DNA from: Planctomycetota bacterium
GTDB lineage: Bacteria; Planctomycetota; Phycisphaerae; Phycisphaerales; SM1A02
Direction: 5' to 3'
Length of the DNA: 64,000 bases
Assembly (NCBI GenBank): GCA_022574595.1
Contig: JACZRS010000018.1
Location: forward strand, 1-64,000
The notes under the pieces are model-generated. The model did no database searches, was not told the origin of the DNA, and saw only the letters and a program-made list of their open reading frames with translations. Positions 1 to 64,000 of the stretch are shown in pieces (position 1 is the stretch's first letter; each line of letters starts with the position of its first letter). The translations under genes were made by a program, and so were the position numbers.

Positions 1-143
1 GACCTCATGAGCCGCACACCATGACCCCATCTCGTTTTATTCCAAATCTCGGTCTACCTATAAGTCATGTGTTTGAAAGTAGCTGAGTCGCAGATCCATT
101 CGATCAAACTGAGGTCGACGTCGCCGGCGGTTGAGATCGGAGA

Positions 144-647
144 CTACCGTCGAGGCTTGGTCGTTTGCGAGGCTCGATAGGACTCTCTCTTGCTCGTTTT
201 TTTTCGGGTACTTTGTGGTTCGGATTGCCGTCGGCTCTTCTTGGCCGCGATACGGAATACTTCAAACGTGGTGTCATGAAGAAGGTGATCCATGGCCTTC
301 TCTACCGCGACCAGATTGTCGTGCAGCGGGCAGGGCTGCCCGACGCCGCATCGCCCCCCTCCGAATGGGCAGTTATCATCTTTATCGGTACGCTCGAAGA
401 GTTTAAACACGTCGTAGAGCTTGATTGTCTTGGGATCTCGAGCCAGCGCAGCCCCACCGTCCCGTCCACGTGATCCGATCACAAGTCCAGCTTGTGAGAG
501 CTGCGAGAGGATCTTCGCCACGAAAGGATGCTGCAGCCCGCGCGAATCAGCGACGTCCGCGGCGGAAAGCCGTGTCTTCCCTCCGTCGTAAACCTCGGCG
601 AGGCGACTCATAACAGCAATGGCGTATTCGGTTTGTCGTCCATACAT
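144..647 (-). CDS. Rrf2-family transcriptional regulator, probable Fe-S type
   Basis: Predicted DNA-binding regulator of the Rrf2 family. Residues 1-85 form the winged-helix domain with the family-typical start MYGRQTEYAI and the wing region around SRGRDGG. Cysteines 93, 100 and 106 have a spacing close to the three cluster-binding cysteines of IscR and NsrR, so an iron-sulfur cofactor sensing redox state, NO or Fe-S status is likely but not proven. The final ~30 residues are a Lys/Arg/Ser-rich tail longer than the family usually has. The gene is transcribed leftwards alone. Its AT-rich upstream region carries a motif (786-808) that resembles one upstream of the cytochrome operon at 3.3-10.3 kb, so it may control both itself and that operon (inference). 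Confidence 0.9.
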   Translation of the reverse strand: MYGRQTEYAIAVMSRLAEVYDGGKTRLSAADVADSRGLQHPFVAKILSQLSQAGLVIGSRGRDGGAALARDPKTIKLYDVFKLFERTDKDDNCPFGGGRCGVGQPCPLHDNLVAVEKAMDHLLHDTTFEVFRIAAKKSRRQSEPQSTRKKTSKRESYRASQTTKPRR

Positions 648-785
648 CGACTGGTCCCAACAGTGGAGCGTTCAGCTTCTGGTCGCTCGGCTCAGGTCCT
701 TTTCGGAGGACTTATCAAGCATTATAGGCGAAATATCCACTATTGCGATAAAAAGATCGGAAATTATGAATAATAATTCGGAATA

Positions 786-808
786 TTAGGTCTTATTATC
801 TTGATTTA
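786..808. promoter_or_regulatory. AT-rich motif upstream of rrf2-like gene
   Basis: TTAGGTC...TATCTT.ATTTA lies 139 bp upstream of the Rrf2-type gene. A very similar sequence (TTAGATC...TATCTTATTTA) is found at 10543-10564, upstream of the minus-strand cytochrome operon, in the same orientation relative to its gene. Both are preceded by CGGAATA or CGATAT. This is a candidate shared regulator site; only two copies were compared by eye. Confidence 0.35.
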
Positions 809-892
809 TCACCGGGGCGCCTATAAGTTATGAGCGGCTCGTGATCTCCCTTATGACTTGCAATCGTCTTTAGCTCATTTGGAGGAATCAGA

Positions 893-1203
893 TTGTCCTA
901 TTATTTAGTGAGTGGCCGAACAACTACCACACTCTTTGGATTGTTACTCGCATTTCTCAATGTGAGCAGTCTCGCTGCCATATCTTTGACTTTTTCGATC
1001 GCTCAATCTCAGCGCGATCCCAATGATCCAGGCGTACTCGAGCCGTGCCTGACGGCGACGACAGTGTCAGCACGAATGATTTACTCATTCTGTTCAGCAA
1101 TTGGGGACCATGTTCTGTCAAGGGTGATAGCCCCGCTGACCTGGATGACGATGGACAGGTCGAAACCTCTGACTTACTTGTGCTATTCGCAACTTGGGGG
1201 TAA
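893..1203 (+). pseudogene. decayed GC-type dockerin secreted protein
   Basis: A TTG start at 893 with GGAGGA six bases upstream opens a signal-peptide-like stretch (TLFGLLLAFLNVSSLAAISL), which continues as DPNDPGVLEPC. From 1051 the reading frame changes by two: 51 codons in that other frame encode two dockerin-like repeats (DGDDSVSTNDLLILFSNWG, then DLDDDGQVETSDLLVLFATWG in pieces) ending in TAA at 1201-1203. So the export signal and the C-terminal tail survive, but the body is missing and the frame is broken. I read it as the relic of a larger secreted protein after internal deletion. Confidence 0.75.
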
Positions 1204-1278
1204 CTAGTTCTAATTGGCCCAAGCGGCTGTGGAGCCCCCTTGGATATCTAACTAAACGCTTTGAAGGATCACAATCAC

Positions 1279-2826
1279 ATGTTAAACTACAGCACATTTC
1301 GACTCATTTTATTCTCCGCAGCAATATCATTTGTGATAGACCCTTATGCATCGGCTCAACTAATTCCAGACTGGGACATAAGGCGCGAAGGTGTAGATGG
1401 ATTTTACTTCTCTTATAAGGCTTCAGCACACCTGGTTACAGACAGTCAAGGAGCCGTGTATGTCAGCAACAGCACCTTGCGGGTCCAAAAGACTGACATC
1501 CAAACGGTGAAATACGCTCCAGATGGCACAGAAGTCTGGACCGTAACCTACGATGGTCCCTCTGAGAATATGGATACCAGTAAGGGTATCATAATAGATA
1601 GCGCAGGCGACATACTTGTGCTCGGCAATAGCGAATGCGATTTCCTGGTCATAAAGTATGATGCGTCGGACGGCTCGGTTATATGGGTTAGCCAGCACGA
1701 TGGTGGAGAGTGTCCGGAATCACCGACCGCATTCACCACAGACGATGTCGGTAACATCTATGTCACCGGCCCTTCCCGGCCCCCGGGATTCGATCACCAA
1801 GAAGACTTTTACACTTACAAGATGGATAGCGCAGGCAACGTCCTCTGGACAGCCACCTATGACGGACCTGGCCAGATACTATTCGGTAACGACATTCCAG
1901 TTGACATCGCGGTCGATTCAAACGGCGATGTTTTCGTGACCGGCCGCTCGAATGACCCGGGCGGGCATCCGGACTACTTGACGATCAAGTACCGAGGTTC
2001 GGACGGCTCTCAACTTTGGCTCAATCGTTATCACTTAGGAACTGATACGCCTATCGACATGCTCATCGATTCAAACGACAATGTCTACGTAACTGGACTA
2101 ACTCAAAGCGGTATCCATGGTATCACCACCATCAAGTATCGCAATACCGACGGTTTACGATTGTGGGTCGTCTTAGACACTCCGTCAGCCCAGAATTTTG
2201 TTACTTCACTGGCTGTCGATTCCCGAGGTGATATTTATCTAGCAGGTAGAGCAGATCCCGACACAGATGAAAGTAACCGTAACGACAATGCTGTAGTGAT
2301 TAGTCACCGTGCTTCCGACGGCGCCCGGCTTTGGACGACTCTATACGGCGAAAGCATCGTTGGTCATTACGACGCTGCGCTCGATATTAACATTGATGCA
2401 TCGGATAACGTTTATATTTCCGGCGAGACCAGCAGCTTTGGATCTTGGGCAGATATGCTCATTTTGCAATATGACGCCACCACCGGCCAGATCATGGATC
2501 AAGGAACGTATGACGTTCCCACCGAAATGGCCATGGGCAAAGCTCTGGCGCTTGATTTGGCCCAAAACGTAATTGTTTCCGGGACAACGCGGGCAGATCC
2601 TTCCGGTTTCATAGATTTCCTGACCCTCAAATATCCTGGCATGCCAGCCAACGTCACCGGCGATCTAGATGGCGACGGTGTTGTCAGCACAAGCGATCTG
2701 CTGATCCTATTCAGCAATTGGGGGCCATGCCCACCCCCGGAAAAAGGCGATTGTCCGGCTGATCTTGATGGTGATGGTGTTGTAAACACTAGCGATCTGC
2801 TCATACTTTTCGCAAATTGGGGGTGA
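1279..2826 (+). CDS. Secreted SBBP-type beta-propeller protein with GC-type dockerin tail
   Basis: Predicted secreted protein of 515 residues. ATG at 1279 was preferred over the in-frame TTG at 1261 because TTGAAGGATC just upstream serves as ribosome-binding site and the ATG directly begins a signal peptide (MLNYSTFRLILFSAAISFVI, cleavage near ASAQ). The body has about seven blades of the SBBP type, each with a core like DFLVIKYDA, DYLTIKYRG or ITTIKYRNTDG followed by Asp-rich turns (DSNGDVFVTGRS). The last 55 residues hold two dockerin-like calcium-loop repeats (DLDGDGVVSTSDLLILF and DLDGDGVVNTSDLLILF). Such tails are known on exported proteins of Phycisphaerae; their partner is unknown. The ligand or substrate of the propeller cannot be told. 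Confidence 0.85.
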   Translation: MLNYSTFRLILFSAAISFVIDPYASAQLIPDWDIRREGVDGFYFSYKASAHLVTDSQGAVYVSNSTLRVQKTDIQTVKYAPDGTEVWTVTYDGPSENMDTSKGIIIDSAGDILVLGNSECDFLVIKYDASDGSVIWVSQHDGGECPESPTAFTTDDVGNIYVTGPSRPPGFDHQEDFYTYKMDSAGNVLWTATYDGPGQILFGNDIPVDIAVDSNGDVFVTGRSNDPGGHPDYLTIKYRGSDGSQLWLNRYHLGTDTPIDMLIDSNDNVYVTGLTQSGIHGITTIKYRNTDGLRLWVVLDTPSAQNFVTSLAVDSRGDIYLAGRADPDTDESNRNDNAVVISHRASDGARLWTTLYGESIVGHYDAALDINIDASDNVYISGETSSFGSWADMLILQYDATTGQIMDQGTYDVPTEMAMGKALALDLAQNVIVSGTTRADPSGFIDFLTLKYPGMPANVTGDLDGDGVVSTSDLLILFSNWGPCPPPEKGDCPADLDGDGVVNTSDLLILFANWG

Positions 2827-2841
2827 TAGTTTCTCCTGAAT

Positions 2842-2873
2842 TTGCCGGTCTCCTCATATGTGGAGACCGGCAA
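2842..2873 (+). terminator. Strong hairpin terminator
   Basis: Perfect 12-bp stem (TTGCCGGTCTCC / GGAGACCGGCAA) with an 8-nt loop, 16 bp after the stop of the propeller gene, followed by TTTA. Likely ends that transcript. Confidence 0.75.
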
Positions 2874-2920
2874 TTTATCCCATAAACAGAGCATAATTCA
2901 GTAAACAAAACCAACACAAT

Positions 2921-3070
2921 ATTACTAGAGTACGCCGTACACTGATCCCATTACTGACGGTAATCGCCAGCTGACTGCTGGCAGCACCGACCTACGGACA
3001 GTTCAACTTTGATCCTACGTACAATGTCAATGCAGGACCGCAGCCGGGAGGTTGTGCCGTCGGGGACCTT
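2921..3070 (+). pseudogene. Remnant of a secreted FG-GAP-type protein N-terminus
   Basis: In one frame the DNA reads ITRVRRTLIPLLTVIAS, a TGA stop at 2972-2974, then LLAAPTYGQFNFDP and TYNVNAGPQPGGCAVGDL. This looks like a signal peptide followed by the start of a first FG-GAP repeat as found in secreted planctomycete proteins. There is no ATG (ATT stands where one would be expected), the stop interrupts the signal peptide, and homology fades after 3070. It is a dead gene fragment. The rest of 2874-3271 shows nothing I recognise. Confidence 0.5.
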
Positions 3071-3271
3071 GCTCTGAGGCACAGGCCGCCATTAGCAGCA
3101 CAATGAGCAGGACCGGCGCGGTCACCACACAACTCCCGGGAAGTGGCATCTGAAAAACTCCATGTTTTCTGCTTCATGCGGATTTCAAGAGCAGAAGTTC
3201 CAGACTCCGGACAAGGGGAAACAATGTCCCTTCGAACGATCGTAGGAAAGACAGCATGACTGCTCGATCAA

Positions 3272-5092
3272 CTACGGCATCACCTCCAGCCAGTGCCAGG
3301 CGGACACGAGCTTAACGTCTGCGTGATCTCCTTTCGAGCCGTTGAAGAGAGCGAACGAAACTGGAATGCGCTGCGCGGATGTGAACTGCACGTCTTGGTC
3401 ATCCGCTGATGACAGTGATCGAACGATCACGATCCGCCACATACCACCCGACCAGGTTGCTGTAGTCGATGCTTGTTGTGAGGCGGTTGGCTGGATGACG
3501 ATTGTACCAAGGCCATGTGTATTAGCGTCGAGCGTGGCGCGATTGGCAATTACACCATTCGGCTGATCGATCTGCTCAACATCGGGTATCTTTGCGCCTG
3601 ATCCTGGCACAAATAAATACCAATCACCATCTGGCCTGTGTGCTGCTACCTTTGCGCTCGGTTGTCCCGTCGTCACCTCATATTGTCGATTCGCCGCCCA
3701 GAGCCAGATATTCACCGAGTCTCCCGACCCATCATCTTCCAAGCCAAACCCGATCGGAAGCGGCGGAGCCTCGTCGCTCAATCCGAAGGTCACAGCAGCA
3801 GCGTCCGCATACACCTCATTGCCACGAGCCAGATCGAGTGTCTCGTCCTGCCACTCCAGGCAAAGTGCAATTTGCTCAGCGCTACGAACTGCGCGCACGG
3901 CAATCGAGGTCGTCTCTTCCGATCGATGTTGCAAGGGTTTTACCGTAACCAGTGTTGGACAAACACCCAGCCAGGCAATATGGGTAGGGTCCGTCATCAT
4001 AAGCTCGTCTGAAGCTTGGTAGATCTCGATTAGTGCTCCGGAAGCTTCGCCGGGTGGCTGAGGCGCGGATCGAAGGCTTCTGATATACCCAACCAACGCC
4101 CAGGCATCAAGCGTGTTGATGGTCTCCTCATCATCGTCATTGTCTTGTGTGACGGCAGCTTCATAAGCGACCATTGGTGTGCCAGGAACTCCGAAAAGGA
4201 TTGTTCTGCACAAATCTTCAGGCGTTTGGCCTGTCTTAAATAGACCAGACGTAAAATCGGCCGGTCGCACGGGACGTCCCTGGAAATCTACCAGCGCTTC
4301 GGCGTTCATTCCGTCTCCTCGCCCCGAATCGCCGTGGCACGTATTGCATGCGAGGGTTGTGAACAGCTCCTTGCCGCGCGCTACAAGCTCGGATGTGATA
4401 GGCGGCCTTACGCCTACGCTAATACCCTCCTCAGGTAACGCGAGTTGCTCTCCTTGTTGACGTACATCATGTACATACTCCGCGAGGCCTGCAATCTGGC
4501 TTTCGGTCAACACACCGCCAAATCCGGGCATGGCACTACGAGGTACTCCTTCAGTGATCGTGCGTTGAAGATCAGAGAGCACGTGCTCCCGGTCCGCCCA
4601 AGGCGAGGAATATCGGAAGGGACTGTCAACGAAGTTACGTGGTGGTGGTAACAATAGCGCCGCGGCAGGTCCGTCTCCGCGGCCCTCTGATCCATGGCAT
4701 GTTGCACAATTGCGGATGAATTGCACACGTCTTTCTTCTGCGGTTGGTAGATCGAAGACGTTTACGACGCGCAGTGGCTCCATATCCCACTCTTCATCCT
4801 CAACGTCAAATACCATGGTGTCCCCGGCGCTGGATCTACTATCCAATGCCGGGTTTGCCACATCTGCAGCAAACGCGGTGTTCTCCGCGGTAAGTCCCGT
4901 GTTGCTGACTCTTTGTGGAGTTGCCGAGACAGTGGCAGTTTCCGGCAGGCTGATTCGTACCGCATAGGCCAAGATGAAGAGGTTTAGGCCGAAGATCGCA
5001 ACTATCGGAATTGCCATAACAATTGGCGAGAGTTTCCGATCACCATCGGATGTAAAGAGCCAGCGCATGTGACGGAGCAGGAGAGTTTGCAT
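3272..5092 (-). CDS. Membrane-anchored dihaem cytochrome c with ethylbenzene-dehydrogenase-type haem domain
   Basis: Predicted electron carrier of 606 residues. An N-terminal membrane anchor (about 22-44) is followed by two cytochrome c domains with haem motifs CATCHG (C129, C132, H133) and CNTCHG (C249, C252, H253); likely axial Met residues are in SAMPGFGG and GTPMVAYE. The last ~230 residues resemble the haem-binding domain of ethylbenzene dehydrogenase gamma and related subunits (SIAVRAVRSAEQIALCLEWQ, then SVNIWLWAANRQ), which binds a b-type haem. It probably passes electrons on the periplasmic side. It is the last gene of the operon; its ATG shares one base with the stop of the preceding gene (TGATG), so the two are translationally coupled. 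The terminal donor or acceptor cannot be told. Confidence 0.85.
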   Translation of the reverse strand: MQTLLLRHMRWLFTSDGDRKLSPIVMAIPIVAIFGLNLFILAYAVRISLPETATVSATPQRVSNTGLTAENTAFAADVANPALDSRSSAGDTMVFDVEDEEWDMEPLRVVNVFDLPTAEERRVQFIRNCATCHGSEGRGDGPAAALLLPPPRNFVDSPFRYSSPWADREHVLSDLQRTITEGVPRSAMPGFGGVLTESQIAGLAEYVHDVRQQGEQLALPEEGISVGVRPPITSELVARGKELFTTLACNTCHGDSGRGDGMNAEALVDFQGRPVRPADFTSGLFKTGQTPEDLCRTILFGVPGTPMVAYEAAVTQDNDDDEETINTLDAWALVGYIRSLRSAPQPPGEASGALIEIYQASDELMMTDPTHIAWLGVCPTLVTVKPLQHRSEETTSIAVRAVRSAEQIALCLEWQDETLDLARGNEVYADAAAVTFGLSDEAPPLPIGFGLEDDGSGDSVNIWLWAANRQYEVTTGQPSAKVAAHRPDGDWYLFVPGSGAKIPDVEQIDQPNGVIANRATLDANTHGLGTIVIQPTASQQASTTATWSGGMWRIVIVRSLSSADDQDVQFTSAQRIPVSFALFNGSKGDHADVKLVSAWHWLEVMP

Positions 5093-5427
5093 CAGTTTGC
5101 TGCCTTTAGAAATTCAAGAATCGATTGATGTTCATCAGCGGTGAGATTTGCTCTGACACGCATATGATGTAGAACGATCTCCCACTGCCGATCACTCAGT
5201 GAGGCGGGGTTTCGGATGTTGTGGCACCGAATGCAGTTCTCTGCCCACAACTTTGCACCGCCGGTGGTAATAGGTGATACGCCTTCTCCTACTTGTGCTA
5301 TGGAGGTTGTATCAGGTTCTCTGTCAGCAATTTGCTGTTCTGTCTTACATCCGTGTAGTGCCAGACTACTGATGCCGATTAAGAACAGTGATTGCATCGA
5401 ATTGCGAATATTTAATCTCATAGTCAT
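5092..5427 (-). CDS. Monohaem cytochrome c lipoprotein
   Basis: Small cytochrome c of 111 residues. I chose ATG at 5427 because AAGGA lies eight bases upstream and the preceding gene stops at 5441; ATG 5436 is nearly fused to that Shine-Dalgarno sequence. The N-terminus is a lipoprotein signal with lipobox-like ALHGC, so the protein is probably lipid-anchored. A single haem motif CIRCH is followed by SDRQWEIVLHHMRVRANL, where HHM probably supplies the axial ligand. Short lipoprotein cytochromes of this sort often sit beside larger multihaem proteins as electron shuttles; that role here is inferred from the operon. Confidence 0.8.
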   Translation of the reverse strand: MTMRLNIRNSMQSLFLIGISSLALHGCKTEQQIADREPDTTSIAQVGEGVSPITTGGAKLWAENCIRCHNIRNPASLSDRQWEIVLHHMRVRANLTADEHQSILEFLKAAN

Positions 5428-5440
5428 TGTTGTCATCCTT

Positions 5441-6814
5441 TCAGAAACCGATAGAGAACATTGCCTTGATTGCATCGAAGTCATCTCCGCCGTCAATTTC
5501 TGTGTGTTCATAGGCGAGTTTGAAAACCGTGCTCGGATCCAGCCAGTAGTTCACGCCAAGCGTCCACCGATTCTGATCGAAAGCTTCCGGAGCTCCGCTT
5601 GGCAAGTCGAGCCAACCATACCGGCCAACGAATTCCATTTTTCGGAGAAATTCCAGGTCGGACTTAGTAGGTCTATAGGCAAGTTGAAAGTAGCCACCAC
5701 TTCGCTCGTTGTTGAAAGTCAGCAGTTCCTCAAGCCCTTCTTCCTCTTCTTCCTCCATATGCCCACCTTCTTCTGCGTGTCCTTCCTCTTCAGCGGCAAA
5801 TGCAACATCATCGACATCTGAGAACACCAATTCGAATCGCACGTCGATAAGTCCACCCAACAGATCGCTTTCAGTTACATAGCTGATGTCGATCGATTGG
5901 AGTAGTGCATCAGCCTGCTGATCGAAGCCGCTAGGTGTTACATTAGAAAACTGGAATGAATATCCGAGTTCGACTTCAGGGATGGGTAGGAATCCAATAC
6001 GCCCACCAAACGCTTTGTTATTATTGATGTCGTCAAAGTTCTCGAAATTGAGAGTTCCCACACCGTGGCCTTCTATATTTAGGCTCGGTCCGTTGGATAA
6101 GTAGAAGGCATAGTTGGCCTTGGCGTCAGCGATCGGGAATCCGCCTCGAACATACGCTCCCAGGCTTGACATTGGGACAAGGCCGCCATGATGACCGAAA
6201 GCCATCGGTGCGTCCGGCAACTTGTTGATCCAGGACGGATGCAGCCGCTCGCCGAAGATGCCGAACGGGGTGAGAAACTTGCCGGCACCGAGCGTGACGT
6301 AATCATTGAGGATGTAGGAGGCATGAGCGTACTCAAGCTCGACCTCGGTCTTACCTTCGCCATCCTCGGTTTCAAGCCCGAACTCAAGCTCGGCTTCAAA
6401 GAGCAAGCGATCGCTCAGCTCCCACAGGATGATTGGTGCTACAACGGCGGTGAAGGAGGAATCTTCCCCCTCTTGATTCGTGAAGCGTGTAAAGGCAAAG
6501 CCCGTTACGTGGAAATTTGATTCACCATACTTGGTTTCGAGGAGTATTTGCTCAATCATATCTTGAGTGAGTCGTATCCGCTCAAGTTCGGGCCATGTAG
6601 GCCCGGAAGCATCTTGAAGCAAGGCCCGCTCTGCGTCCGCTTGCGCTTCTCGTACTGCTTTCATCTCAGCCCATAGTGCTTCAAAGTCCTTCTTCAAGGC
6701 CTGGTGCTCGGCGCGGGATACCGTGGCTTCGCCCGGAGGTTGTCCCTGGCCTAGCACTGTGCCGCTGCACAATGCCAGACTGATAAGTGCGATATAAGTA
6801 TGCGTTGTGTTCAT
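5441..6814 (-). CDS. Outer-membrane beta-barrel (porin-like) protein
   Basis: Predicted outer-membrane barrel of 457 residues. ATG at 6814 has TAAGGAG nine bases upstream and starts a clean signal peptide (MNTTHTYIALISLALCSG, cleavage after VLGQ). A short coiled-coil region follows (residues 25-75, ALKKDFEALWAEMKAVREA), then alternating strands such as FHVTGFAFTRF, LLFEAELEFGLETE and VTLGAGKFLTPFGIFGERL, ending in the aromatic C-terminus MFSIGF typical of barrels. A His/Glu-rich loop (EEEGHAEEGGHMEEEEEEG) could bind metal. The fold resembles phosphate-selective porins O/P. Within a cytochrome operon it may import the substrate or metal that the cytochromes act on (inference). Confidence 0.75.
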   Translation of the reverse strand: MNTTHTYIALISLALCSGTVLGQGQPPGEATVSRAEHQALKKDFEALWAEMKAVREAQADAERALLQDASGPTWPELERIRLTQDMIEQILLETKYGESNFHVTGFAFTRFTNQEGEDSSFTAVVAPIILWELSDRLLFEAELEFGLETEDGEGKTEVELEYAHASYILNDYVTLGAGKFLTPFGIFGERLHPSWINKLPDAPMAFGHHGGLVPMSSLGAYVRGGFPIADAKANYAFYLSNGPSLNIEGHGVGTLNFENFDDINNNKAFGGRIGFLPIPEVELGYSFQFSNVTPSGFDQQADALLQSIDISYVTESDLLGGLIDVRFELVFSDVDDVAFAAEEEGHAEEGGHMEEEEEEGLEELLTFNNERSGGYFQLAYRPTKSDLEFLRKMEFVGRYGWLDLPSGAPEAFDQNRWTLGVNYWLDPSTVFKLAYEHTEIDGGDDFDAIKAMFSIGF

Positions 6815-6827
6815 ATCAATTCGCTCC

Positions 6828-7586
6828 TTAGTCTTGTTTTTCTTCACTGAGCACGAACTCTACCGAAGTCTTGTCATTGGCTTTAACCTCGACTTCCTGC
6901 TCAAACTCGCCCAATGTTTCGTGCCAAACTCGAAGTGTGTACTTGCCCGGTGGTATGTCAGTTAGTTCGAACTTGCCCTTTTCATCGCTCACGGCGTAGT
7001 AAGGATGCTCCGTGACGATGATCCACGCTTCCATCCAGCGGTGGATATCGCAACTCACGCGGATCCGCTCCGGACGCCGGAACTTGACAGTCATTTCTTT
7101 GACCGGCCCGGGCATGGCGATGTTCTTTGAGCGGTTCTTCTTGGGCCAGGTATGGACATTGTGAAGGACGCCGTCACTGTTGAGCAGCTTCAATGGTTTG
7201 CCGCGTTCAACCAGAACGATATGGGGTTTGAATACGCAGCCTTTCTGGTCCAATGTCGGCCGATCCTTAGGATCTTTGGGTTCTTCGAACGCTTTGCCGG
7301 TCTTGATGTTTTTAAGCGACACAACCGCCCAGTGCACTTTCATCTCCTTGGAGACGACGAGATTTTCGCTATAGACAGGCTCGCTGTGACAGACGTCTTC
7401 CTTTGTTTTGATATCAACCTGCTCCAAGTTAGGCCGGGTGCCTTCGAAGCGCACGACACCAGTGATGGTTCCGCCAGAGGTGACATCAATAGGCTTGTAC
7501 TTGTCTGGTGCACTTCGACTCTGCACTGCTCCGAAAAGTAATAGACTCAAGAGACCGAAAGTTGTAATGCGTATAAATGTGTTCAT
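6828..7586 (-). CDS. Cupredoxin-like protein with carboxypeptidase-regulatory-like domain
   Basis: Periplasmic protein of 252 residues. ATG at 7586 has AGGAG seven bases upstream and begins a signal peptide (residues 1-25); the longer open frame upstream overlaps the next gene and has no support. A cupredoxin-like fold occupies about 35-195: LHNVHTWP supplies a histidine (142 or 145) and SCDIHRWMEAW supplies Cys179, His182 and Met185, the usual type 1 copper pattern. Residues 196-250 form a small beta-sandwich of the carboxypeptidase regulatory type (FELTDIPPGKYTLRVWH). Planctomycete homologues are often labelled methylamine-utilisation protein. In this operon it could be a copper electron carrier between the cytochromes. 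Confidence 0.8.
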   Translation of the reverse strand: MNTFIRITTFGLLSLLLFGAVQSRSAPDKYKPIDVTSGGTITGVVRFEGTRPNLEQVDIKTKEDVCHSEPVYSENLVVSKEMKVHWAVVSLKNIKTGKAFEEPKDPKDRPTLDQKGCVFKPHIVLVERGKPLKLLNSDGVLHNVHTWPKKNRSKNIAMPGPVKEMTVKFRRPERIRVSCDIHRWMEAWIIVTEHPYYAVSDEKGKFELTDIPPGKYTLRVWHETLGEFEQEVEVKANDKTSVEFVLSEEKQD

Positions 7587-7629
7587 TGGTGATCTCCTAT
7601 TGATCGATGGGGTCAGCAGAAAAGAACAA

Positions 7630-8592
7630 CTATCGTTCGATCCCAGGCTGTGGTTGCCCCATGAGACTGCGTGTGTAAAAAACAAGTTGCCAGACCTGTT
7701 CATTGGTCAAGGCTGGTTGCGCTGGCATTGGTGTACCGGGAACGCCGCAACGGATTCGTTTGTACAGTTCAAAGACGTCCGATCCACCACGGATCGGGTC
7801 GCTGGTCAAATTGCGCACTTTGATGGGTCGCCCCAAATCGTCGAGTGGCATGTCCAGTCCATCGCCCTTACCTGATGGGCCGTGACATGAGGTACAACTC
7901 TCCATAAACAACGTCTCTCCTCTTGTAAAGTTTGTGCGGAATTGGGGGCCTGGCATGGCCAAGGTGATTGGTTCTTCGGTTGTAACTCTTTCAAAGGCGA
8001 TTTCCGCGATGTCTTGGGATGTCATCTCTTCATCGCCAGTAAATTCTTGTGTAAGTTTGTCAACCCAACCAAGCCGATTCAGTTCCAGGACATAGTCCAC
8101 TAAAATGCTGGTGGATTCATCTGAAAGCCAAGGGGCTGCTGGCATCTGCCCATGCACGCGCCCATGTTTGATTGTTTGTATGAGATCTTCACGAGTTGGG
8201 ATGCTGTCCAAGGTTGAGACGTAGCGGAACGGTTCGTTGCGGAAATCGCGCGGCGCTACGTCTAGCGCCATTCGCGCGATACCATCGCCCCGCCCGCTTG
8301 TCCCATGACAGGCAGCGCAATTTGCCTGGAAGAGCTCATACCCCATCGAGCCGGGAGATACTGTGGGACTCATTGCTGGTTCTGAAGTAATTGGACCCTT
8401 GGTCTGACAGCCCACAAAGAATACTGAAACGGCAATTATCACAACAATGACTGCGACGAAGTACTCCCATCTGATTGATCTTTGCTGTGCTTTGACGTGG
8501 ATGTTCGTCGGCTCATCGCCGCTAATATCCCAAAGTCTCAGCGAATCTGTTTTTTCATCCAAAGTTTTTACTGGATGATTTGCTTTTTTCAT
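7630..8592 (-). CDS. Membrane-anchored dihaem cytochrome c
   Basis: Predicted 320-residue cytochrome. ATG at 8592 has GGAG seven bases upstream; ATG 8625, with GGTGG, is an alternative that adds 11 residues. A cytosolic N-terminal stretch is followed by one membrane span (EYFVAVIVVIIAVSVFF), then two cytochrome c domains with haem motifs CAACHG and CTSCHG, each followed by the GRGDG or GKGDG turn seen in this family. Likely axial methionines are in GQMPAAPW and GTPMPAQP. The sequence is similar to the two haem domains of the cytochrome at 3272-5092, suggesting duplication within the operon. It probably feeds electrons to the neighbouring oxidase subunit. Confidence 0.85.
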   Translation of the reverse strand: MKKANHPVKTLDEKTDSLRLWDISGDEPTNIHVKAQQRSIRWEYFVAVIVVIIAVSVFFVGCQTKGPITSEPAMSPTVSPGSMGYELFQANCAACHGTSGRGDGIARMALDVAPRDFRNEPFRYVSTLDSIPTREDLIQTIKHGRVHGQMPAAPWLSDESTSILVDYVLELNRLGWVDKLTQEFTGDEEMTSQDIAEIAFERVTTEEPITLAMPGPQFRTNFTRGETLFMESCTSCHGPSGKGDGLDMPLDDLGRPIKVRNLTSDPIRGGSDVFELYKRIRCGVPGTPMPAQPALTNEQVWQLVFYTRSLMGQPQPGIER

Positions 8593-8636
8593 GACTTTAC
8601 TCCGTTGTGTTGTTTGTTGTCGCATGGTTGAGCCAC

Positions 8637-9857
8637 CTATCGAATTAGATAAAGCAAGGGAAAAAGGAAGATCCAGATGACATCTACGATGTGCCAATAA
8701 AGCCCACCCAGATCGACGGGCGTGAAATAGCCGTTGTCAAAGTGTCCTTTTAGAGCGCGTATCAATAGCCAAGTGATGACGCCGATGCCGGCCAGCACGT
8801 GCAAGCCATGAAGCCCCGTCATGACGAAGTAGATTCCAAAGAACAGGTGTGCGTTAGGCGGACGCTCAAGGGGCTCAGTTGAAGCAAAGTCAGCGCTAGA
8901 TTCGATAGTGCTGTACTTGCGATTTGCTTCATCTTGAAGCCGCACAATACCCGAAGGACCGGATGGCGCTAGAGCAATGACTGATCTTGGCAGGATTACC
9001 TGCCCATCAACAATGAGAAGCTTGCCGTCAGCCGCGACCTCTGCGTCCGAGATTTCATCCTGGGCATCCGTTTGTAGCGTACGCACATGCACGACGATGT
9101 CCATGAGATCCTGATCACGCAGTGCCGGGTTGCCTCCCCGTGGAAGCATCGCCGCACCGGTCGTGTTAAGCGGATCCTTCGGCGAGCGGCCAACGATCAG
9201 GAACTCAACGAAGCTGGGATCATCAAGACTGGCAACAAACTCACTTGTTTGCAAGGGTTTACCTAGTCCTGGCAATCCTTCGCCTTTCAGACCATGGCAG
9301 GCCATACAGGATCGCAAGTACAATGTGCTGCCCTTGACAGGATCACCGGGTTCGAGAAATACAATCCCAACCGAACTGGGGTTTAATTCTTGATCGTATG
9401 AACTGTCTCTATCATGATCTCCTTCGTAGAACTGCACACCCCATACAAGGTTGTCATGGAATTTATGTGAGTACTCGATCCACTTAATTCCGAGGAAGTC
9501 GATGGCGCACAGCAACGTGAGGCCAAGGAACAAGCACAGTCCACGACGATAATTTCTCTGAGCGCACCATACCGCCAGTGCCATCGTGAAGCTGCTGACA
9601 ATTAGCACACAAGTGTTGATGGCACCCCAAGTCGTGTCAAGGAATTGACTTCCATAGGCGAAGATGTCCGGATGGCCCGCGCGATACACGGCGTACAAAC
9701 AGAACAGCCCGCCGAACAACAGAACCTCCGTTGCCAAGAACAGCCACATGCCGAACTTGGCGGCCTCGAACTGTTGCGAGGTATTGTCGAAGTGATGCGC
9801 CAAATGTTCCGGACGATCGTCGACAAGCGCGTTGATGTTAGGCGTTGTCACCGTCAT
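8637..9857 (-). CDS. Cytochrome c oxidase subunit III with inserted cytochrome c domain
   Basis: A 406-residue fusion. Residues 30-130 give the first three membrane helices of a haem-copper oxidase subunit III (FGMWLFLATEVLLFGGLF is the conserved opening), and 336-406 give the last helices (FVMTGLHGLHVLAGIGV, GLYWHIVDVIWIFLFPLLYL). Between them, residues ~140-330 contain a periplasmic cytochrome c with haem motif CMACHG (C184, C187, H188) and a likely axial Met in AAMLPRGG. The insert would hold a haem against the oxidase on the outer side. Subunits I and II are not in this window, so the enzyme is incomplete here. Its stop overlaps nothing downstream but its start shares ATGA with the stop of the receiver-like gene. 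Confidence 0.88.
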   Translation of the reverse strand: MTVTTPNINALVDDRPEHLAHHFDNTSQQFEAAKFGMWLFLATEVLLFGGLFCLYAVYRAGHPDIFAYGSQFLDTTWGAINTCVLIVSSFTMALAVWCAQRNYRRGLCLFLGLTLLCAIDFLGIKWIEYSHKFHDNLVWGVQFYEGDHDRDSSYDQELNPSSVGIVFLEPGDPVKGSTLYLRSCMACHGLKGEGLPGLGKPLQTSEFVASLDDPSFVEFLIVGRSPKDPLNTTGAAMLPRGGNPALRDQDLMDIVVHVRTLQTDAQDEISDAEVAADGKLLIVDGQVILPRSVIALAPSGPSGIVRLQDEANRKYSTIESSADFASTEPLERPPNAHLFFGIYFVMTGLHGLHVLAGIGVITWLLIRALKGHFDNGYFTPVDLGGLYWHIVDVIWIFLFPLLYLIR

Positions 9858-10258
9858 GACTCGCCCCCTAACGGTCCTACCTGTTCGTTGCTTATCGAAC
9901 GGAGTCGGGCGGCTCCTGCCTCGATCACCCGAATCAGCTCGTCACCGATGGGGAGGGTGAGGTAATAGAAAACGCCCTGCTCTATAACCGCCGCATCGTC
10001 CGACGACAGCTGTTCACTGATTGCGATGATGCGCACACCGGAGCACATCTCCTGCAGCGCTGCGATCTGCTGCCGGGCGATTTCCTGTCGTTCATGAATA
10101 CGATCGATGATGGCAATTTGCGGTTGCTCTCGATGCGCGAATTCCGAAAATCGCTGCGTCTTGTTTGCGGTGACTATCTTGAAACGAGCGTCGCTCAGTC
10201 GTTTTCTGAGAAATTCAACTGTGTTCTGATCGGGGCTGTCAACGAGGATTCGGATCAT
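9854..10258 (-). CDS. Degenerate response-regulator receiver-like protein
   Basis: Predicted 134-residue protein with the alternating beta-alpha pattern of a stand-alone receiver domain. ATG at 10258 (MIRILVDSPDQNTVEFLRKR) is the natural domain start; the longer open frame upstream has a composition unlike a protein. The position of the phosphorylated Asp is kept (QIAIIDRI), but the acidic pair at the end of strand 1 is reduced to VDSPD and the conserved lysine near the end is replaced (FYYLTLPIGDELI, where K is expected before P). It is therefore probably a pseudo-receiver that does not follow the standard phosphorylation switch. It is the first gene of the cytochrome operon and overlaps coxC by four bases. 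Confidence 0.65.
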   Translation of the reverse strand: MIRILVDSPDQNTVEFLRKRLSDARFKIVTANKTQRFSEFAHREQPQIAIIDRIHERQEIARQQIAALQEMCSGVRIIAISEQLSSDDAAVIEQGVFYYLTLPIGDELIRVIEAGAARLRSISNEQVGPLGGES

Positions 10259-11255
10259 GTTGTTCTTGCTTGCCGGTGTTAGTTCTCGACCGCAACCGGG
10301 CGAGAAACACGGCCTTCCATCTGTGGAGTAAAACAACATTTGTGCCAGAATCTGTCCATCTGCGCTAGCATGGTCAAGGCCTCGAAAACATCGGCCTGGG
10401 CCCCAGGCGAGACACAGGGCAGGATAGTGATCGATACCTGCGAGGAATCTGGTCGATTTGCAGAGCTGCGTCATCTGATTCTCATCTCAAGTGAGTCGCC
10501 GGTAGGCCCTTGGTGGACTCCGACTCGGTTGATATACGATATTTAGATCATTATATCTTATTTAGAGCCAGAGTCAACTGAAAAGTCTAGATCGGGAGCC
10601 GATACGCCTTAGCCAAGCCTGCGCACCTGCGTCCGCACTTCGGTTGCATACGGCTATCAATCAATCTGAAAGCAAACTGGCTGGTCCCTCGGTTTTGGTG
10701 AAGGTAGACGCTTTCGCACTCTGCCCGTACTGTCTAAAAACTCGGCCGACCTGTAAGTCGTTGCATGTTGGAAGTTTGGGATAGTGTGGATTGGTGCAAA
10801 TTCGGCCGATTTCAGTACTCGAGACAATGGTACAATCACCGCGTAGGGTCTAAATAGTCATCCGAAGCGCCGCCCGCGACTTTGTATCTACCGAAGCATG
10901 ATCCAGTGGCCTTCGTCCGGTAAGGGGCATTATGTAGTGGGAAGGCCAATTGAGGCGCGAGCAGTTCGCCGGACTATGGGGATTGCCGCCGAAAGGCTTC
11001 TTGTCGTGTTCTGAAATTCCAAATGAGAGTTTGAGCCCCTACAAAATTGCACTCCAAAAAAAGGGAGGATTACGCTTCGGAAGAGTGGACAAACTCATAC
11101 AAGTGGCCACAACGCTAGTGATAACACTCAAATCCACTCCTTAGCTGAATAGCCTTCAAGATACCGGGTTAGTACTTTAGAATGGTTGGAGACACCTGCG
11201 GCCATGATCCTGCTGACGGGCACTATTCGATCTCTCACTTGAGGAGCGATACTCC
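10259..11255. other. Gene-poor stretch upstream of the cytochrome operon
   Basis: I find no convincing gene here. The stretch contains the AT-rich motif at 10543-10564 and short similar phrases (AACTCGGCCGA at about 10739 and AATTCGGCCGA at about 10799), but the short open frames have no start signals or recognisable motifs. The operon looks cut off on its 5' side, because oxidase subunits I and II would be expected nearby. Confidence 0.5.
10543..10564. promoter_or_regulatory. AT-rich motif upstream of cytochrome operon
   Basis: TTAGATCATTATATCTTATTTA minus its last bases matches the motif at 786-808 upstream of the Rrf2-type gene. It lies 285 bp upstream of the operon start at 10258 and is flanked by GATATACGATAT, giving partial dyad symmetry (GATAT...ATATC). 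Candidate binding site of the Rrf2-type regulator or an AT-rich promoter element. Confidence 0.35.
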
Positions 11256-12123
11256 ATGATGTGTTTGATAGGAAAAGCCGTGCAGTCGAGTAGAATCCGT
11301 TTTCTGATTCTAATAGGATTAATACTGGTGCTTACCATACCGGTTCATGGCGCTGCAATTCGATTCGTGGATGACGATGCCAGGCCTGGCGATGGCACCA
11401 GTCGGGAGACCGTGTTTGACGATTTACAAGATGCGATAGACCTAGCTAGTTACGCGAAGAACGGCATCACATAAATATGGGTGACGGCTGGAGTTTACAA
11501 GCCTGATCGCGATAGCGATAATCGTGACGCCTCCTATGAAATGCTAAACGGTGTGGTACTTTATGGTGGATTTGTTGGTGGTGAAGAGAATCTTGAAGAG
11601 CGCGATCCCGAGACCAATGAGACAATACTCAGCGCAGATCTTCAAGACAACGATGCTCCTAATGCAGGTATTGTCGTTCCGACTGTTTTTGACAATAGCT
11701 TTCATGTTCTTCTCGCTGAAAATGAACTTGGGGAGCGTGTTGTTCGGCTAAAGAGAAATGAACTTACTGACAACGGGCAGCTCAGCTTCACTGATATAAT
11801 CTCGCTAGTAACTAATGATTTGACAAGGATAGTTCTAGCAGGCGATTTGAATAACGATGGTCGACCAGACATCATTGCAATCAACGATGGAGAGGCTGCT
11901 CCATTGAGCGTTGGGTTGGGCTCATCTCTCGCAGTCCACATCAATAACACCAATTTGCTGTGCCCCCGGGGATCTCGACGGTAGTGGCTCTGTCGGCACC
12001 AGCGATTTGCTTGAACTCTTTGCCCAATGGGGTACAGCAGGACCAGCTGATTTCGACGAAAGCGGATCTGTTGGCACCAACGACCTTCTCATCCTCTTCG
12101 CCAACTGGGGGCCGTGTCCGTAG
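11256..12123 (+). pseudogene. Broken chimeric secreted protein with GC-type dockerin tail
   Basis: Starts with a signal peptide (IRFLILIGLILVLTIPVHGA) and the opening of a right-handed beta-helix family (IRFVDDDARPGDGTS, then VTAGVYKPDRDSDNRDASYE and NGVVLYGGFVGGEENL). An in-frame TAA at 11472-11474 interrupts it. The helix body is missing: after DNSFHVL the sequence changes to FG-GAP-like repeats (LAGDLNNDGRPDIIAIND). At 11961-11971 a run CCCCCGGGG holds one base too many; removing one base joins the frame to GDLDGSGSVGTSDLLELFAQWG and GSVGTNDLLILFANWG, ending at 12123. So there are two frame lesions and one deletion. The tail DNA is almost identical to that of the next gene, which points to recent duplication or conversion. 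Confidence 0.8.
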
Positions 12124-12185
12124 CAACTAATGGTAAATGCACTTGATGCCACGATGCCTTCTTCACTAATGCCAAATGCCTTTTC

Positions 12186-12306
12186 CTATCCCCAATTGTT
12201 TAGAAGTATTAATAGATCAGCGAATCCCACACTGCAGTTGTTGTCAAAATCTGCAGGGCAGTTGATGCAATCAGCGCATGGCCCCCAACACTGCCTAAGC
12301 TGTCGC
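12186..12306 (-). pseudogene. Inverted dockerin-tail relic
   Basis: On the minus strand the DNA reads QCWGPCADCINCPADFD, then NNCSVGFADLLILLNNWG and a TAG stop. This is a complete second dockerin repeat with the end of a first one, but with no gene body in front. It is opposite in direction to its neighbours and shows that a further dockerin-tailed gene once lay here. The rest of 12307-12500 holds nothing I recognise. Confidence 0.65.
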
Positions 12307-12500
12307 CCGGGCCTCCAAACCCGCATTTTGAAGTAGAATTCTGCGTAGCACCGTCGATTCCGATCAAAAGCATCGGTTTATGACTTGACAGAAGGGAGCA
12401 AGCGTGTTATGCAGGTGATTGGAAAGCGGGGCAGAGTGAAGGTTAGTTGAGGAATATCGCCTTAGACGCATCACGACTTTAGAATTGGTGCGCCAAGCAA

Positions 12501-14936
12501 ATGTCAAGAAGCATAATGAGTACAATTAAGTTTGCCTTACTTGCGGCATTGACAATCGCCTGTTGGTTCCGTACGTCGACGGCGCAGTTTGCGAAATTCG
12601 TTGACGAGACATCACAGCGAAGCGTCGTCGCCGGCAACCTCTTCGCAACCGACAGCCAGGAGAAGGACTACGCCTGGGGTGATGTAGATAAGGATGGCGA
12701 TATCGATCTGGTCATTGTCCGCAAGGAACCGTTCTCCACAGCGGGCAGAAGGGTCAACCTTTTGTTGATCAACGAAAACGGTGTGCTGGTTGATCGCACG
12801 AGCGAATTCGCCTCAGCCTCAGATGTGTTCGGCGATCTGGGTTTCAATACGCCAACAAACGATCGTGACGTGGTTCTGGTTGACGTCAACAATGACGGCT
12901 GGCTGGATATTGTCACCTCGCCGACAATCACCGAGGGCTTGGCGAAACATATCTCACATCCGCGTGTTTATATCAATCTTGGGGACGACCCGCCCAAAGG
13001 CGGCGTTTGGCAGGGGTTTGAATATCAGGATGCGCGCATTCCGGAAATGCATCCCACGTCGGGACCGCGTTTCTGCGGGATGGCCGCTGGCGATCTTACA
13101 GGCAATGGGCTACCCGATCTTTACTTCGCCGACTACGATGATGGCGTCCCTGGGCAAACTTACGACTACCAAAACAAATTGTTGGTGAATGTTGCCAACG
13201 GCATTTTCTTTGATGAGAGTTTGACGCGCATGGGCAGTTTGTTTGATTATGGTGGCGTAGTCGGAATCGAGAACTACCTTTTCTCGAGTTTTGGGACGGC
13301 CACTGCGATCGGAGATATGAATAATGACGGGGTGAACGACGTAGTTAAGCAGACGGCGTTACATCCACCCTACCATTTGGCTATCGTTTACAACGACCCG
13401 GAAAACGAGGGCTTCTTTAACCAATACGATGTGATTAACACTGCTGGGGGTTACCACGTTTCGATCGGCGAACTCAACAACGACGGCATCCTGGATATCG
13501 TTGTCACACAAGACGGTGCCGACGAGTACATGCTTGGCACCACACTCGACGCTAACGGCAGGCGAAACTATCTTACAATTAACTTCCCCAACGTTAGCCA
13601 AGGATTCGGCGGAAACTCAGTGATCGCCGATCTCAACAACGATGGCCTCAACGACGTCGTCATTACGGGAGTCGATGTCCATAATTCAGGATGTAGTGCA
13701 AAGACACACATCTTCCGAAACCTCGGTGGCGACATTCCTCCATTCTCCACCGAGGATCTGACGGTCGGCATTCCGGAAAACTTGCTTAGGGGCGGACACG
13801 ATGTGGCCATTTTCGACCTCAACGGCGACGGTTGGCTCGATATTGTTCATGGTCGATGTAACAGCACGGAGATCTGGATTCAACATCCTTACGGAATAAT
13901 CTTCGATTACCCTCAGGACTTGCCAACGTTCGTGGCTCAAAACATGCCGTTTATAGTGCAGGCACAACTTACCCCAATTGGAGGGACAATTGCATCCGGA
14001 ACACCTGCATTGCATTACGCAATAAACGATGATGTTTTCACCAGTGTCATGATGCAACATCTAGGGGGTAACCTCTATGAGGCCGCGCTGCCACCTGGCA
14101 CTTGTCTCGATAGGATCAATTATTATTTCTCAGCCACCATGAACGAAGAAAAGGTGTTGAGCATTGATCCCCCCGATGCCCCGACAGTGTCATATACTGC
14201 TGTAGTTGCAGATGGACTAGAAGTCACTTATCTCAACAATTTCGAATCAGGCGATGACGTTTCTCACTGGGCGATCGAGAGTGATGCTTCATTGGTAACC
14301 GGCGAGTGGGAACAGGCAGATCCGAACGGAACGTTTTGGTTTGGACAGGCTGCACCGGAAGATGACGCGACTCCAGGAGAAGGCAACGTCATGGCATTTG
14401 TCACTGACAACGGACCTCCAGGTGGTGGAGTTAACGCCAATGATGTGGATGGCGGACCAACCTATCTCATATCGCCATCGTTCGATCTGCAAGACACGAA
14501 TGCCATGATCTCCTACGCACGCTGGTTTTTTACGATCGGTGGTACGCCGGATGCGCTAACCATAGAAGTGTCCAACGACGGCTCAAATTGGGTGATAGCG
14601 GAGACGGTCGATGGCCCAGAAAGCGAATGGTATATCGCAGAGTTTCTTGTAAGCGATTTTGTAGAACCATCTCAAAGTGTTCAGGTTCGGTTCTCTACCG
14701 CCGATGCTGATTCTTCGATTACCGAAGCGGGCATCGATGACTTCCAGGTTGAACAATTCATTTGTGATCCAGCCTGCCTGGGCGACCTCGATGGCAACGG
14801 CAGCGTAGACACATCTGATCTGCTTGAACTCTTCGCTCAATGGGGTACAGCAGGACCAGCTGACTTCGACAAAAGTGGTACTGTCGATACTGCCGATCTA
14901 CTCATCCTCTTCGCCAACTGGGGGCCGTGTCCGTAG
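12501..14936 (+). CDS. Secreted FG-GAP repeat protein with GC-type dockerin tail
   Basis: Predicted exported protein of 811 residues. A signal peptide (about 1-28, cleavage near STAQ) is followed by at least seven FG-GAP/VCBS-type calcium-loop repeats (DVDKDGDIDLVIV, DVNNDGWLDIV, DMNNDGVNDVV, DLNNDGLNDVV, DLNGDGWLDIV), forming a beta-propeller at residues ~50-460. A beta-sandwich region follows, then a jelly-roll-like module (FESGDDVSHWAIESD... to FRIDDFQV-type end) at ~580-750, and two dockerin-like repeats at the C-terminus. ATG 12516 is an alternative start. Such proteins are probably surface-displayed or released and may bind polysaccharide or protein. No catalytic motif is visible. Confidence 0.85.
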   Translation: MSRSIMSTIKFALLAALTIACWFRTSTAQFAKFVDETSQRSVVAGNLFATDSQEKDYAWGDVDKDGDIDLVIVRKEPFSTAGRRVNLLLINENGVLVDRTSEFASASDVFGDLGFNTPTNDRDVVLVDVNNDGWLDIVTSPTITEGLAKHISHPRVYINLGDDPPKGGVWQGFEYQDARIPEMHPTSGPRFCGMAAGDLTGNGLPDLYFADYDDGVPGQTYDYQNKLLVNVANGIFFDESLTRMGSLFDYGGVVGIENYLFSSFGTATAIGDMNNDGVNDVVKQTALHPPYHLAIVYNDPENEGFFNQYDVINTAGGYHVSIGELNNDGILDIVVTQDGADEYMLGTTLDANGRRNYLTINFPNVSQGFGGNSVIADLNNDGLNDVVITGVDVHNSGCSAKTHIFRNLGGDIPPFSTEDLTVGIPENLLRGGHDVAIFDLNGDGWLDIVHGRCNSTEIWIQHPYGIIFDYPQDLPTFVAQNMPFIVQAQLTPIGGTIASGTPALHYAINDDVFTSVMMQHLGGNLYEAALPPGTCLDRINYYFSATMNEEKVLSIDPPDAPTVSYTAVVADGLEVTYLNNFESGDDVSHWAIESDASLVTGEWEQADPNGTFWFGQAAPEDDATPGEGNVMAFVTDNGPPGGGVNANDVDGGPTYLISPSFDLQDTNAMISYARWFFTIGGTPDALTIEVSNDGSNWVIAETVDGPESEWYIAEFLVSDFVEPSQSVQVRFSTADADSSITEAGIDDFQVEQFICDPACLGDLDGNGSVDTSDLLELFAQWGTAGPADFDKSGTVDTADLLILFANWGPCP

Positions 14937-15124
14937 AAGAACTTATTGCCACGAAAACACCCCACCTATCTGCACATTTAGCGATTTGCATAGCTTAGAT
15001 GGCCTCAGAGTCGTTTAATCAGCTCGACGCCAGAAAATGCGAGCTAGGCCGGACTTTTTCGCGCCAGAATGGATGCTGTGAGTGGTTGAGGCTTGCTATG
15101 TGAAACTGAGCTTAGAATACTCTC

Positions 15125-15769
15125 GTGAAACGCCGCCTGTTCAAACTCGCATTGATTCTCGCACTTGGTGCGGTTGTTAATGTTGCCGTGGCGTGCGGGT
15201 GTGCGCTTTGGGCACCCATGGTCTCCAGCGGTCCTAATAGTAGGGGTGAGTATTCAAAGCTTGCTCCGGGAATGCCGTGGCCGAGATCGGTTCCCGCAGA
15301 TTGGCCATCACTACATTCCGGAAGTTGGGGCGTCGGTTGGGTCATGACTACTGGGACCTTTAATGGTAACATTCCAGAAGGTCAGGCAATCGCTGAGGGT
15401 CGGCCGAGCCTCTACGGTCTTTCTGTCATCCTATTTGGCGTACCGTTTCGAACTCTTGAGTGCCAGTTCCAAATGCAAATTTATGAACCCTACCGTCGCA
15501 TAGACACGATGATAGCTGCAATATACTCACCAGAAATAATTTCTTCGAGCGGTTCCATGGGCTGTATTCCTCTACGCCCCATCTGGCCAGGCTTTGCCAT
15601 AAACACGATCTTTTATGCAGTTATTGTGTGGCTGCTTTGGTCAAGTCCATTTGTTGCACGCCGAATGATCCGCCGTAAAAGAGGTTTGTGCATTAAGTGC
15701 GGTTACGACCTGCGTGGAAGTTCCGGGGGCGGGGGTGACGTGTGCCCGGAATGCGGAGGGGAGCGTTGA
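15125..15769 (+). CDS. Zinc-ribbon membrane protein, array member 1
   Basis: First of six full-length paralogues between 15.1 and 22.0 kb. GTG start; 214 residues. The family plan is: an N-terminal membrane helix beginning KRRLFKLALILALGAVVNVAVA, a variable extracytoplasmic domain of ~120 residues, a conserved LRPIWPGFAINTIFYA leading into a second helix, a basic stretch (RRMIRRKRG) and a cytoplasmic zinc ribbon (CIKCGYDLRG...CPECGG). Here the extracytoplasmic domain has two Cys residues, and the ribbon contains a glycine-rich insertion (SSGGGGD). Its function is unknown; the ribbon suggests metal binding with a structural or protein-binding role. Its TGA stop overlaps the TTG start of the next gene. 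Confidence 0.8.
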   Translation: MKRRLFKLALILALGAVVNVAVACGCALWAPMVSSGPNSRGEYSKLAPGMPWPRSVPADWPSLHSGSWGVGWVMTTGTFNGNIPEGQAIAEGRPSLYGLSVILFGVPFRTLECQFQMQIYEPYRRIDTMIAAIYSPEIISSSGSMGCIPLRPIWPGFAINTIFYAVIVWLLWSSPFVARRMIRRKRGLCIKCGYDLRGSSGGGGDVCPECGGER

Positions 15770-16176
15770 ACCTACGCTGGCTCATCTTTGACCATGTGCC
15801 GCCCGGCATCAAACTGACACCACAGCAGCGACGTGGTTTTCGCCGCAAGGTCAAAGATGCAGATGTTTCCATCTCGTGGAAAAATGAATTGCTCGCATTC
15901 TTGATCAGCCTTCCGCTGATCTTTGGATGGATCTTCCTCTTATTCTTGATAGGGCTCGTAATCCCTCTAAACGTGGCGCGTTTCCCTCTGATGATCGCCG
16001 GTAGTTGGGTCATCGTCACAGCACTGAGCTGGCGGTATGCCCGCGGAGCAACGTTTGCGGCACTGCGGGAGATGGGCTATGACGTTTGCCTCAATTGCGG
16101 TTATTGGCTTCGTGGTCTCGGCGATGAAGTGAACCAATGCCCGGAATGTGGCTGGGGCCGTGAAACTGAGGCGTAG
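15766..16176 (+). CDS. Short membrane protein with C-terminal zinc ribbon
   Basis: Predicted 136-residue protein. TTG at 15766 is used as the start because GGAGGGGA lies just upstream and TTGA overlaps the stop of the preceding gene; the longer GTG start at 15742 would read inside the previous ribbon. It opens with NLRWLIFDHVPPGIKLTPQQR, has two membrane helices (about 45-70 and 74-95) and ends in a zinc ribbon CLNCGYWLRG...CPECGWGRETEA. It shares the ribbon with the array family but has a different N-terminus. Function unknown. Confidence 0.7.
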   Translation: MNLRWLIFDHVPPGIKLTPQQRRGFRRKVKDADVSISWKNELLAFLISLPLIFGWIFLLFLIGLVIPLNVARFPLMIAGSWVIVTALSWRYARGATFAALREMGYDVCLNCGYWLRGLGDEVNQCPECGWGRETEA

Positions 16177-16190
16177 AATGAAGCTATGAA
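16158..16190 (+). repeat. Array junction repeat, copy 1
   Basis: Sequence around GAGGCGTAGAATGAAGCTAT spanning the end of a ribbon gene (WGRE.EA, stop) and the start of the next. Nearly the same DNA is found at about 20140-20172, 21350-21384 and 21976-22010. It marks the unit boundary along which members of the array appear to have been duplicated. Confidence 0.7.
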
Positions 16191-16920
16191 ACGTCGCCTG
16201 TTCAAACTTGCATTGTTCCTCCTTCTTGGTGCAGTAGTTAATGTTGCTGTGGCGTGGCTCATAGCAGTCAGAGTCAATGTTGTTGGAAGTGGGCCTGATT
16301 TAATTGAGATTACCTACGAAAACAGCCAACCGACTGGGGTCTGGCTTCTCTCCCGTTGGACGCAGATGGGTGTGACTTGCTATACGTCATATCATGAATA
16401 CTACGGTTATGCTGTGGCTTATGACCCCGAGAGTGACAGCAACCCCATCGATGCGATCCATATCACGACACCCAGCCCGTCTGAAGTTACACCGAAGTGG
16501 ACCGGTTTGAGAACACCGGTATCAAGGGGCATCGACGAATTCCGTGAGGTGAGGGGATGGGGCTGGCCGTGTTCGTCTATGTGGAGCGAATATTTTCTCG
16601 ACTTCTCTGTGCCTGCTAAGTCAGGTTGGAATTTCACAAGTGGTATCGACCCGCGTGGCTTAGGTTTGTCGTCAACTCGCCAATACAATGATCCATTCCC
16701 TAGAATTCTACCAGTTCGCCCCATCTGGCCAGGTTTCGCAATCAACACGGTCTTCTACGCTGCGATTCTTTGGTTGCTCACACTTGCTCCTTTCACTGCG
16801 CGCCGAATGATCCGCCGCAAGCGAGGATGTTGTCTTAAATGTGGCTATGACCTGCGTAACGTCGAGCATGAAAAGTGTTCTGAGTGTGGAAAGGAACTTT
16901 GTGCGAGGGCGAAGGAGTGA
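16186..16920 (+). CDS. Zinc-ribbon membrane protein, array member 2
   Basis: 244-residue paralogue: KRRLFKLALFLLLGAVVNVAVAW helix, extracytoplasmic domain of ~150 residues rich in aromatic and Pro/Ser residues, VRPIWPGFAINTVFYA plus second helix, RRMIRRKRG, and ribbon CLKCGYDLR...CSECGKE. The start lies in the repeated junction sequence GGCGTAGAATGAAGCTATG that recurs at three other places in the array. Its stop overlaps the next start (GTGA), so this and the next gene are coupled. The two tandem paralogues are far from identical in the outer domain, which suggests divergence of what that domain recognises (inference). Confidence 0.8.
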   Translation: MKRRLFKLALFLLLGAVVNVAVAWLIAVRVNVVGSGPDLIEITYENSQPTGVWLLSRWTQMGVTCYTSYHEYYGYAVAYDPESDSNPIDAIHITTPSPSEVTPKWTGLRTPVSRGIDEFREVRGWGWPCSSMWSEYFLDFSVPAKSGWNFTSGIDPRGLGLSSTRQYNDPFPRILPVRPIWPGFAINTVFYAAILWLLTLAPFTARRMIRRKRGCCLKCGYDLRNVEHEKCSECGKELCARAKE

Positions 16921-17597
16921 AGCGCCGCTTGTTCAAGCTCGTAGTCTTCCTCCTCCTCGGGGCGGTTGTCAGTTGTCTTGAAGTTGTAGCTGTCGAAGTA
17001 GGGATCAATTGGAAGTACGCTATGAATTCGGGTCGAGTAGCGTGGTACGGTCGTTCCTCGAAACAGATCCCTTATTGGTCATACCTCAGTCGTGAAATGT
17101 TCAGTTTCACCTCAGTTACAGCTTTCCGAGTATCGTCAGATCCAGGACGACGACCAAATATACCTGTTGATACCCAAGGCTTGCCGTATTGGTTTGACGA
17201 GCAAGGAGAGACTGATCGCAATCCAGCCGCAACCTATCAAGGCGCTTATGGCTGGCCAATGCGGATCCTCTGGTCTGGTGGCTACTGGTACGATGAGCAT
17301 TTACCTTTTAGCGAAATGTCAATCGTTTTCTGGCGCGGTCAAGAGACCCCACGACAGGTAATCCGCCCTCTCTGGCGGGGTCTTGCGGTCAACACGGGTT
17401 TCTATGCCATGATTGTGTGGATGTTGTGGTCGAGCCCGTTTGTTGTTCGCCGAATCATCCGCCGTAAGAGAGGCATCTGCATCAAGTGCGGCTACGACCT
17501 GCGCGGTACGAATCACGATAAATGTCCAGAATGCGGCACTAGACCAACTTACGTGGCTCTCCATCGGGCCCGCCGCAAGCGAATGAGTACTTGTTAG
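16917..17597 (+). CDS. Zinc-ribbon membrane protein, array member 3
   Basis: 226-residue paralogue with GTG start at 16917 overlapping the previous stop by four bases; the longer open frame from 16884 lies inside the previous ribbon. N-terminal helix KRRLFKLVVFLLLGAVVSC, outer domain with several Trp/Tyr residues (WPMRILWSGGYWYDEH), IRPLWRGLAVNTGFYA plus second helix, RRIIRRKRG and ribbon CIKCGYDLRG...CPECG. A basic extension of about 18 residues (YVALHRARRKRMSTC) follows the ribbon, unlike its siblings. Function unknown. Confidence 0.8.
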   Translation: MKRRLFKLVVFLLLGAVVSCLEVVAVEVGINWKYAMNSGRVAWYGRSSKQIPYWSYLSREMFSFTSVTAFRVSSDPGRRPNIPVDTQGLPYWFDEQGETDRNPAATYQGAYGWPMRILWSGGYWYDEHLPFSEMSIVFWRGQETPRQVIRPLWRGLAVNTGFYAMIVWMLWSSPFVVRRIIRRKRGICIKCGYDLRGTNHDKCPECGTRPTYVALHRARRKRMSTC

Positions 17598-17608
17598 GAG
17601 AAACAATT

Positions 17609-18232
17609 ATGCTTAGCTATCTCAGGTTGGCAACCTTGCTCTCGTTGGCTTTGCTGGCGGGATGCGGTAGGAATCCGGCACGGCCAGCAAAGGTTGCACC
17701 GGACGAGTTGAAGAGGCCCGCGTACAAAAACTTCTTCGAAGTCTTCGGCGGCGGTGAGCAAGAATTCCATGGGGCTATGATTTACACCAGGGCGGGGCCA
17801 AACGGTCCTCAGATGTACGATGGCAAGGCATCCGTAGGGGTATTCCATCCAATTGCAGGACATAATGACATGGTTCTTGCCATCCTATACGACGCGAATC
17901 CGATCACCGATCCACCACCGATGCAGCTTCAACTCTTGGGGCGATTCGATGAAGCTGGGATAATGTGGGGTGAGCCCGGCGATCCGATGATTCTCTGTGA
18001 TTTGAGACAGGAGCAAGTGGATTGGGCGTTTGGAAACGGGATACCTCAACCCCTGATTGATGAAATGGTACGGGTAGCAATCGATGCGGCCTGGAGCAGC
18101 GAGTTACCTGTACGAAATCAGTTTGGGCGTTTCATCCTCGTAGACGCGGATGGATACTTCCCGCCGACTACAGACACTGAAGATAAAGCGATTGAAGATG
18201 AAGCAGAGCGGTCAGATCAGCCGCCAGATTGA
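17609..18232 (+). CDS. Predicted lipoprotein of unknown function
   Basis: 207 residues starting at ATG 17609 with AGGAG eight bases upstream. The signal MLSYLRLATLLSLALLAGC is a clear lipoprotein signal with lipobox LAGC. The mature part is mixed alpha/beta with Pro-rich turns (FEVFGGGEQEFHGAMIYTRA, then PMQLQLLGRFDEAG) and an acidic C-terminus. I recognise no family. It is the only non-membrane-ribbon gene between array members 3 and 4 and is co-directional with them, so it may be co-expressed. Confidence 0.7.
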   Translation: MLSYLRLATLLSLALLAGCGRNPARPAKVAPDELKRPAYKNFFEVFGGGEQEFHGAMIYTRAGPNGPQMYDGKASVGVFHPIAGHNDMVLAILYDANPITDPPPMQLQLLGRFDEAGIMWGEPGDPMILCDLRQEQVDWAFGNGIPQPLIDEMVRVAIDAAWSSELPVRNQFGRFILVDADGYFPPTTDTEDKAIEDEAERSDQPPD

Positions 18233-18265
18233 ACTCCTCGGTGTAATTCTCCTCGGAATGATCGT

Positions 18266-18997
18266 ATGAAACGTTGCCTGTTCAAACTTGCATTGTTCCT
18301 AATTCTCGGCGCGATTGTAAACATCGTTGTGGCGTGGGGGCTCGCTGTCTTCATCGATCTGAGCGGTGCGCCTATCTCGGCCGAGGGCGTCTCGTCGGCC
18401 GATCCTCCTGCCTGGTCATTCGTCTCGTACCGCCGACCAGGCGTGTGGTCGATATTTGCTGCGGCTGTGACAACAGAGGAGCATGTGCGGGTCGGAATGT
18501 TTGGCTCGGGGCTTCGAGATGCCGATGATTTCTTCCACCATTCATATCCATACCGGCAGCCCATCCCGGAGTGGTTGCCGACATGGAGCTGCGTTCGGAA
18601 ACGCCCCGGTGCGAGATTCCCTAAGATAGAAATGGTCATTGAGGAAGCAAGGGGATGGCCGCTGCTGGCGCTGAAGTACGAGAAACACTGGCATGGCGCC
18701 GTGCCGTATCCAACTGACTGGGGAATTGAGCTATGGCGCCACCGCTCGGCGGCATGGTCGAGCTTTGCTATGGTGACGCTGCCTCTCCGCCCGCTCTGGC
18801 ACGGCTTTGCGATCAATACACTGTTTTATACAGCAGTTCTTTTGCTAGTAACCTTAGGCCCGTTAACTGCGCGAAGAATGATCCGCCGCAAGCGTGGTCG
18901 ATGCATCAACTGCGGCTACGACCTGCGCCACGTCGAGCATAAAGTGTGTCCGGAGTGTGGTATTGCAGTTAGCCCTGCAACTGCAGCCAATGGTTAG
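18266..18997 (+). CDS. Zinc-ribbon membrane protein, array member 4
   Basis: 243-residue paralogue with ATG start: KRCLFKLALFLILGAIVNIVVAWG helix, outer domain of ~150 residues (FSYRRPG-type region, then EWLPTWSCVRKRPGARFPK), LRPLWHGFAINTLFYT and second helix, RRMIRRKRG, ribbon CINCGYDLR...CPECG and a short tail. It is convergent with the minus-strand gene that begins at 19462. Function unknown. Confidence 0.8.
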   Translation: MKRCLFKLALFLILGAIVNIVVAWGLAVFIDLSGAPISAEGVSSADPPAWSFVSYRRPGVWSIFAAAVTTEEHVRVGMFGSGLRDADDFFHHSYPYRQPIPEWLPTWSCVRKRPGARFPKIEMVIEEARGWPLLALKYEKHWHGAVPYPTDWGIELWRHRSAAWSSFAMVTLPLRPLWHGFAINTLFYTAVLLLVTLGPLTARRMIRRKRGRCINCGYDLRHVEHKVCPECGIAVSPATAANG

Positions 18998-19027
18998 ATA
19001 CCAAGGATTACCTCGTGCTTCGGAGCT

Positions 19028-19462
19028 TCAGAGTGATCCGAAAAGGGTTTCGCCGAACCACCACAGTCCGACGAAAGCCAGAAGGTCGAATACGAGAAGC
19101 AGACGTTCAAGGTTTTCACGATACTTCGGCGATGGCTTGCGGTTTGCGCCATGAAGGAACCCGTGGAAGCGAAGGTCATATCGCCAAGCTGAGACACACT
19201 TGTTTACTTGGTAAAGCCAAGCAATGAAAAATAGGTTTGCGACATAGCCTAGCAAACCTAAACGGATAAGAATGGGCAATACAAGAATATACGCGAGTAG
19301 GGGAATAAGTAACAGTGCCCAGCCCAGTCTTGGCACACGCATTGGTGCGGACAAGACATCCTTGTCGTAGCTGAGACCGCATTCGGGACACGAGCCAGGG
19401 ACAGGCAGATCCCTCAAACAGTATCCGCATCCGGGACAGATTGGATCACTGTTCTGTGTCAT
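19028..19462 (-). CDS. Membrane protein with N-terminal zinc ribbon
   Basis: 144 residues. The order is reversed relative to the array family: an N-terminal zinc ribbon (CPGCGYCLRDLPVPGSCPECG, residues 9-29) is followed by two strong membrane segments (about 47-83) and a third near the C-terminus (LLLVFDLLAFVGLWWFG). It lies on the opposite strand, 30 bp from array member 4, within the array. The ribbon is related to those of the neighbours, so it is probably a domain-shuffled relative. Function unknown. Confidence 0.7.
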   Translation of the reverse strand: MTQNSDPICPGCGYCLRDLPVPGSCPECGLSYDKDVLSAPMRVPRLGWALLLIPLLAYILVLPILIRLGLLGYVANLFFIAWLYQVNKCVSAWRYDLRFHGFLHGANRKPSPKYRENLERLLLVFDLLAFVGLWWFGETLFGSL

Positions 19463-19630
19463 CTGTCAGATCCTCTTATGGACATCAAGCAGTTAGAATT
19501 CAATTACGGACGTTGACGACTACCCGCTGACACCATAGACATTATATCCGGTAGTCTTGAGCGTCGGCGTTGTGTGCAAAAGTCTCTGGCGCTCCAAATA
19601 ACGAATAGAAAGGCAGTTGAAGCAAGTCCG

Positions 19631-20158
19631 ATGAAACAGCGTAGAACTAGAGGATACCAGAAGAACATCAAGTCACGACAGCTATTCTTATCGTTTGTCG
19701 CAATTGGTGGCATGGGAGTTCTGGGGTGCGCAGCAATGGTTACTCAATGGATAAAGGACGGGTGGCTAACACAGTGGTGGCACCCCCATGATCCGCTGTT
19801 CACGATTCTATTATGCACATCAATTGGTGGCTTTTTAGGGCTGGTAACAGTGCCATGGGTTGTACCCTGTCTTCTCAGGAAAGATCTTCGCATCGCGGTC
19901 CCAATAGTCTACGCAACTAGCTTCGTGATCGTAATAGTTTTCACCTTCTACAAACGGACGGGTCTTACTGGACCGCTTCTGGCAGCAATACCCGCGATTG
20001 TGAGCGTTTGCTTTTCCAGTCTCATTGCTAAATTTGTCCTGCCCTCGAAGATTTCTACAGATACCACGCGATGTTGCCCAAATTGCAGCTACGATCTTCG
20101 CGGTGATCTTAAACAAGGATGCCCGGAATGTGGCTGGGGACGTGAAGCTGAGGCGTAG
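19631..20158 (+). CDS. Four-helix membrane protein with C-terminal zinc ribbon
   Basis: 175 residues from ATG 19631 (a GTG at 19574 would add 19 residues, with no better ribosome-binding site). Four predicted membrane helices (LFLSFVAIGGMGVLGCAAMV; FTILLCTSIGGFLGLVTVPW; VPIVYATSFVIVIVFTF; LLAAIPAIVSVCFSSLIA) precede a ribbon CPNCSYDLRG...CPECGWGREAEA. The ribbon and following junction (GGCGTAGAATGAAGCGATG) match those of array members, but the membrane part is different. It looks like the array ribbon attached to another membrane domain. Confidence 0.7.
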   Translation: MKQRRTRGYQKNIKSRQLFLSFVAIGGMGVLGCAAMVTQWIKDGWLTQWWHPHDPLFTILLCTSIGGFLGLVTVPWVVPCLLRKDLRIAVPIVYATSFVIVIVFTFYKRTGLTGPLLAAIPAIVSVCFSSLIAKFVLPSKISTDTTRCCPNCSYDLRGDLKQGCPECGWGREAEA

Positions 20159-20172
20159 AATGAAGCGATGAA
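20140..20172 (+). repeat. Array junction repeat, copy 2
   Basis: GAGGCGTAGAATGAAGCGAT between the four-helix ribbon protein and the next gene; one base differs from copy 1 over the core. Confidence 0.7.
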
Positions 20173-20701
20173 ACACAATTACACGATCATATCAGTGATT
20201 CTCTTCTTGCTGGCTTTAATGTGCCTGGTAGGAGCTGAGCGTTTTGGACTTATTAATCTCGGATTGTCATCGGGTTATTACGGTGAATACAATAAGGCGA
20301 TGGCTGTTCTAAGGAAACATGAAAATGTTCAGTACATCGGCTGGCTTGGCAACAAGGATATTACGCTTGAAGATTTCTCAATCGATGTACGGATAAACCA
20401 GCAGTGGCTCGCATCGTTTTATGTTCCTGACGGTGCTCAATTCGCTGAGAGTGAAGGGGTGCTTATTCGAAGCCGCACAAAATTTGGCTATGGCTGGTTT
20501 CTCACATTCGGAGTTGATGGTAATTTGGCTCCATATTTCGATGGAACAATCAGCGATATCAATGATTTCATAGATAGATTCGACGAGATCGTCATGTACT
20601 TACAGATTAATCCAGAAGATGTATTAAACGAACGCCACTATGGAACAAGGCAACGCGGCAATTCTATCTGCCTGTCGATTGAGGGTTTAGGGCCGAAGTG
20701 A
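20168..20701 (+). CDS. Membrane-anchored protein of unknown function
   Basis: 177 residues. One N-terminal membrane helix (TIISVILFLLALMCLVG), then a ~150-residue soluble domain with alternating strands and helices (YIGWLGNKDITLEDFSIDV). It has no zinc ribbon, though it follows the same junction repeat and starts exactly where an array member would start. The TGA stop overlaps the GTG start of array member 5. No family recognised. Confidence 0.65.
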   Translation: MKHNYTIISVILFLLALMCLVGAERFGLINLGLSSGYYGEYNKAMAVLRKHENVQYIGWLGNKDITLEDFSIDVRINQQWLASFYVPDGAQFAESEGVLIRSRTKFGYGWFLTFGVDGNLAPYFDGTISDINDFIDRFDEIVMYLQINPEDVLNERHYGTRQRGNSICLSIEGLGPK

Positions 20702-21369
20702 TAAAGCATCTCAGAACCATACTAGTATTCCTACTTCTTGGCGCGATTGTTAATGTTGCTGTGGCGTGGGGAATTGTGGTTGCGCGCGGTGATTCAATTA
20801 TCATGCCGGCCCAATTCAAGTTCTCAGATCCGATACCGCCTCGTTGGGTCTTTTCGTATACGAAGGGAACAGGCTTTCGTATGCTTTATACTTTCCTGTC
20901 CGACGATTTCGGCAAACGTCGCTCTTCTCCTCTTCAAGTTGCCCGCGCTCCAAACTGGGGACGTGCCCGAGTTCCACCTACTCGCGAGGATTACGAACTT
21001 GGAGAAGAATGGCATGAGTATGCGCATGGGTGGCCATGGCCTTCTTTGTTTTCACGGGTGCGTACACCAAGTGAAAAACTCTTTCCGATGAAAAGTGAGG
21101 GAGCGATTAAGGTTCACGTTTGGCGCTCATCCACTACGGCTACGATGTCGAATACTCGCTACCTACCATTGTATGCGATATGGCGACCATTCATTGCTAA
21201 TGTTGCATTCTACTCAACTTTGATTGCTAGTTTGCTTATACTTCCCGGCTTGGTACGGAGGCAGATTCTGGCATCTCGAGGAGGATGTGCGCAGTGCGGC
21301 TACGACCTGCGCGGCGACTTCTCGGCAGGCTGCTCCGAATGTGGTTGGGGACGGGAAGCTGAGGCGTAG
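20698..21369 (+). CDS. Zinc-ribbon membrane protein, array member 5
   Basis: 223 residues, GTG start overlapping the previous stop by four bases. N-terminal helix (TILVFLLLGAIVNVAVAWG), outer domain of ~135 residues, LYAIWRPFIANVAFYS plus second helix, basic stretch RRQILASRGG and ribbon CAQCGYDLRG...CSECGWGREAEA. The pre-helix motif and the basic stretch differ most from the other members, so it is the most diverged full-length copy. Function unknown. Confidence 0.8.
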   Translation: MIKHLRTILVFLLLGAIVNVAVAWGIVVARGDSIIMPAQFKFSDPIPPRWVFSYTKGTGFRMLYTFLSDDFGKRRSSPLQVARAPNWGRARVPPTREDYELGEEWHEYAHGWPWPSLFSRVRTPSEKLFPMKSEGAIKVHVWRSSTTATMSNTRYLPLYAIWRPFIANVAFYSTLIASLLILPGLVRRQILASRGGCAQCGYDLRGDFSAGCSECGWGREAEA

Positions 21370-21384
21370 AATGATGCTATGAAA
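21350..21384 (+). repeat. Array junction repeat, copy 3
   Basis: GAGGCGTAGAATGATGCTAT between array members 5 and 6, again covering the WGREAEA codons, the stop and the next ATG. Confidence 0.7.
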
Positions 21385-21996
21385 CGGTGGCTGTTCAAAC
21401 TCGTGTTGTTCCTCCTCCTCGGCGCGATAGTTAATGTTGCTGTTGCGTGGGGATGTGCGTATACAAGTAATTACAAATATCACGGTATTAGCGAGGTCGA
21501 AAGAGAAATAACACCAAGACAACTGCAATGGTGGGTAGATCATGCGCCAGACGGTATCCTAACTATTCCGGATCTACTATGGGACGAAAGGCCAAGGCAC
21601 TTTGGTTTTAGCGAAACACTAATGGAAGCGCGCTACTATAATGTGATGCCGCAAAGTATCGTTGTCCTTAGACGTGCCGGGTGGCCACTGCTATCGCTTG
21701 AAGGGGCGCAGTGGTGGTACGGTGCAAATGATACCATCAAGTATTTCGTATTCGAAGCGGGGCTACCATTTGGTGGCTTTTGGGAGTGGCTCCTGCTACG
21801 TCCAATCTGGCCCGGCTTCGCAATCAACACAATCTTCTACTCCACGATTCTTTGGCTATTTACGCTCGGCCCATTCACCGTTCGCCGAATGATCCGCAGC
21901 AAACGTGGCCTGTGCATCAAATGCGGTTACGACCTGCGCGGAACATCCGAGAGCGGCTGCCCGGAATGTGGCTGGGGACGTGAAGCTGAGGCGTAG
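21379..21996 (+). CDS. Zinc-ribbon membrane protein, array member 6
   Basis: 205 residues: KRWLFKLVLFLLLGAIVNVAVAW helix, a short outer domain, LRPIWPGFAINTIFYS plus second helix, RRMIRSKRG and ribbon CIKCGYDLRG...CPECGWGREAEA. The start and stop both lie in copies of the junction repeat. Immediately after it the junction is followed by ATGAAGTCTGCG and a stop seven codons later, i.e. the vestigial start of a seventh member. Function unknown. Confidence 0.82.
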   Translation: MKRWLFKLVLFLLLGAIVNVAVAWGCAYTSNYKYHGISEVEREITPRQLQWWVDHAPDGILTIPDLLWDERPRHFGFSETLMEARYYNVMPQSIVVLRRAGWPLLSLEGAQWWYGANDTIKYFVFEAGLPFGGFWEWLLLRPIWPGFAINTIFYSTILWLFTLGPFTVRRMIRSKRGLCIKCGYDLRGTSESGCPECGWGREAEA

Positions 21997-22010
21997 CATG
22001 AAGTTATGAA
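21976..22010 (+). repeat. Array junction repeat, copy 4 (right end of array)
   Basis: GAGGCGTAGCATGAAGTTAT after array member 6. The ATG that follows opens only MKSAKSI before a stop, so this copy ends in a truncated gene start. Confidence 0.65.
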
Positions 22011-22108
22011 GTCTGCGAAGAGTATTTGACGTATATGTCGTGCATGGTGATTGGGACGCATTATAATTGGCTTTGATATTCCAGATTGGTGCTGGGAGAA
22101 ACACCCTA

Positions 22109-23104
22109 GTGACTATTTCCTTAACCGAATTCTTGTCGGAAGTAGAAGAACGTGCCAAACAGCTAGGTCACGTAATGGGATCTTGGGAGCAAGTGCTTTC
22201 CTCTGCTACATTTGAGTCGGAGTGCGAACGCTGTGGTAAGACTGTTCATGCCACTGCCGGATCAAAAGGCGTATACGGTCCAATTGAATCTCGCACAAGT
22301 GGCCCTGCTATTCGGTCGAGATGCGATTCCCATCATTCTTTTGAACTTACCTCTAAAGAGAGTGAAGTAGACAAAACTGCTTCGTCATTTGGGCACGTAC
22401 TTGGAGTCTGGAAAAGAGTGCACTCGGCATCTAGCTCTAAGTGCATCGCATGTAGTGGAGGGGCTCGTATCATAGCAGACTCAAAAGTGGAATACGAAGG
22501 TGAGCTTAAAGAAGCATGCCCTGTTGATTGGCGAGAGAGGGAAGAACAATTTATAAAGAAAGCAGATGAGCTGGCTTCGTCAGGTGGCCATGTACTTGAT
22601 TGGACTCGTATAAGATGGAGTAGGTGGGACGAACCATACGTCATCCAAGGCTGGTGCAAGAGCTGTAAGACGGTTGCTAGAATGGGACGAGCAGATGGCA
22701 AAGTCTATAGTTGGCCAACAAGTGAAAGCTGCACTGTGCGTATTCAAGACACGCAAGCCGTTGTAGCAAAGCAGAAGCGACAAGAAGCAAATGAAAAATC
22801 TCTGACACTATCCGTAGTGGTAGGAATTGGTGTAGTTGCTTTAGTCATCACTGCACTGCTTGTTGCCTCTGAAGGAGCAGGGATGACTCTGCTTTTCCCT
22901 TTCGTTGTTGGGGCAGTGATTTGGCTTGGTTTTATGCTTTATGGGTCGCTCAAAGGAGCACGGGAAACAGCAGGCCGATATGCAAAAGGCCCCATCTCAT
23001 TTGTGATTCTGTTTGTATTATTTTTCTTGGCAATTCTATTAGTCGTACTGATTATTTCTGTCCTTTCGCCCGACCTTGCGAACAGTGGTGCACCGATTCA
23101 TTGA
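22109..23104 (+). CDS. Membrane protein with three Cys-pair repeats
   Basis: 331 residues starting at GTG 22109, with GGGAG nine bases upstream (a TTG at 22067 is possible but has no Shine-Dalgarno sequence). Three tandem modules of ~55 residues each begin LGHVMGSW, FGHVLGVW and GGHVLDWT and each contains a CxxC pair (CERCGK, CIACSG, CKSCKT) and a later Cys (IRSRC, EACPV, ESCTV). The pattern suggests small zinc- or other metal-binding domains. The last ~90 residues contain three hydrophobic helices. It directly follows the ribbon array and shares its theme of Cys-rich domain plus membrane, but not its sequence. No family recognised. Confidence 0.7.
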   Translation: MTISLTEFLSEVEERAKQLGHVMGSWEQVLSSATFESECERCGKTVHATAGSKGVYGPIESRTSGPAIRSRCDSHHSFELTSKESEVDKTASSFGHVLGVWKRVHSASSSKCIACSGGARIIADSKVEYEGELKEACPVDWREREEQFIKKADELASSGGHVLDWTRIRWSRWDEPYVIQGWCKSCKTVARMGRADGKVYSWPTSESCTVRIQDTQAVVAKQKRQEANEKSLTLSVVVGIGVVALVITALLVASEGAGMTLLFPFVVGAVIWLGFMLYGSLKGARETAGRYAKGPISFVILFVLFFLAILLVVLIISVLSPDLANSGAPIH

Positions 23105-23333
23105 CATAGTACATTTACCTTGCAACGTTAGACACCACCACTAGCATACATTCTGGAGCGAAAAAGCAGGGGCTAGCTATGCCTTTACTTACTTTGAGCC
23201 AATTAAACGACCTTGGGTACGTTGTGCCTCTGAATAAACCAATAAGGCTGTGTATGTCTACTGCTGTTAGCGTCCGTTTCTACTCTCAAATATGTCCGTA
23301 TTCGCACGTTTCTGCGCGTCGAAGCCTGAATGT

Positions 23334-23510
23334 GGGCTAGGAGTCGTTTTAAGGTTGCGGCGTGTCTAAATCCGTTTTGGTGGCCACTTTTTCACCCCTA
23401 GAAGGGCTGCTGTACGTAGTATGACTTGGTTTAGCCTTGCGTTTCTATCACTTTCTGCCAAAATCCTAGTTGCCAGGGTGGAGTATATAACAGGGATGCG
23501 TTGGAGGGCA
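23334..23510 (+). repeat. Diverged ~150-bp repeat, copy 1
   Basis: GGGAGTCG-like start (AGGAGTCGTTTTAAGGTTGC), then GGTGGCCACTTTTTCA, AGAAGGGCTGCTG, CCTTGCGTTTCTATC and TTGCCAGGGT. The same order of blocks recurs at 24345-24512 and in part at 24246-24335. It precedes a small gene cassette. The remainder of 23105-23333 has nothing I recognise. Confidence 0.55.
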
Positions 23511-23514
23511 GACA

Positions 23515-23841
23515 TTGAACCCTGAAGATACAAACGAAGAGCAACGGAAAGAACACGATTCTTTGGTGTGGAAGACCAGACGTCGTCGGGAAACGTATCG
23601 AAGATGGTTTCTAGTTCGCATCTTGTGGGTGTTTGCCTATGCATACTTCGTGTTTGCCTGCAAGGTTGTTAAGTGGTTCGATTTCGATTTCCTCCACTAT
23701 GACGGCCCAAGCGGCTTCCTACAATTCTGTAGATTTGTTGGTCACTTCGTAGCGATATCAGTCGTCATGTATCCCGTGGGGTGTTGGCTGGTGTTATTGT
23801 ATGGTAAAGGGTCGTCTAAGAGCTGGGAGGGTAAGGATTAA
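23515..23841 (+). CDS. Small membrane protein
   Basis: 108 residues, TTG start with GGAGGG about seven bases upstream. A charged N-terminus (KTRRRRETYRRW) is followed by two membrane helices (FLVRILWVFAYAYFVFACKV and FVGHFVAISVVMYPVGCWL). No family recognised. It is followed without a gap by another small open frame, suggesting a two-gene unit between diverged repeat copies. Confidence 0.5.
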   Translation: MNPEDTNEEQRKEHDSLVWKTRRRRETYRRWFLVRILWVFAYAYFVFACKVVKWFDFDFLHYDGPSGFLQFCRFVGHFVAISVVMYPVGCWLVLLYGKGSSKSWEGKD

Positions 23842-23988
23842 TTGAGCGCCCTATTATATTCGGCATTAGTTAGTCCTCCGCTCTTGGTTTTCGGATGGCT
23901 AATCGTAGTCCCATTAGGCTGGCTGATCGGCCAGATGTCAGAAGACGCAAGTGAAGCTTTCTTAAGTTTCACATTACCCTTTCAATAA
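23842..23988 (+). CDS. Very small membrane protein
   Basis: 48 residues starting at TTG 23842, directly after the TAA of the preceding gene, with AAGG eight bases upstream. It reads SALLYSALVSPPLLVFG, then WLIVVPLGWLIGQM and a short polar end. One long hydrophobic segment suggests a single membrane span. It is short and has no recognised relatives, so it could be chance, but its tight spacing supports translation. Confidence 0.35.
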   Translation: MSALLYSALVSPPLLVFGWLIVVPLGWLIGQMSEDASEAFLSFTLPFQ

Positions 23989-24245
23989 AAGTATATAAGC
24001 CTTCTGGAAATCCGCTGTGGGCTGCATGATGCTAGCGTCCAATCCTACCTCTGAATCGTGTCATATATGCAGTCTGGCGCGCGCCGAAACTTGAAACGAC
24101 CAAGGGGGTCGGATCGGATGCAGAAATCGGCGAGACCGCATATATGCTCATGCTGGAATCTTTGAAGTAATGGATTACTTTGGCTCGCCAGTTACCCGAA
24201 AATAAGCAGACTTCAGGAGCGCCAGTAGCTTTATAGAGCCAAAGG

Positions 24246-24335
24246 CGGCCTGGGAGTCGTTTTGCAATCGCGGCGCGCAGAATGGTGCGGTATTGTCCAC
24301 TTTTTCGGGGTAGTAATTGCTGCTAATGCAGGGCT
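24246..24335 (+). repeat. Diverged repeat, partial copy 2
   Basis: GGGAGTCGTTTTGCAATCGC, then GTCCACTTTTTCGGGG and TGCAGGGC in the same order as in the two longer copies, but with the second half missing. Confidence 0.45.
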
Positions 24336-24344
24336 TCATTCATG

Positions 24345-24512
24345 CAAACGGGCTGGGCGTCATTTATTGTTCGCGGCGCTTCTAAATCACCTGTGGTGGC
24401 CACTTTTTCGGGCTTAGAAGGGCTGTTGCGCAAGGCATATTATGGTGCGGCCTTGCGTTTCTATCGTTTTCTGTCAAAATCTTAATTGCCAGGGATGCAG
24501 TGGCTGGGATGT
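24345..24512 (+). repeat. Diverged ~150-bp repeat, copy 3
   Basis: GTTCGCGGCGCTTCTAAATC, GGTGGCCACTTTTTCGGG, AGAAGGGCTGTTG, CCTTGCGTTTCTATCG, TTGCCAGGGAT: same block order as copy 1. The block GTGGCCACTTTTTC resembles repeated motifs near the ends of some IS21-like elements, so these may be terminal-repeat relics of a lost insertion sequence (inference). The rest of 23989-24742 holds no gene I can support. Confidence 0.5.
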
Positions 24513-24742
24513 GGCGAGAAGCCTCCTTAGTTCCACAAAATCCACGCCCAATTATTTTGGTTTTCTTTGACATCTCGGCTAGATCGAACACTGGATTGGG
24601 AGAATAACTCTGTAGTATTATTGGAAAAGGTAACAATCTGTATTGCTGGCTTGTTAGTATCGCTACTTTCGATAAATAATAAAAATCGATCCCGTAGTTT
24701 CCTCTGATCGTCCGTCGATCTCGTGGATGTACTAGTATATGG

Positions 24743-25648
24743 ATGGAAATGCATCAATACCAACAGGACAGTGTGAAAAACCGGCTCGCCCAACTCCTTC
24801 GCGAAATCCAGAAACCACTGGAGAAAAGGAGCAAGGATCGATTGGATTCCACTGAATCACGTTTCAAACTCCGTCGTTTGATTCCCGATGAACGCAAAGT
24901 TAAGGTAGCCTCAGAGTACCTACACAAACTAGGTTTCGGCGCAGATGGCAAGTTGTTGGTACAGACGGTCGAAGAATTTTCGAATTCAATCTGGAATGTT
25001 ACGTTTACAGACCAAGCAAGAACTAGCACCTCAGAAGAGATTGCAAAGCTGCTGGATTTATTTGGTAGTTTTCCCCTACCAAATGACAATCCGGCAGAAC
25101 ATGAACTCGTGCAATTCGACCGTGCCATTTCAGCAATAGGGCGTGGGGTACTATTGCAGAAGTTTATTGATGGATTGCTTATCAATCTTCATACGAACAC
25201 ACTCAACAAGAAGAAAACTAAGGCAACCATGAGAGATATTCAGCAACATTTGCTGGAGATGTGCGATAAAGGTGAACCGTATACAAACATTCGCGACTTG
25301 CAGAAGCGCACCGGCTGCGGCTCCACGTCCACAGTTAGCCGCGCAATCAAAGACTCGACAATTTTGCAAGAATGGCAGAATTCCTGCTCGAATCGCAAAC
25401 ACAATCCAAAGATCAGCAGTTTGAACCAAGTGCATTTAGACAATTCCAAGCAGACATGCGAGATGGACCCCGCCCTTGCAGTTGAAGAGAAAGAGATAGA
25501 TGATGTATTCGCACGGCTCATTCAAGAATCGAATTCCGATGATCGAGCCAAACTCAATGGTATGGATCGCGATCAGCGCCGAGAGCTTGTCGAACTAATC
25601 CAAAAAGACCCTGATCGCTTCGACCGCATCCTTGGGCGCAAGCCCTGA
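24743..25648 (+). CDS. HTH-like protein preceding type I R-M genes
   Basis: 301 residues (ATG 24749 is an equally possible start). Mostly helical and charged. Residues ~180-210 (NIRDLQKRTGCGSTSTVSRA) look like a helix-turn-helix, so DNA binding is plausible. The C-terminus is acidic (DRDQRRELVELIQKDPDRF). It lies 55 bp upstream of hsdM on the same strand and probably belongs to that operon, perhaps as a regulator or accessory factor. I do not recognise a family. Confidence 0.6.
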   Translation: MEMHQYQQDSVKNRLAQLLREIQKPLEKRSKDRLDSTESRFKLRRLIPDERKVKVASEYLHKLGFGADGKLLVQTVEEFSNSIWNVTFTDQARTSTSEEIAKLLDLFGSFPLPNDNPAEHELVQFDRAISAIGRGVLLQKFIDGLLINLHTNTLNKKKTKATMRDIQQHLLEMCDKGEPYTNIRDLQKRTGCGSTSTVSRAIKDSTILQEWQNSCSNRKHNPKISSLNQVHLDNSKQTCEMDPALAVEEKEIDDVFARLIQESNSDDRAKLNGMDRDQRRELVELIQKDPDRFDRILGRKP

Positions 25649-25703
25649 TGCATTAGACTGTACTTTGTGGCTCACCAGCTAAGGAAAAGAGAAAGAACAA
25701 TTA

Positions 25704-27189
25704 ATGATAACAGGCGAACTCAAATCTAAAGTTGACAAAATCTGGGACACTATGTGGTCTGGGGGTATCTCCAACCCACTTTCTGTCATCGAGCAGCTAA
25801 CTTACCTGCTGTTTATCAAGAGGCTCGACGAGCTGCATACGCTCAAAGAGAAAAAAGCTGCCCGCACTAAGAAACCTATCGAAGATCCAGTCTTCAATTC
25901 CAAGCAGAACGCCATGCGATGGTCGCGCTTTAAGGATACAGCACCGGAGAAGATGTTCGAGACAGTGCGCGATAAAGTCTTCCCCTTCATCAAGACACTC
26001 GGAACCAAAGGCGATGCCGATGGCGAAGGAGGCAGCACCTATACCCACCACATGAAGGATGCGCTGTTCATGATGCCCACAGCCCGAGTGCTGGCAAATG
26101 TAGTGGATCAACTTGACAGCATAGATATGTCAGACAGCGATACCAAAGGCGACCTCTACGAATACATGCTGGGCAAGATCGCAACAGCCGGGCAGAACGG
26201 TCAGTTCCGTACTCCGCGCCACATCATCAAGTTGATGGTGGATATGACTGCCCCCACACCAAAGGATGTGATTTGCGACCCCGCATGCGGCACTGCGGGC
26301 TTTCTTATTGCGGCCTCGGAATACCTTCAAGATCATCACAGCGATACCATCTACAAAAACGCTGCTGCGAAGCGCAAATTTAACGACCACACTTTCCACG
26401 GCTACGATTTCGACAACACAATGCTGCGAATCGGCAGTATGAACATGCTATTGCACGGCGTAGAAAATCCCGATATCCGCTATAAGGATTCACTGGCTGG
26501 AGCAGTTGAACTTGATGAGGAAGAATACTCGCTCGTGCTTGCCAATCCGCCGTTTGCGGGCAGCCTTGATTATGAAACCACTGCAAAGGATCTGCTGCAA
26601 GTTGTTAAGACTAAAAAAGACAGAACTGCTTTTCCTGTCATTGTTTCTGCGCCTCTTGCAAATAGGTGGCCGGGCTGCGGTCATTGTGCCAGATGGTGTG
26701 CTTTTTGGTTCATCAAAAGCGCATAAAGCTCTGCGCAAAATGCTTGTTGAAGATCAGAAACTTGATGCGGTCATCTCCATGCCCTCTGGTGTGTTCAAGC
26801 CTTATGCGGGTGTATCTACTGCCATTCTCTTATTCACCAAAACCAACTCAGGTGGCACAGACAAAGTCTGGTTCTACGACATGCAGGCCGATGGCTACTC
26901 GCTTGATGACAAACGCACCGAACAGCCCGACAAGACTGATCTACCCGACATTCTAAGGCGCTGGAAGAATCGTAAAGGCGAAGCTAAGCGTAAACGCACG
27001 GACCAAAGTTTTCTTGTGCCCAAGTCTGAGATTGCGGGCAACGACTACGATTTGTCACTTAATCGATATAAGGAAGTAGTCTACGACGCAGTTGAACATG
27101 ATCCGCCAAAGGTAATTCTTAAACGACTGGCAGAGTTGGAGAAGGACATTGAAATAGGAAGGAAGGAATTGGAGGGGATGTTGGGATGA
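25704..27189 (+). pseudogene. hsdM: Type I restriction-modification methyltransferase subunit, frameshifted
   Basis: Modification subunit of a type I R-M system; it would transfer a methyl group from S-adenosylmethionine to adenine in the site chosen by HsdS. The 5' frame carries the N-terminal helical domain, motif I (DPACGTAGFLIAA) and motif IV ([11 protein letters not shown]). At an A6 tract (26613-26618) the frame shifts; with five A residues the protein would continue [18 protein letters not shown] into [17 protein letters not shown] and reach the stop at 27187-27189, giving about 494 residues, normal for HsdM. As written the gene gives a 340-residue product lacking the C-terminal third. 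The lesion may be real, a sequencing error in a homopolymer, or a phase-variable tract. Confidence 0.88.
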
Positions 27190-28370
27190 AGTTATCAGTA
27201 AATGGAAATAAAGAGGTCCCAATCGCAAAATTTTGTCGAACAGGCAGTGGTGGAACTCCTGCCCGCTCAAAATCGGCTCGTTACTACGGTGGCTCGATAC
27301 CATGGGTTAAGTCAGGAGAGCTGCGTGAGTCTGTAATCACAGAGACGGAGGAGTCCATCACGAAAGAGGGATTAAGGGAATCAGCTGCAAAGCTCTTACC
27401 AGCAAATACATTACTTGTAGCGTTGTATGGAGCTACTGTTGGCCGAATTGGGATTCTTGGAATTGAAGCAGCTACTAATCAGGCAGTCTGCTACATTATC
27501 CCAGACGAAACAAAAGCTGACCGCAGATACCTTTTCCATGCGCTGCAATCCAAAGTCCCGTTATGGTTGAGTAAGCGTGTCGGAGGCGGACAGCCAAACA
27601 TTAGCCAGGGAATCATCAAGGATACATCTATCTTCTTGCCGCCACTGGCGGAGCAGAAGCGGATTGCGGGGATTCTGGATGCGGCGGATGCGCTGCGGGA
27701 CAAACGCTGCGAGTCCCTCGCCCAGCTTGACACCCTCCTCCAAGCCACTTTCCTCAACATGTTCGGTGACCCGGCAGCCAATCCGATGGGGTGGAAAAGT
27801 AAGAGGCTCGGTGATGTGTTGTCACTAATTACATATGGCTTGACCGTTCGGCCAACCTACCAAACTACAGGCGTGCCACTGGTCTCTGCTAGCCAGATAA
27901 AGTCAGGCTATGTGGACCTGAACGCGGCGCACAAAATCTCACCCGACGACTTCGATAGGTTGCGCACCAAATGCAAACCGCAACATGGAGATGTTCTTTT
28001 CAGCAAGACTGGCGCAATTGGGCACAGCGCAATTCTTCAAGAGTGTGGAAGAATCGCTCTTTCACAAAACGTAGCTAGGCTTGTCTTCAAAGAAGACCAG
28101 ATCCATAACCTCTGTGGATTGTATTACTTGCGAACAGACTATATTCAGAGGATGTCGCAGCGTCGGGCTAAGGGAAATGCCCAAAAGGACTTGCAGCTGG
28201 GTGAGATGGAAGTATTTCCAATCTATGTCCCACCACTCGACCTCCAACGCCGCTTCGCCTTCATCGTTGAAACCGTCGAACAACAGAAAACTCAGCAACT
28301 CGCCCACCTTGCCGAGCTGGATGCACTCTTCGCCTCACTCCAACACCGCGCATTTCGAGGGGAACTCTGA
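27186..28370 (+). CDS. hsdS: Type I restriction-modification specificity subunit
   Basis: 394 residues; determines the DNA target of the HsdMS methylase and HsdRMS nuclease. Two target-recognition domains (about 10-150 and 200-340) are each followed by a conserved helix: [20 protein letters not shown] with [20 protein letters not shown] in the middle, and [20 protein letters not shown] with [17 protein letters not shown] at the end. The ATG overlaps the hsdM stop (ATGA). The gene is intact. Confidence 0.92.
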
Positions 28371-28373
28371 GCC

Positions 28374-31300
28374 GTGATGCAAATATCCGCAAACTTTGCA
28401 TTCCTGAAGCAGGAGTTTCCGCACGCAGCTGAGAGCGCGAGTTATGCGGAGCAGCATGTCTACGGCGATCCGCGGGCCTCCTGTTTCCATGCCCGGCACG
28501 CGCTTGAGCGACTGGTCAAGCGAGTCTACAAAGTGGACAAATCCTTGAGTCCGCCTAAGGTCCAGAACCTCGATAGCTACCTTATCGAGCCTGCCTTCCG
28601 AGCAATCGTACCCGAGGTCGTTTGGCAGAAGGCAGAGTACATCCGCAAGGCGGGCAATGTTGCGGTGCATGGCAACAAAACACCCGCACCTGAAAAAGCA
28701 TTGGATGTTCTGCGCGAACTGGCGCATGTCCTCTACTGGGCAGGTCGCACATACCTGCGCAAGGGCGCAGAGAGCCTGCAAGGGAAGACCTTCGACGAAA
28801 CACTAGTCCCGAAAGCCAATTCACATGCTGCGCCCACCAGTGTCGAGGAATTGAAAGCCCTTAAAGCAGAGCGGGATGAAGCAGAAGATGCCCGCGAGGA
28901 AGTTGAACGCGAACTAGAAAAACTGCGTGAACGACTCGCTGCCATCAAGGCAGAGAACCAGGCAGTCCCCGATACGCACGACTGGAACGAAGACAAGACC
29001 CGAAAGCTCATTATTGACCTTGATCTCTTGCGCGCAGGCTGGCCCTTGGATAAAAAGGAAGACCGTGAATATGAAGTAACGGGCATGCCAAACAAGGAAG
29101 GCATCGGCTTTGTGGACTATGTACTTTGGGGTGATGATGGTAAGCCCCTTGCAGTGGTGGAGGCAAAGAGGACAACCGTCGACCCGGAAGTTGGGCAGCA
29201 GCAAGCGAAGCTCTACGCGGATTGCCTGGAGGCAATGCACGGCCAACGCCCGATCATCTTCTACACCAATGGTTACAAGACTCGCATATGGGATGACCTG
29301 GCCTACCCACCGCGCACGGTTGCAGGGTTCTATAAGAAGGATGAGTTGACTTCTTTGATTTTGCGCAGAGATGCAAGAGCGAAATTGGATGTGACTCAGG
29401 TCAAGGATGCAATCGCAGGGAGGTACTACCAGAAGCGTGCTATCGGCAGTATTGCAGAGCAGTTTACTCAGTCGCACCGCAAGGCGCTGTTGGTGATGGC
29501 GACCGGCAGTGGTAAGACACGAACCGCCATTGCATTGGTGGACCTGCTGCAAAGAGCGGGCTGGGTGAAGCGGGCGCTGTTCCTTGCCGACCGTGTATCA
29601 CTGGTGAATCAGGCTGTTAACGCATTTAAGGCGCACTTGCCTGAATCCAGCCCGGTAAACTTGGTGACGGAGAAGGACAAGACCGGGCGGGTCTATGTCA
29701 GCACATATCCGACCATGATGGGCTTGATCGACGAAACGAAGGGCAACGAGGCGCGCTTCAGTGTCGGGCACTTCGATCTTGTCATCATCGATGAAGCGCA
29801 TCGCTCGGTCTTTAATAGGTATGGCGCGATATTCCGCTACTTCGACTCACTGCTTGTGGGTCTGACCGCGACACCAAGCGTGCAGGTGGATAGGGACACC
29901 TATGATTTGTTCGACCTAGCACAGGGCGTGCCGACGGATGCCTACGAACTAGTGACTGCGGTTACTGATAGTTTTCTTGTTCCTCCGCGCGTGCAGCAAG
30001 TTGATTTGAAGTTTCCGCGCGAAGGCATTGATTATAACTCACTCAGTGATGAAGAGATGGAACAGTGGGAGAACCTTGATTGGGGCGATGATGTGGACCC
30101 GGACGCCCTGCCGGATAAGGTCAACGCCGCAGCGTTAAACCTTTGGCTCTTCAATAAGGATACGGTAGACAAGGTGCTCCAGCACCTGATGGAAAACGGC
30201 CACAAGGTTGAAGGCGGCGATCGACTCGCAAAGACGATTTTGTTTGCGCGCAATCAGGATCACGCTGAGTTTATTGAGGAGCGGTTTAATCACCACTACC
30301 CGCAGCACGCTGGGCACTTCGCCAGGATCATCTCACACAAAGCTACCTATGCCCAGAGCATACTTGACGACTTCTCGCAGAAGAACAAAGCTCCGCATAT
30401 TGCGATCTCAGTTGACATGCTCGACACGGGTATCGATGTGCCGGAGGTTGCGAATCTTGTCTTCTTCAAACCCGTGTACTCGAAGATCAAGTTCTGGCAA
30501 ATGATTGGGCGCGGCACACGATTGTGCCCAGACCTCTTCGGCCCAGAAGATGACAAGCAGGATTTTCGTATTTTCGACTTCTGCTTTAACTTCGACTTCT
30601 TCAAAGAGAATCCTGATGGGATTGAGCGAGGTGGCGGTTTGCCACTTGGTACGAGGCTGTTCCGTTCCCGCGTGCAGTTGCTGAGCCATATACAGGCAAC
30701 GCCGGATCTGGACGCTGACGCCAAATTGAAAGGCTCGTTGACTGATGGTCTGCATAGTGAAGTCGCGGCAATGAACCGAGAGAACTTCATCGTGCGTTTG
30801 CACTTGGAATCTGTTGAACGATTCCAGAACCGCAAAGCTTGGGAACAACTCAGCGAAGGCGATCAAGAAGCGCTGCAAAGTGAAGTGGCGGGATTACCCA
30901 GTGAGCTTGCCACTGACGACATCGAATGCCGCCTATTCGACCTCACTGCATTGCGCATGCAGTTGGCACTTGTTGAGGGAGATATGGCGACTTTAGAGAC
31001 TAACCGCCAGCGCGTGGTAGAGATTGCAATGTTACTTGAGGAGAAGACGACGATCCCGGCAGTAAGGGCGCAGCTTGAATACCTGGCCGCCATACAGGAA
31101 ATCAGCTTCTGGGATGGGATCAATCTGAACGATCTTGAGGAGATGCGTTTGCGACTCCGTGGGCTGATGCCGTTTCTCGACAAGAAGAAACGCAAGATTG
31201 TGTATACCGATTTTCAGGATGAGGTCATTGGGGTGCGCGATGAAGAAATTGCGTTCATGCCAAAGATGACTGGCGCGCAGTACGAGAAGAAGGTGAAAGA

Positions 31301-31763
31301 GTTCCTGAGTAGTCATCTTAACCATATCGTGATCCACCGGCTGCGTACCAACCAGCCACTGACTGAGACGGATTTGAAAGGGCTGGAATCAACCCTTGTC
31401 GAAATTGGAGAAGCGGATGGAGAATCGCTGCTCTCTGGATTGCTGGCGCGCAGTGAGTCGCCTTCGCTGAACTACTTCGTGCGCAGCCTTGTGGGACTTG
31501 ACCGGGGAGCAGTGCAAGATGCGTTTTCTGGGTATTTGCAGGATCGCAGTCTCACCTCGCCGCAAATCCGCTTCATCGAGATGATAATCGAGCAGCTGAC
31601 CGCTAGGGGTGTGATGGATGCCGCAGCGCTTTACGAGCCGCCTTTTAGTAACCTACATGTAGGTGGACCTGATGAACTGTTCGCTGGGAAGGGCGACGTC
31701 ATTGCCGGAATCTTCGAGACCCTGAAATCCGTGCAGCCATCGACTCAGAGCAGCACGGGTTGA
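28374..31763 (+). CDS. hsdR: Type I restriction enzyme motor and nuclease subunit
   Basis: 1129 residues (GTG 28374 or ATG 28377). N-terminal helical DUF4145-like region, a coiled coil (about 155-200), then the restriction nuclease domain with D248 in GFVDYVLWG and E263/K265 in VVEAKRT, the PD-(D/E)XK pattern. The translocase follows: Walker A MATGSGKTRTA (about 375-384), DEAH box (473-476), and helicase motif VI near QMIGRGTRLCPDLFG. The C-terminal ~250 residues match the EcoEI-type HsdR C-terminal domain. All catalytic residues are present, so restriction activity depends on whether a working HsdM is made. Active HsdR without HsdM protection would not be expected to assemble. Confidence 0.92.
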   Translation: MMQISANFAFLKQEFPHAAESASYAEQHVYGDPRASCFHARHALERLVKRVYKVDKSLSPPKVQNLDSYLIEPAFRAIVPEVVWQKAEYIRKAGNVAVHGNKTPAPEKALDVLRELAHVLYWAGRTYLRKGAESLQGKTFDETLVPKANSHAAPTSVEELKALKAERDEAEDAREEVERELEKLRERLAAIKAENQAVPDTHDWNEDKTRKLIIDLDLLRAGWPLDKKEDREYEVTGMPNKEGIGFVDYVLWGDDGKPLAVVEAKRTTVDPEVGQQQAKLYADCLEAMHGQRPIIFYTNGYKTRIWDDLAYPPRTVAGFYKKDELTSLILRRDARAKLDVTQVKDAIAGRYYQKRAIGSIAEQFTQSHRKALLVMATGSGKTRTAIALVDLLQRAGWVKRALFLADRVSLVNQAVNAFKAHLPESSPVNLVTEKDKTGRVYVSTYPTMMGLIDETKGNEARFSVGHFDLVIIDEAHRSVFNRYGAIFRYFDSLLVGLTATPSVQVDRDTYDLFDLAQGVPTDAYELVTAVTDSFLVPPRVQQVDLKFPREGIDYNSLSDEEMEQWENLDWGDDVDPDALPDKVNAAALNLWLFNKDTVDKVLQHLMENGHKVEGGDRLAKTILFARNQDHAEFIEERFNHHYPQHAGHFARIISHKATYAQSILDDFSQKNKAPHIAISVDMLDTGIDVPEVANLVFFKPVYSKIKFWQMIGRGTRLCPDLFGPEDDKQDFRIFDFCFNFDFFKENPDGIERGGGLPLGTRLFRSRVQLLSHIQATPDLDADAKLKGSLTDGLHSEVAAMNRENFIVRLHLESVERFQNRKAWEQLSEGDQEALQSEVAGLPSELATDDIECRLFDLTALRMQLALVEGDMATLETNRQRVVEIAMLLEEKTTIPAVRAQLEYLAAIQEISFWDGINLNDLEEMRLRLRGLMPFLDKKKRKIVYTDFQDEVIGVRDEEIAFMPKMTGAQYEKKVKEFLSSHLNHIVIHRLRTNQPLTETDLKGLESTLVEIGEADGESLLSGLLARSESPSLNYFVRSLVGLDRGAVQDAFSGYLQDRSLTSPQIRFIEMIIEQLTARGVMDAAALYEPPFSNLHVGGPDELFAGKGDVIAGIFETLKSVQPSTQSSTG

Positions 31764-31905
31764 CACATCGAGGAAGAAGCGTTTTTAGATGGTGTGATCG
31801 CGATAAAAGCCTTCGACTTGCTCATGTTTATAGTCGGCCTCAGATACGAGCGACTAGACGATTAATACTTCCATGCCGTACTTGCTATTATCCGTAGCTG
31901 GCATC

Positions 31906-32964
31906 TTATACATCCTCGATTGAAACTGAGGGCAGCCATCCCTCACGACTTAGAGTGTCCAATGCAACCCGTATGTGCTGTTGCTTGAACATTCGTTTGC
32001 GATTGCTCCATTTGTAAGTTTTCGCAATCACTTGCTTTAGAGTCGTAGCGCCCTCGTGCTTTGCCACCCAATGCACCGTGGAAAGAACTTCCATGCCAAA
32101 TGGTGTCTCGAAGCCCTCTATCAATCTCACTACACGATCAAACCGCTTGTAAACTTGCGGATGATTGCTCAAGAAATCCTCTGCTGCCGCAAGAGCCTCG
32201 GCCTTCGGTTCAATGGGTTTCTCAGGCTGTTCTGCCGCGTCACCAAAACCGGAGATGAAGTGCCCTTCAATATGAGTCAGCACGTGCCGCAGATTCTCGC
32301 CGTAAGGACCATACGGTCCCTTTGTGAATTTCAATCGAAGATTTTGCCCCGACTCCTGCATGAAGTACATCAACTTGTGAATTTCCATCAGCGTCACTGT
32401 TGGGTCCATTACTGCTAACAAGTACCGGCGCATCAATCCCAAAAGCAATGCACGACCTTCTGTCATACTTGGAGTCTTCTCCTCTTTTGCCATGTCCTCT
32501 GCCGAGGGTGCGCCCTTTGGTTCATATAGTAGAACTTGCACATCCGGCAGATTCTCAAAGGCTCGCTCGATCCGGTGACGCACATCTTCCCAGTTCAAGC
32601 CCCCTAGTCCACAACCCAGCGGCGGTACTGCTATTGAATTGATGCCCAACCGCTTGACTTCGGCCAGTAGTGAAATCAATCCTGCATCCACATACTCCAT
32701 TTTACTTTTGCCGCGCCAGTGTTTCTTGGTTGGCAAATGAATAACGAAATGTGGTTGCTCAAACTTATTAAGATCAAATGTCAGGACTTTGCCTGGCTTG
32801 ACTTCATCTCGTTTACACGCTGCCTCATATGCTTTAAACGCTTCTGGAAACGCCTTCTTGAACTGCAATGCTATCCCCCGTCCCATCACGCCAACACAGT
32901 TGACCGTGTTGACTAGTGCGTCGGCCTTCGCCTTCAGGATGTCGCCTTGCTGTAATTCTATCAT
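31906..32964 (-). CDS. darG: DarG-type antitoxin, macrodomain DNA ADP-ribosyl glycohydrolase
   Basis: 352 residues starting at ATG 32964 with AAAGG and GAGGAAG upstream. The N-terminal macrodomain (1-155: GDILKAKADALVNTVNCVG with GRGIALQFKKAFP; PPLGCGLGGLNW) removes ADP-ribose from DNA in this family. The C-terminal ~170 residues (LMRRYLLAVMDPTVTLMEIHK) correspond to the DarG domain that binds and blocks the toxin. It lies 16 bp downstream of darT on the same strand, the normal order. It is convergent with hsdR. Confidence 0.9.
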   Translation of the reverse strand: MIELQQGDILKAKADALVNTVNCVGVMGRGIALQFKKAFPEAFKAYEAACKRDEVKPGKVLTFDLNKFEQPHFVIHLPTKKHWRGKSKMEYVDAGLISLLAEVKRLGINSIAVPPLGCGLGGLNWEDVRHRIERAFENLPDVQVLLYEPKGAPSAEDMAKEEKTPSMTEGRALLLGLMRRYLLAVMDPTVTLMEIHKLMYFMQESGQNLRLKFTKGPYGPYGENLRHVLTHIEGHFISGFGDAAEQPEKPIEPKAEALAAAEDFLSNHPQVYKRFDRVVRLIEGFETPFGMEVLSTVHWVAKHEGATTLKQVIAKTYKWSNRKRMFKQQHIRVALDTLSREGWLPSVSIEDV

Positions 32965-32980
32965 TGCCTTTAACTTCCTC

Positions 32981-33631
32981 TCAATAGTACCAAGCCGACT
33001 CGACAGATACAATCGGTTGGTGATCGGCCTTCGCTATCACCTTGCGAACCTGCTTTTCAATCTGGGAGTTATATACTCCGATCTTTTCAACCAATTGCCA
33101 TGGAAACGACTCATACATCAGGAATTCCGCTTGCTTGCCTTCCTTTACGGTTGGTGCTCTCCACTGGTTTTGAGCTACCGCCTCCCAATTCACTTCATCA
33201 AGTTGCGCCAAGTTGGAATAGAAGGTTGCATAAAATGTTGAGGCATTATGATCACTGAATGCCCATCGCTCTTGCTGATGCTCAGCCCATTCCACAACCG
33301 CACACAGGTCCGCCTGAAGATGAACAATAGGCATTTGTCCCTCCTTGTAATCCAAATCAGGGTGGTTGCCCATATAAAGGATGTAGAGCATGATCGATCG
33401 CGGACAGAAGTAGAATGGCACATAATCGCCAACATGCGTGCCGGCGTGGCAGTTTACCTCTATCTCTTTTAGGCGGCGCAGCTTAATGTGCGACATGCCG
33501 ACAATATCACAGTCTACGTTCAACTCTATCAATTTTGCGTCTGACCATAATAAACCTGCTTGGACAATCTGAGACAGGTTCCGCAGAGGCGTGATGTGAT
33601 ATATCTGTGGATGATCAGGAGTTTGTGTCAT
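32981..33631 (-). CDS. darT: DarT-type toxin, DNA ADP-ribosyltransferase
   Basis: 216 residues, ATG 33631 with AGAGG seven bases upstream. DarT enzymes attach ADP-ribose from NAD+ to thymine bases in single-stranded DNA, halting replication, including that of phages. The family motifs are visible: YHITPLRNLSQIVQAGLLW at the start, GDYVPFYFCPRSIMLY, and KQAEFLMYESFPW with the catalytic Glu at 169. The length is normal for the family. With darG it forms a complete toxin-antitoxin pair, and the neighbouring R-M system supports a defence role. Confidence 0.92.
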   Translation of the reverse strand: MTQTPDHPQIYHITPLRNLSQIVQAGLLWSDAKLIELNVDCDIVGMSHIKLRRLKEIEVNCHAGTHVGDYVPFYFCPRSIMLYILYMGNHPDLDYKEGQMPIVHLQADLCAVVEWAEHQQERWAFSDHNASTFYATFYSNLAQLDEVNWEAVAQNQWRAPTVKEGKQAEFLMYESFPWQLVEKIGVYNSQIEKQVRKVIAKADHQPIVSVESAWYY

Positions 33632-34015
33632 ATGTCGACCTCTGACAATCGGTACGAGGCGGCTGGTCAATCACCTTATTAGAGGGAATGTAGAGCGTTG
33701 GTTTAGGCTCCATTCCCACTGCCAGACGATTGAAGGAAATAGGGTGTAGCAATGTTTGTGTACCGCAGCTTCTCAATCGGAGTAGTCGCTTATTGGGCAG
33801 CTTTAGGCATTGAATCTTACCAATCATTCCTAACCATCCTTAATAAGTTTGGGCTCAATCGCCTTCGATTTTCTTTATGTTTATCAATACGCTGAGTGCA
33901 TATAAGCCCAGGTACTAGCCAGTAAAGACAATCATCTTAAGCTAATTGTGTACCTAATTCGACAGTTTGCTAAGTGAGCACATCTAATCCTCGAATGGCA
34001 AATTATTGCATAGAG

Positions 34016-34034
34016 TTCGCGAATGTTCGCGAAC
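34016..34034. promoter_or_regulatory. Paired TTCGCGAA operator-like palindromes
   Basis: TTCGCGAA occurs at 34016-34023 and again at 34026-34033, exactly ten bases apart, about one helical turn, so dimers would bind on the same DNA face. The pair lies 106 bp upstream of the first HTH gene of the mobility operon. Candidate operator for one of the element's own HTH proteins. Confidence 0.5.
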
Positions 34035-34091
34035 GCAAAAACCTATGTAGCAATACAAAGAGAAGTGATTTGGGGACAATCGCGCGAACAC

Positions 34092-34135
34092 AACGCCTTC
34101 CTATGAAGGGTTAATAGCCCAGAAAGGTAGGCGTT
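34092..34135. repeat. Inverted repeat before the HTH gene
   Basis: AACGCCT at 34092-34098 is repeated inverted as AGGCGTT at 34129-34135, ending five bases before the ATG at 34140. It could be an operator or a leader hairpin that masks the start. Confidence 0.35.
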
Positions 34136-34139
34136 ATAT

Positions 34140-34370
34140 ATGACAAACAGAACAATTGCGAAACTAAGGACTCTAGGCGTGCTGGCTGCGGATCTGGATG
34201 TGCCGCTGCATCGTGTGCAGTACATATTACAGACTAGAGGTCACATCAAACCATCAGCCCGTGCAGGTCGGCTACGGCTATATGACCATGAAGCTGTTGC
34301 CCTGATTCGGCATGAATTGAACGCTATTGATGCAAGAAATTCAGGAAGGAATGGGGACAGTTATGTTTGA
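34140..34370 (+). CDS. Small MerR/excisionase-like HTH protein
   Basis: 76 residues. It reads LRTLGVLAADLDVPLHRVQY, then ILQTRGHIKPSARAGRLRLYD, a winged-helix pattern as in MerR-like and excisionase proteins. It is the first gene of a four-gene co-directional set ending in an integrase, so regulation or directionality of the element is a likely job (inference). Confidence 0.65.
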   Translation: MTNRTIAKLRTLGVLAADLDVPLHRVQYILQTRGHIKPSARAGRLRLYDHEAVALIRHELNAIDARNSGRNGDSYV

Positions 34371-34590
34371 GCGAAATCAAAGTATAGAAGAATTGTTGAA
34401 TTATGAACAAGCTGGCAAGCTGTTGGGTGTAACTAGCCGCACGATTTGGACTCTTGTGGATCGTGGTGAGCTACCTGCAGTCCGATTTGGCAATTCTGTA
34501 CGAATTGAACCTGCTGATCTGCGCGCATTTATTGAACGATCAAAGTGCGGATCTGTAAGCAATGCTGGCAAAGAAGGGGGCAGTCAATGA
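34363..34590 (+). CDS. Excisionase-family HTH protein
   Basis: 75 residues from ATG 34363, with GGGG six bases upstream; it overlaps the previous gene by eight bases. LLNYEQAGKLLGVTSRTIWT followed by LVDRGELPAVRFGNSVRIEP is the typical excisionase/helix-turn-helix type 17 signature. Such proteins bend DNA at att sites or regulate the element. Its stop overlaps the next start (ATGA). Confidence 0.75.
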   Translation: MFERNQSIEELLNYEQAGKLLGVTSRTIWTLVDRGELPAVRFGNSVRIEPADLRAFIERSKCGSVSNAGKEGGSQ

Positions 34591-36947
34591 CCTCCGGAAA
34601 CTGGCGTTCAGTGAATAAGAATAAGCCGTGCGATATATGCGGTAAGCCTGATTGGTGCGGTCGGTCTGACGATGGCGTAATCCGGTGCATGAGGAAAGCT
34701 GATGCGCCTGCTGGATGGCGAAAGCTTAAAACTAACTCAGATGGTGGAACGGTTTTTCGACTAGTAGATGAATCTCGAAACAATGGAGCAGTCAGACGCT
34801 CGAAATCCAAGTCGCGCAAATCGACAACCTTCCAGACATTGGAAAATGCGATTGATGTAACTGCTCGGAAGGTCGGTGGCAATCATGTGGCTACTTGGAC
34901 ATACCACTACGCTGATGGCAGCGAAGCTTTGTATGTAGCTCGATTCAATATGCCAGGTGGTAGCAAGCAATTTAGACCTTTTCATAAGAATGGAAATGGA
35001 TATTCATTGGGCGATCCTCCTGATGATAAGCCGCTTCCACTGTATCGCTTGGCTGAAATCAGTAATCGATCCCGTGTATTCATCTTCGAAGGTGAGAAGT
35101 GCGCCGATGCTGCGATTGCGATTGGCCTTGCTGCAACAACTAGCGCGCACGGATCTAAGAGTGCTGCAAAAACAGATTGGCAACCTCTCGCGGGTAAGGA
35201 AGTATTGATTCTTCCTGATGCAGACGAAGCCGGTGAGCATTACGCGAATACTGTGGTAAGCATACTGCATCGACTTAGTCCTCCTGCTATGGTTCGCATT
35301 CTACATTTGCCTGACCTTCCGCCAGGTGGGGATATATGCGAGTTCATCGAAGAACGGGAATTCGATGCGAAGGATAATGTTGCGATATGTAGAGAAATCG
35401 TAGATTTGGCCGCGCTGGTTGCAACGCTCGAACCAGAACGCACAGCGAGTCGCTTTCTTCGTTTCCACTCATTCCCAATAGACGTTCTGCCAGAGCCAGT
35501 CCGATCCTACGTGGCGGCTGGCGCTAAAGCGATCGGTTGCGACGCATCCTACATTGCGCTCCCAATGCTCTCGGCACTCGCATCGGCTATCGGCAATACG
35601 CACCGGTTGAAGCTCAAACGATCTTGGACAGAACCAGCAATAATCTGGACAGCGATTGTGGGTGAATCAGGAACTAGCAAGAGTCCGGCCCTTGAGTTAG
35701 CTTTGCGAGCTGTTCGCAAAAGACAACACAGAGCATTTAAGGAATACTCCAAGGCGATGAAGACTTGGGAAGTTGATAACATCCGCTGGGAAGTAGAAAA
35801 AGCGAAATGGAAGAAAGACGCCGCAAGTGGTAAAGCGTCAAGCGATCCACCCGAAGCTCCCGTTCAACCACTTTGCTTGCGAACTTGGACTGATGACACA
35901 ACAACCGAAGCTCTTGTTAAAAAACTACAAGAGAATCCGCGCGGCATGCTAATGGTTCGCGATGAACTCGCAGGGTGGTTTAACTTCGACCGATACACGG
36001 GTGGTAAGGGTGGTGGCGATGCAGCTAAGTGGTTGGAAGTATTCGGAGGTCGAGCGCTTATCGTAGATCGAAAGACAAGTGGAACCGAATACGTCCCCCG
36101 CGCTTCAGTGAGCATTGCAGGCGGTATCCAACCCGAGACGTTGCGCCGCTCGCTCGGCCAAGAGCATCGGGATAGCGGGCTTGCGGCGCGTCTGCTGTTC
36201 GCCATGCCACCGCGCAAGGCTAAGAAGTGGACCGAATATGATGTAGACGAACGTACCGAATCAGATGTGGATGACGTGTTCGATGCTCTCTATTCTCTGA
36301 ATTCTGCTTTCAACGATGAGGGTGATCCTGAACCTCGGCTGGTAAGACTCAGTTCTAAGGCGAAGATCGCATGGGTACGATTCGTCAACGAACACGCCAT
36401 TGAGCAAACGGGCAAGGTGGGCGATGAAGCGGCTGTGTGGTCCAAGCTTGAAGGTTACGCGGCACGATTCGCCCTGGTGTTTCATCTGACACGAGTAGCA
36501 GCTTGCGATACAACACAAGCTGATGCAGATGTACTCGATGAAGCAAGCATTATGGCCGCAGTGGTCTTGGTGCGATGGTTCGCCCACGAAGCCAAGCGGG
36601 TCTACGCGATACTAGGCGATGATGAACACGACCGAGAACACCGTCGTCTAGTCGAACTGATAGAAAGCAAAGGCGGATCAGTAAGCATCCGCGACTGGCA
36701 GAGGATGCGATCTCATCAGAAATCTGCCGATGCAGAAGCGGAGCTCAAGTTACTAGAAGAGAAAGACTACGGTGAGCTACGACCTGCGCAACAAAGCGGA
36801 AGGGGACGTCCGTCAAAATTGTTTACGCTGTTTCCTGACAGGACTGACACTGACAATAACACTGATGCTTGCTCAGAATGCAGCATTCTGTCAGTGTCAG
36901 ACGTGTCTGGCATGGAAGAAATACCTGAGGCGGGCCATGAAATGTAG
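34587..36947 (+). CDS. TOPRIM primase-helicase, DUF3987 type
   Basis: 786 residues starting at ATG 34587, overlapping the previous stop by four bases. An N-terminal Cys cluster (C15, C18, C24, C34 in PCDICGKPDWC...) resembles a primase zinc finger. A TOPRIM-like domain (about 160-235) has the signature EGEK and LPDADEAGE. The DUF3987 region (about 290-640) has a P-loop VGESGTSKSPALE and MVRDELAGWF. A C-terminal winged-helix part (RSHQKSADAEAELKLLEEKD) may bind DNA. Proteins of this arrangement replicate integrated plasmids and phage satellites, so it probably primes replication of this element after excision. Confidence 0.82.
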   Translation: MTSGNWRSVNKNKPCDICGKPDWCGRSDDGVIRCMRKADAPAGWRKLKTNSDGGTVFRLVDESRNNGAVRRSKSKSRKSTTFQTLENAIDVTARKVGGNHVATWTYHYADGSEALYVARFNMPGGSKQFRPFHKNGNGYSLGDPPDDKPLPLYRLAEISNRSRVFIFEGEKCADAAIAIGLAATTSAHGSKSAAKTDWQPLAGKEVLILPDADEAGEHYANTVVSILHRLSPPAMVRILHLPDLPPGGDICEFIEEREFDAKDNVAICREIVDLAALVATLEPERTASRFLRFHSFPIDVLPEPVRSYVAAGAKAIGCDASYIALPMLSALASAIGNTHRLKLKRSWTEPAIIWTAIVGESGTSKSPALELALRAVRKRQHRAFKEYSKAMKTWEVDNIRWEVEKAKWKKDAASGKASSDPPEAPVQPLCLRTWTDDTTTEALVKKLQENPRGMLMVRDELAGWFNFDRYTGGKGGGDAAKWLEVFGGRALIVDRKTSGTEYVPRASVSIAGGIQPETLRRSLGQEHRDSGLAARLLFAMPPRKAKKWTEYDVDERTESDVDDVFDALYSLNSAFNDEGDPEPRLVRLSSKAKIAWVRFVNEHAIEQTGKVGDEAAVWSKLEGYAARFALVFHLTRVAACDTTQADADVLDEASIMAAVVLVRWFAHEAKRVYAILGDDEHDREHRRLVELIESKGGSVSIRDWQRMRSHQKSADAEAELKLLEEKDYGELRPAQQSGRGRPSKLFTLFPDRTDTDNNTDACSECSILSVSDVSGMEEIPEAGHEM

Positions 36948-36958
36948 AACTATATGCT

Positions 36959-36986
36959 TTGCAATGAAGAAAGTATCGGGTATACT
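36959..36986 (+). promoter_or_regulatory. Candidate sigma-70-like promoter, possibly leaderless
   Basis: TTGCAA at 36959-36964, a 16-bp spacer, and TATACT at 36981-36986. Transcription would begin about at the ATG (36994) of the XRE gene, so the message could be leaderless; no Shine-Dalgarno sequence is visible there. Confidence 0.4.
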
Positions 36987-36993
36987 ATTCACC

Positions 36994-37206
36994 ATGCCTG
37001 TCATTTATGAAGCAATACGCAAAGCCATTTCAGATAGTGAAAAGACTCGTTATCAGTTGTGGCAGGAAACAGGTATATCTCAGGCGCAGCTTTGTGAATT
37101 CCTACACGGCAGACGCGGCATGAGTATGGACAATCTTGAAACTCTTGCAAAAGCACTTGGATTAGAAATACTGACTCGACCAGTAAAGAAAAGAAAGAGG
37201 CACTGA
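36994..37206 (+). CDS. XRE-family HTH regulator
   Basis: 70 residues. AIRKAISDSEKTRYQLWQET, GISQAQLCEFLHGRRGMSM and DNLETLAKALGLEIL form a classic lambda-repressor-like helix-turn-helix, followed by a basic tail (KKRKRH). ATG 36994 is the domain start; the longer open frame reads through the primase end. It lies directly before the integrase (three bases between stop and ATG) and probably regulates the element. Confidence 0.8.
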   Translation: MPVIYEAIRKAISDSEKTRYQLWQETGISQAQLCEFLHGRRGMSMDNLETLAKALGLEILTRPVKKRKRH

Positions 37207-37209
37207 ATC

Positions 37210-38511
37210 ATGGCATCAATCAGCAAAGACCCTAATGGGCTCAAGCGCATCCAATTCATCGGTGCGGATAGCAAGAGAAAAACAATTCGTCTAGGTAAAG
37301 CCTCGCTGCGCTACGCTGAATCAGTCAAGGTTAAGGTTGAGGATTTGGTTGCAGCGAGTATCACCTGTCATGCACCTGCTGATGACACAAGTAGGTGGCT
37401 TACTAATCTTGATGATGCTATGTACGGGAAGCTTGCAAATGTTGGTTTGGTTATGGCACGAGGTGCTGTAAGGCTTGGGCCATTCACACGAACATATATC
37501 GACGGTAGGAAAGACATCAAACCTCGAACTAAGATTAATCTAGATCGGGCGCGTACATATCTACTATCGTTCTTTGCTGCTGACCTGCCAATGCGCAACA
37601 TTACTCCTGGCGATGCAGAGAATTTCCGCATGCATCTGATCGGCGAAGGGAAGGCCGAGAATACTATTAGGCGAGCCATTGGACGAGCTCGACAATTCTT
37701 CAATGCAGCAAAAAGCCACGGTTTACTCGTTACTAATCCGTTTGATGGCATCAGCGTTGCTATGCGGACTAACCAGGATCGTTTCCACTTCATCAGCCGC
37801 GAAGATGCTCAGAAAGTGATAGATGCTTGTCCTGATGTACAGTGGAAATTGATCTTCACTCTAGCACGCTTTGGAGGACTTCGGTGTACCTCTGACGTAC
37901 TCGCACTATCCTGGGATGATGTTAATTGGGAACACAGTCGCATACGAATACCAAGTCCAAAAACTGAACATCACGAAGGCGGCGAGAGCCGGATGATCCC
38001 CCTATTCCCCGAGTTGCGACCGCATCTATTGGAAGCTTTCGAGGATGCTGAACCGGGAACAAAGTATGTCATAACGCGCTACCGTGATATTGGGACAAAT
38101 CTACGGACACAGATGCACAGGATTATCAACAAGGCAGGACTGGAGCCATGGCCAAAGACATTCCAGAATCTTCGCAGTACACGGCAGACAGAATTGGCGG
38201 AGGAATTCCCATCGCATGTTGTTTGCAAGTGGCTTGGCAACAGTCAACTGGTCGCGACGAACCACTACCTACAACTGACCGATGAGCATTTCGCTAAGGC
38301 CATCATCGACAATGAACAGCCCGATTCAAAAGCGGCGCATAATGCGGCGCAGAAGGCGCACGAAACGACTGGAATCGACGAGAAAGTTAAGTCCAAAAAA
38401 GAAAACGAAACTGACTTATCTTCTGCCAGTTTCGAGAGTTATCGTGAGCCTTCTGACTACTTCACAAATGCGAAAGTGCCCTGCATAGGACTCGAACCTA
38501 TAACCTGCTGA
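37210..38511 (+). CDS. int: Tyrosine recombinase integrase
   Basis: 433 residues. N-terminal SAM-like core-binding domain (about 105-185) and catalytic domain with R225 (FGGLRCTSDV), Lys in SPKTEHH, R322 in FQNLRSTRQTEL (the usual His of HxxR is Gln or Asn, as in many planctomycete integrases), W341 in KWLGNS and the nucleophile Y353 in NHYLQL. The final codons (CIGLEP-type reading) run into the tRNA-Lys fragment on the other strand, as expected for an integrase next to its own attachment site. It would integrate and excise the island that extends leftwards. Confidence 0.9.
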   Translation: MASISKDPNGLKRIQFIGADSKRKTIRLGKASLRYAESVKVKVEDLVAASITCHAPADDTSRWLTNLDDAMYGKLANVGLVMARGAVRLGPFTRTYIDGRKDIKPRTKINLDRARTYLLSFFAADLPMRNITPGDAENFRMHLIGEGKAENTIRRAIGRARQFFNAAKSHGLLVTNPFDGISVAMRTNQDRFHFISREDAQKVIDACPDVQWKLIFTLARFGGLRCTSDVLALSWDDVNWEHSRIRIPSPKTEHHEGGESRMIPLFPELRPHLLEAFEDAEPGTKYVITRYRDIGTNLRTQMHRIINKAGLEPWPKTFQNLRSTRQTELAEEFPSHVVCKWLGNSQLVATNHYLQLTDEHFAKAIIDNEQPDSKAAHNAAQKAHETTGIDEKVKSKKENETDLSSASFESYREPSDYFTNAKVPCIGLEPITC

Positions 38512-38523
38512 TTAAGAGTCAGC
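38477..38523 (-). other. tRNA-Lys(CTT) 3' fragment, attachment site
   Basis: On the minus strand 47 bases match the 3' part of a tRNA: anticodon arm GCTGA-CTCTTAA-TCAGC (anticodon CTT, Lys), a 5-base variable region, T arm ATAGG-TTCGAGT-CCTAT, acceptor strand GCAGGGC and discriminator A. The 5' half (acceptor GCCCTGC and D arm) is absent upstream, where sequence identity to tRNA stops at the anticodon stem. It overlaps the integrase 3' end and is best read as the core of an attachment site. Confidence 0.7.
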
Positions 38524-39345
38524 CAGAGAGTCTGGAAAATAAGTGTACAAACAACGCAGCCAGCGCATCGGCCAGCGCGCAGGCGATACCTGCAGATGAT
38601 CAAAGGGTATCGCATTGGTTGAATAACTGCCCAGTTGATCTCGGTCCAACCGCTTTAGCAGGTATTCTTGCGATGGTAGAAGTTGCTTCGAAGAAACAAG
38701 ACTGATGCACCAGATCCGTATCTACACGATTGGCGCAAAATCGATCAAAGAGTAACGATCTCGGAAGACAGGTCGCCAAAGCCTAAGATCATGCAATAAC
38801 ACTGGCAAGAGACCTTCAAGGCCCTATTAAATGAACCTTTCCCCAGCTGCGACATCCTAATCATGGCCGCCGCCGTCGCCGATTTTCGCCCAAAAACCGC
38901 GGTTCTAGATGCCAAGCTTAATCGCACTAAAAATCCCTTAAATCTAGAATTAGAGCCTACGCCCGACTTAATTCAGCTTATTTCCTCTAAACGCCAAGCC
39001 CCACCAAACAGTGATAGGTTTCGCCCTGGAAGCTGCTGAAAATCTCCTCTAATCCGCCCCAAAAAAGCTCGAGTCCAAATACCTGGACGCTGTTGTCACC
39101 AACGATCTACAAACCATGAGCAGCAATGAAATCGAAGCGATAGTAAATTGAAGTGGTGGCAAAACCCTGAGGCCGAATAATGGGAGAAGATGTTAAAATC
39201 AAATTTTGTAAATTGGCTTTTTGATGTACTCGATTCAATTCGCAAATAGCTTTTACTTATACCCTATCTCTTATCCCTTATTTCCGGGACTTGGAGTAGG
39301 TTTGGGACGAAACTATGCAAATGCCATACCGTTCCCAGCTCTTTT
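38524..39345. other. Gene-poor stretch with relics
   Basis: Contains an open frame without a start (about 38524-38705) ending in DLGPTALAGILAMVEVASKK, which resembles the C-terminal tail found on some planctomycete integrases, then the coaBC relic at 38793-39151. A 19-codon open frame at 39190 (MLKSNFVNWLFDVLDSIRK) is too short to support. No intact gene is seen. Confidence 0.45.
38793..39151 (+). pseudogene. Remnant of phosphopantothenate-cysteine ligase (coaBC)
   Basis: One frame reads WQETFKALLNEPFPSCDILI then MAAAVADFRPKTAVLDAKLN and NPLNLELEPTPDLIQLISS; after a frame change comes VIGFALEAAENLL, a stop, and LESKYLDAVVTNDLQTMSS. These are hallmarks of the CoaB half of the coenzyme A enzyme CoaBC (AAAVADFRP, ELEPTPDL, GFALEAAENL). 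At least one frame change and one stop are present and the N-terminal half is missing. It is a dead fragment; a working copy must exist elsewhere if the pathway is kept. Confidence 0.75.
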
Positions 39346-39348
39346 TCG

Positions 39349-39381
39349 GTCATCTGTCATATGTAACATATGACAGATGAC
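39349..39381. repeat. Dispersed palindrome, copy 1
   Basis: Perfect 16-bp arms (GTCATCTGTCATATGT and its complement) around a single central A. It lies 137 bp upstream of the tyrosinase gene. Four more copies of the 31-base core are at 44946, 48824, 57520 and 58514. Confidence 0.9.
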
Positions 39382-39517
39382 AGGTATTATGCTTGACCTT
39401 CACGTACCCAACCATTGCAATGCTAGTGCATCTACAGAGAACTCGTGGATGTAGCCGTGCGAATGTCATATTGGAAACGTCGGCTAGGACTATTTGCATT
39501 AGCTTAGGAGAAGACAA

Positions 39518-40702
39518 ATGAATGGTATTCATTATCGCCGAAACATCGATTGCCTCACGAGTGATCAACTCCATGACCTGCGCGAAGCCTTGGCAGCTAT
39601 GTTCGAATTGCCGGCGGAGGACGGGAACAGCTTTGAAAAGATCGGGGGATTGCATGGAAGTGACTGCGAGCACGGCTCTCCGGGCTTCCTGACATGGCAC
39701 CGCGCCTACATTGACGTGTTCGAGAAAGCCCTTCAATGTTGTTGCGACAACAGCATATCGCTGCCTTTCTGGGACTGGTCCTCCGGGCCAAGCACCGGCG
39801 TCCCCTCGGCCTGCGCGACTTCGACCTATGTCAACCGCGACGGGGACTCAGTGCCGAACCCATTGTACGCCGGTCCGCTGCCCAGCTCTTTGGGTGGAGG
39901 AATGACCGCCCGACGCAGTGACGTCGATACGAGAACCTACGACCTCATTGCAACGGCGGCGCAGAACGCTTTAAACCAATCGAGCTTCAGCAGCTTTCAA
40001 AACATGCTCAACGGACCGCACGGCAGCGTTCACCTCAACGTAGGAGGTCAGATGATGACATTTGCCGGCGCCGGCTTCGACCCCATCTTCTATCTTCACC
40101 ACTCCAACGTTGATCGCGTGTGGGCCCAATGGCAGAACACACATCCGGGTACTCTGCCAGCCAACGAGGCCTCGCTTGAGCTAGAGCCTTTCAACATGCC
40201 GTACAGCGCCGACTGGAAGACCGGAGCGGACTTTGCCACGACCGATCAGCTGGGGTACAGATACTCGACCTTCTGCTACTTCCTCCCACCGATCGTCTGG
40301 TGGGACATCTTCAAATTTCGCCTCGATCCGCATTGGTTCAAGATGGATATCAAATCGGCCAAGCTAGTCTTGAAGAGCGGCAGTATGCCGGTTCGCTCGA
40401 TGGAAATACGCGTCTTCATCAATGAGCCGGAGCCTTCCGTGAAAACGCCTACGCTGGGCAACCCGCGCTTCGCCGGGTCGCTCGGAATGTTCGGGATGAC
40501 CGCGGGCGACGAACCGGCGATGCAAATGAAGCGACGCCCCAACCAACGCTTCGACCTCGAGCTCGACATCTCCAGGACGCTCGTGAAACAAAGCGCGTCG
40601 GGGGAAGAGGTCTCAATGAAGCTGGTGCCCGTCGGCATCGACGGCCAGGCCGTCTCTCCTGACAAAGTCAATCTCGACGGCATTGAGATTCTCATCGACT
40701 GA
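39518..40702 (+). CDS. Tyrosinase / polyphenol oxidase
   Basis: 394 residues; a type 3 copper enzyme that hydroxylates monophenols or oxidises diphenols with O2. CuA ligands are His46 (GLHG), His52 (CEHG) and His61 (TWHRAY); CuB ligands are His168 and His172 (GPHGSVHL) and His195 (FYLHHSNVDRVW). Residues ~265-394 form a C-terminal beta-domain like that of polyphenol oxidases (SMEIRVFINEPEPS). No signal peptide is visible, so it may be cytoplasmic. The gene is visibly richer in G+C than its neighbours, which suggests recent transfer. Physiological substrate unknown. Confidence 0.9.
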   Translation: MNGIHYRRNIDCLTSDQLHDLREALAAMFELPAEDGNSFEKIGGLHGSDCEHGSPGFLTWHRAYIDVFEKALQCCCDNSISLPFWDWSSGPSTGVPSACATSTYVNRDGDSVPNPLYAGPLPSSLGGGMTARRSDVDTRTYDLIATAAQNALNQSSFSSFQNMLNGPHGSVHLNVGGQMMTFAGAGFDPIFYLHHSNVDRVWAQWQNTHPGTLPANEASLELEPFNMPYSADWKTGADFATTDQLGYRYSTFCYFLPPIVWWDIFKFRLDPHWFKMDIKSAKLVLKSGSMPVRSMEIRVFINEPEPSVKTPTLGNPRFAGSLGMFGMTAGDEPAMQMKRRPNQRFDLELDISRTLVKQSASGEEVSMKLVPVGIDGQAVSPDKVNLDGIEILID

Positions 40703-41070
40703 TGGGCAGAAAAGGTATCGTTATGATTATCCAAACCGCAAAGGCTGGAAGAATTCATCTTGGCATCTTTTCTACCCTGACATCTCCTATGAAGCCGCGC
40801 TCTTGGGTTGGAATGATCGTCGTATGCGCCACTTCCAAGGGTTTCCCCTAGTCAACCAGTTAGGCGTCACCTGTGTAGGGGACAGGAACCGGGCTAGTCG
40901 TAGCTATGTTCCGTGAATCGCTTAATATCATTGCGGATGGACAGGGCTCGCATACCTCAGCATCGACCGATTCGCAGCCACAGTCCATTTTGTCCCAAGA
41001 GTTCGATGCGGATATGATATTTACATTACGCGGTGAATCCTTCTTTGGGCGCTGACTTGAGGAATTGCGC
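40703..41070. other. Intergenic, nothing recognised
   Basis: No gene, repeat or structured element that I can support between the tyrosinase and the AbiTii-type gene. Confidence 0.4.
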
Positions 41071-41940
41071 ATGGGCTTAGTAAACGAACTACAAGAGAGT
41101 GCGGAACGGGATGATGTCCAGACGCTGTTGCGGAAAGCTAAGCGCGTGTCGGCAAAGCTCCGGCGGGACGACATCTCTAAATGGCTCAATAACGAACAGA
41201 ATGGATATCCGGATGGGGCCAAAGTGCCTTCTTACCGTGATATCAGTATTTCGTTTTGCTACAACACGAACGGGAATTTGCCGGCCGGGTATGGCCAACT
41301 GATGCGCGGCATCGTACCTCTCCCGGGTGTTGGCGATGGCCTCACTATTCCAGTCGGCCACCCTATCAGCACCATTGCCGATTGGGTTGATTCGTACAAC
41401 GCAGGACGTGGTCAGCTTTATGAAACTCTTGATAGAGAGAAGGCCGACTTGATACGCAGCAAACTCACGATTAATCGCCCCGATCTGTTTGAGCAAGTCA
41501 CATTGATGATGCAACTAAACGAATCGGGGATCAGGGGGATTCCTGAGCAGGTCAAGAACAGAGTACTGGACTGGGCGTGTGACTTAGAGACAGCAGGCGT
41601 GACTGGTGATGGCTACTCATTCTCAAAAACCGAAAAGGAAACCGCCAAGACTGTGGTCTTCAACATCAGCCACAGCACCATCGACCAGTTAAACAGTTCC
41701 GGCACAAACCTACAAAGGCAAATCCGGATGGTCAACTTCAATATCAAGAACTCGACGGTAGGGCAAATTAGCGAATCCGGTTCCAATATTCAAGTGACCG
41801 GCACAAGTCCGGAACGCAAGACCGTTTGGAATCACTTCTGCTCGTGGTATGGGCTCTTGGGAATAACGATTGGGATCATCAGCGCTATCGGGGGTTGGTA
41901 CGCGCTCCACGTTCAATATGGGTTGTGGTTCTTCGGATGA
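41071..41940 (+). CDS. AbiTii-domain membrane protein
   Basis: 289 residues, ATG 41071 with GAGG nine bases upstream. Residues 1-175 match the AbiTii pattern: GLVNELQESAERDDVQTLLR, KAKRVSAKLRRDDISKWLNN and GYPDGAKVPSYRD. This domain is named from abortive-infection proteins, and its mechanism is not established. The middle has two similar segments (NISHSTIDQLNSSGTNLQ and NIKNSTVGQISESGSNIQV), perhaps beta-solenoid turns. A C-terminal hydrophobic helix (GLLGITIGIISAIGGWYAL) anchors it in the membrane. A role in phage defence is inferred from the domain name and the nearby defence genes. Confidence 0.75.
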   Translation: MGLVNELQESAERDDVQTLLRKAKRVSAKLRRDDISKWLNNEQNGYPDGAKVPSYRDISISFCYNTNGNLPAGYGQLMRGIVPLPGVGDGLTIPVGHPISTIADWVDSYNAGRGQLYETLDREKADLIRSKLTINRPDLFEQVTLMMQLNESGIRGIPEQVKNRVLDWACDLETAGVTGDGYSFSKTEKETAKTVVFNISHSTIDQLNSSGTNLQRQIRMVNFNIKNSTVGQISESGSNIQVTGTSPERKTVWNHFCSWYGLLGITIGIISAIGGWYALHVQYGLWFFG

Positions 41941-41957
41941 AGCAAGAAGGGCTCGGC

Positions 41958-42983
41958 CTATTTGAGATCGTAGATGCCTGCATCGGAGTCCTGCGATCCA
42001 ACAAAGTAGAATCCCTTGTTCGCGAAGAGTCGAAAGTATCTCTCGATCAATTTTAGACGCTCATACAGCGCATCGGATAGTCGGTATTCGGATGAATTGT
42101 GTTTGATCATTGATTTATCGAACACAGTCTCGGCCTCCGCAACGTCGATCACAAACCCATGGTCTTTATATGCATACACTAGGTTATGCGCGATTTTATT
42201 CGCAGGTTTACTGAGTTTGGTCAGCCTCTTCGCTATGAGGCGTTCGGCGTATTGAACGGCTGATTCTGCGATGCGTTCGTAGTAGCCAAGCTGCGACAAC
42301 TCGAGGGACTTGCTGAGGAATGTCGCGAACATCTCCTGAGCCGTGGGATATGTCTTCGTCAGTTCGGCCAAGTGCTCCACGGACTGCTTTAGCGCCAACG
42401 CCGGTCGATTTTTGATCTGCGGGTCAATCGGGCCGAGCTCGCTTAAACTGCCCATGTGAATCTCATCCGCTCCGCAGCAGATCAGAGTAGCAGCTGACTT
42501 CGCTTCGCGAGGAACAGCTACAATGAACTTGTCTTCGGCATATTCGCGGCAAAGCTTGCTAATAAAGTAGGCCGCATCAATCTCCCCCCCCGATGAACAA
42601 AGGACTAATAATATTGGCTTTTTCTTAGCGAACTTAGTTATGGAGCGATATATGCGATCTGCATCTGTACGCATTAGCCTCGTCTTATCGAATAGGATGA
42701 GGAGATTGTATTGATCGGCAACAGGATGCTTCCTCAAGACCTCGGATATCAACTCACGGACAAGGTCGTTGAGCTGATCGTCAGAGGCGCCGGCTTTTAA
42801 GGCGCCGTACAGGCGGTGAATAGTGGGTACCGACTTTGCAGCAGGAGGTCTCTTAGGCGATGTCGAGGAGGATGCTTGCTTCGCCCTCCTTGTAGTCGTT
42901 CCCGCACCCTTGACGCGACTCTTGGGCTTACGCGACTTCTTTGCAGTCGTTGTCTTTTTTGACTTAGATCGTTTTTTCGCCAT
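41958..42983 (-). CDS. SDH-family ClpP-fold serine protease
   Basis: 341 residues. The first ~50 residues are a Lys/Ser/Thr-rich low-complexity tail that could bind nucleic acid or cell wall. The core has the ClpP/SppA-like fold of the serine dehydrogenase proteinase family: LLVLCSSGGEIDAAYFISKL (oxyanion loop), REAKSAATLICCGADEIHM (likely nucleophilic Ser) and SLSELGPIDPQI. The last ~90 residues are helical. No signal peptide or ATPase partner is nearby. It is convergent with the AbiTii-type gene. Substrate unknown. Confidence 0.8.
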   Translation of the reverse strand: MAKKRSKSKKTTTAKKSRKPKSRVKGAGTTTRRAKQASSSTSPKRPPAAKSVPTIHRLYGALKAGASDDQLNDLVRELISEVLRKHPVADQYNLLILFDKTRLMRTDADRIYRSITKFAKKKPILLVLCSSGGEIDAAYFISKLCREYAEDKFIVAVPREAKSAATLICCGADEIHMGSLSELGPIDPQIKNRPALALKQSVEHLAELTKTYPTAQEMFATFLSKSLELSQLGYYERIAESAVQYAERLIAKRLTKLSKPANKIAHNLVYAYKDHGFVIDVAEAETVFDKSMIKHNSSEYRLSDALYERLKLIERYFRLFANKGFYFVGSQDSDAGIYDLK

Positions 42984-43374
42984 TGCGGTCTCCGATTCGG
43001 CAGACTGACTGTTCAGCCTGATAAGAATCTACCTTAGTACAGCATATACCAACAATCAAGGAGCATAGGTCAAGCGAAGGGTCACCCTTAACCCCTGTGG
43101 TTAAATCCCTTCTAAGTGTCTATTTCCAGAGTCGGACCGCCCATTCCCATTCATGGAGCGTTCATCACCAGGGAGCGAAAAAAGGTTTCAGGATTAATTA
43201 ATTTGTAATACAACTATCCATTTGGGATTAGGCAGTGCCTCGGATTCACGCGGAGCGGAAACCCGTGTCTTATTGCGCACAACAACATTCCATCACTGGT
43301 TACGCAAAGCCGGGGTCGGAAAAGATGTCACATTGATTTATTGAGCTAGTGAAAAGTGGCCGAAAAATTCACCC
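42984..43374. other. Intergenic, no gene seen
   Basis: No gene recognised. Near its right end (about 43352-43377) GTGGCC...TTCACCCCTA echoes a block of the repeats at 23.3-24.5 kb, too short to be sure. Confidence 0.35.
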
Positions 43375-43659
43375 CTATTGCTTCTTGGTCACCTTTTTCC
43401 GCACTGTCTTTTTCTTCTTCTTTTTAGATTTGCCCGGAGGGTCAGGAATGATCTCTAGCAGCTCGCCCGGCGTGATATCAAGACCTATGCAGATCTTTTC
43501 TATATTGGTTGTACTTGTGCTGTAACCAACTCGTGATCCCATCGAAGCCAATGTTCCGGCAGCAATACCTATACATCTTGACAGGAGTTCGTAGGTCATC
43601 TTTTGACCCGTCTTCCGTCTGTACTGTTTCATGGCCTCTTGTATTTTAATTGCGAGCAT
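43375..43659 (-). CDS. XRE-like HTH protein with Lys-rich tail
   Basis: 94 residues. IKIQEAMKQYRRKTGQKMTY, ELLSRCIGIAAGTLASMGSR and IEKICIGLDITPGELLEII form a compact XRE-type helix-turn-helix. The C-terminus (KSKKKKKKTVRKKVTKK) is almost purely basic. A DNA-binding role is likely. It stands alone on the minus strand between the protease and orphan genes. Confidence 0.7.
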   Translation of the reverse strand: MLAIKIQEAMKQYRRKTGQKMTYELLSRCIGIAAGTLASMGSRVGYSTSTTNIEKICIGLDITPGELLEIIPDPPGKSKKKKKKTVRKKVTKKQ

Positions 43660-43919
43660 AATAATTTATTAAACCAAAATTTTGTATGAGAAAGACAATA
43701 TATTGATTGACAGAGTCCAAATGGCAACGTAGCATACGCATAATGCCGACTTTTACCCAACCCAATCTTCCTCAATGAAGAGGCACAAACCTTTTAGGAG
43801 CAAGGCATTCTAGACTATCTTTGACATTAACGGTTAGCATTGTGCAAACCGTCATTCAAATTGCCCCCGCGCTGGGAAAACAGCCGGGGGCGTGGACCGA
43901 ACTCGCAAGGAGTCCGATC

Positions 43920-44336
43920 ATGACTACTGTAGCTGCATTTGTATCGTCAAGCACTCCCCCGGAAGTTTCCGGAGTGCAAAACCTTCCAACACAACACGTT
44001 ACGAACAATAATGAAGCCGTGTGTAAGCAACTCACAGGTCTTACTGTACGCCAAGCATCAATATCAGTTGGCAAATACCTCAACATCTATTGGCACTCAT
44101 TGCTCGAAATCGACCCACTACTAAGAGCAGCTTTGCTTCCAATCAAGAACTGCACGCCTAACCGCCTCAAGCAATGTATGGCCGCCTTGATACAAAGGTA
44201 TCCCGATCCGCGTGGCATGCATAGATGGGTGAATCTGTTAATGCGCCAACTTGTGCCGGTGCTTGATTGGAAAATTGTGCTTGCCTACGCCCGCTTCAAT
44301 GACCCGGCAATCGCAGAACAAGCCATCAAGTCGTAG
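43920..44336 (+). CDS. Orphan protein of unknown function
   Basis: 138 residues from ATG 43920, chosen because AAGGAG lies eight bases upstream; the longer open frame from 43821 has no such signal. Mostly helical (GKYLNIYWHSLLEIDPLLRA, LLMRQLVPVLDWKIVLAYAR) with no membrane helix or signal peptide. No family recognised. The early coding region contains a hairpin (43950-43976, GCACTCC...GGAGTGC) that may affect translation. Confidence 0.55.
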   Translation: MTTVAAFVSSSTPPEVSGVQNLPTQHVTNNNEAVCKQLTGLTVRQASISVGKYLNIYWHSLLEIDPLLRAALLPIKNCTPNRLKQCMAALIQRYPDPRGMHRWVNLLMRQLVPVLDWKIVLAYARFNDPAIAEQAIKS

Positions 44337-44357
44337 GTATACACAAAGAATAAAGAA

Positions 44358-44435
44358 CCCTCACCCCCAACCCCTCTCCCAAAGGTAGAGGGGAGTCAGA
44401 AAGCCCTCTCCCTTTGGGAGAGGGTTGGGTGAGGG
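44358..44435. repeat. MITE-like inverted repeat
   Basis: A 78-bp palindrome with arms CCCTCACCCCCAACCCCTCT... and the near-complement ...AGAGGGTTGGGTGAGGG. The same CCCTCACCC...CTCTCCC theme is known as a small dispersed element in many unrelated bacterial genomes. It sits between two orphan genes of the same predicted length. Confidence 0.75.
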
Positions 44436-44466
44436 TCAGGTGTTTTACATCACAAGGGGCAAAGTA

Positions 44467-44883
44467 ATGGCCAAGACAAAGAAAAAACGAAAGAAAAGAA
44501 CTGAATCAACGCCGACGGTTCGCGTGCCGTGTTCGGCACTATTAGATATAGTAGATGAAATTAACGATCTTACCGCAGCGCTGGGTTGTTTACCTGAATT
44601 GCGAATGATGAGTTCAACCATGCGGGATATTATTCAGCCGCCAGATGAAGACCGTGTTCCAAGCAGTGCTGATGGTTTAGGGCAATGCGCGCTAAAATTA
44701 TTTGATAAGCGATTAGATAAGTATTTGTGTGCCGCAGGTAATGCGTTCATCAAGCGGGCGAGCATGGTGTGTCCGACTGAGATGGCAGATATGGTGGATA
44801 TGATTCCGGATGCTGTAAGGTGGCGTTTATATCGACTGGAAGCGTTGATCGTTCTGCTGAAAGAAGAGAAGCTGAAGCATTAG
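44467..44883 (+). CDS. Orphan protein with basic N-terminus
   Basis: 138 residues, ATG 44467 with AAGGGG eight bases upstream. AKTKKKRKKRTEST is followed by a helical domain (ALLDIVDEINDLTAALGCLP; WRLYRLEALIVLLKEEKLKH) with several Cys and Met residues. Cytoplasmic. No family recognised. Confidence 0.55.
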   Translation: MAKTKKKRKKRTESTPTVRVPCSALLDIVDEINDLTAALGCLPELRMMSSTMRDIIQPPDEDRVPSSADGLGQCALKLFDKRLDKYLCAAGNAFIKRASMVCPTEMADMVDMIPDAVRWRLYRLEALIVLLKEEKLKH

Positions 44884-44945
44884 AATTCAACGCTTGAACA
44901 CAGCAATTGGCGCACCAAGAGCTGGTAGCATTTAATAAAATCTTC

Positions 44946-44976
44946 TCATCTGTCATATTTAACATATGACAGATGA
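44946..44976. repeat. Dispersed palindrome, copy 2
   Basis: TCATCTGTCATATTT-A-ACATATGACAGATGA: one mismatch between the arms. It ends 48 bases before the start of the PAS-LuxR regulator, i.e. in its promoter region. Confidence 0.88.
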
Positions 44977-45024
44977 ACCGTTCACGTTAGGGAGGATCAG
45001 TCTGATCTGACGATTTTATTCATT

Positions 45025-45756
45025 ATGGAAACTTCGTCAGGTGTGCTGAGCGGCAAGAGCGTGCCATGGCCAGGAACAGTTGATACTAATATCTGGTGGA
45101 AGATATTAAGCCAGCATACGAATCATGTCGTGATTCTTTCGGACTGCGACGGGCGATTCCTATTCGCAAATGAAGTAGCTCAGAAATTCCTGAGCAAATC
45201 TAATGAGGACTTAGTGGGGCGAACTTGGCAGGATGTATATCCTCCAAAAGTTGCCAATGAACACTTGATGTATGTAAGAACTGTTCATAAGACAAACAAA
45301 CCGATTGTACTTATTGGAATTGTCAAAGGGATTTGTTTGAGAACGCTCTTTTCACCGATTAGAACAGTTGAAAACAGTATGCCGATGCTTCTCGTAATCT
45401 GTAACCAATTAACCGCATTGGATCAGCAATCTAAGTTCGAAGACAATAATGGACTACAGAAAGTAGTCGCAGAGTTCAACGATCTTGGGCCTCTTTCCAT
45501 TCTCTCGGAGCGGGAACTTGAAGTACTTGCGTGTATTGGTGAAGGTTGGTCTCCACCAGAAATTGCCAAGCGTTTACATCGGAGTGTGAAGACAATCGAC
45601 TGGCATCGTAGGTCGTTGGGCAGAAAGCTCGGCGCCAATAACACATTACAGTTGGTACGTATTGCTATTAATGCAGGGTTGAACCATGTTGGATTGTTGG
45701 ATAAGCGGTTTCGATTTGATTTCACTACATACACCGCTGTTGCTGCCCGAGACTAA
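45025..45756 (+). CDS. PAS-LuxR transcriptional regulator
   Basis: 243 residues. A PAS-like sensor domain (about 25-135: HVVILSDCDGRFLFANEVAQ, GRTWQDVYPPK) is followed by a LuxR-type DNA-binding domain (about 155-220: LSERELEVLACIGEGWSPPE, IAKRLHRSVKTIDWHRRSLG). There is no receiver domain or membrane segment, so it would sense a cytoplasmic ligand or redox state. A dispersed palindrome lies in its promoter; self-regulation through it is possible but untested. Confidence 0.85.
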   Translation: METSSGVLSGKSVPWPGTVDTNIWWKILSQHTNHVVILSDCDGRFLFANEVAQKFLSKSNEDLVGRTWQDVYPPKVANEHLMYVRTVHKTNKPIVLIGIVKGICLRTLFSPIRTVENSMPMLLVICNQLTALDQQSKFEDNNGLQKVVAEFNDLGPLSILSERELEVLACIGEGWSPPEIAKRLHRSVKTIDWHRRSLGRKLGANNTLQLVRIAINAGLNHVGLLDKRFRFDFTTYTAVAARD

Positions 45757-45779
45757 CTTAATCTATAAATTTGGTCGAA

Positions 45780-47045
45780 TCATTCTTCGCTTGAACTAGG
45801 TCGCTGGGGTAGATCGAATCGAACTACCACCGATGATGGCATAACAGGATACTCTACCCTACACCTGTATACATCGAATAATGAGCCGTCCCTACCAAGC
45901 CTATCGAATGTGTATTGGATCATTTCAGCATAACCTGGGATATCCGGGGTATGCATGACGGATGGCCCTTTTCCCAAGTAGGTGATGGACTCGCGCATAG
46001 GCAGTAGATCGCATTCACGTTCCTCAGGTATTGCGTCACCACTGCGGTGATCACCATATATAGCAAGTTCAGGTGAAATATCGCCCATTATGCCTTTACC
46101 TACAAGTACATCATGAATGAGTACTTCGCAAGGTGTTCGAACTAGCGCTTGGCTAGTCTGTTGCAGATTATGCTCATCTTGATATCTAGCCAAAGCACAC
46201 CGTGAAATATCCCCCAAAATGCAGGTTATGGAAGATTGGTTTCCAATGCTGTCGCCCTCTATCTGCACGTTTGTCATTCCAAATGCAGCTGGCATACTTG
46301 TAAAAGTGGGAATTGGCTCACTACAGAATGCTCTCAGGAGAGGCACTCCTTTTATAATCTCTCCTTGCGGGTCTATCGGCTCGCGGATAACAGGATGTCG
46401 CGACTTACCATCATCATCCGAAATTCCTATACGTGCAATTGTCCATGAAGCGCCACTGCGCAAGCGTCGCAGGTCCACTAAACCACGAATTACCGCGACA
46501 TCCATTTTGTCTGTTGCGTTTGCCGCTACGTCGTAAATATAACATGCTAACCGCGTTTTGGCTTGCACACCCCAAATGTGACTATTAGCTCGGAAGGCCG
46601 CACGTTTCTGTTGCGCATCTATCTGATCCGATCCATCTGCCGTTAGGCTTGCAATCATTGAATCGAAAGCAGTCCGGCTTCCTGCATGAGTCTCAATGAG
46701 TTCCTCAAAACTACTTATCGCTGAACGACAACTGTCTAAGCAGTTGGTAGGCACACCATGCTTAACTGCTTCATCCAGAAATCGCTTCAACGCACCAACG
46801 CCAGGAATGTTACACCCTTCAGCCAGTGGATCGGCCGAGAGAGCGAATTTATACACTTGCCAAGCCAAAGTTGTTCTGATCCGCAATGCCCGTTGTAGAT
46901 CAGCAGCCTTTTTTATTTCGCCTGCACCCGGTATGGATCCAATTAGAACCAAGAGGGATGCCTTAAGCTCCCGTAGGACAAGAGCCGCCTGCTTCTCGAA
47001 TGGCTCAGTTTCAGGTGTGCCGGTCAAATTGATTGCCACATGCAT
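45780..47045 (-). CDS. Protein of unknown function
   Basis: 421 residues from ATG 47045 (MHVAINLTGTPETEPFEKQA); ATG 47123 would add 26 residues and cannot be excluded, as neither has a clear Shine-Dalgarno sequence. The N-terminal half is helical (AALVLRELKASLLVLIGSIP, TLAWQVYKFALSADP) and the C-terminal half is mixed alpha/beta. No membrane helix, signal peptide or catalytic motif is obvious. It is convergent with the PAS-LuxR gene. No family recognised. Confidence 0.65.
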   Translation of the reverse strand: MHVAINLTGTPETEPFEKQAALVLRELKASLLVLIGSIPGAGEIKKAADLQRALRIRTTLAWQVYKFALSADPLAEGCNIPGVGALKRFLDEAVKHGVPTNCLDSCRSAISSFEELIETHAGSRTAFDSMIASLTADGSDQIDAQQKRAAFRANSHIWGVQAKTRLACYIYDVAANATDKMDVAVIRGLVDLRRLRSGASWTIARIGISDDDGKSRHPVIREPIDPQGEIIKGVPLLRAFCSEPIPTFTSMPAAFGMTNVQIEGDSIGNQSSITCILGDISRCALARYQDEHNLQQTSQALVRTPCEVLIHDVLVGKGIMGDISPELAIYGDHRSGDAIPEERECDLLPMRESITYLGKGPSVMHTPDIPGYAEMIQYTFDRLGRDGSLFDVYRCRVEYPVMPSSVVVRFDLPQRPSSSEE

Positions 47046-47581
47046 AATTCTAGAGCCTTTAGATCTGTCTACAAGAAGATCAGATTCAACACCCAATAAA
47101 TCGATCAATAAGCCGCATTTCAAATAATAACAGATGAGAGAGCCAAAGAGAATGATTTCAAACGGATATTCGTATGAAAATTAAGGGGTCCCACCACTTC
47201 GTTTGCTGTCACCGTCAGTTGTTTTTCAGGGTTGAAACCTTCAATGCTAGATTATACTTAGCGCATAGTAAGATTGATTGTTTATAAAATAAATGGCGAA
47301 AGTGTTGCCTAAGTGAAGTCGTCCATCTTGTTCCATATCTCGACTACCTGCAAGCTATGCGTTTGAAAGTGGTTATCTAGCTGAATTCAAGCCTGGAGTA
47401 TTACTATCCATACATAATGCCTCACATACGTCGTCTTCTTCGCGTTGGCAGACCTTTCTAGCTGTGGGGTGAAGAATGAGTATAGCTTTATGATGAAAAG
47501 CCCACGAGAGGAAACCCGTGGGCTTGGAATCTGCAATCTATTCTATCATACTGTAAAAAAGGCTGAAGTTGCAATTAGATA
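47046..47581. other. Intergenic region with one terminator
   Basis: No gene recognised. It contains the hairpin at 47498-47525 that ends the secreted-protein gene to its right. Confidence 0.45.
47498..47525 (-). terminator. Hairpin terminator
   Basis: AAGCCCACG and CGTGGGCTT form a 9-bp stem with a 10-nt loop, about 60 bp downstream of the minus-strand secreted-protein gene. On the minus strand it is followed by TTCATCATAAAG rather than a long T run, so efficiency is uncertain. Confidence 0.6.
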
Positions 47582-48550
47582 CTAGCTATTGCATGTGCCG
47601 GTAAATTCAGTATCGGCTGTATAGCTCTGTGCACTACCTCCAGAACAAGTATCATCATCGTGTGCAAAGGAGCCTGTTTCTGGAACAGCCTCAAAATCGA
47701 GGAATCCATTTGCTGCAATTTCGTCAAGGCATCCAGTGGTGGATATGTCAACGCCGTCAGCTATCAAGATCTTGGCATCCCTGCAAAGTCTGAAGTTTCC
47801 TGTCAAGCCGGTAGCATCCGCATTGAACTTTAGTACGGCGTTACTGTTGGTACTGATTTCAAAATTTCCTGAACCGGAGAGAGAAACGCTTGCTCCAAGG
47901 CAGAGAGTTCCCGATTGATTGGCTCGGATCGTGCCATCGTTTACGAATGCTGCCGATGCGGCGACTATATCCATCTTTACAGACATTTTGCCCTGAATAA
48001 GCATCGAGCTTGTGAGAATGGAATTAGCAATCTCGATTCTTGCATCATTGTGCTGACCCTCAATACTGCCATCTCCATCAACCGTGGCATCCGCTGTGAA
48101 CGCCAGTACGGATTTGCTGGCCTTTAGGAGGATCTGCCCGGTGATATCCATCGTGACATCAGCACCAGTGACCTTGAGAACAGAATTACTCGCGTCGCTT
48201 GCAAGATTCACAACCCCATCTATATCGTGCTGCGCGGTGCCGTCCAGGGTGAGCATTTGGCCTGTGATAGTAAGCACGCCGCCACTATTGACTGTGAGTG
48301 TAGCAACTACTTCATCCTGATCATCAATGACAGGAGGAAGACCTGTTGTAACCTGTACAATGATCGCGATGTCTCCAGACACGGGGTAGCCATGATCACA
48401 GGCGACTGATGACCAGTTGCCAGTATCACGCCAGTTGCTAGTAGTTGCAGTGGCCTTCCATGTGAAGGTGCAGCCTGCATTGGCTGGACTAGCAATAACA
48501 ATTCCTAGAACTGTCGTAAGCAAACTGCTAAAAAATGTGGTACGTTTCAT
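47582..48550 (-). CDS. Secreted beta-rich protein, family A member 1
   Basis: 322 residues. Signal peptide MKRTTFFSSLLTTVLGIVIA with cleavage near NAG, then a repetitive beta-rich body (VNSGGVLTITGQMLTLDG; GEI-like turns; EGQHNDARIEIANSILTSSM; GNFRLCRDAKILIADG). The pattern suggests a beta-helix, as in adhesins or polysaccharide-binding proteins. The gene at 55935-56903 is a paralogue of exactly the same length with the same signal peptide and the marker GQHNDAKIDIA, and the one at 57527-58423 is more distant. Their upstream regions are also related. Function unknown; surface or matrix protein likely. Confidence 0.8.
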   Translation of the reverse strand: MKRTTFFSSLLTTVLGIVIASPANAGCTFTWKATATTSNWRDTGNWSSVACDHGYPVSGDIAIIVQVTTGLPPVIDDQDEVVATLTVNSGGVLTITGQMLTLDGTAQHDIDGVVNLASDASNSVLKVTGADVTMDITGQILLKASKSVLAFTADATVDGDGSIEGQHNDARIEIANSILTSSMLIQGKMSVKMDIVAASAAFVNDGTIRANQSGTLCLGASVSLSGSGNFEISTNSNAVLKFNADATGLTGNFRLCRDAKILIADGVDISTTGCLDEIAANGFLDFEAVPETGSFAHDDDTCSGGSAQSYTADTEFTGTCNS

Positions 48551-48623
48551 GGTTTACAATTCCTTTTGCTTGTGATGGGGTTACTGCGTTATTAAAACAA
48601 CGTAGTGACCTCATCTGTAACTC

Positions 48624-48711
48624 CCCTTCGCAACCGTATGATTTCGACGTCAAGGCTGCGATGGGCATTCTTGATAAATTCAGACGGCGAACATCACCGC
48701 CCGACCTCCTG
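48624..48711. repeat. Leader repeat shared by two family A genes, copy 1
   Basis: CGTATGATTTCGACGTCAAG, GGCTGCGATGGGC, AAATTCAGACG and ATCACCGCCCGACC lie in the same order at 56971-57060 upstream of the paralogue. Conservation outside the coding region suggests a regulatory or structured leader, or simply recent duplication. Confidence 0.65.
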
Positions 48712-48823
48712 AAGCTAATTCATAAACTGACTTTCTCGGGACTACTTCTGACTGTTCCGGCAAGAGTAGCAGTAAGAAGAAATACTTATACACAGAGAAA
48801 TTACCACTTCAAGACCAATCATG

Positions 48824-48854
48824 TCATCTGTCATATGTTTAATATGACAGATGA
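48824..48854. repeat. Dispersed palindrome, copy 3
   Basis: TCATCTGTCATATGT on the left and the near-complement TAATATGACAGATGA on the right. It lies 274 bp upstream of the start of family A member 1. Confidence 0.85.
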
Positions 48855-48888
48855 AGTTTTTGACATGAGAGTGGATTCACTCAGTTGT

Positions 48889-49429
48889 AGTTTCGCTTTA
48901 TTTCAAATCGTCCTGCCTGCTTAAATTAGCACCTCGGCTTTGCCGAGATTCTTGGCTCAAAACATTCCGTTCGGGTGTGATGGCTCCGCCCTCTATACTA
49001 GAGAGTAAGCGGGGTCCAGTACCCGACGGACGTGGGCCATAGGCTGTGCTAAGCCTAAGCAGGTAGCGTCCGTTGGGTATTGGGCACCGCTTTTTGTATT
49101 GCGCTGAGTGCAATTCGAAGCGGAGAGGCGAAAACTTTTTGGAGTGATTTATTATGGCTTGGATGAGAAAATGACTAATTGACAACGTGGGTTTTTGCCA
49201 GTTTGGCACTGGCCCCTAAGCGCCTGTCGCTCTTAGGAAGGAGGTGTCAAGCTGGCATAGTCTCGCCTCAATATATCCATTATCGTGCCGATCAGATGTG
49301 CCAATGTGCAAATTCTGCCGGTTCAAGTCCTGTGAAAAACAAGAAAAGAATACTGGACACATGCTCGAATCTTGATGGAGCGACCAAAAATCCCTTATTT
49401 CACAGCAAATACGAGGTTTACGCGCGAAG
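48889..49429 (+). ncRNA. Candidate large structured RNA, copy A
   Basis: About 541 nt without a supported gene, matching 51121-51690 in block order. The ends pair (TTTCGC near 48892 with GCGAA near 49424). Further stems: 48933-48938 with 48942-48947; a long stem 49009-49032 with 49067-49090 enclosing hairpin 49040-49045/49052-49057; TTGCGC-TGA-GTGCAA at about 49099; CCTAAG/CTTAGG at about 49216-49239 inside a TTTGCCAG/CTGGCA stem. The core from about 49091 to 49200 and the block GCTCTTAGGAAGGAGGTGTC are almost identical to copy B, while stems elsewhere differ but still pair. The strand is assigned from copy B and is not certain. No known RNA family was recognised. Confidence 0.6.
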
Positions 49430-49632
49430 ATAAAAAGAATAGTTAATTTAGGTCATATTGTTGCTTTCTTGTACAAATATCTCACTTTACTCATGGCTAA
49501 AGCATAGCGCAATACCTGCCCGATACTTATAGCAATGGCCTTGGTGGGTTCATTAAGAAACGGCCCTGAGTGGCAGGCATAAGAAAAGAGCACCGACTAT
49601 GGTTGAATTACCACAAAGTGATGGTGTGGACT

Positions 49633-49875
49633 ATGAGTGAGCAAAAGCAAATAGATCAGCCTGGGGTGATACGGAGGATTGCCAAACTGAGCGTTGATAC
49701 GACAGCAATCGTGTTGATCGTAATGACTGCGATACTTTTGCTCTTTGCGATCTCCATAGCCGTGGGGGTTGAGATCCCCTGGCAACTCTATATATCAGCG
49801 AACACGGGGTTGGTTATTATGTTCACATTAAGATTACGATCAGAAAAAAGAGCAGTAGCAAATACAAAGAACTAG
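49633..49875 (+). CDS. Small two-helix membrane protein
   Basis: 80 residues from ATG 49633 (MSEQKQIDQPG); ATG 49621 is an alternative and Shine-Dalgarno support is weak for both. Two membrane helices: TTAIVLIVMTAILLLFAISI and WQLYISANTGLVIMFTLRL. Basic C-terminus. It overlaps the end of the minus-strand gene by four bases. No family recognised. Confidence 0.5.
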   Translation: MSEQKQIDQPGVIRRIAKLSVDTTAIVLIVMTAILLLFAISIAVGVEIPWQLYISANTGLVIMFTLRLRSEKRAVANTKN

Positions 49876-50444
49876 TTGCGTGACGACCCAGCTTGTTCAA
49901 GTTCTTTCTTGGTGTCTTCCAATTCTTTTGCCGATTCTGCGAACCCAATTCCTATGAACCTGCATCGCTTGAAAGTGCAGCCATCGGTAACTGTTGCCCC
50001 AATGGGGCATGCGCGATTTTTATCAAGCAACCAACAAGTATCATCTGGTTTAGCGGTGTAGATGCAATCCACGCGAGCGTTGTACCCGACCCCCGCTAAA
50101 ACTGCGGGCCCAATAATGACACAGTTCACGAATGTTTTTTCATAGATCTTGTTGTTAACAGCAAGATCAGCTATCCTGAAAGTCTTACCTTCGATATGTG
50201 AGCCTATAAGTTCCGTGGGAGGACTCAATCTTTGTCCAACAATTAACCAAGGCTCTAACCCAGGCCATTTTCTCCCTATCGCTTTCATAGCTGCCCACAA
50301 CAGCCACATGATCCCTGCTGCGGCAAGCATAGCTGTGAGAATGCTGTCCCCATTGAGCCACTCTAATTCAATGGCGGCATACTCTAGCCCAAGCCAGATG
50401 GCAGGTGGCAATATGGGCCTCGCTTCTTTGACGGCTTGGTGCAT
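49872..50444 (-). CDS. Membrane protein with pentapeptide-like region
   Basis: 190 residues, ATG 50444 with GGAG eight bases upstream. Two hydrophobic segments near the N-terminus (PAIWLGLEYAAIELEW; ILTAMLAAAGIMWLLWAAM) precede a soluble domain with a pattern like IEGKTFRIADLAVNNKIYEK, TFVNCVIIGPAVLAG and GCTFKRCRFIGIGF, resembling irregular pentapeptide-repeat turns. A charged coiled coil ends it (AKELEDTKKELEQAG). Function unknown. Confidence 0.65.
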   Translation of the reverse strand: MHQAVKEARPILPPAIWLGLEYAAIELEWLNGDSILTAMLAAAGIMWLLWAAMKAIGRKWPGLEPWLIVGQRLSPPTELIGSHIEGKTFRIADLAVNNKIYEKTFVNCVIIGPAVLAGVGYNARVDCIYTAKPDDTCWLLDKNRACPIGATVTDGCTFKRCRFIGIGFAESAKELEDTKKELEQAGSSRN

Positions 50445-50795
50445 AGTAGATGCTCCAGAATAGTTCCTGAGCATCCTATCGCGTCTTGGCTAATGTTCAT
50501 AATCACCTAGATAGCATTAGAAAAAGAGGTCAAGAAACAGAGATAGCAGCACCATCAATCAGCTGGCAACTAATCTCATCCCGGCGACAATAAGTTCAGA
50601 CGTGAGGAACGATTTTATTTGGCTGCCTGTGGCGTTAGTTTTTCCATACTTTGAAGGAAATCCTACCGGAATATTGCCAGATGATAGGCCTTTTCAGTGC
50701 CATATCCCCATGTTGGCTATTGGCCTCATAAATATTGTAGGAATGTGACTTATCGTCCATAGACTCATTGACGACAAAGGTTTACCTATGCATGT
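50445..50795. other. Intergenic, possible gene relic
   Basis: A frame of about 70 codons is open at roughly 50520-50747 (QLATNLIPATISSDVRNDF, then IWLPVALVFPYFEGNPTGIL) but has no start codon with a ribosome-binding site. It may be a decayed gene. Nothing else is seen. Confidence 0.3.
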
Positions 50796-51032
50796 ATGCC
50801 CCCGAAAAAACAGCTGGCACTCAGGAAGCGTCTCGGGAGGGCGGTGCGCAAACTACGTAAGGATCTGGATATCTCACAGGAAGAACTTGGCGCAAGGGCT
50901 AGTCTTGACAGAACTTATATCTCAGATATCGAGCGAGGAAAGCGTAATCCTTCACTTGATATTATCGCTGGGATAGCAAAGAGCCTAAAGGTCGAGCTAA
51001 GTCAACTGTTTCGGATGACAGAGTCCCAATAG
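50796..51032 (+). CDS. XRE-family HTH regulator
   Basis: 78 residues. ALRKRLGRAVRKLRKDLDIS, QEELGARASLDRTYISDIER and GKRNPSLDIIAGIAKSLKVE give a textbook Cro/C1-type helix-turn-helix, similar to stand-alone phage and R-M controller proteins. It lies just upstream of structured RNA copy B. Its target is unknown. Confidence 0.85.
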   Translation: MPPKKQLALRKRLGRAVRKLRKDLDISQEELGARASLDRTYISDIERGKRNPSLDIIAGIAKSLKVELSQLFRMTESQ

Positions 51033-51120
51033 AGCTTTTTGAGATTATTTTCAATTTTAAGGGATAATGGGGTTGCTTATAGAGCGCATGGGATGTAGTA
51101 TCATCGTCGACAAGTAAATA

Positions 51121-51690
51121 TGCGGTTTCGCTTTATTTGAAATCGCCGTGGCTGATCAAAGTACGAATCCGGCATTGCCGGAGATAATGGGGCTACGGCG
51201 TTCCGACGGGCGGAGCAGCTCCGTTGCTTTCGAGTGCATAACATCTTCGTTAGCTTGCGGGGTCTGTTCGTCCGACGGACCTCCTGCCCCAGGATTTCGT
51301 ACTCCTGATCAGCCGGTTGGTCCGTCGGACTAGCGGACCCCGCATTTTTGTTTTGCGCTGAGTGCAAATCGAGGTGGAGCGATGAAGACTTTTTTGGAGT
51401 GACTTACTATGGCTTGGATGAGAAAATGACTAACTGACCAAGCGGGTATTTGCCAGTTTGATGCCAGCCCCTAAGTGCTGCCGCTCTTAGGAAGGAGGTG
51501 TCAAGCTGGCAAATTGCTCGCATCGATCTAAGTAACCCCTGAGCGATCATGGCGACAGAAAATTAATTGTGGGAGGTTCAAGACCTGTGGAATCTAAAAA
51601 AATAAAAAAACTTCATGACATATGCTCGAATCTTGATGTATTCGATAGGATGGGTTGTAATCTGCTGCAAATACGGGGTTTATGCGCGAA
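51121..51690 (+). ncRNA. Candidate large structured RNA, copy B
   Basis: About 570 nt, matching copy A. Hairpin 51168-51173/51177-51182 (TCCGGC/GCCGGA) replaces CTCGGC/GCCGAG of copy A, and the long stem 51257-51281/51319-51343 (GCGGGGTC...GACCCCGC-type pairing with GACGGACC/GGTCCGTC) replaces a different but also paired sequence; its inner hairpin is CAGGA 51290-51294/TCCTG 51303-51307. Hairpin CGGAG/CTCCG is at 51211-51223. Near-invariant parts: TTTTGCGCTGAGTGCAAATC, GGAGTGACTTACTATGGCTT, GGATGAGAAAATGACTAACT, CTTAGGAAGGAGGTGTCAAG and CATATGCTCGAATCTTGATG. It lies upstream of the LVIVD-repeat gene, so it could be a free RNA or a very long leader. Confidence 0.6.
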
Positions 51691-52060
51691 GTTGGTTAGG
51701 CTGGCGAGATTAGAACAAGGTATTTGCTCGACTTTTCTTTCACTTAAAAATCTCTTCATACGAAATTTCATAGAAAGATGTTTGCATTGCGCAAAGCATG
51801 CCGATACTCTTGAAATAGCCCGTGTGCTAGATTCTTTTTGCGGGCTTGAAGGTGGCAGTATTGTGAAGCTCGGCTGGGATAATCTTTCATCCCCAGGAGA
51901 TGGTTCAAGTAGTCCGCGCGCTAACCGAGCCTCAACCGATGTAAATGCCCAGTCAGATAGCAGCGATGCCACCGGCCATATTCCGGGGTGGCTTCGTAAA
52001 GCACGAGGCATAACCTTAACAAATACCGAACAACTAAATATCCGGGTAAGGAGTCATCGC
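51691..52060. other. Leader region of LVIVD-repeat gene
   Basis: The coding frame of the next gene stays open back to about 51569, but the composition (for example LCAKLVRLARLEQGICSTFL) and the position after the structured RNA do not suggest a secreted protein, and a strong start is at 52061. I treat it as untranslated leader. Confidence 0.45.
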
Positions 52061-54760
52061 ATGAGTCTTTCATTTGTGGGCGGGCATTGTCGGCGGCTCT
52101 CGTTGGCGATGGGTATGTTGGCTGTTTGCAGTGTTAGTGGAATCGTTAAAGCAGGTGGTCCTCCTCCTGTAGTGATCGATTCGATTGCGCCTGCGCAGTT
52201 AGTGCAAGGCTCTGTTCCTCAGCCGGACATTCAGGTCTTCGGCTCAGATTTCATAGAAGGATTGCCCAGCGCAACCAATCGGCCGACGGTTACTTTTCGA
52301 CATGTTGATGGGATTGCTGAATTCAGCGCTCTTGCGTGGATAAATTTCGCCGGCACCATGGCGACGGTTACACCAGAGATGATGAACCTTATAGTAGCGC
52401 CGCTGGGCAATTATGATGTGATCGTTACGCGTCCGACTGATGGAGCATCAGATACGCTTGCAGCAGCATTTACTGTTACAGATGGTATTGATTCTGATGG
52501 GCCGCAACTGAATGTTCGTAGCGCCTGGGGTGGGCCGGTCAATGATGTAGCGATAGTTGGGGATTTAGCATACGCAGCCATCGGCCGAAGGTTGGTGGTG
52601 ATAGATCTTACTGATGAAATGAATCCGGTTGAGATTGGGTCTTTATATATACCCTCGGGTGTTGGGGGTGTAGCGGTTTTCGGTGATTACGCGTTCCTGG
52701 GTGCCAATAAGCCTTACCGCTTTACCGTAGTGGATATTTCCGATCCGACAGATCCGAAACTGGTAGGGGCAGGGCAAGGAGACACCTTCTCACGAGATGT
52801 ACATTTATACGGCAACTTGGCTTATGTGCGACCAGAAGCAGGTGGTGTTCAAGCATTCGATATCACAAGTCCTGCCAATGTTGTTTTTCTGGGCGGTGTT
52901 GCGGTGGGCAGTAGTATCAAGGCAATAACAATTGCAGGCGATTTGCTATACGTAGGAACCGATGAGCTTGCCGTGGGAGAACCGTCTATTCACTTCGTGG
53001 CCTTTCGAGTTTTTGATCTGGCAGCGGACCCACTCAATCCACCCATGATCGGAGAAGTGCAGTTTAACGCAAGTAATGATTTCGGTGGTGGAAGAACCCA
53101 TGCCGTAGCTGTTGAGGGTGACTATGCGGTTTGGACACTCTGTAAATATGATGCAAATAGTGGTACGGAGATGCTGCTAACGCTGGATATTTCTAATCCT
53201 GCCTCTCCCCTTATCCTCGGTACTTTCGACAACGACACCTTAAACGGCGTCAGTTCTAAATTCATAGATGTCGCTCTTTCCGAGGGCTTGGCCTATGTCG
53301 CAGACGCAGCTTTTGAGCCCCAATTTTGGGCTGGAGCTGAAGGCTTGGCCATCTTCGATATCGCAACGGATCCAACCAATCCAACAATCATCAGCACATT
53401 CAAGACGCATGGCAACGTTGTTGGTGTTGAAATCGTGGGCAATCGCGCTTTCCTTCGAGATAGCGGCGAAGGGCTGATTATTCTGGATATTTCTAACCCA
53501 TTTAATCCCTTAAGGCTAGGTAATTACCATTCACCGGCTGTAATGCGGCAGATGGTAAAGTCTGGTGATCTTCTTTATGTAGCCGATGCATGGCACGGTT
53601 TTACAGTGCTGGATGTATCAGATGCTGCTCATCCAGAGGTGGTGAGTGTTTACCTGGCTGAGCATGTCGAGGCGTTTGATGCGTGTGCGGGTACTTCATA
53701 CCCCTTAGGAGTAGATGCTGCTGGGATTTACTTGCAAGATAATAAAATATACCTAGCAGCGGGGCATTTAGGGCTTGAAGTCATCGATGTCGCTAATCCT
53801 GTCAATCCGACATTCCTGGGCGCCATTCGGATCAGCGAGCTTGCCCAGCCCGAGATTTCAAGATCAAAGTTCATCGGTGTGCGCGTGTGGAACGATGTGG
53901 CGTGTATCGGATTTGAGCGGTGGCCATCCTGCAACTCCAGCGATGGAGTGTTTCTTAACGTAAATATAAGCGACCCGGCAATTATTTTTGAACTGGGGCG
54001 AGTCTCCCATGGCTGGCCGGCTGCTAGCACAATCGAATTTGAGTCTAATTCAGGAGCAGCATTCCTTGGTTTCGGAGGTGCTGACTTTGGCATCGATGTG
54101 ACGATAGAAACCAGTGATCCAGGCAGTCCAGAAATATTGTATCAGGGGGATGTACCATCAGTAGCAGATGTAGCCCTTGACGGGAACATACTGTATTTAG
54201 CCACCCCAGGCGACTTCGACGAATCGCCGGGATTGTACGTTCAGGATGTGACGGATCCAGCCAACCCTGTGTTACTGGAACATATCAACGAAAAAACTCA
54301 ATTGCCCGGGGGCGTGGAGCTAGCTCAGGCTTATAGTGTGGCGATTGAAGGGGATAGCTTATACGTAATAGGACGAGGCTGCTCGCCCGTCGGGGGTTGC
54401 GGTCAGGCTTTGTACATGTTCGATATCAGCGATCTGGCTTCACCTCTGTTTCTTGATTTCAAGCCGTACCTTGGGGGGACAAGAAGCAGAATTGCAGCTA
54501 ACGGTCAGTACGTGTATACAACAAACGAGTTCGCGGGGCCCAATGATCCATCGATCGGCTTGGTGATATCAGAGGTGATCCTACCGAATACTGCTGACCT
54601 GGATGGTGACGGTGTGGTTGGTACTAGCGATTTACTAATCTTGTTTGCTAATTGGGGGCCGTGTCCGCCACCGGAAAAAGGTGATTGTCCTGCTGATCTG
54701 GACGGTGATGGCATCGTCGGAACAAGTGATCTACTAGAACTTTTCGCAAATTGGGGATGA
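52061..54760 (+). CDS. Secreted LVIVD-repeat propeller protein with GC-type dockerin tail
   Basis: 899 residues from ATG 52061, with AAGGAG seven bases upstream and a signal peptide directly after (LSLAMGMLAVCSVSGIVKAG). Residues ~35-150 resemble an IPT/TIG-like beta-sandwich. A long region (~155-840) holds repeated LVIVD-type blades: VNDVAIVGDLAYAAIGRRLV VIDL-type, GVAVFGDYAFLGANK, VRQMVKSGDLLYVADAWHG. The end has two dockerin-like repeats (DLDGDGVVGTSDLLILFANWG-type and DLDGDGIVGTSDLLELFANWG-type). Probably surface-displayed or released. No catalytic residues can be named. Confidence 0.85.
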   Translation: MSLSFVGGHCRRLSLAMGMLAVCSVSGIVKAGGPPPVVIDSIAPAQLVQGSVPQPDIQVFGSDFIEGLPSATNRPTVTFRHVDGIAEFSALAWINFAGTMATVTPEMMNLIVAPLGNYDVIVTRPTDGASDTLAAAFTVTDGIDSDGPQLNVRSAWGGPVNDVAIVGDLAYAAIGRRLVVIDLTDEMNPVEIGSLYIPSGVGGVAVFGDYAFLGANKPYRFTVVDISDPTDPKLVGAGQGDTFSRDVHLYGNLAYVRPEAGGVQAFDITSPANVVFLGGVAVGSSIKAITIAGDLLYVGTDELAVGEPSIHFVAFRVFDLAADPLNPPMIGEVQFNASNDFGGGRTHAVAVEGDYAVWTLCKYDANSGTEMLLTLDISNPASPLILGTFDNDTLNGVSSKFIDVALSEGLAYVADAAFEPQFWAGAEGLAIFDIATDPTNPTIISTFKTHGNVVGVEIVGNRAFLRDSGEGLIILDISNPFNPLRLGNYHSPAVMRQMVKSGDLLYVADAWHGFTVLDVSDAAHPEVVSVYLAEHVEAFDACAGTSYPLGVDAAGIYLQDNKIYLAAGHLGLEVIDVANPVNPTFLGAIRISELAQPEISRSKFIGVRVWNDVACIGFERWPSCNSSDGVFLNVNISDPAIIFELGRVSHGWPAASTIEFESNSGAAFLGFGGADFGIDVTIETSDPGSPEILYQGDVPSVADVALDGNILYLATPGDFDESPGLYVQDVTDPANPVLLEHINEKTQLPGGVELAQAYSVAIEGDSLYVIGRGCSPVGGCGQALYMFDISDLASPLFLDFKPYLGGTRSRIAANGQYVYTTNEFAGPNDPSIGLVISEVILPNTADLDGDGVVGTSDLLILFANWGPCPPPEKGDCPADLDGDGIVGTSDLLELFANWG

Positions 54761-54816
54761 GGGGGATGAAGATTCACCACGGAGACACAGAGTTCAGCTC
54801 ATAAATAAATGTAAAG

Positions 54817-54835
54817 CCGCGACCGTTGGTCGCGG
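54817..54835. other. Hairpin before a ribosome-binding site
   Basis: CCGCGACC-GTT-GGTCGCGG is a perfect 8-bp hairpin directly in front of the GGGAG Shine-Dalgarno sequence of the next gene (ATG 54851). It may end the previous transcript, protect the message, or control access of ribosomes. Confidence 0.45.
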
Positions 54836-54850
54836 GGGAGAAATAATGTA

Positions 54851-55744
54851 ATGAAGAAATCACAACCACAGAGCATACAGTTTGAGCGCGTATCAAACCA
54901 TACAAAGTTTATCTTCTTCACTGTCGCCGCTGTAACTTCTGCCACAGTAACTGGAATCGTCAAAGGTGATGTTCTATATGATACGACTTCAATGATCGAC
55001 AAAGGAACATGGGATACAGGTGCGCAGACATTCATAGGTAACAGTGCATTTTCCGGCCATTTAAACGATGTGCAAGCAACCGATGACTTTGAGCTGGATA
55101 GTTCCTACGAGATTGAGAATGTCACTGGAGACTTTGGCACAATCTTTGGAACTCCTCCAGCCCATGGTGTCCTGGTAGAGCTATTTGAGGACAGCAACGG
55201 TACACCGAACGAGTCGCCTGCGATTGCAATCTTGTCATCAGATATAACAGTAATACCGTTAGATGATGTCGTGGGATTTCCCAGTTTTCGGCTAATCGTC
55301 AACTTACCCAAGGGTGCGGTTAGTTTAGATGCCGGCACTTGGTGGATTTCGATAACTCCCGTCGATGAGACTGAGAACGGCGATTTTTTTGGTCAATTTG
55401 GTAGCACCTCAGGGGACTTTGGAAACAATACTTATTCTCGCAATGGCGGAGAAGACCACGGTAACGGTTATCCTGGACCTTATAGCGTTAACGATTGGAC
55501 TCTCCCGCCAGGAGTTCCTCATGATCCTATGGATCTTGCGATGAAGATCGAAGGCACATTGGTTGGCGAAGCATGCCCTGCTGATCTGGATGGGGATGGT
55601 TTCGTGGGTACGAGCGACCTTCTTGAGTTATTCGCTGCGTGGGGACCCAACCCAGAGAGCCCCGCCGACCTGGATGGAGACGGATCTGTCAGTACGAGTG
55701 ACCTACTAGAACTCTTCGCAAATTGGGGCGCATGCCCTGGATGA
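54851..55744 (+). CDS. Secreted jelly-roll protein with GC-type dockerin tail
   Basis: 297 residues. A hydrophobic export segment lies slightly inward (about 19-38, KFIFFTVAAVTSATVTGIVK). The body is a beta-rich domain (DDFELDSSYEIENVTGDFGT, LVELFEDSNGTPNESPAIA, WWISITPVDETENGDFFGQF) as in choice-of-anchor secreted proteins. Two dockerin-like repeats end it: DLDGDGFVGTSDLLELFAAWG-type and DLDGDGSVSTSDLLELFANWG-type. Function unknown. Confidence 0.8.
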   Translation: MKKSQPQSIQFERVSNHTKFIFFTVAAVTSATVTGIVKGDVLYDTTSMIDKGTWDTGAQTFIGNSAFSGHLNDVQATDDFELDSSYEIENVTGDFGTIFGTPPAHGVLVELFEDSNGTPNESPAIAILSSDITVIPLDDVVGFPSFRLIVNLPKGAVSLDAGTWWISITPVDETENGDFFGQFGSTSGDFGNNTYSRNGGEDHGNGYPGPYSVNDWTLPPGVPHDPMDLAMKIEGTLVGEACPADLDGDGFVGTSDLLELFAAWGPNPESPADLDGDGSVSTSDLLELFANWGACPG

Positions 55745-55759
55745 AAACTTTTGTGCGGC

Positions 55760-55825
55760 TGTCTAGCTGATTTGGACGGAGTTGATAGGATCGACCTCCT
55801 TATCCTTCTAAGTCATTGGGGGTGA
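55760..55825 (+). pseudogene. Dockerin-tail relic
   Basis: 22 codons directly behind the previous gene read CLADLDGVDRIDLLILLSHWG and stop. This is a single diverged dockerin repeat without a gene body, probably left from a third repeat or from a deleted neighbour. Confidence 0.6.
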
Positions 55826-55854
55826 ATCGCGAACTAAACAACTTCATAAACAGA

Positions 55855-55884
55855 AGAGCCCAAGGAGAGTTTTCCCTGGGCTCT
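55855..55884. terminator. Hairpin terminator between convergent genes
   Basis: AGAGCCCAAGG and TCCCTGGGCTCT pair over about 10 bp, followed on the plus strand by ATTTAGTTT. It lies between the plus-strand dockerin gene and the end of the minus-strand family A gene and may serve both. Confidence 0.65.
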
Positions 55885-55934
55885 ATTTAGTTTACTCGAT
55901 GCTGGAATCGCCAGCATAGGTTCCGTTCCAATGG

Positions 55935-56903
55935 TTATGGGCAGCTTCCGAGTGTTTGATCGCTGTTATAGCTCACTGGAGACCCGCTATCGCATAGAGT
56001 TCGAAATGCGAACGTGGAACTATTCTCAATGTCAATGAAACCTTTAGGAGAACTAGCGGCGCTATCCACCAGTTTACCAACAGTAGTGATGTTAGCGTTG
56101 AACAGCATCTTGGCACAGTTATCGAGTACGAAAGTACCCACAAGACTCGTAGCTGCCTCATTGAATTCCAGTATGGCACTGGAAGTGATGGCCTCCCAGC
56201 TTGGGCTGCACGCTGAGGTGTCGTCTAGTGTCAATCCACTTGCAAATTTCAGTGTGCCAGCGGCATTTGCCCGCACGACACCAGTTGAGCCGTTAAGGAA
56301 TGTGGCATCACCAGATTCTTCTCGCACAGTCATCATGCCTTCTACAAAGATATTGTTGGTGAGAGTAACGCCTGCGATATCGATTTTCGCATCATTGTGC
56401 TGACCTAAGACCATGCCCTTATCGTCACCATTGAGCCCAAAGGTCGTCGCAGCACTGACCTTAAGTATTGAAGTGCTGCTAGAGAGCTTAAGTGTACCGC
56501 CGATTGGATGAGTGCCGCCGCCACCGCTTACAATCACTACACCGCTGGCTCCAATGTCTAATGTCCCACCTGCGTCGATGTCAACGCCAGCTGAGCCGCT
56601 AACCGTCAGTGTCTGAGTCGTTACTGTTAGCAAGCCGCCATTCTGGATATTGAGAACAGATACTGCTTCAGCTTGTTGATAGATGACCGGATCCTGTTTT
56701 AAAAATGCTGGGGACACAATGATCGCTGTATCACCTGACTGGGGGTAACTACTGTTTAGATTCCAGTTGGATGGTTCTTGCCAGTCGCTACCATCCGCAG
56801 TTGAGTCGCCGACCCATGTGAAGGTCGTAGCACTTGCAGGCGTTGCCATAACGATGCCGAGGGCTGCTACTAGTAAACTGCTAAAAAATGTGGTACGTTT
56901 CAT
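55935..56903 (-). CDS. Secreted beta-rich protein, family A member 2
   Basis: 322 residues from ATG 56903 (MKRTTFFSSLLVAALGIVMA, cleavage near ASA); the longer open frame upstream is not supported. Same architecture and same length as the gene at 47582-48550: FTWVGDSTADGSDWQEPSNW, VLNIQNGGLLTVTTQTLTVS, VLGQHNDAKIDIAGVTLTNN, VGTFVLDNCAKMLFNANI. Glycine-rich beta-helix turns dominate. Function unknown; surface or matrix protein likely. Confidence 0.8.
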   Translation of the reverse strand: MKRTTFFSSLLVAALGIVMATPASATTFTWVGDSTADGSDWQEPSNWNLNSSYPQSGDTAIIVSPAFLKQDPVIYQQAEAVSVLNIQNGGLLTVTTQTLTVSGSAGVDIDAGGTLDIGASGVVIVSGGGGTHPIGGTLKLSSSTSILKVSAATTFGLNGDDKGMVLGQHNDAKIDIAGVTLTNNIFVEGMMTVREESGDATFLNGSTGVVRANAAGTLKFASGLTLDDTSACSPSWEAITSSAILEFNEAATSLVGTFVLDNCAKMLFNANITTVGKLVDSAASSPKGFIDIENSSTFAFRTLCDSGSPVSYNSDQTLGSCP

Positions 56904-56970
56904 GATATACTTTCCTGATTCTTGTGGTGTGGTTCTGAATTGTGAAAACAAGACAGAAACCGCACCTGAT

Positions 56971-57060
56971 TACTCGCCCTCGCAGCCGCATGATTAGACG
57001 TCACGGCTGCGATGGGCCTTTTCAGACAAATTCAGACGATGAACATCATCGCCCGACCCC
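56971..57060. repeat. Leader repeat shared by two family A genes, copy 2
   Basis: CGCATGATTAGACGTCACGG, CTGCGATGGGCC, AAATTCAGACGA and CATCATCGCCCGACCC match 48624-48711 block by block. GCAGCC at 56982 and GGCTGC at 57005 can pair, a stem weakened in copy 1. Confidence 0.65.
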
Positions 57061-57519
57061 CCGGAATCCCCCTGTTTCCCCTCCGGAAATCCCCCTGTTT
57101 TCCCCCGGAACTTGGCCCCGGACAATGAACCCCTCCAAATGTAAACCCCCCGTGACTGAATCCCATTGCTCCCCACTCCCTAGGAAGCTCGTGCTAGAGA
57201 ACTTCCAAGGGCCGAGTCTGGTTTTCCGCTGAGTGAGCCCTTGTACCCAGGTGGTGCAGGAGGCGCGGGGCCGCTCGCGATTCGCATCGTGAAAAGACTC
57301 GGTATGCGAAGGTAGGTGTGGGGAGCCCGTCCGGCAGGACGGGATTTCTTCCTCCCAACTGGCGTGTTCGATGCCGATTAGTCTCCTTTCTTTCAATTCT
57401 CCACTGAATTGACCTTCTTATTAGCTCATTATGTCGGGTTACCTCTGCATGTTCATGGAAGAGGTACGGTAAGTAAGTCACTTATATACAGTGTCAAGAA
57501 CAGATCAAGACAAAACATG
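57061..57519. other. Intergenic, C-rich direct repeats
   Basis: Begins with short direct repeats of the type CCGGAA.TCCCCCTGTTT.CCC (57061-57112). Beyond them no gene is seen. Confidence 0.4.
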
Positions 57520-57550
57520 TCATCTGTCATATGTCACATATGACAGATGA
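57520..57550. repeat. Dispersed palindrome, copy 4
   Basis: Perfect 15-bp arms (TCATCTGTCATATGT and complement) around a central C. It contains the stop codon of the minus-strand gene at 57527-58423 and lies 617 bp upstream of family A member 2. Confidence 0.9.
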
Positions 57551-58423
57551 AGTTGTTGTCTTCTGCGCTAGGCGCATTGTCTGTTTGTATGAACACTTTA
57601 GTGCAGTATTTAGTGCACAGTTTACTTCAGTTTTTAGTGCAGTATTTACGGCAGTTTTTACGGCAGTATTTGCGGTAGTTTTTACGGTAGTTTTTCTGTA
57701 GTTTTTCTGTAGTTTTTTCTTCAGTTTTTCTGCACTGATATTTTCAGATACTTTGCTATCAGCAGCGCTAGCAGTCTCGCCGCCTGCGGTCGTGGAACCA
57801 CAAATAGTGGATTTGATAGTCATCATGCCGCAGATAGTGATGTTGTTAGTCAGGGTTTTGCCATTACAGATAGCTATGCACGCGTCGTTGTTTAGGCCTT
57901 GAATTTTGCCAAACGTAGATTGTGGGTCGTGACCTGGAGGCGTGAAGGGATCGAGCGTCGCATCGCCGCTGATGAGCAAAGTCGCGCCGGAGCCCGTAAG
58001 CTTGATGTAGCCGCCGATCTCATGATTCGCGTTATCGCGAGTTAGTTCGACTGTAGCGTTAGAATTGATGAGCAAAGTGCCGTTTGGTTCGATTGTGAGT
58101 TTGCACTTGATGGTTAGGCAGGTTGATACTCTAAGAGTGGCGCCAGCCCTGATCGTTAGGTTGCAGCCTGAGAGACAGGCGCCAGCAATTGGTGTCGGTA
58201 CAATCTCACACTGCCCGGGCCCAATGATGGTTGCGCTATCCGAAATATGGTTGGGGAATGTTCGATCACTTTTACCACTAGTCTTTTTCCAATTTTCGGC
58301 ATCTGTCCATTCGCCGCGTCCATCTGCTATCCACTCAAAATCATCGGCCAGGGTGGTGGATTGACCTAGAAGCGTTACAGCTGAGAAAGCAAGAATTGTT
58401 ATCAGATTTGTTTTGGGTCGCAT
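57527..58423 (-). CDS. Secreted beta-rich protein, family A member 3, with tetrapeptide-repeat tail
   Basis: 298 residues with signal peptide TILAFSAVTLLGQSTTLA. Residues 28-205 share the family plan (DFEWIADGRGEWTDAENWKK; LTIEPNGTLLINSNATVELT; IQGLNNDACIAICNGKTLTN) with the 322-residue members. The C-terminal third is different: LKKKLQKNYRKTTVKTTANT then AVKTAVNTALKTEVNCALNT, an imperfect 4-residue repeat made by a 12-bp DNA repeat. Its stop codon lies inside palindrome copy 4 and palindrome copy 5 lies 91 bp upstream, so the gene is framed by the two. Confidence 0.75.
   Translation of the reverse strand: MRPKTNLITILAFSAVTLLGQSTTLADDFEWIADGRGEWTDAENWKKTSGKSDRTFPNHISDSATIIGPGQCEIVPTPIAGACLSGCNLTIRAGATLRVSTCLTIKCKLTIEPNGTLLINSNATVELTRDNANHEIGGYIKLTGSGATLLISGDATLDPFTPPGHDPQSTFGKIQGLNNDACIAICNGKTLTNNITICGMMTIKSTICGSTTAGGETASAADSKVSENISAEKLKKKLQKNYRKTTVKTTANTAVKTAVNTALKTEVNCALNTALKCSYKQTMRLAQKTTTSSVICDI
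57597..57735. repeat. 12-bp tandem repeat in coding sequence
   Basis: About eleven imperfect units of the form GCAGTATTTACG / GTAGTTTTTACG, in phase with codons, encode the tetrapeptide tail of family A member 3. Unit number may vary between strains. Confidence 0.75.
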
Positions 58424-58513
58424 CGGTTATCTCCTGTAGTTTGTTGTTGATACAAAGGCATTCACACAGGAGCGGGTATACCGTGGAAAGGCGCAGCTTC
58501 AAGGATAAAATAG

Positions 58514-58544
58514 TCATCTGTCATATGTGACATATGACAGATAA
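58514..58544. repeat. Dispersed palindrome, copy 5
   Basis: TCATCTGTCATATGT-G-ACATATGACAGATAA, one mismatch at the outer end. It lies 91 bp upstream of family A member 3. Confidence 0.88.
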
Positions 58545-58651
58545 CGATTGAAGTTACTTCTTGAGCAAGTTCGGCGAGCGAGGTAAATACTTGTATTAGT
58601 GGTTCAAGATCGAAATCTTGTGTGCATCTGTCTTGAAGCTTGGGATTCTGC

Positions 58652-58999
58652 TCAGGGTAGGTGGGTCTCGAATGAAAGCTTTTCTCCTGACATTGTCGTA
58701 ACATCAAAGCAAACTTTAGTACCATCGACTGATGCAATTACAGCGTCTGAGAGCCTGTATATTCGTTGTTTCTTTAGCGGTGTATGCTTCACGAGATCTT
58801 TATCACTTAGCAAACCTAGTGAATGACTTACGCTCGATGCATCAAGCTCCAGTGCATCAGCAATCTCTGAGACACATTTTTCCGCTTTAGCGATCGAAGC
58901 CAGAATCTCGAGCCGAATCGGGTTTGATAAAACTGAGAGGATATCTGCTGTAGACGCGTGAACCAATGCTTTTTCGACACTATCTTTTTCGTCGTTCAT
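58652..58999 (-). CDS. ArsR-family HTH regulator
   Basis: 115 residues, ATG 58999 with AGGA six bases upstream. ILSVLSNPIRLEILASIAKA, EKCVSEIADALELDASSVSH and SLGLLSDKDLVKHTPLKKQR give the winged helix of ArsR/SmtB repressors. Only one Cys is present near the classical metal site (KCVSEI rather than CVC), so it may sense something other than arsenic. Orphan gene; target unknown. Confidence 0.85.
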   Translation of the reverse strand: MNDEKDSVEKALVHASTADILSVLSNPIRLEILASIAKAEKCVSEIADALELDASSVSHSLGLLSDKDLVKHTPLKKQRIYRLSDAVIASVDGTKVCFDVTTMSGEKLSFETHLP

Positions 59000-59405
59000 A
59001 TACGTCCTGCCGCTGGATCGAACTGCTTTCGAAGTATATTGCCGTGGTAGGTGCGTATTGCCAATGGACAAAGTTACAGTGAGCGCAAACAACACGCCCT
59101 ATGCTAGAAGCGCAGTGTTCTTTTAGTGTGTGAGGAGAAAATTGTATTTTGTCAAAAAAACAATTTATTCTAAGCTGCTTATTCCTAATTGATTGTTCGA
59201 ATGAACTGCGGCATGTGAAGATTTCAACAGTATTTTATTCAATAAACTAGTCAACGAATCTGTAATGAAACTGTTCAGATTCGTTGACTAGTTTTTAGTG
59301 TTTATTTCCATAAGGACTAATGCAGAAGCGACATACTCAACTCCCTATACTGTGCAGCAAGCCTCACTTAATGGTAAATCTGCCTCAACAAATGAGAAGC
59401 TGCTC
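59000..59405. other. Intergenic region with terminator
   Basis: No gene seen; the only clear element is the long hairpin at 59244-59294. Confidence 0.45.
59244..59294. terminator. 19-bp stem bidirectional terminator
   Basis: AAACTAGTCAACGAATCTG and its exact complement (59276-59294) with a 13-nt loop; TTTTT follows on the plus strand and TTTATT on the minus strand. It lies downstream of the minus-strand gene ending at 59406. Confidence 0.8.
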
Positions 59406-59978
59406 TCAAATGCCCGCTTCCGAGCGGTAGGATGAAAGAAGATTTTTGATCGTCTTGAGCTTAGTACCAATCACATCGTCACTAGGATTCTGGCTAAGAA
59501 ATTCACTCATAGCGTCCAAGGCAAGATCAACGGAATCAGCAGCATGATCAGCTAGGGTGTACGGACCAAATGAGTAATCGATGGATCCAGCATCAACGGG
59601 GCTCAAATTGGGATCTTTGACCGAATTAAAAACTTGATCTATGTGCTCCTCTACATGATCAAGAAGTCCTACAACTAAGGCTTTGTCTGCTCCAGTAAGT
59701 GGGCCCGCTCCGCCATCAATCACTTCTTCCGCATCCTCAAGATCTTGTATCATTCGCAGAAGAATAGCGAGGAGGTCATCCATAAGATCTGCAGTCGGGC
59801 CAATAATAGCTATTTCCGTATTGCCTTTAGCTACGTAACTATCTGCTACGTTCTGGGCTGCGATAGTTCCGTTGGGGTTGAACCCAAATACTCCAAACAA
59901 AATAGCTAAAACTAGTACTATAGAAAGGCTTGTTTTGCGAGTTGCTAGGGTAAACCCTGAAAAACAATGTAAAATCAT
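59406..59978 (-). CDS. Secreted or membrane-anchored orphan protein
   Basis: 190 residues from ATG 59978, with AGGGG just upstream. N-terminal hydrophobic segment (SLSIVLVLAILFGVFGFNPN) and Ala-rich junction (TIAAQNVAD) suggest export. The mature part is helical and acidic (DLMDDLLAILLRMIQDLEDA, LVVGLLDHVEEHIDQVFNSV). No family recognised. It is divergent from the sigma factor-kinase pair. Confidence 0.6.
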   Translation of the reverse strand: MILHCFSGFTLATRKTSLSIVLVLAILFGVFGFNPNGTIAAQNVADSYVAKGNTEIAIIGPTADLMDDLLAILLRMIQDLEDAEEVIDGGAGPLTGADKALVVGLLDHVEEHIDQVFNSVKDPNLSPVDAGSIDYSFGPYTLADHAADSVDLALDAMSEFLSQNPSDDVIGTKLKTIKNLLSSYRSEAGI

Positions 59979-60217
59979 ACCCCTAACAAACTTGGGATAT
60001 AATATAGAATCTGCTGAGCTTTTTTCGTGTTCGCAATTAGTATCTCTGATAGAATTATTGAAGTTCTTAAATATCACGATATGACCTCCAGTTTTTGCAA
60101 GTGCCACCTGACAGTGCTAGCCCATCGCTAGCCCACTAGAGGAGAAAGCGCGACTCAGAACGCTCGTGTGAGCACCATCTCAAACTTTTTGCTCTAAGTG
60201 ACGAAGGAGATGAGTTG

Positions 60218-60886
60218 ATGGGAATTGATCAATCAGAAAGACAGATCAGTCAGCTGGGCCGTAAGAAGCATCTACCCAAAAGCCCAACACAACACACAAT
60301 AAATGGCGGTCAGAATGACAGTATCGAGGCACTTCTAGCTCGAATGCAGGAAGATGATAGAGATGCAGCCGCGATCTTCGTCATGCGCTATGGCTCTAAG
60401 ATCAGGAGACGAATTCGCGGCAAGCTAAGCCCGGCTATGCGGCGCGTCTTTGACTCGCTTGATATCCTTTCAACCGTGGGAAGAAGATTGGATTCATACG
60501 TTCGAGCAGGGAAACTCAAAGTGACGAACGAGGCACAACTCTGGGCTCTCGTATTGCGTATGGCTAACAATGCAGTGATTGATAAATCACGTATATTTAG
60601 GCGTTTACAGAAAGTTGAGGCAGAAGACAGCGATTTTTCTCAGATGTTGCTGAAACGGTTGCGCAATGCTGATCAACGCGGAAGTGATGGGGTGGGTATA
60701 GAAATAGCGGATGCGATAAGTTTATTGAAGGACGACACAAACAAGCAAATCCTCACTTTCTGGATCTCTGGGTCGAGTCTCAATGAAATCGCCGAATACG
60801 TCGGTATGGCACCTACCGCAGTACGAAAACGTTGGCAGACGATCAGGTCTAGACTTTCACAAAGTCTGCGACCAGAGAACAGTTAA
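60218..60886 (+). CDS. ECF-like RNA polymerase sigma factor
   Basis: 222 residues, ATG 60218 with AAGGAGA upstream. Region 2 is at about 40-115 (DAAAIFVMRYGSKIRRRIRG; FDSLDILSTVGRRLDSYV) and region 4 at about 165-215 (LNEIAEYVGMAPTAVRKRWQ TIRSRL-type helix-turn-helix). The arrangement fits planctomycete extracytoplasmic-function sigma factors that are encoded beside protein kinases. The stop overlaps the start of the kinase gene by one base (TAATG), so synthesis is coupled and phosphorylation-linked control is likely (inference). Confidence 0.82.
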   Translation: MGIDQSERQISQLGRKKHLPKSPTQHTINGGQNDSIEALLARMQEDDRDAAAIFVMRYGSKIRRRIRGKLSPAMRRVFDSLDILSTVGRRLDSYVRAGKLKVTNEAQLWALVLRMANNAVIDKSRIFRRLQKVEAEDSDFSQMLLKRLRNADQRGSDGVGIEIADAISLLKDDTNKQILTFWISGSSLNEIAEYVGMAPTAVRKRWQTIRSRLSQSLRPENS

Positions 60887-63006
60887 TGAAAACCCCCGAA
60901 TTGTCACGATTGGTGGAGTTGCAACGGCTATACAATAACGCAAGTTCCGATCCTGATTTTACACAGATTCTTAAGAGTTTCAAGTTAGATGATGATGCTG
61001 AACTTGCCGATCTGATAGAAGCCGATGGTCGTCTGCGAATTCGCTTAGCAAGACCTGTTGACTTAGAACGGTACATGGCAGCCATCTCGAATTTACGGGA
61101 GAGGTCCGATCCTCTGGATGCTGCTATTGATATGACACTTCGTGCTCTAGCTATGACTCGTCACACTGATGAGCGAGTCATGGAAAGGCTGGTCGAATTA
61201 CACCCAGAGCTTGAATCGTCGATTCGCGAGACTGCAGCGCTCAACAATGCAGTATGGTCTACGATGACGATTCGGAAGCAAGTATCTAAGATAACTCTAA
61301 AGGAACTGCCATCAAACTTCGGCACAGTGATTCACACCGGTACTCGCCGCTATGAATTGCTGGAGTTGTTGGGCGAGGGCGCATTCGGCCAAGTTTATCT
61401 CGCAGTAGATCGGCAGCTGTCAGAAAAAGACCATCCTGCACTTGTTTCTATCAAGGTTATACCTGGAGAAGGTCGTTCATCTTTGATGCGGCAGCAGTTA
61501 ACTGATGAAGCGACAAAAGCGCGTCGTATTGATCACCCTAACGTTATTCGTGTCATTGATCGGGGTACTTCTGATGAGGATGAGAATTTCATTGTATATG
61601 AGTACGTGGAGGGAGGAGATCTTGGTAAACACATTCGTCGCTGCAAGGATTCTATCACTGTACGAGAAGTAATTCGTATTGCTTCAAGCGTAGCTCGAGG
61701 TGTTCATGAGGCACACATGGCTGGGCTGGTACATTGCGATCTCAAGCCTACTAATATCGTGATGACAGCAGATGGTGATCCTAAAGTCGCTGATTTCGGT
61801 GTGGCAATTCGGATAGATAGTCCCGAAATATCACACGAAGCGCCAAGCGATGGACAGGAGCCCATGGGAAACCTGGCGTTCATGTCACCAGAGCAATTTC
61901 ACCTGGAGCCGGGATCACTTACAATTCCATCTGATATCTACGCACTGGGAGGCATCCTCTATTGGATGCTTTCAAATGAACTTCCCAACGGGGCAACACC
62001 GGAAGCAATTGCTAAGATCCACGATACAGTTACGGGGCGCAGTGAATCGCCTTCAGTTATAGCTATATGTGACAAAGCTGATTGTGATCTGGACGCCATT
62101 GTCCGAAAAGCTATGGCTGTGGATCCGGGGGAAAGATATAGCTCAGCGGCTGCACTTGCAGATGATCTTGATGCATGGAGTCGTAGGGAGCCGCTTCTAT
62201 GGACAAGGCCAGGGATCGCCAGACGAATGTTACTATGGGTAAGGAGAAAGCCAGCGATTGCTGCAATGCTACTTCTCGTAATTGCATTAGCAACTACAGG
62301 GACAGTTGTCGGGATTCGAGCCACTTTTGTAGAGGCATACGCAAGACAAGAAGAAGAGTTTCGCATTTTGCATAAGAAGAATCTCACTTTGTTTGCTAAC
62401 CGTATGATACAAGCAATCGAGCAGAACTTTGAGGAGCATGCCCTTACTGCGATTTGGATATCACAATGGTTATATGAGCCGACAGAATTTTCTCCTGAAC
62501 AAGAAAGATTTGATCTATTGGAGATGCGTATTAAAGTTGTGCGTAAACTCCTTAAGAAGGAGAAGGAGAAGGAAAAGGAAAGTGGTGGAGAGTTTTACTT
62601 CAAAACAATGTTGTGGGAGAGCGCACTTGGTTTTTGGTTAATCAAAGATGAAGCCTATCAAGAAGCGGAACTCATATTGCAACAGAACATTACGAAATGG
62701 CAATCAATTCTCCATCCCGACGATCCATGGTTATCTCATTTACGTGGTATGCAGGCTTGTGTCCAAGTTGGGAAGCTGGTAGATGGCAATTCAAATCAGG
62801 CAGACTCCAAATTATCTATTCAAGAACTACGCTCGATAGAAGCTACGCTTGTTAACATAGATCAATCACTTCAAGAAGATCACCCCGGATCTCCTCTTAG
62901 ATTTATGATTTCAGAACATTTAGAGATTATTTATGGACCAAATATACTAAATCAACCCAAGGATGCAGAGCGTATTGCCGAGAATCTAAAAAAACTCATG
63001 GAATAG
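60886..63006 (+). CDS. Transmembrane Ser/Thr protein kinase
   Basis: 706 residues. An N-terminal helical domain (1-150) precedes a kinase domain (about 156-430): glycine loop GEGAFGQV (163-170), Lys190 (VSIKVI), catalytic loop HCDLKPTN with D285 (HCD instead of HRD), and DFG 303-305. One membrane helix is at about 457-476 after a basic stretch (RRMLLWVRRK). The C-terminal ~220 residues are extracytoplasmic by this topology and helical (TPR-like, ALTAIWISQWLY; EAYQEAELILQQNITKWQ) with a Lys/Glu-rich run. It likely relays an external or envelope signal to the coupled sigma factor. Confidence 0.88.
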   Translation: MKTPELSRLVELQRLYNNASSDPDFTQILKSFKLDDDAELADLIEADGRLRIRLARPVDLERYMAAISNLRERSDPLDAAIDMTLRALAMTRHTDERVMERLVELHPELESSIRETAALNNAVWSTMTIRKQVSKITLKELPSNFGTVIHTGTRRYELLELLGEGAFGQVYLAVDRQLSEKDHPALVSIKVIPGEGRSSLMRQQLTDEATKARRIDHPNVIRVIDRGTSDEDENFIVYEYVEGGDLGKHIRRCKDSITVREVIRIASSVARGVHEAHMAGLVHCDLKPTNIVMTADGDPKVADFGVAIRIDSPEISHEAPSDGQEPMGNLAFMSPEQFHLEPGSLTIPSDIYALGGILYWMLSNELPNGATPEAIAKIHDTVTGRSESPSVIAICDKADCDLDAIVRKAMAVDPGERYSSAAALADDLDAWSRREPLLWTRPGIARRMLLWVRRKPAIAAMLLLVIALATTGTVVGIRATFVEAYARQEEEFRILHKKNLTLFANRMIQAIEQNFEEHALTAIWISQWLYEPTEFSPEQERFDLLEMRIKVVRKLLKKEKEKEKESGGEFYFKTMLWESALGFWLIKDEAYQEAELILQQNITKWQSILHPDDPWLSHLRGMQACVQVGKLVDGNSNQADSKLSIQELRSIEATLVNIDQSLQEDHPGSPLRFMISEHLEIIYGPNILNQPKDAERIAENLKKLME

Positions 63007-63237
63007 GGTGTAAACATTTCGGATTCCCCAGCAGTGAAATTAGCATTCTTTAAATAATAAATACTCAAACCAGCTAAGAAAGAACAGCCTTTCCCTGAAA
63101 GCCATAGCTATTTTCAGCGCCCTGAATTGCGCCCATCATATGGTGCAATTAATGAGCAATACTACAAGCTTCAGCTCCAACCTTGATTATATGTCGAAAG
63201 TTTGACGGCTTGGTATCTGAGTACGCACATAACTTAT

Positions 63238-63543
63238 TTACAGTGAAGCCTGTTGACGGCGATATTCTGCAAAGACTTCAAGGAGCAGCTCACAGCGACT
63301 GTTTACATCAAGCTTTCGATAAATGCGGATGAGGTACGAATGAACCGTGTGGTAAGAGATGTCCAGGTGGGATGCAATTTGTTGTTCGGTCTGATCGGCG
63401 AAAACTCCTTGGACGACTTGAAGTTCGCGACGACACAGCTTAAGCGAATCAGAAATCAAAGCCCATTCCTCATCTGAAAAGAGTGCGTAGCGAGCAGGCG
63501 CAATCTGATGATTCTGAGTTAACTCTACTAAAGATCGAGACAT
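63238..63543 (-). CDS. Small LuxR-type HTH protein
   Basis: 101 residues. LKLCRRELQVVQGVFADQTE, QQIASHLDISYHTVHSYLIR and IYRKLDVNSRCELLLEVFAE form a LuxR/GerE-type DNA-binding domain; there is no sensor domain. Planctomycetes often have such stand-alone proteins. It is convergent with the kinase gene. Confidence 0.8.
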   Translation of the reverse strand: MSRSLVELTQNHQIAPARYALFSDEEWALISDSLKLCRRELQVVQGVFADQTEQQIASHLDISYHTVHSYLIRIYRKLDVNSRCELLLEVFAEYRRQQASL

Positions 63544-64000
63544 GTCTTGCTCCCTTCATCCAGGCTCTTATGCGAGGTAATCCGGCGGTTGCTAAGGGAA
63601 TCGTGAAGTCGGAATTGGATCTCTTGACCTGATGAGCTATGAGCTTCACCGACTGGACATACATTCCCTCTAATAAGGAAAGCGCATGTCAAGAAGGCTG
63701 TGTGAGCAGAAGATTAAGGAATATCAGGAATAAATTCCTGGCAGGACTTGAGGTTTACTGTTTACGGTTTGCTTATTTGCGGCCTGAGCGGGATGAGGTG
63801 TCAATAGACAATCATCGAGTACCTCAAAGAAGAGAATCGTGTCCTTCACGAGTAACTTGGGTGAAAGCGCTTGCGGCTCACTGATAACCTGAGTAAACGG
63901 CTCACCGTGAAAGGGGGCAAGGTGCCCGGGCGTCTCGCTTGTTTCATAATTGGATACTCAAGTAGGTATGGGAATCGGGAACAGGTGCGCATCTTGTGGA
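63544..64000. other. Right end of window, no gene supported
   Basis: A short open frame on the plus strand (63639-63884) lacks a ribosome-binding site and any recognisable motif. Nothing else is seen. Confidence 0.4.

Follow-up and report, generated by a model that had tools for sequence, protein, structure and literature searches.

Two neighbouring gene-free stretches of DNA raise the question of whether they specify an RNA and, if so, of what kind. They lie in a 64,000-nt segment of a planctomycete genome (the whole stretch analysed, here called the window). A first-pass annotation had described them as two copies of a large non-coding RNA under selection. To our knowledge, few bacterial RNA classes exceed 500 nt. 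The functions of two of these, ROOL and GOLLD, are given as open in the part of PMC12286853 available to us. An unrelated class on an integrative element, if true, would be an independent case for what large mobile RNAs do, and the two copies, as natural variants with partly compensating changes, would offer a ready-made pair on which structure and assembly could be probed.

Two diverged copies in an integrative element

Alignment showed that copy A (48890-49429, + strand) and copy B (51125-51691, + strand) were homologous from end to end, so that the common block order over more than 500 nt was present as annotated. The common block started with GTTTCGC and ended with GCGCGAAG in both. Among 544 ungapped columns 169 were mismatched (69% identity). 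Conservation was blocky: perfectly matching runs of 30, 26 and 17 columns, counted without gaps, stood next to variable blocks with 10-14 mismatches per 25, and neither the variance nor the sum of the three longest runs was matched in any of 5000 shuffles, the longest run being matched in 9 of 5000. The nearly invariant core was also found (~49091-49257 against ~51345-51511); in a segment slightly wider than this, 91% of the columns were identical. Alignment of the flanks outside the block revealed no clear similarity, suggesting that the RNA alone, not its neighbourhood, was the conserved unit. A search of the own genome with copy A returned A itself and two pieces of B, one at 2.3e-50 (76% identity across 320 nt) and another at 8.6e-5; the next best match was at 0.02. 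A 32-nt sequence at 13920-13951 had 84% identity to copy A 48940-48971 (E 0.02).

The window belongs to a contig of 100,242 bases (C15) in a 4.09-Mb genome of 31 contigs. A tRNA-Lys(CTT) gene was detected by ARAGORN at 76401-76473 of the contig, outside the window and ~25 kb from the RNA copies, and was overlapped by the end of an integrase gene (74812-76467). A 54-bp repeat at 38470-38523 (+ strand) matched contig 76394-76447, which holds the 3′ part of this tRNA gene, with 93% identity, and a second integrase gene, for a tyrosine integrase (37210-38511, + strand, PF00589), ended in it. This arrangement is that of two tandem integrative elements at one tRNA gene, and both copies are inside the right one (~38 kb), which is bounded by the tRNA-Lys repeats. 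A scan of the contig for the attachment repeat found these two places only and so gave no left boundary for the left element. Relative to the tRNA gene, the left repeat had A and T exchanged on either side of the would-be T-stem (CAAAGG...CCTTTA to CATAGG...CCTATA), with pairing kept.

The cargo of the right element included genes for a tyrosinase, an AbiTii protein, an ECF sigma factor and a Ser/Thr kinase, and no phage structural gene was recognised among the subset of its ORFs that was scanned. Of 301 genomes sampled from the order, the own genome included, 98 had integrases matching that of the right element at E<=1e-20. The AbiTii homologue was at 41065-41940. Type I restriction-modification genes (HsdM, S and R) were at 25704-31763, left of the repeat, and an SPP1-type phage portal protein (L071 8132-9865) was encoded elsewhere on this contig, on the far side of the tRNA-Lys gene.

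Several genes surround the copies. After copy A there was a small ORF (49633-49875, + strand) with a weak PHROG match of unknown function (E 0.006); its longer form (49570-49875) had no Pfam match, and a search of plasmids with the ORF found nothing. It was followed between the copies by a 200-aa ORF (49872-50474, - strand) that matched nothing in 300 further genomes of the order (E<=0.001) and, immediately before copy B, by the gene for an XRE-type HTH regulator (50796-51032, + strand; PF01381, E 1.9e-15). After copy B a gene for an LVIVD-repeat protein on the + strand was read from the sequence to start near 52061. Two - strand ORFs with a near-identical signal peptide (MKRTTFFSSLL...) were located one on either side of the RNA pair, at 47582-48550 and 55935-56951.

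A promoter scan of the region gave one candidate (51039-51068) against 5.4 expected by chance, and a terminator scan gave five terminator-like sites in 3.7 kb against 3.4 expected, none of them directly after copy A or copy B. About 35 nt upstream of copy A there was a 13-pair palindrome with a T-rich tail (48824-48854), terminator-like or an operator; a counterpart at copy B was not seen.

Coding potential and folding

The description of both stretches as gene-free was right in substance: mechanically called ORFs overlapped the copies, yet no reading frame stood out. Stops were present in every frame of both copies. When translated A was compared with translated B, the six frames scored about equally (best E per frame 1e-13 to 3e-16), as expected where DNA similarity alone drives the translated match, and 10 of 11 indels between the copies were not multiples of three. 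A protein gene was rejected on these three grounds, and no conserved protein reading frame crossed the A/B region. A candidate micro-ORF (MAWMRK*) with GGAG upstream was read from the sequence at 49154-49174 (B: 51409-51429; + strand); being identical in A and B, it offers no codon-level evidence.

Both copies folded strongly, and more so on the + strand. Against dinucleotide shuffles, the minimum free energies had z-scores of -4.65 (A) and -6.17 (B) on the + strand and -3.47 (A) and -4.50 (B) on the - strand, and the absolute energies favoured the + strand by 28 (A) and 44 (B) kcal/mol. Joint folding of the two copies gave -146 kcal/mol (z -10.5) on the + strand and -85 (z -4.9) on the - strand; the column shuffles used here kept the conservation pattern and not the dinucleotides, so that z was inflated on both strands and the gap between the strands was relied on. 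Thus, two homologous, blockwise conserved, non-coding and strongly folding copies inside the element were well supported.

The common anatomy on the + strand was as follows. The ends of the block paired with each other, as the annotation had it, in a closing helix P1 of 6 bp in both copies (A: 48891-48896 with 49424-49429); since its pairing was invariant, P1 gave no test of covariation. In hairpin H-a (A: 48933-48947; B: 51168-51182) the annotated exchange of CTCGGC/GCCGAG for TCCGGC/GCCGGA was real, two of the six pairs being changed on both sides. The annotated ~20-bp stem was likewise real in both copies and carried a small apical hairpin in each. This long hairpin, H-b, occupied 49008-49091 in A (arms 49008-49032/49067-49091, apical stem 49040-49045/49052-49057) and 51256-51344 in B (arms 51256-51281/51319-51344, apical stem 51290-51294/51303-51307), and was followed by a T run in both. 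The first-pass annotation mentioned neither this T run nor the tRNA-Lys element around the copies. Among 25 compared pairs of its long stem 15 were unchanged, five were changed on both sides, three on one side and two were broken; two of five apical pairs were changed on both sides. One of seven pairs of hairpin H-c (49098-49114; B: 51352-51368) was changed on both sides.

H-c was followed by a nearly invariant linker of ~80 nt (49115-49195; B: ~51369-51450), weakly paired in the predictions and containing a 26-nt block, identical in A and B, in which the candidate micro-ORF lies. Hairpin H-d (49196-49257; B: 51451-51511), with AGGAAGGAGGTG on its 3′ side, was predicted with a probability of 0.99 in A and 0.96-1.00 in B; its lower stem, extended by hand to 19 pairs, had four one-sided and one two-sided changes and two broken pairs. 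Downstream of H-d came a T-loop-like GGTTCAAGNCC, then the block ATGCTCGAATCTTGATG and then the 3′ terminal block. The T-loop-like element, read from the sequence as GGTTCAAGTCC at 49320-49330 of A (GGTTCAAGACC at 51575-51585 of B), presumably resembles a tRNA T-arm. A and B agreed fully in the block ATGCTCGAATCTTGATG (49361-49377; B: 51622-51638) and to 92% in the 3′ terminal block (49405-49429; B: 51667-51691). No convincing fold common to A and B was obtained for the 5′ third or for the sequence that follows H-d.

The RNAalifold structure had 135 pairs, of which 19 carried changes in both partners, and part of its pairing at the 5′ end was unlike that preferred by each copy alone. The helices common to both copies (P1, H-a, H-b with its apical stem, H-c and H-d) comprised 74 pairs, 52 of them unchanged; 18 of the 22 changed pairs were kept (11 by two-sided and seven by one-sided changes) and four were broken, a favourable count because these helices were chosen and aligned by hand. 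A stricter test was employed, in which pairs were taken from one copy alone, the alignment used sequence only and the substitutions were redealt in 2000 nulls. With A-derived pairs, 24 of 39 changed pairs were kept in B, a number reached by 3 of 2000 nulls. With B-derived pairs, 27 of 65 were kept in A, which was not beyond expectation (286 of 2000 nulls). Two-sided changes counted alone were, at this threshold, striking in neither direction (177 and 187 of 2000 nulls for A- and B-derived pairs). At a looser threshold of 0.3, 48 of 94 A-derived (1/2000) and 32 of 81 B-derived pairs (231/2000) were kept; for two-sided changes only, 5/2000 (A-derived) and 156/2000 (B-derived) nulls reached the observed value.

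Retention of the A-derived but not of the B-derived pairs indicated that the shared hairpins look real, and much of the long-range minimum-energy structure of copy B is probably wrong or absent from A. The RNA structure is thus well supported in part, and the covariation between A and B, two sequences from one genome, is suggestive but not conclusive. The annotated large RNA under selection was thus supported in part: a folded non-coding RNA of the + strand held up as the best reading, and support for selection on pairs came from the A-derived set and not from the B-derived one.

Search for relatives and known families

Homologues in further genomes, proposed in the first-pass annotation as a check, were searched for by several routes, and none was found. 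When copy B was compared by blastn with 301 genomes of the order (own included), matches outside the own genome were limited to three of 23-33 nt in three genomes. In a sample of equal size and rank, by comparison, 98 genomes had a match to the integrase. No match was obtained by blastn against phages and plasmids. Six patterns, four of them exact 17- to 20-mers and two gapped, yielded 0, 0, 6, 1, 0 and 0 stretches in IMG/VR, and a core model, R1, run on the seven IMG/VR loci and the rest of the contig found nothing at E<=1. A 17-mer occurred in 39 stretches of GTDB contigs from scattered phyla, on which R1 reached 14.3 bits at best. Blastn of A and B against 46 fetched loci recovered mostly the seed, the longest among the matches listed being 36 nt. 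A 26-mer searched with <=3 mismatches in 397 genomes of the class was found in the own genome only; no other of these genomes carried the genus label of the host.

R1 was also run on phylum-wide (392 genomes) and family-wide (181 genomes) samples (both at the stricter filters, E<=0.1) and on 40 relatives (E<=1), overlapping sets each of which included the own genome, and gave two weak matches outside it. One, of 27.3 bits (genome G359, L021 1501-1584, - strand), was a near-perfect, intergenic-looking hairpin without the other blocks and was judged unrelated; this hairpin, in another genome of the phylum, has the same CCTAAG...CTTAGG tip as H-d. The other, of 17.4 bits (G291), was inside a gene judged from its sequence to be of two-component type and was rejected. 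Minus-strand R1 matches inside the copies themselves (24.1 and 18.6 bits) were taken as the reverse reading of their own palindromes. In the DNA upstream of the integrase, sampled as 14 loci in 8 of the 98 genomes (picked among the best matches with a long enough contig, hence not the eight closest), R1 found nothing at E<=10 and blastn gave one 20-nt match (E 0.44). Since the searches covered one genome per species in rank samples, in two cases with stricter filters, diverged relatives may have been missed. On these sequence searches the RNA appears to be an orphan for now, with two copies in one genome.

No Rfam family was matched at its gathering score in the 64 kb (4227 families of Rfam 15), in line with the earlier failure to assign the stretches to tmRNA, RNase P or group I or II introns. 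OLE, GOLLD, ROOL and HEARO are, we assume, among these families. Between 48500 and 52000 (3.5 kb), 11 sub-threshold matches up to E 10 were listed, all to miRNA or snoRNA models (best E 0.016). ARAGORN detected neither a tRNA nor a tmRNA in the window, on which tmRNA was rejected, and one tRNA on the rest of the contig, at the right end of the element. A retron msr-msd was rejected because the only RVT_1 match in the genome at E<=0.001 was on another contig (C8), not adjacent. In the literature, judged from the opening parts of abstracts and from passages, no published account of this RNA was recognised. Within the available text of PMC2864571, Planctomycetes gave a single match, the Rhodopirellula-1 motif in a table.

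Interpretation and comparison with known large RNAs

The reading to which we give the most weight, with a probability of about 0.47, is that the mobile element encodes a large structured non-coding RNA not yet catalogued, which as a folded RNA or an RNP probably acts in trans. Each copy would be a separate gene on the + strand for a folded, non-translated RNA of ~540-570 nt, and A and B would be diverged paralogues carried as cargo of the element at tRNA-Lys. Each would be transcribed as one discrete molecule, in which P1 and H-a to H-d may present the nearly invariant, weakly paired core and the 3′ blocks. The core would then work in trans, by RNA-RNA assembly or protein binding, and serve the element or the host, in the way that phages and plasmids may be served by GOLLD and ROOL; A and B, being diverged, would then represent alternative versions of a single particle subunit or regulator. 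From the mobile setting, the size, the blockwise conservation and the lack of common neighbours we infer an action in trans, for a class that rests on one genome since no homologue was found. A bolder version, a new large RNA machine (a ribozyme or self-assembling particle) with two paralogous subunits and the 80-nt invariant core as active or assembly site, is rather unlikely.

The likeliest of the other explanations, and still an unlikely one, is a cis-acting leader or attenuator of a downstream + strand gene (the ORF at 49633 and the LVIVD-repeat protein gene at ~52061), in which H-b and its T run would be a conditional terminator and the micro-ORF and AGGAAGGAGGTG would take part in control. 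Both copies do point at a + strand ORF, the micro-ORF with its upstream GGAG is identical in the two, and AGGAAGGAGGTG within H-d is SD-like. The main structural argument for it, and against one full-length transcript, is H-b with its T run: the 3′ arm was called terminator-like in both copies (49068-49085 in A, 51319-51339 in B), and termination at H-b would place the transcript ends near 49096 and 51349 instead of at the 3′ end of the block. However, the majority of the conserved blocks are beyond this would-be terminator, the two block ends can pair, the two downstream genes look unrelated, and ~200 (A) and ~370 nt (B) of non-conserved sequence separate RNA and gene.

The remaining two explanations are improbable, the second of them the least probable of all. 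A very divergent member of a known large family (ROOL, GOLLD, OLE or a group I or II intron), missed by the Rfam models, would fit the ROOL-like size and the mobile-element setting. GACUA and UAGUC flanking H-d in copy A, which we take to be similar to group I intron P7 around P8, were counted for it; this pairing had a probability of only 0.37 in A and was missing from the B list, and a group I intron was rejected. None of the 11 sub-threshold Rfam matches was to such a family, and the only tRNA detected on the contig was outside the window. The other explanation is a site acting at the DNA level (a transfer or replication origin, a recombination site or a decayed miniature transposon), with inverted repeats that act in DNA. 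The location in a mobile element, the roughly inverted outer 6-8 bases of the two ends and a 25-26 bp inverted repeat in each copy are in its favour. Yet folding is much stronger on the + strand than on the - strand, an asymmetry that hairpins acting in DNA would not need, no target-site duplication was seen by eye, and nearby copies of 69% identity with long identical blocks are unlike neutral remnants.

If the copies do encode a trans-acting RNA, its likenesses to known systems are analogies of setting, as no model match supports membership. A 520-nt lncRNA of L. salivarius is, we assume, a ROOL RNA (Rumen-Originating, Ornate, Large). According to the portion of PMC5643018 available, this lncRNA is on a megaplasmid, its level exceeds that of 16S rRNA and its deletion gave no definitive function. 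ROOL resembles the present RNA in length, in its place on mobile DNA, in being non-coding and in its complex fold, as far as the accessible text of PMC12286853 goes; unlike ROOL, the present RNA has no Rfam match, sits on an integrative element without a tRNA island and comes as two paralogues side by side. In the same partial text, GOLLD is a large structured RNA with a conserved 3′ and a less conserved 5′ part, and the 5′ third is variable here too, though not uniformly; many GOLLD members exceed 800 nt, and no Rfam match to GOLLD was found here. OLE, in the excerpt of PMC9723947, is similar in its ~600 nt, highly conserved nucleotides and intricate fold. OLE is described mostly from Gram-positive extremophiles or anaerobes, and again no Rfam match was obtained. 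ROOL and GOLLD are often near a tRNA island, going by what could be seen of their description, whereas the window holds no tRNA and the nearest, tRNA-Lys, is ~25 kb off.

Precedents for element-encoded RNAs, likened by setting only and from other hosts, are the most abundant transcript of the PLE satellite (IIR), which is predicted to be non-coding in the part of PMC7567579 available, and the small RNA of SGI1, which SGI1 mobilization needs, according to the title of PMC9299015. GOLLD and ROOL, in the consulted portion of PMC12286853, have their genes in prophages and phages and assemble into cages made of RNA alone. What the present copies have in common with them is carriage by a mobile element, here one marked by tRNA-Lys repeats with an integrase gene at its end.
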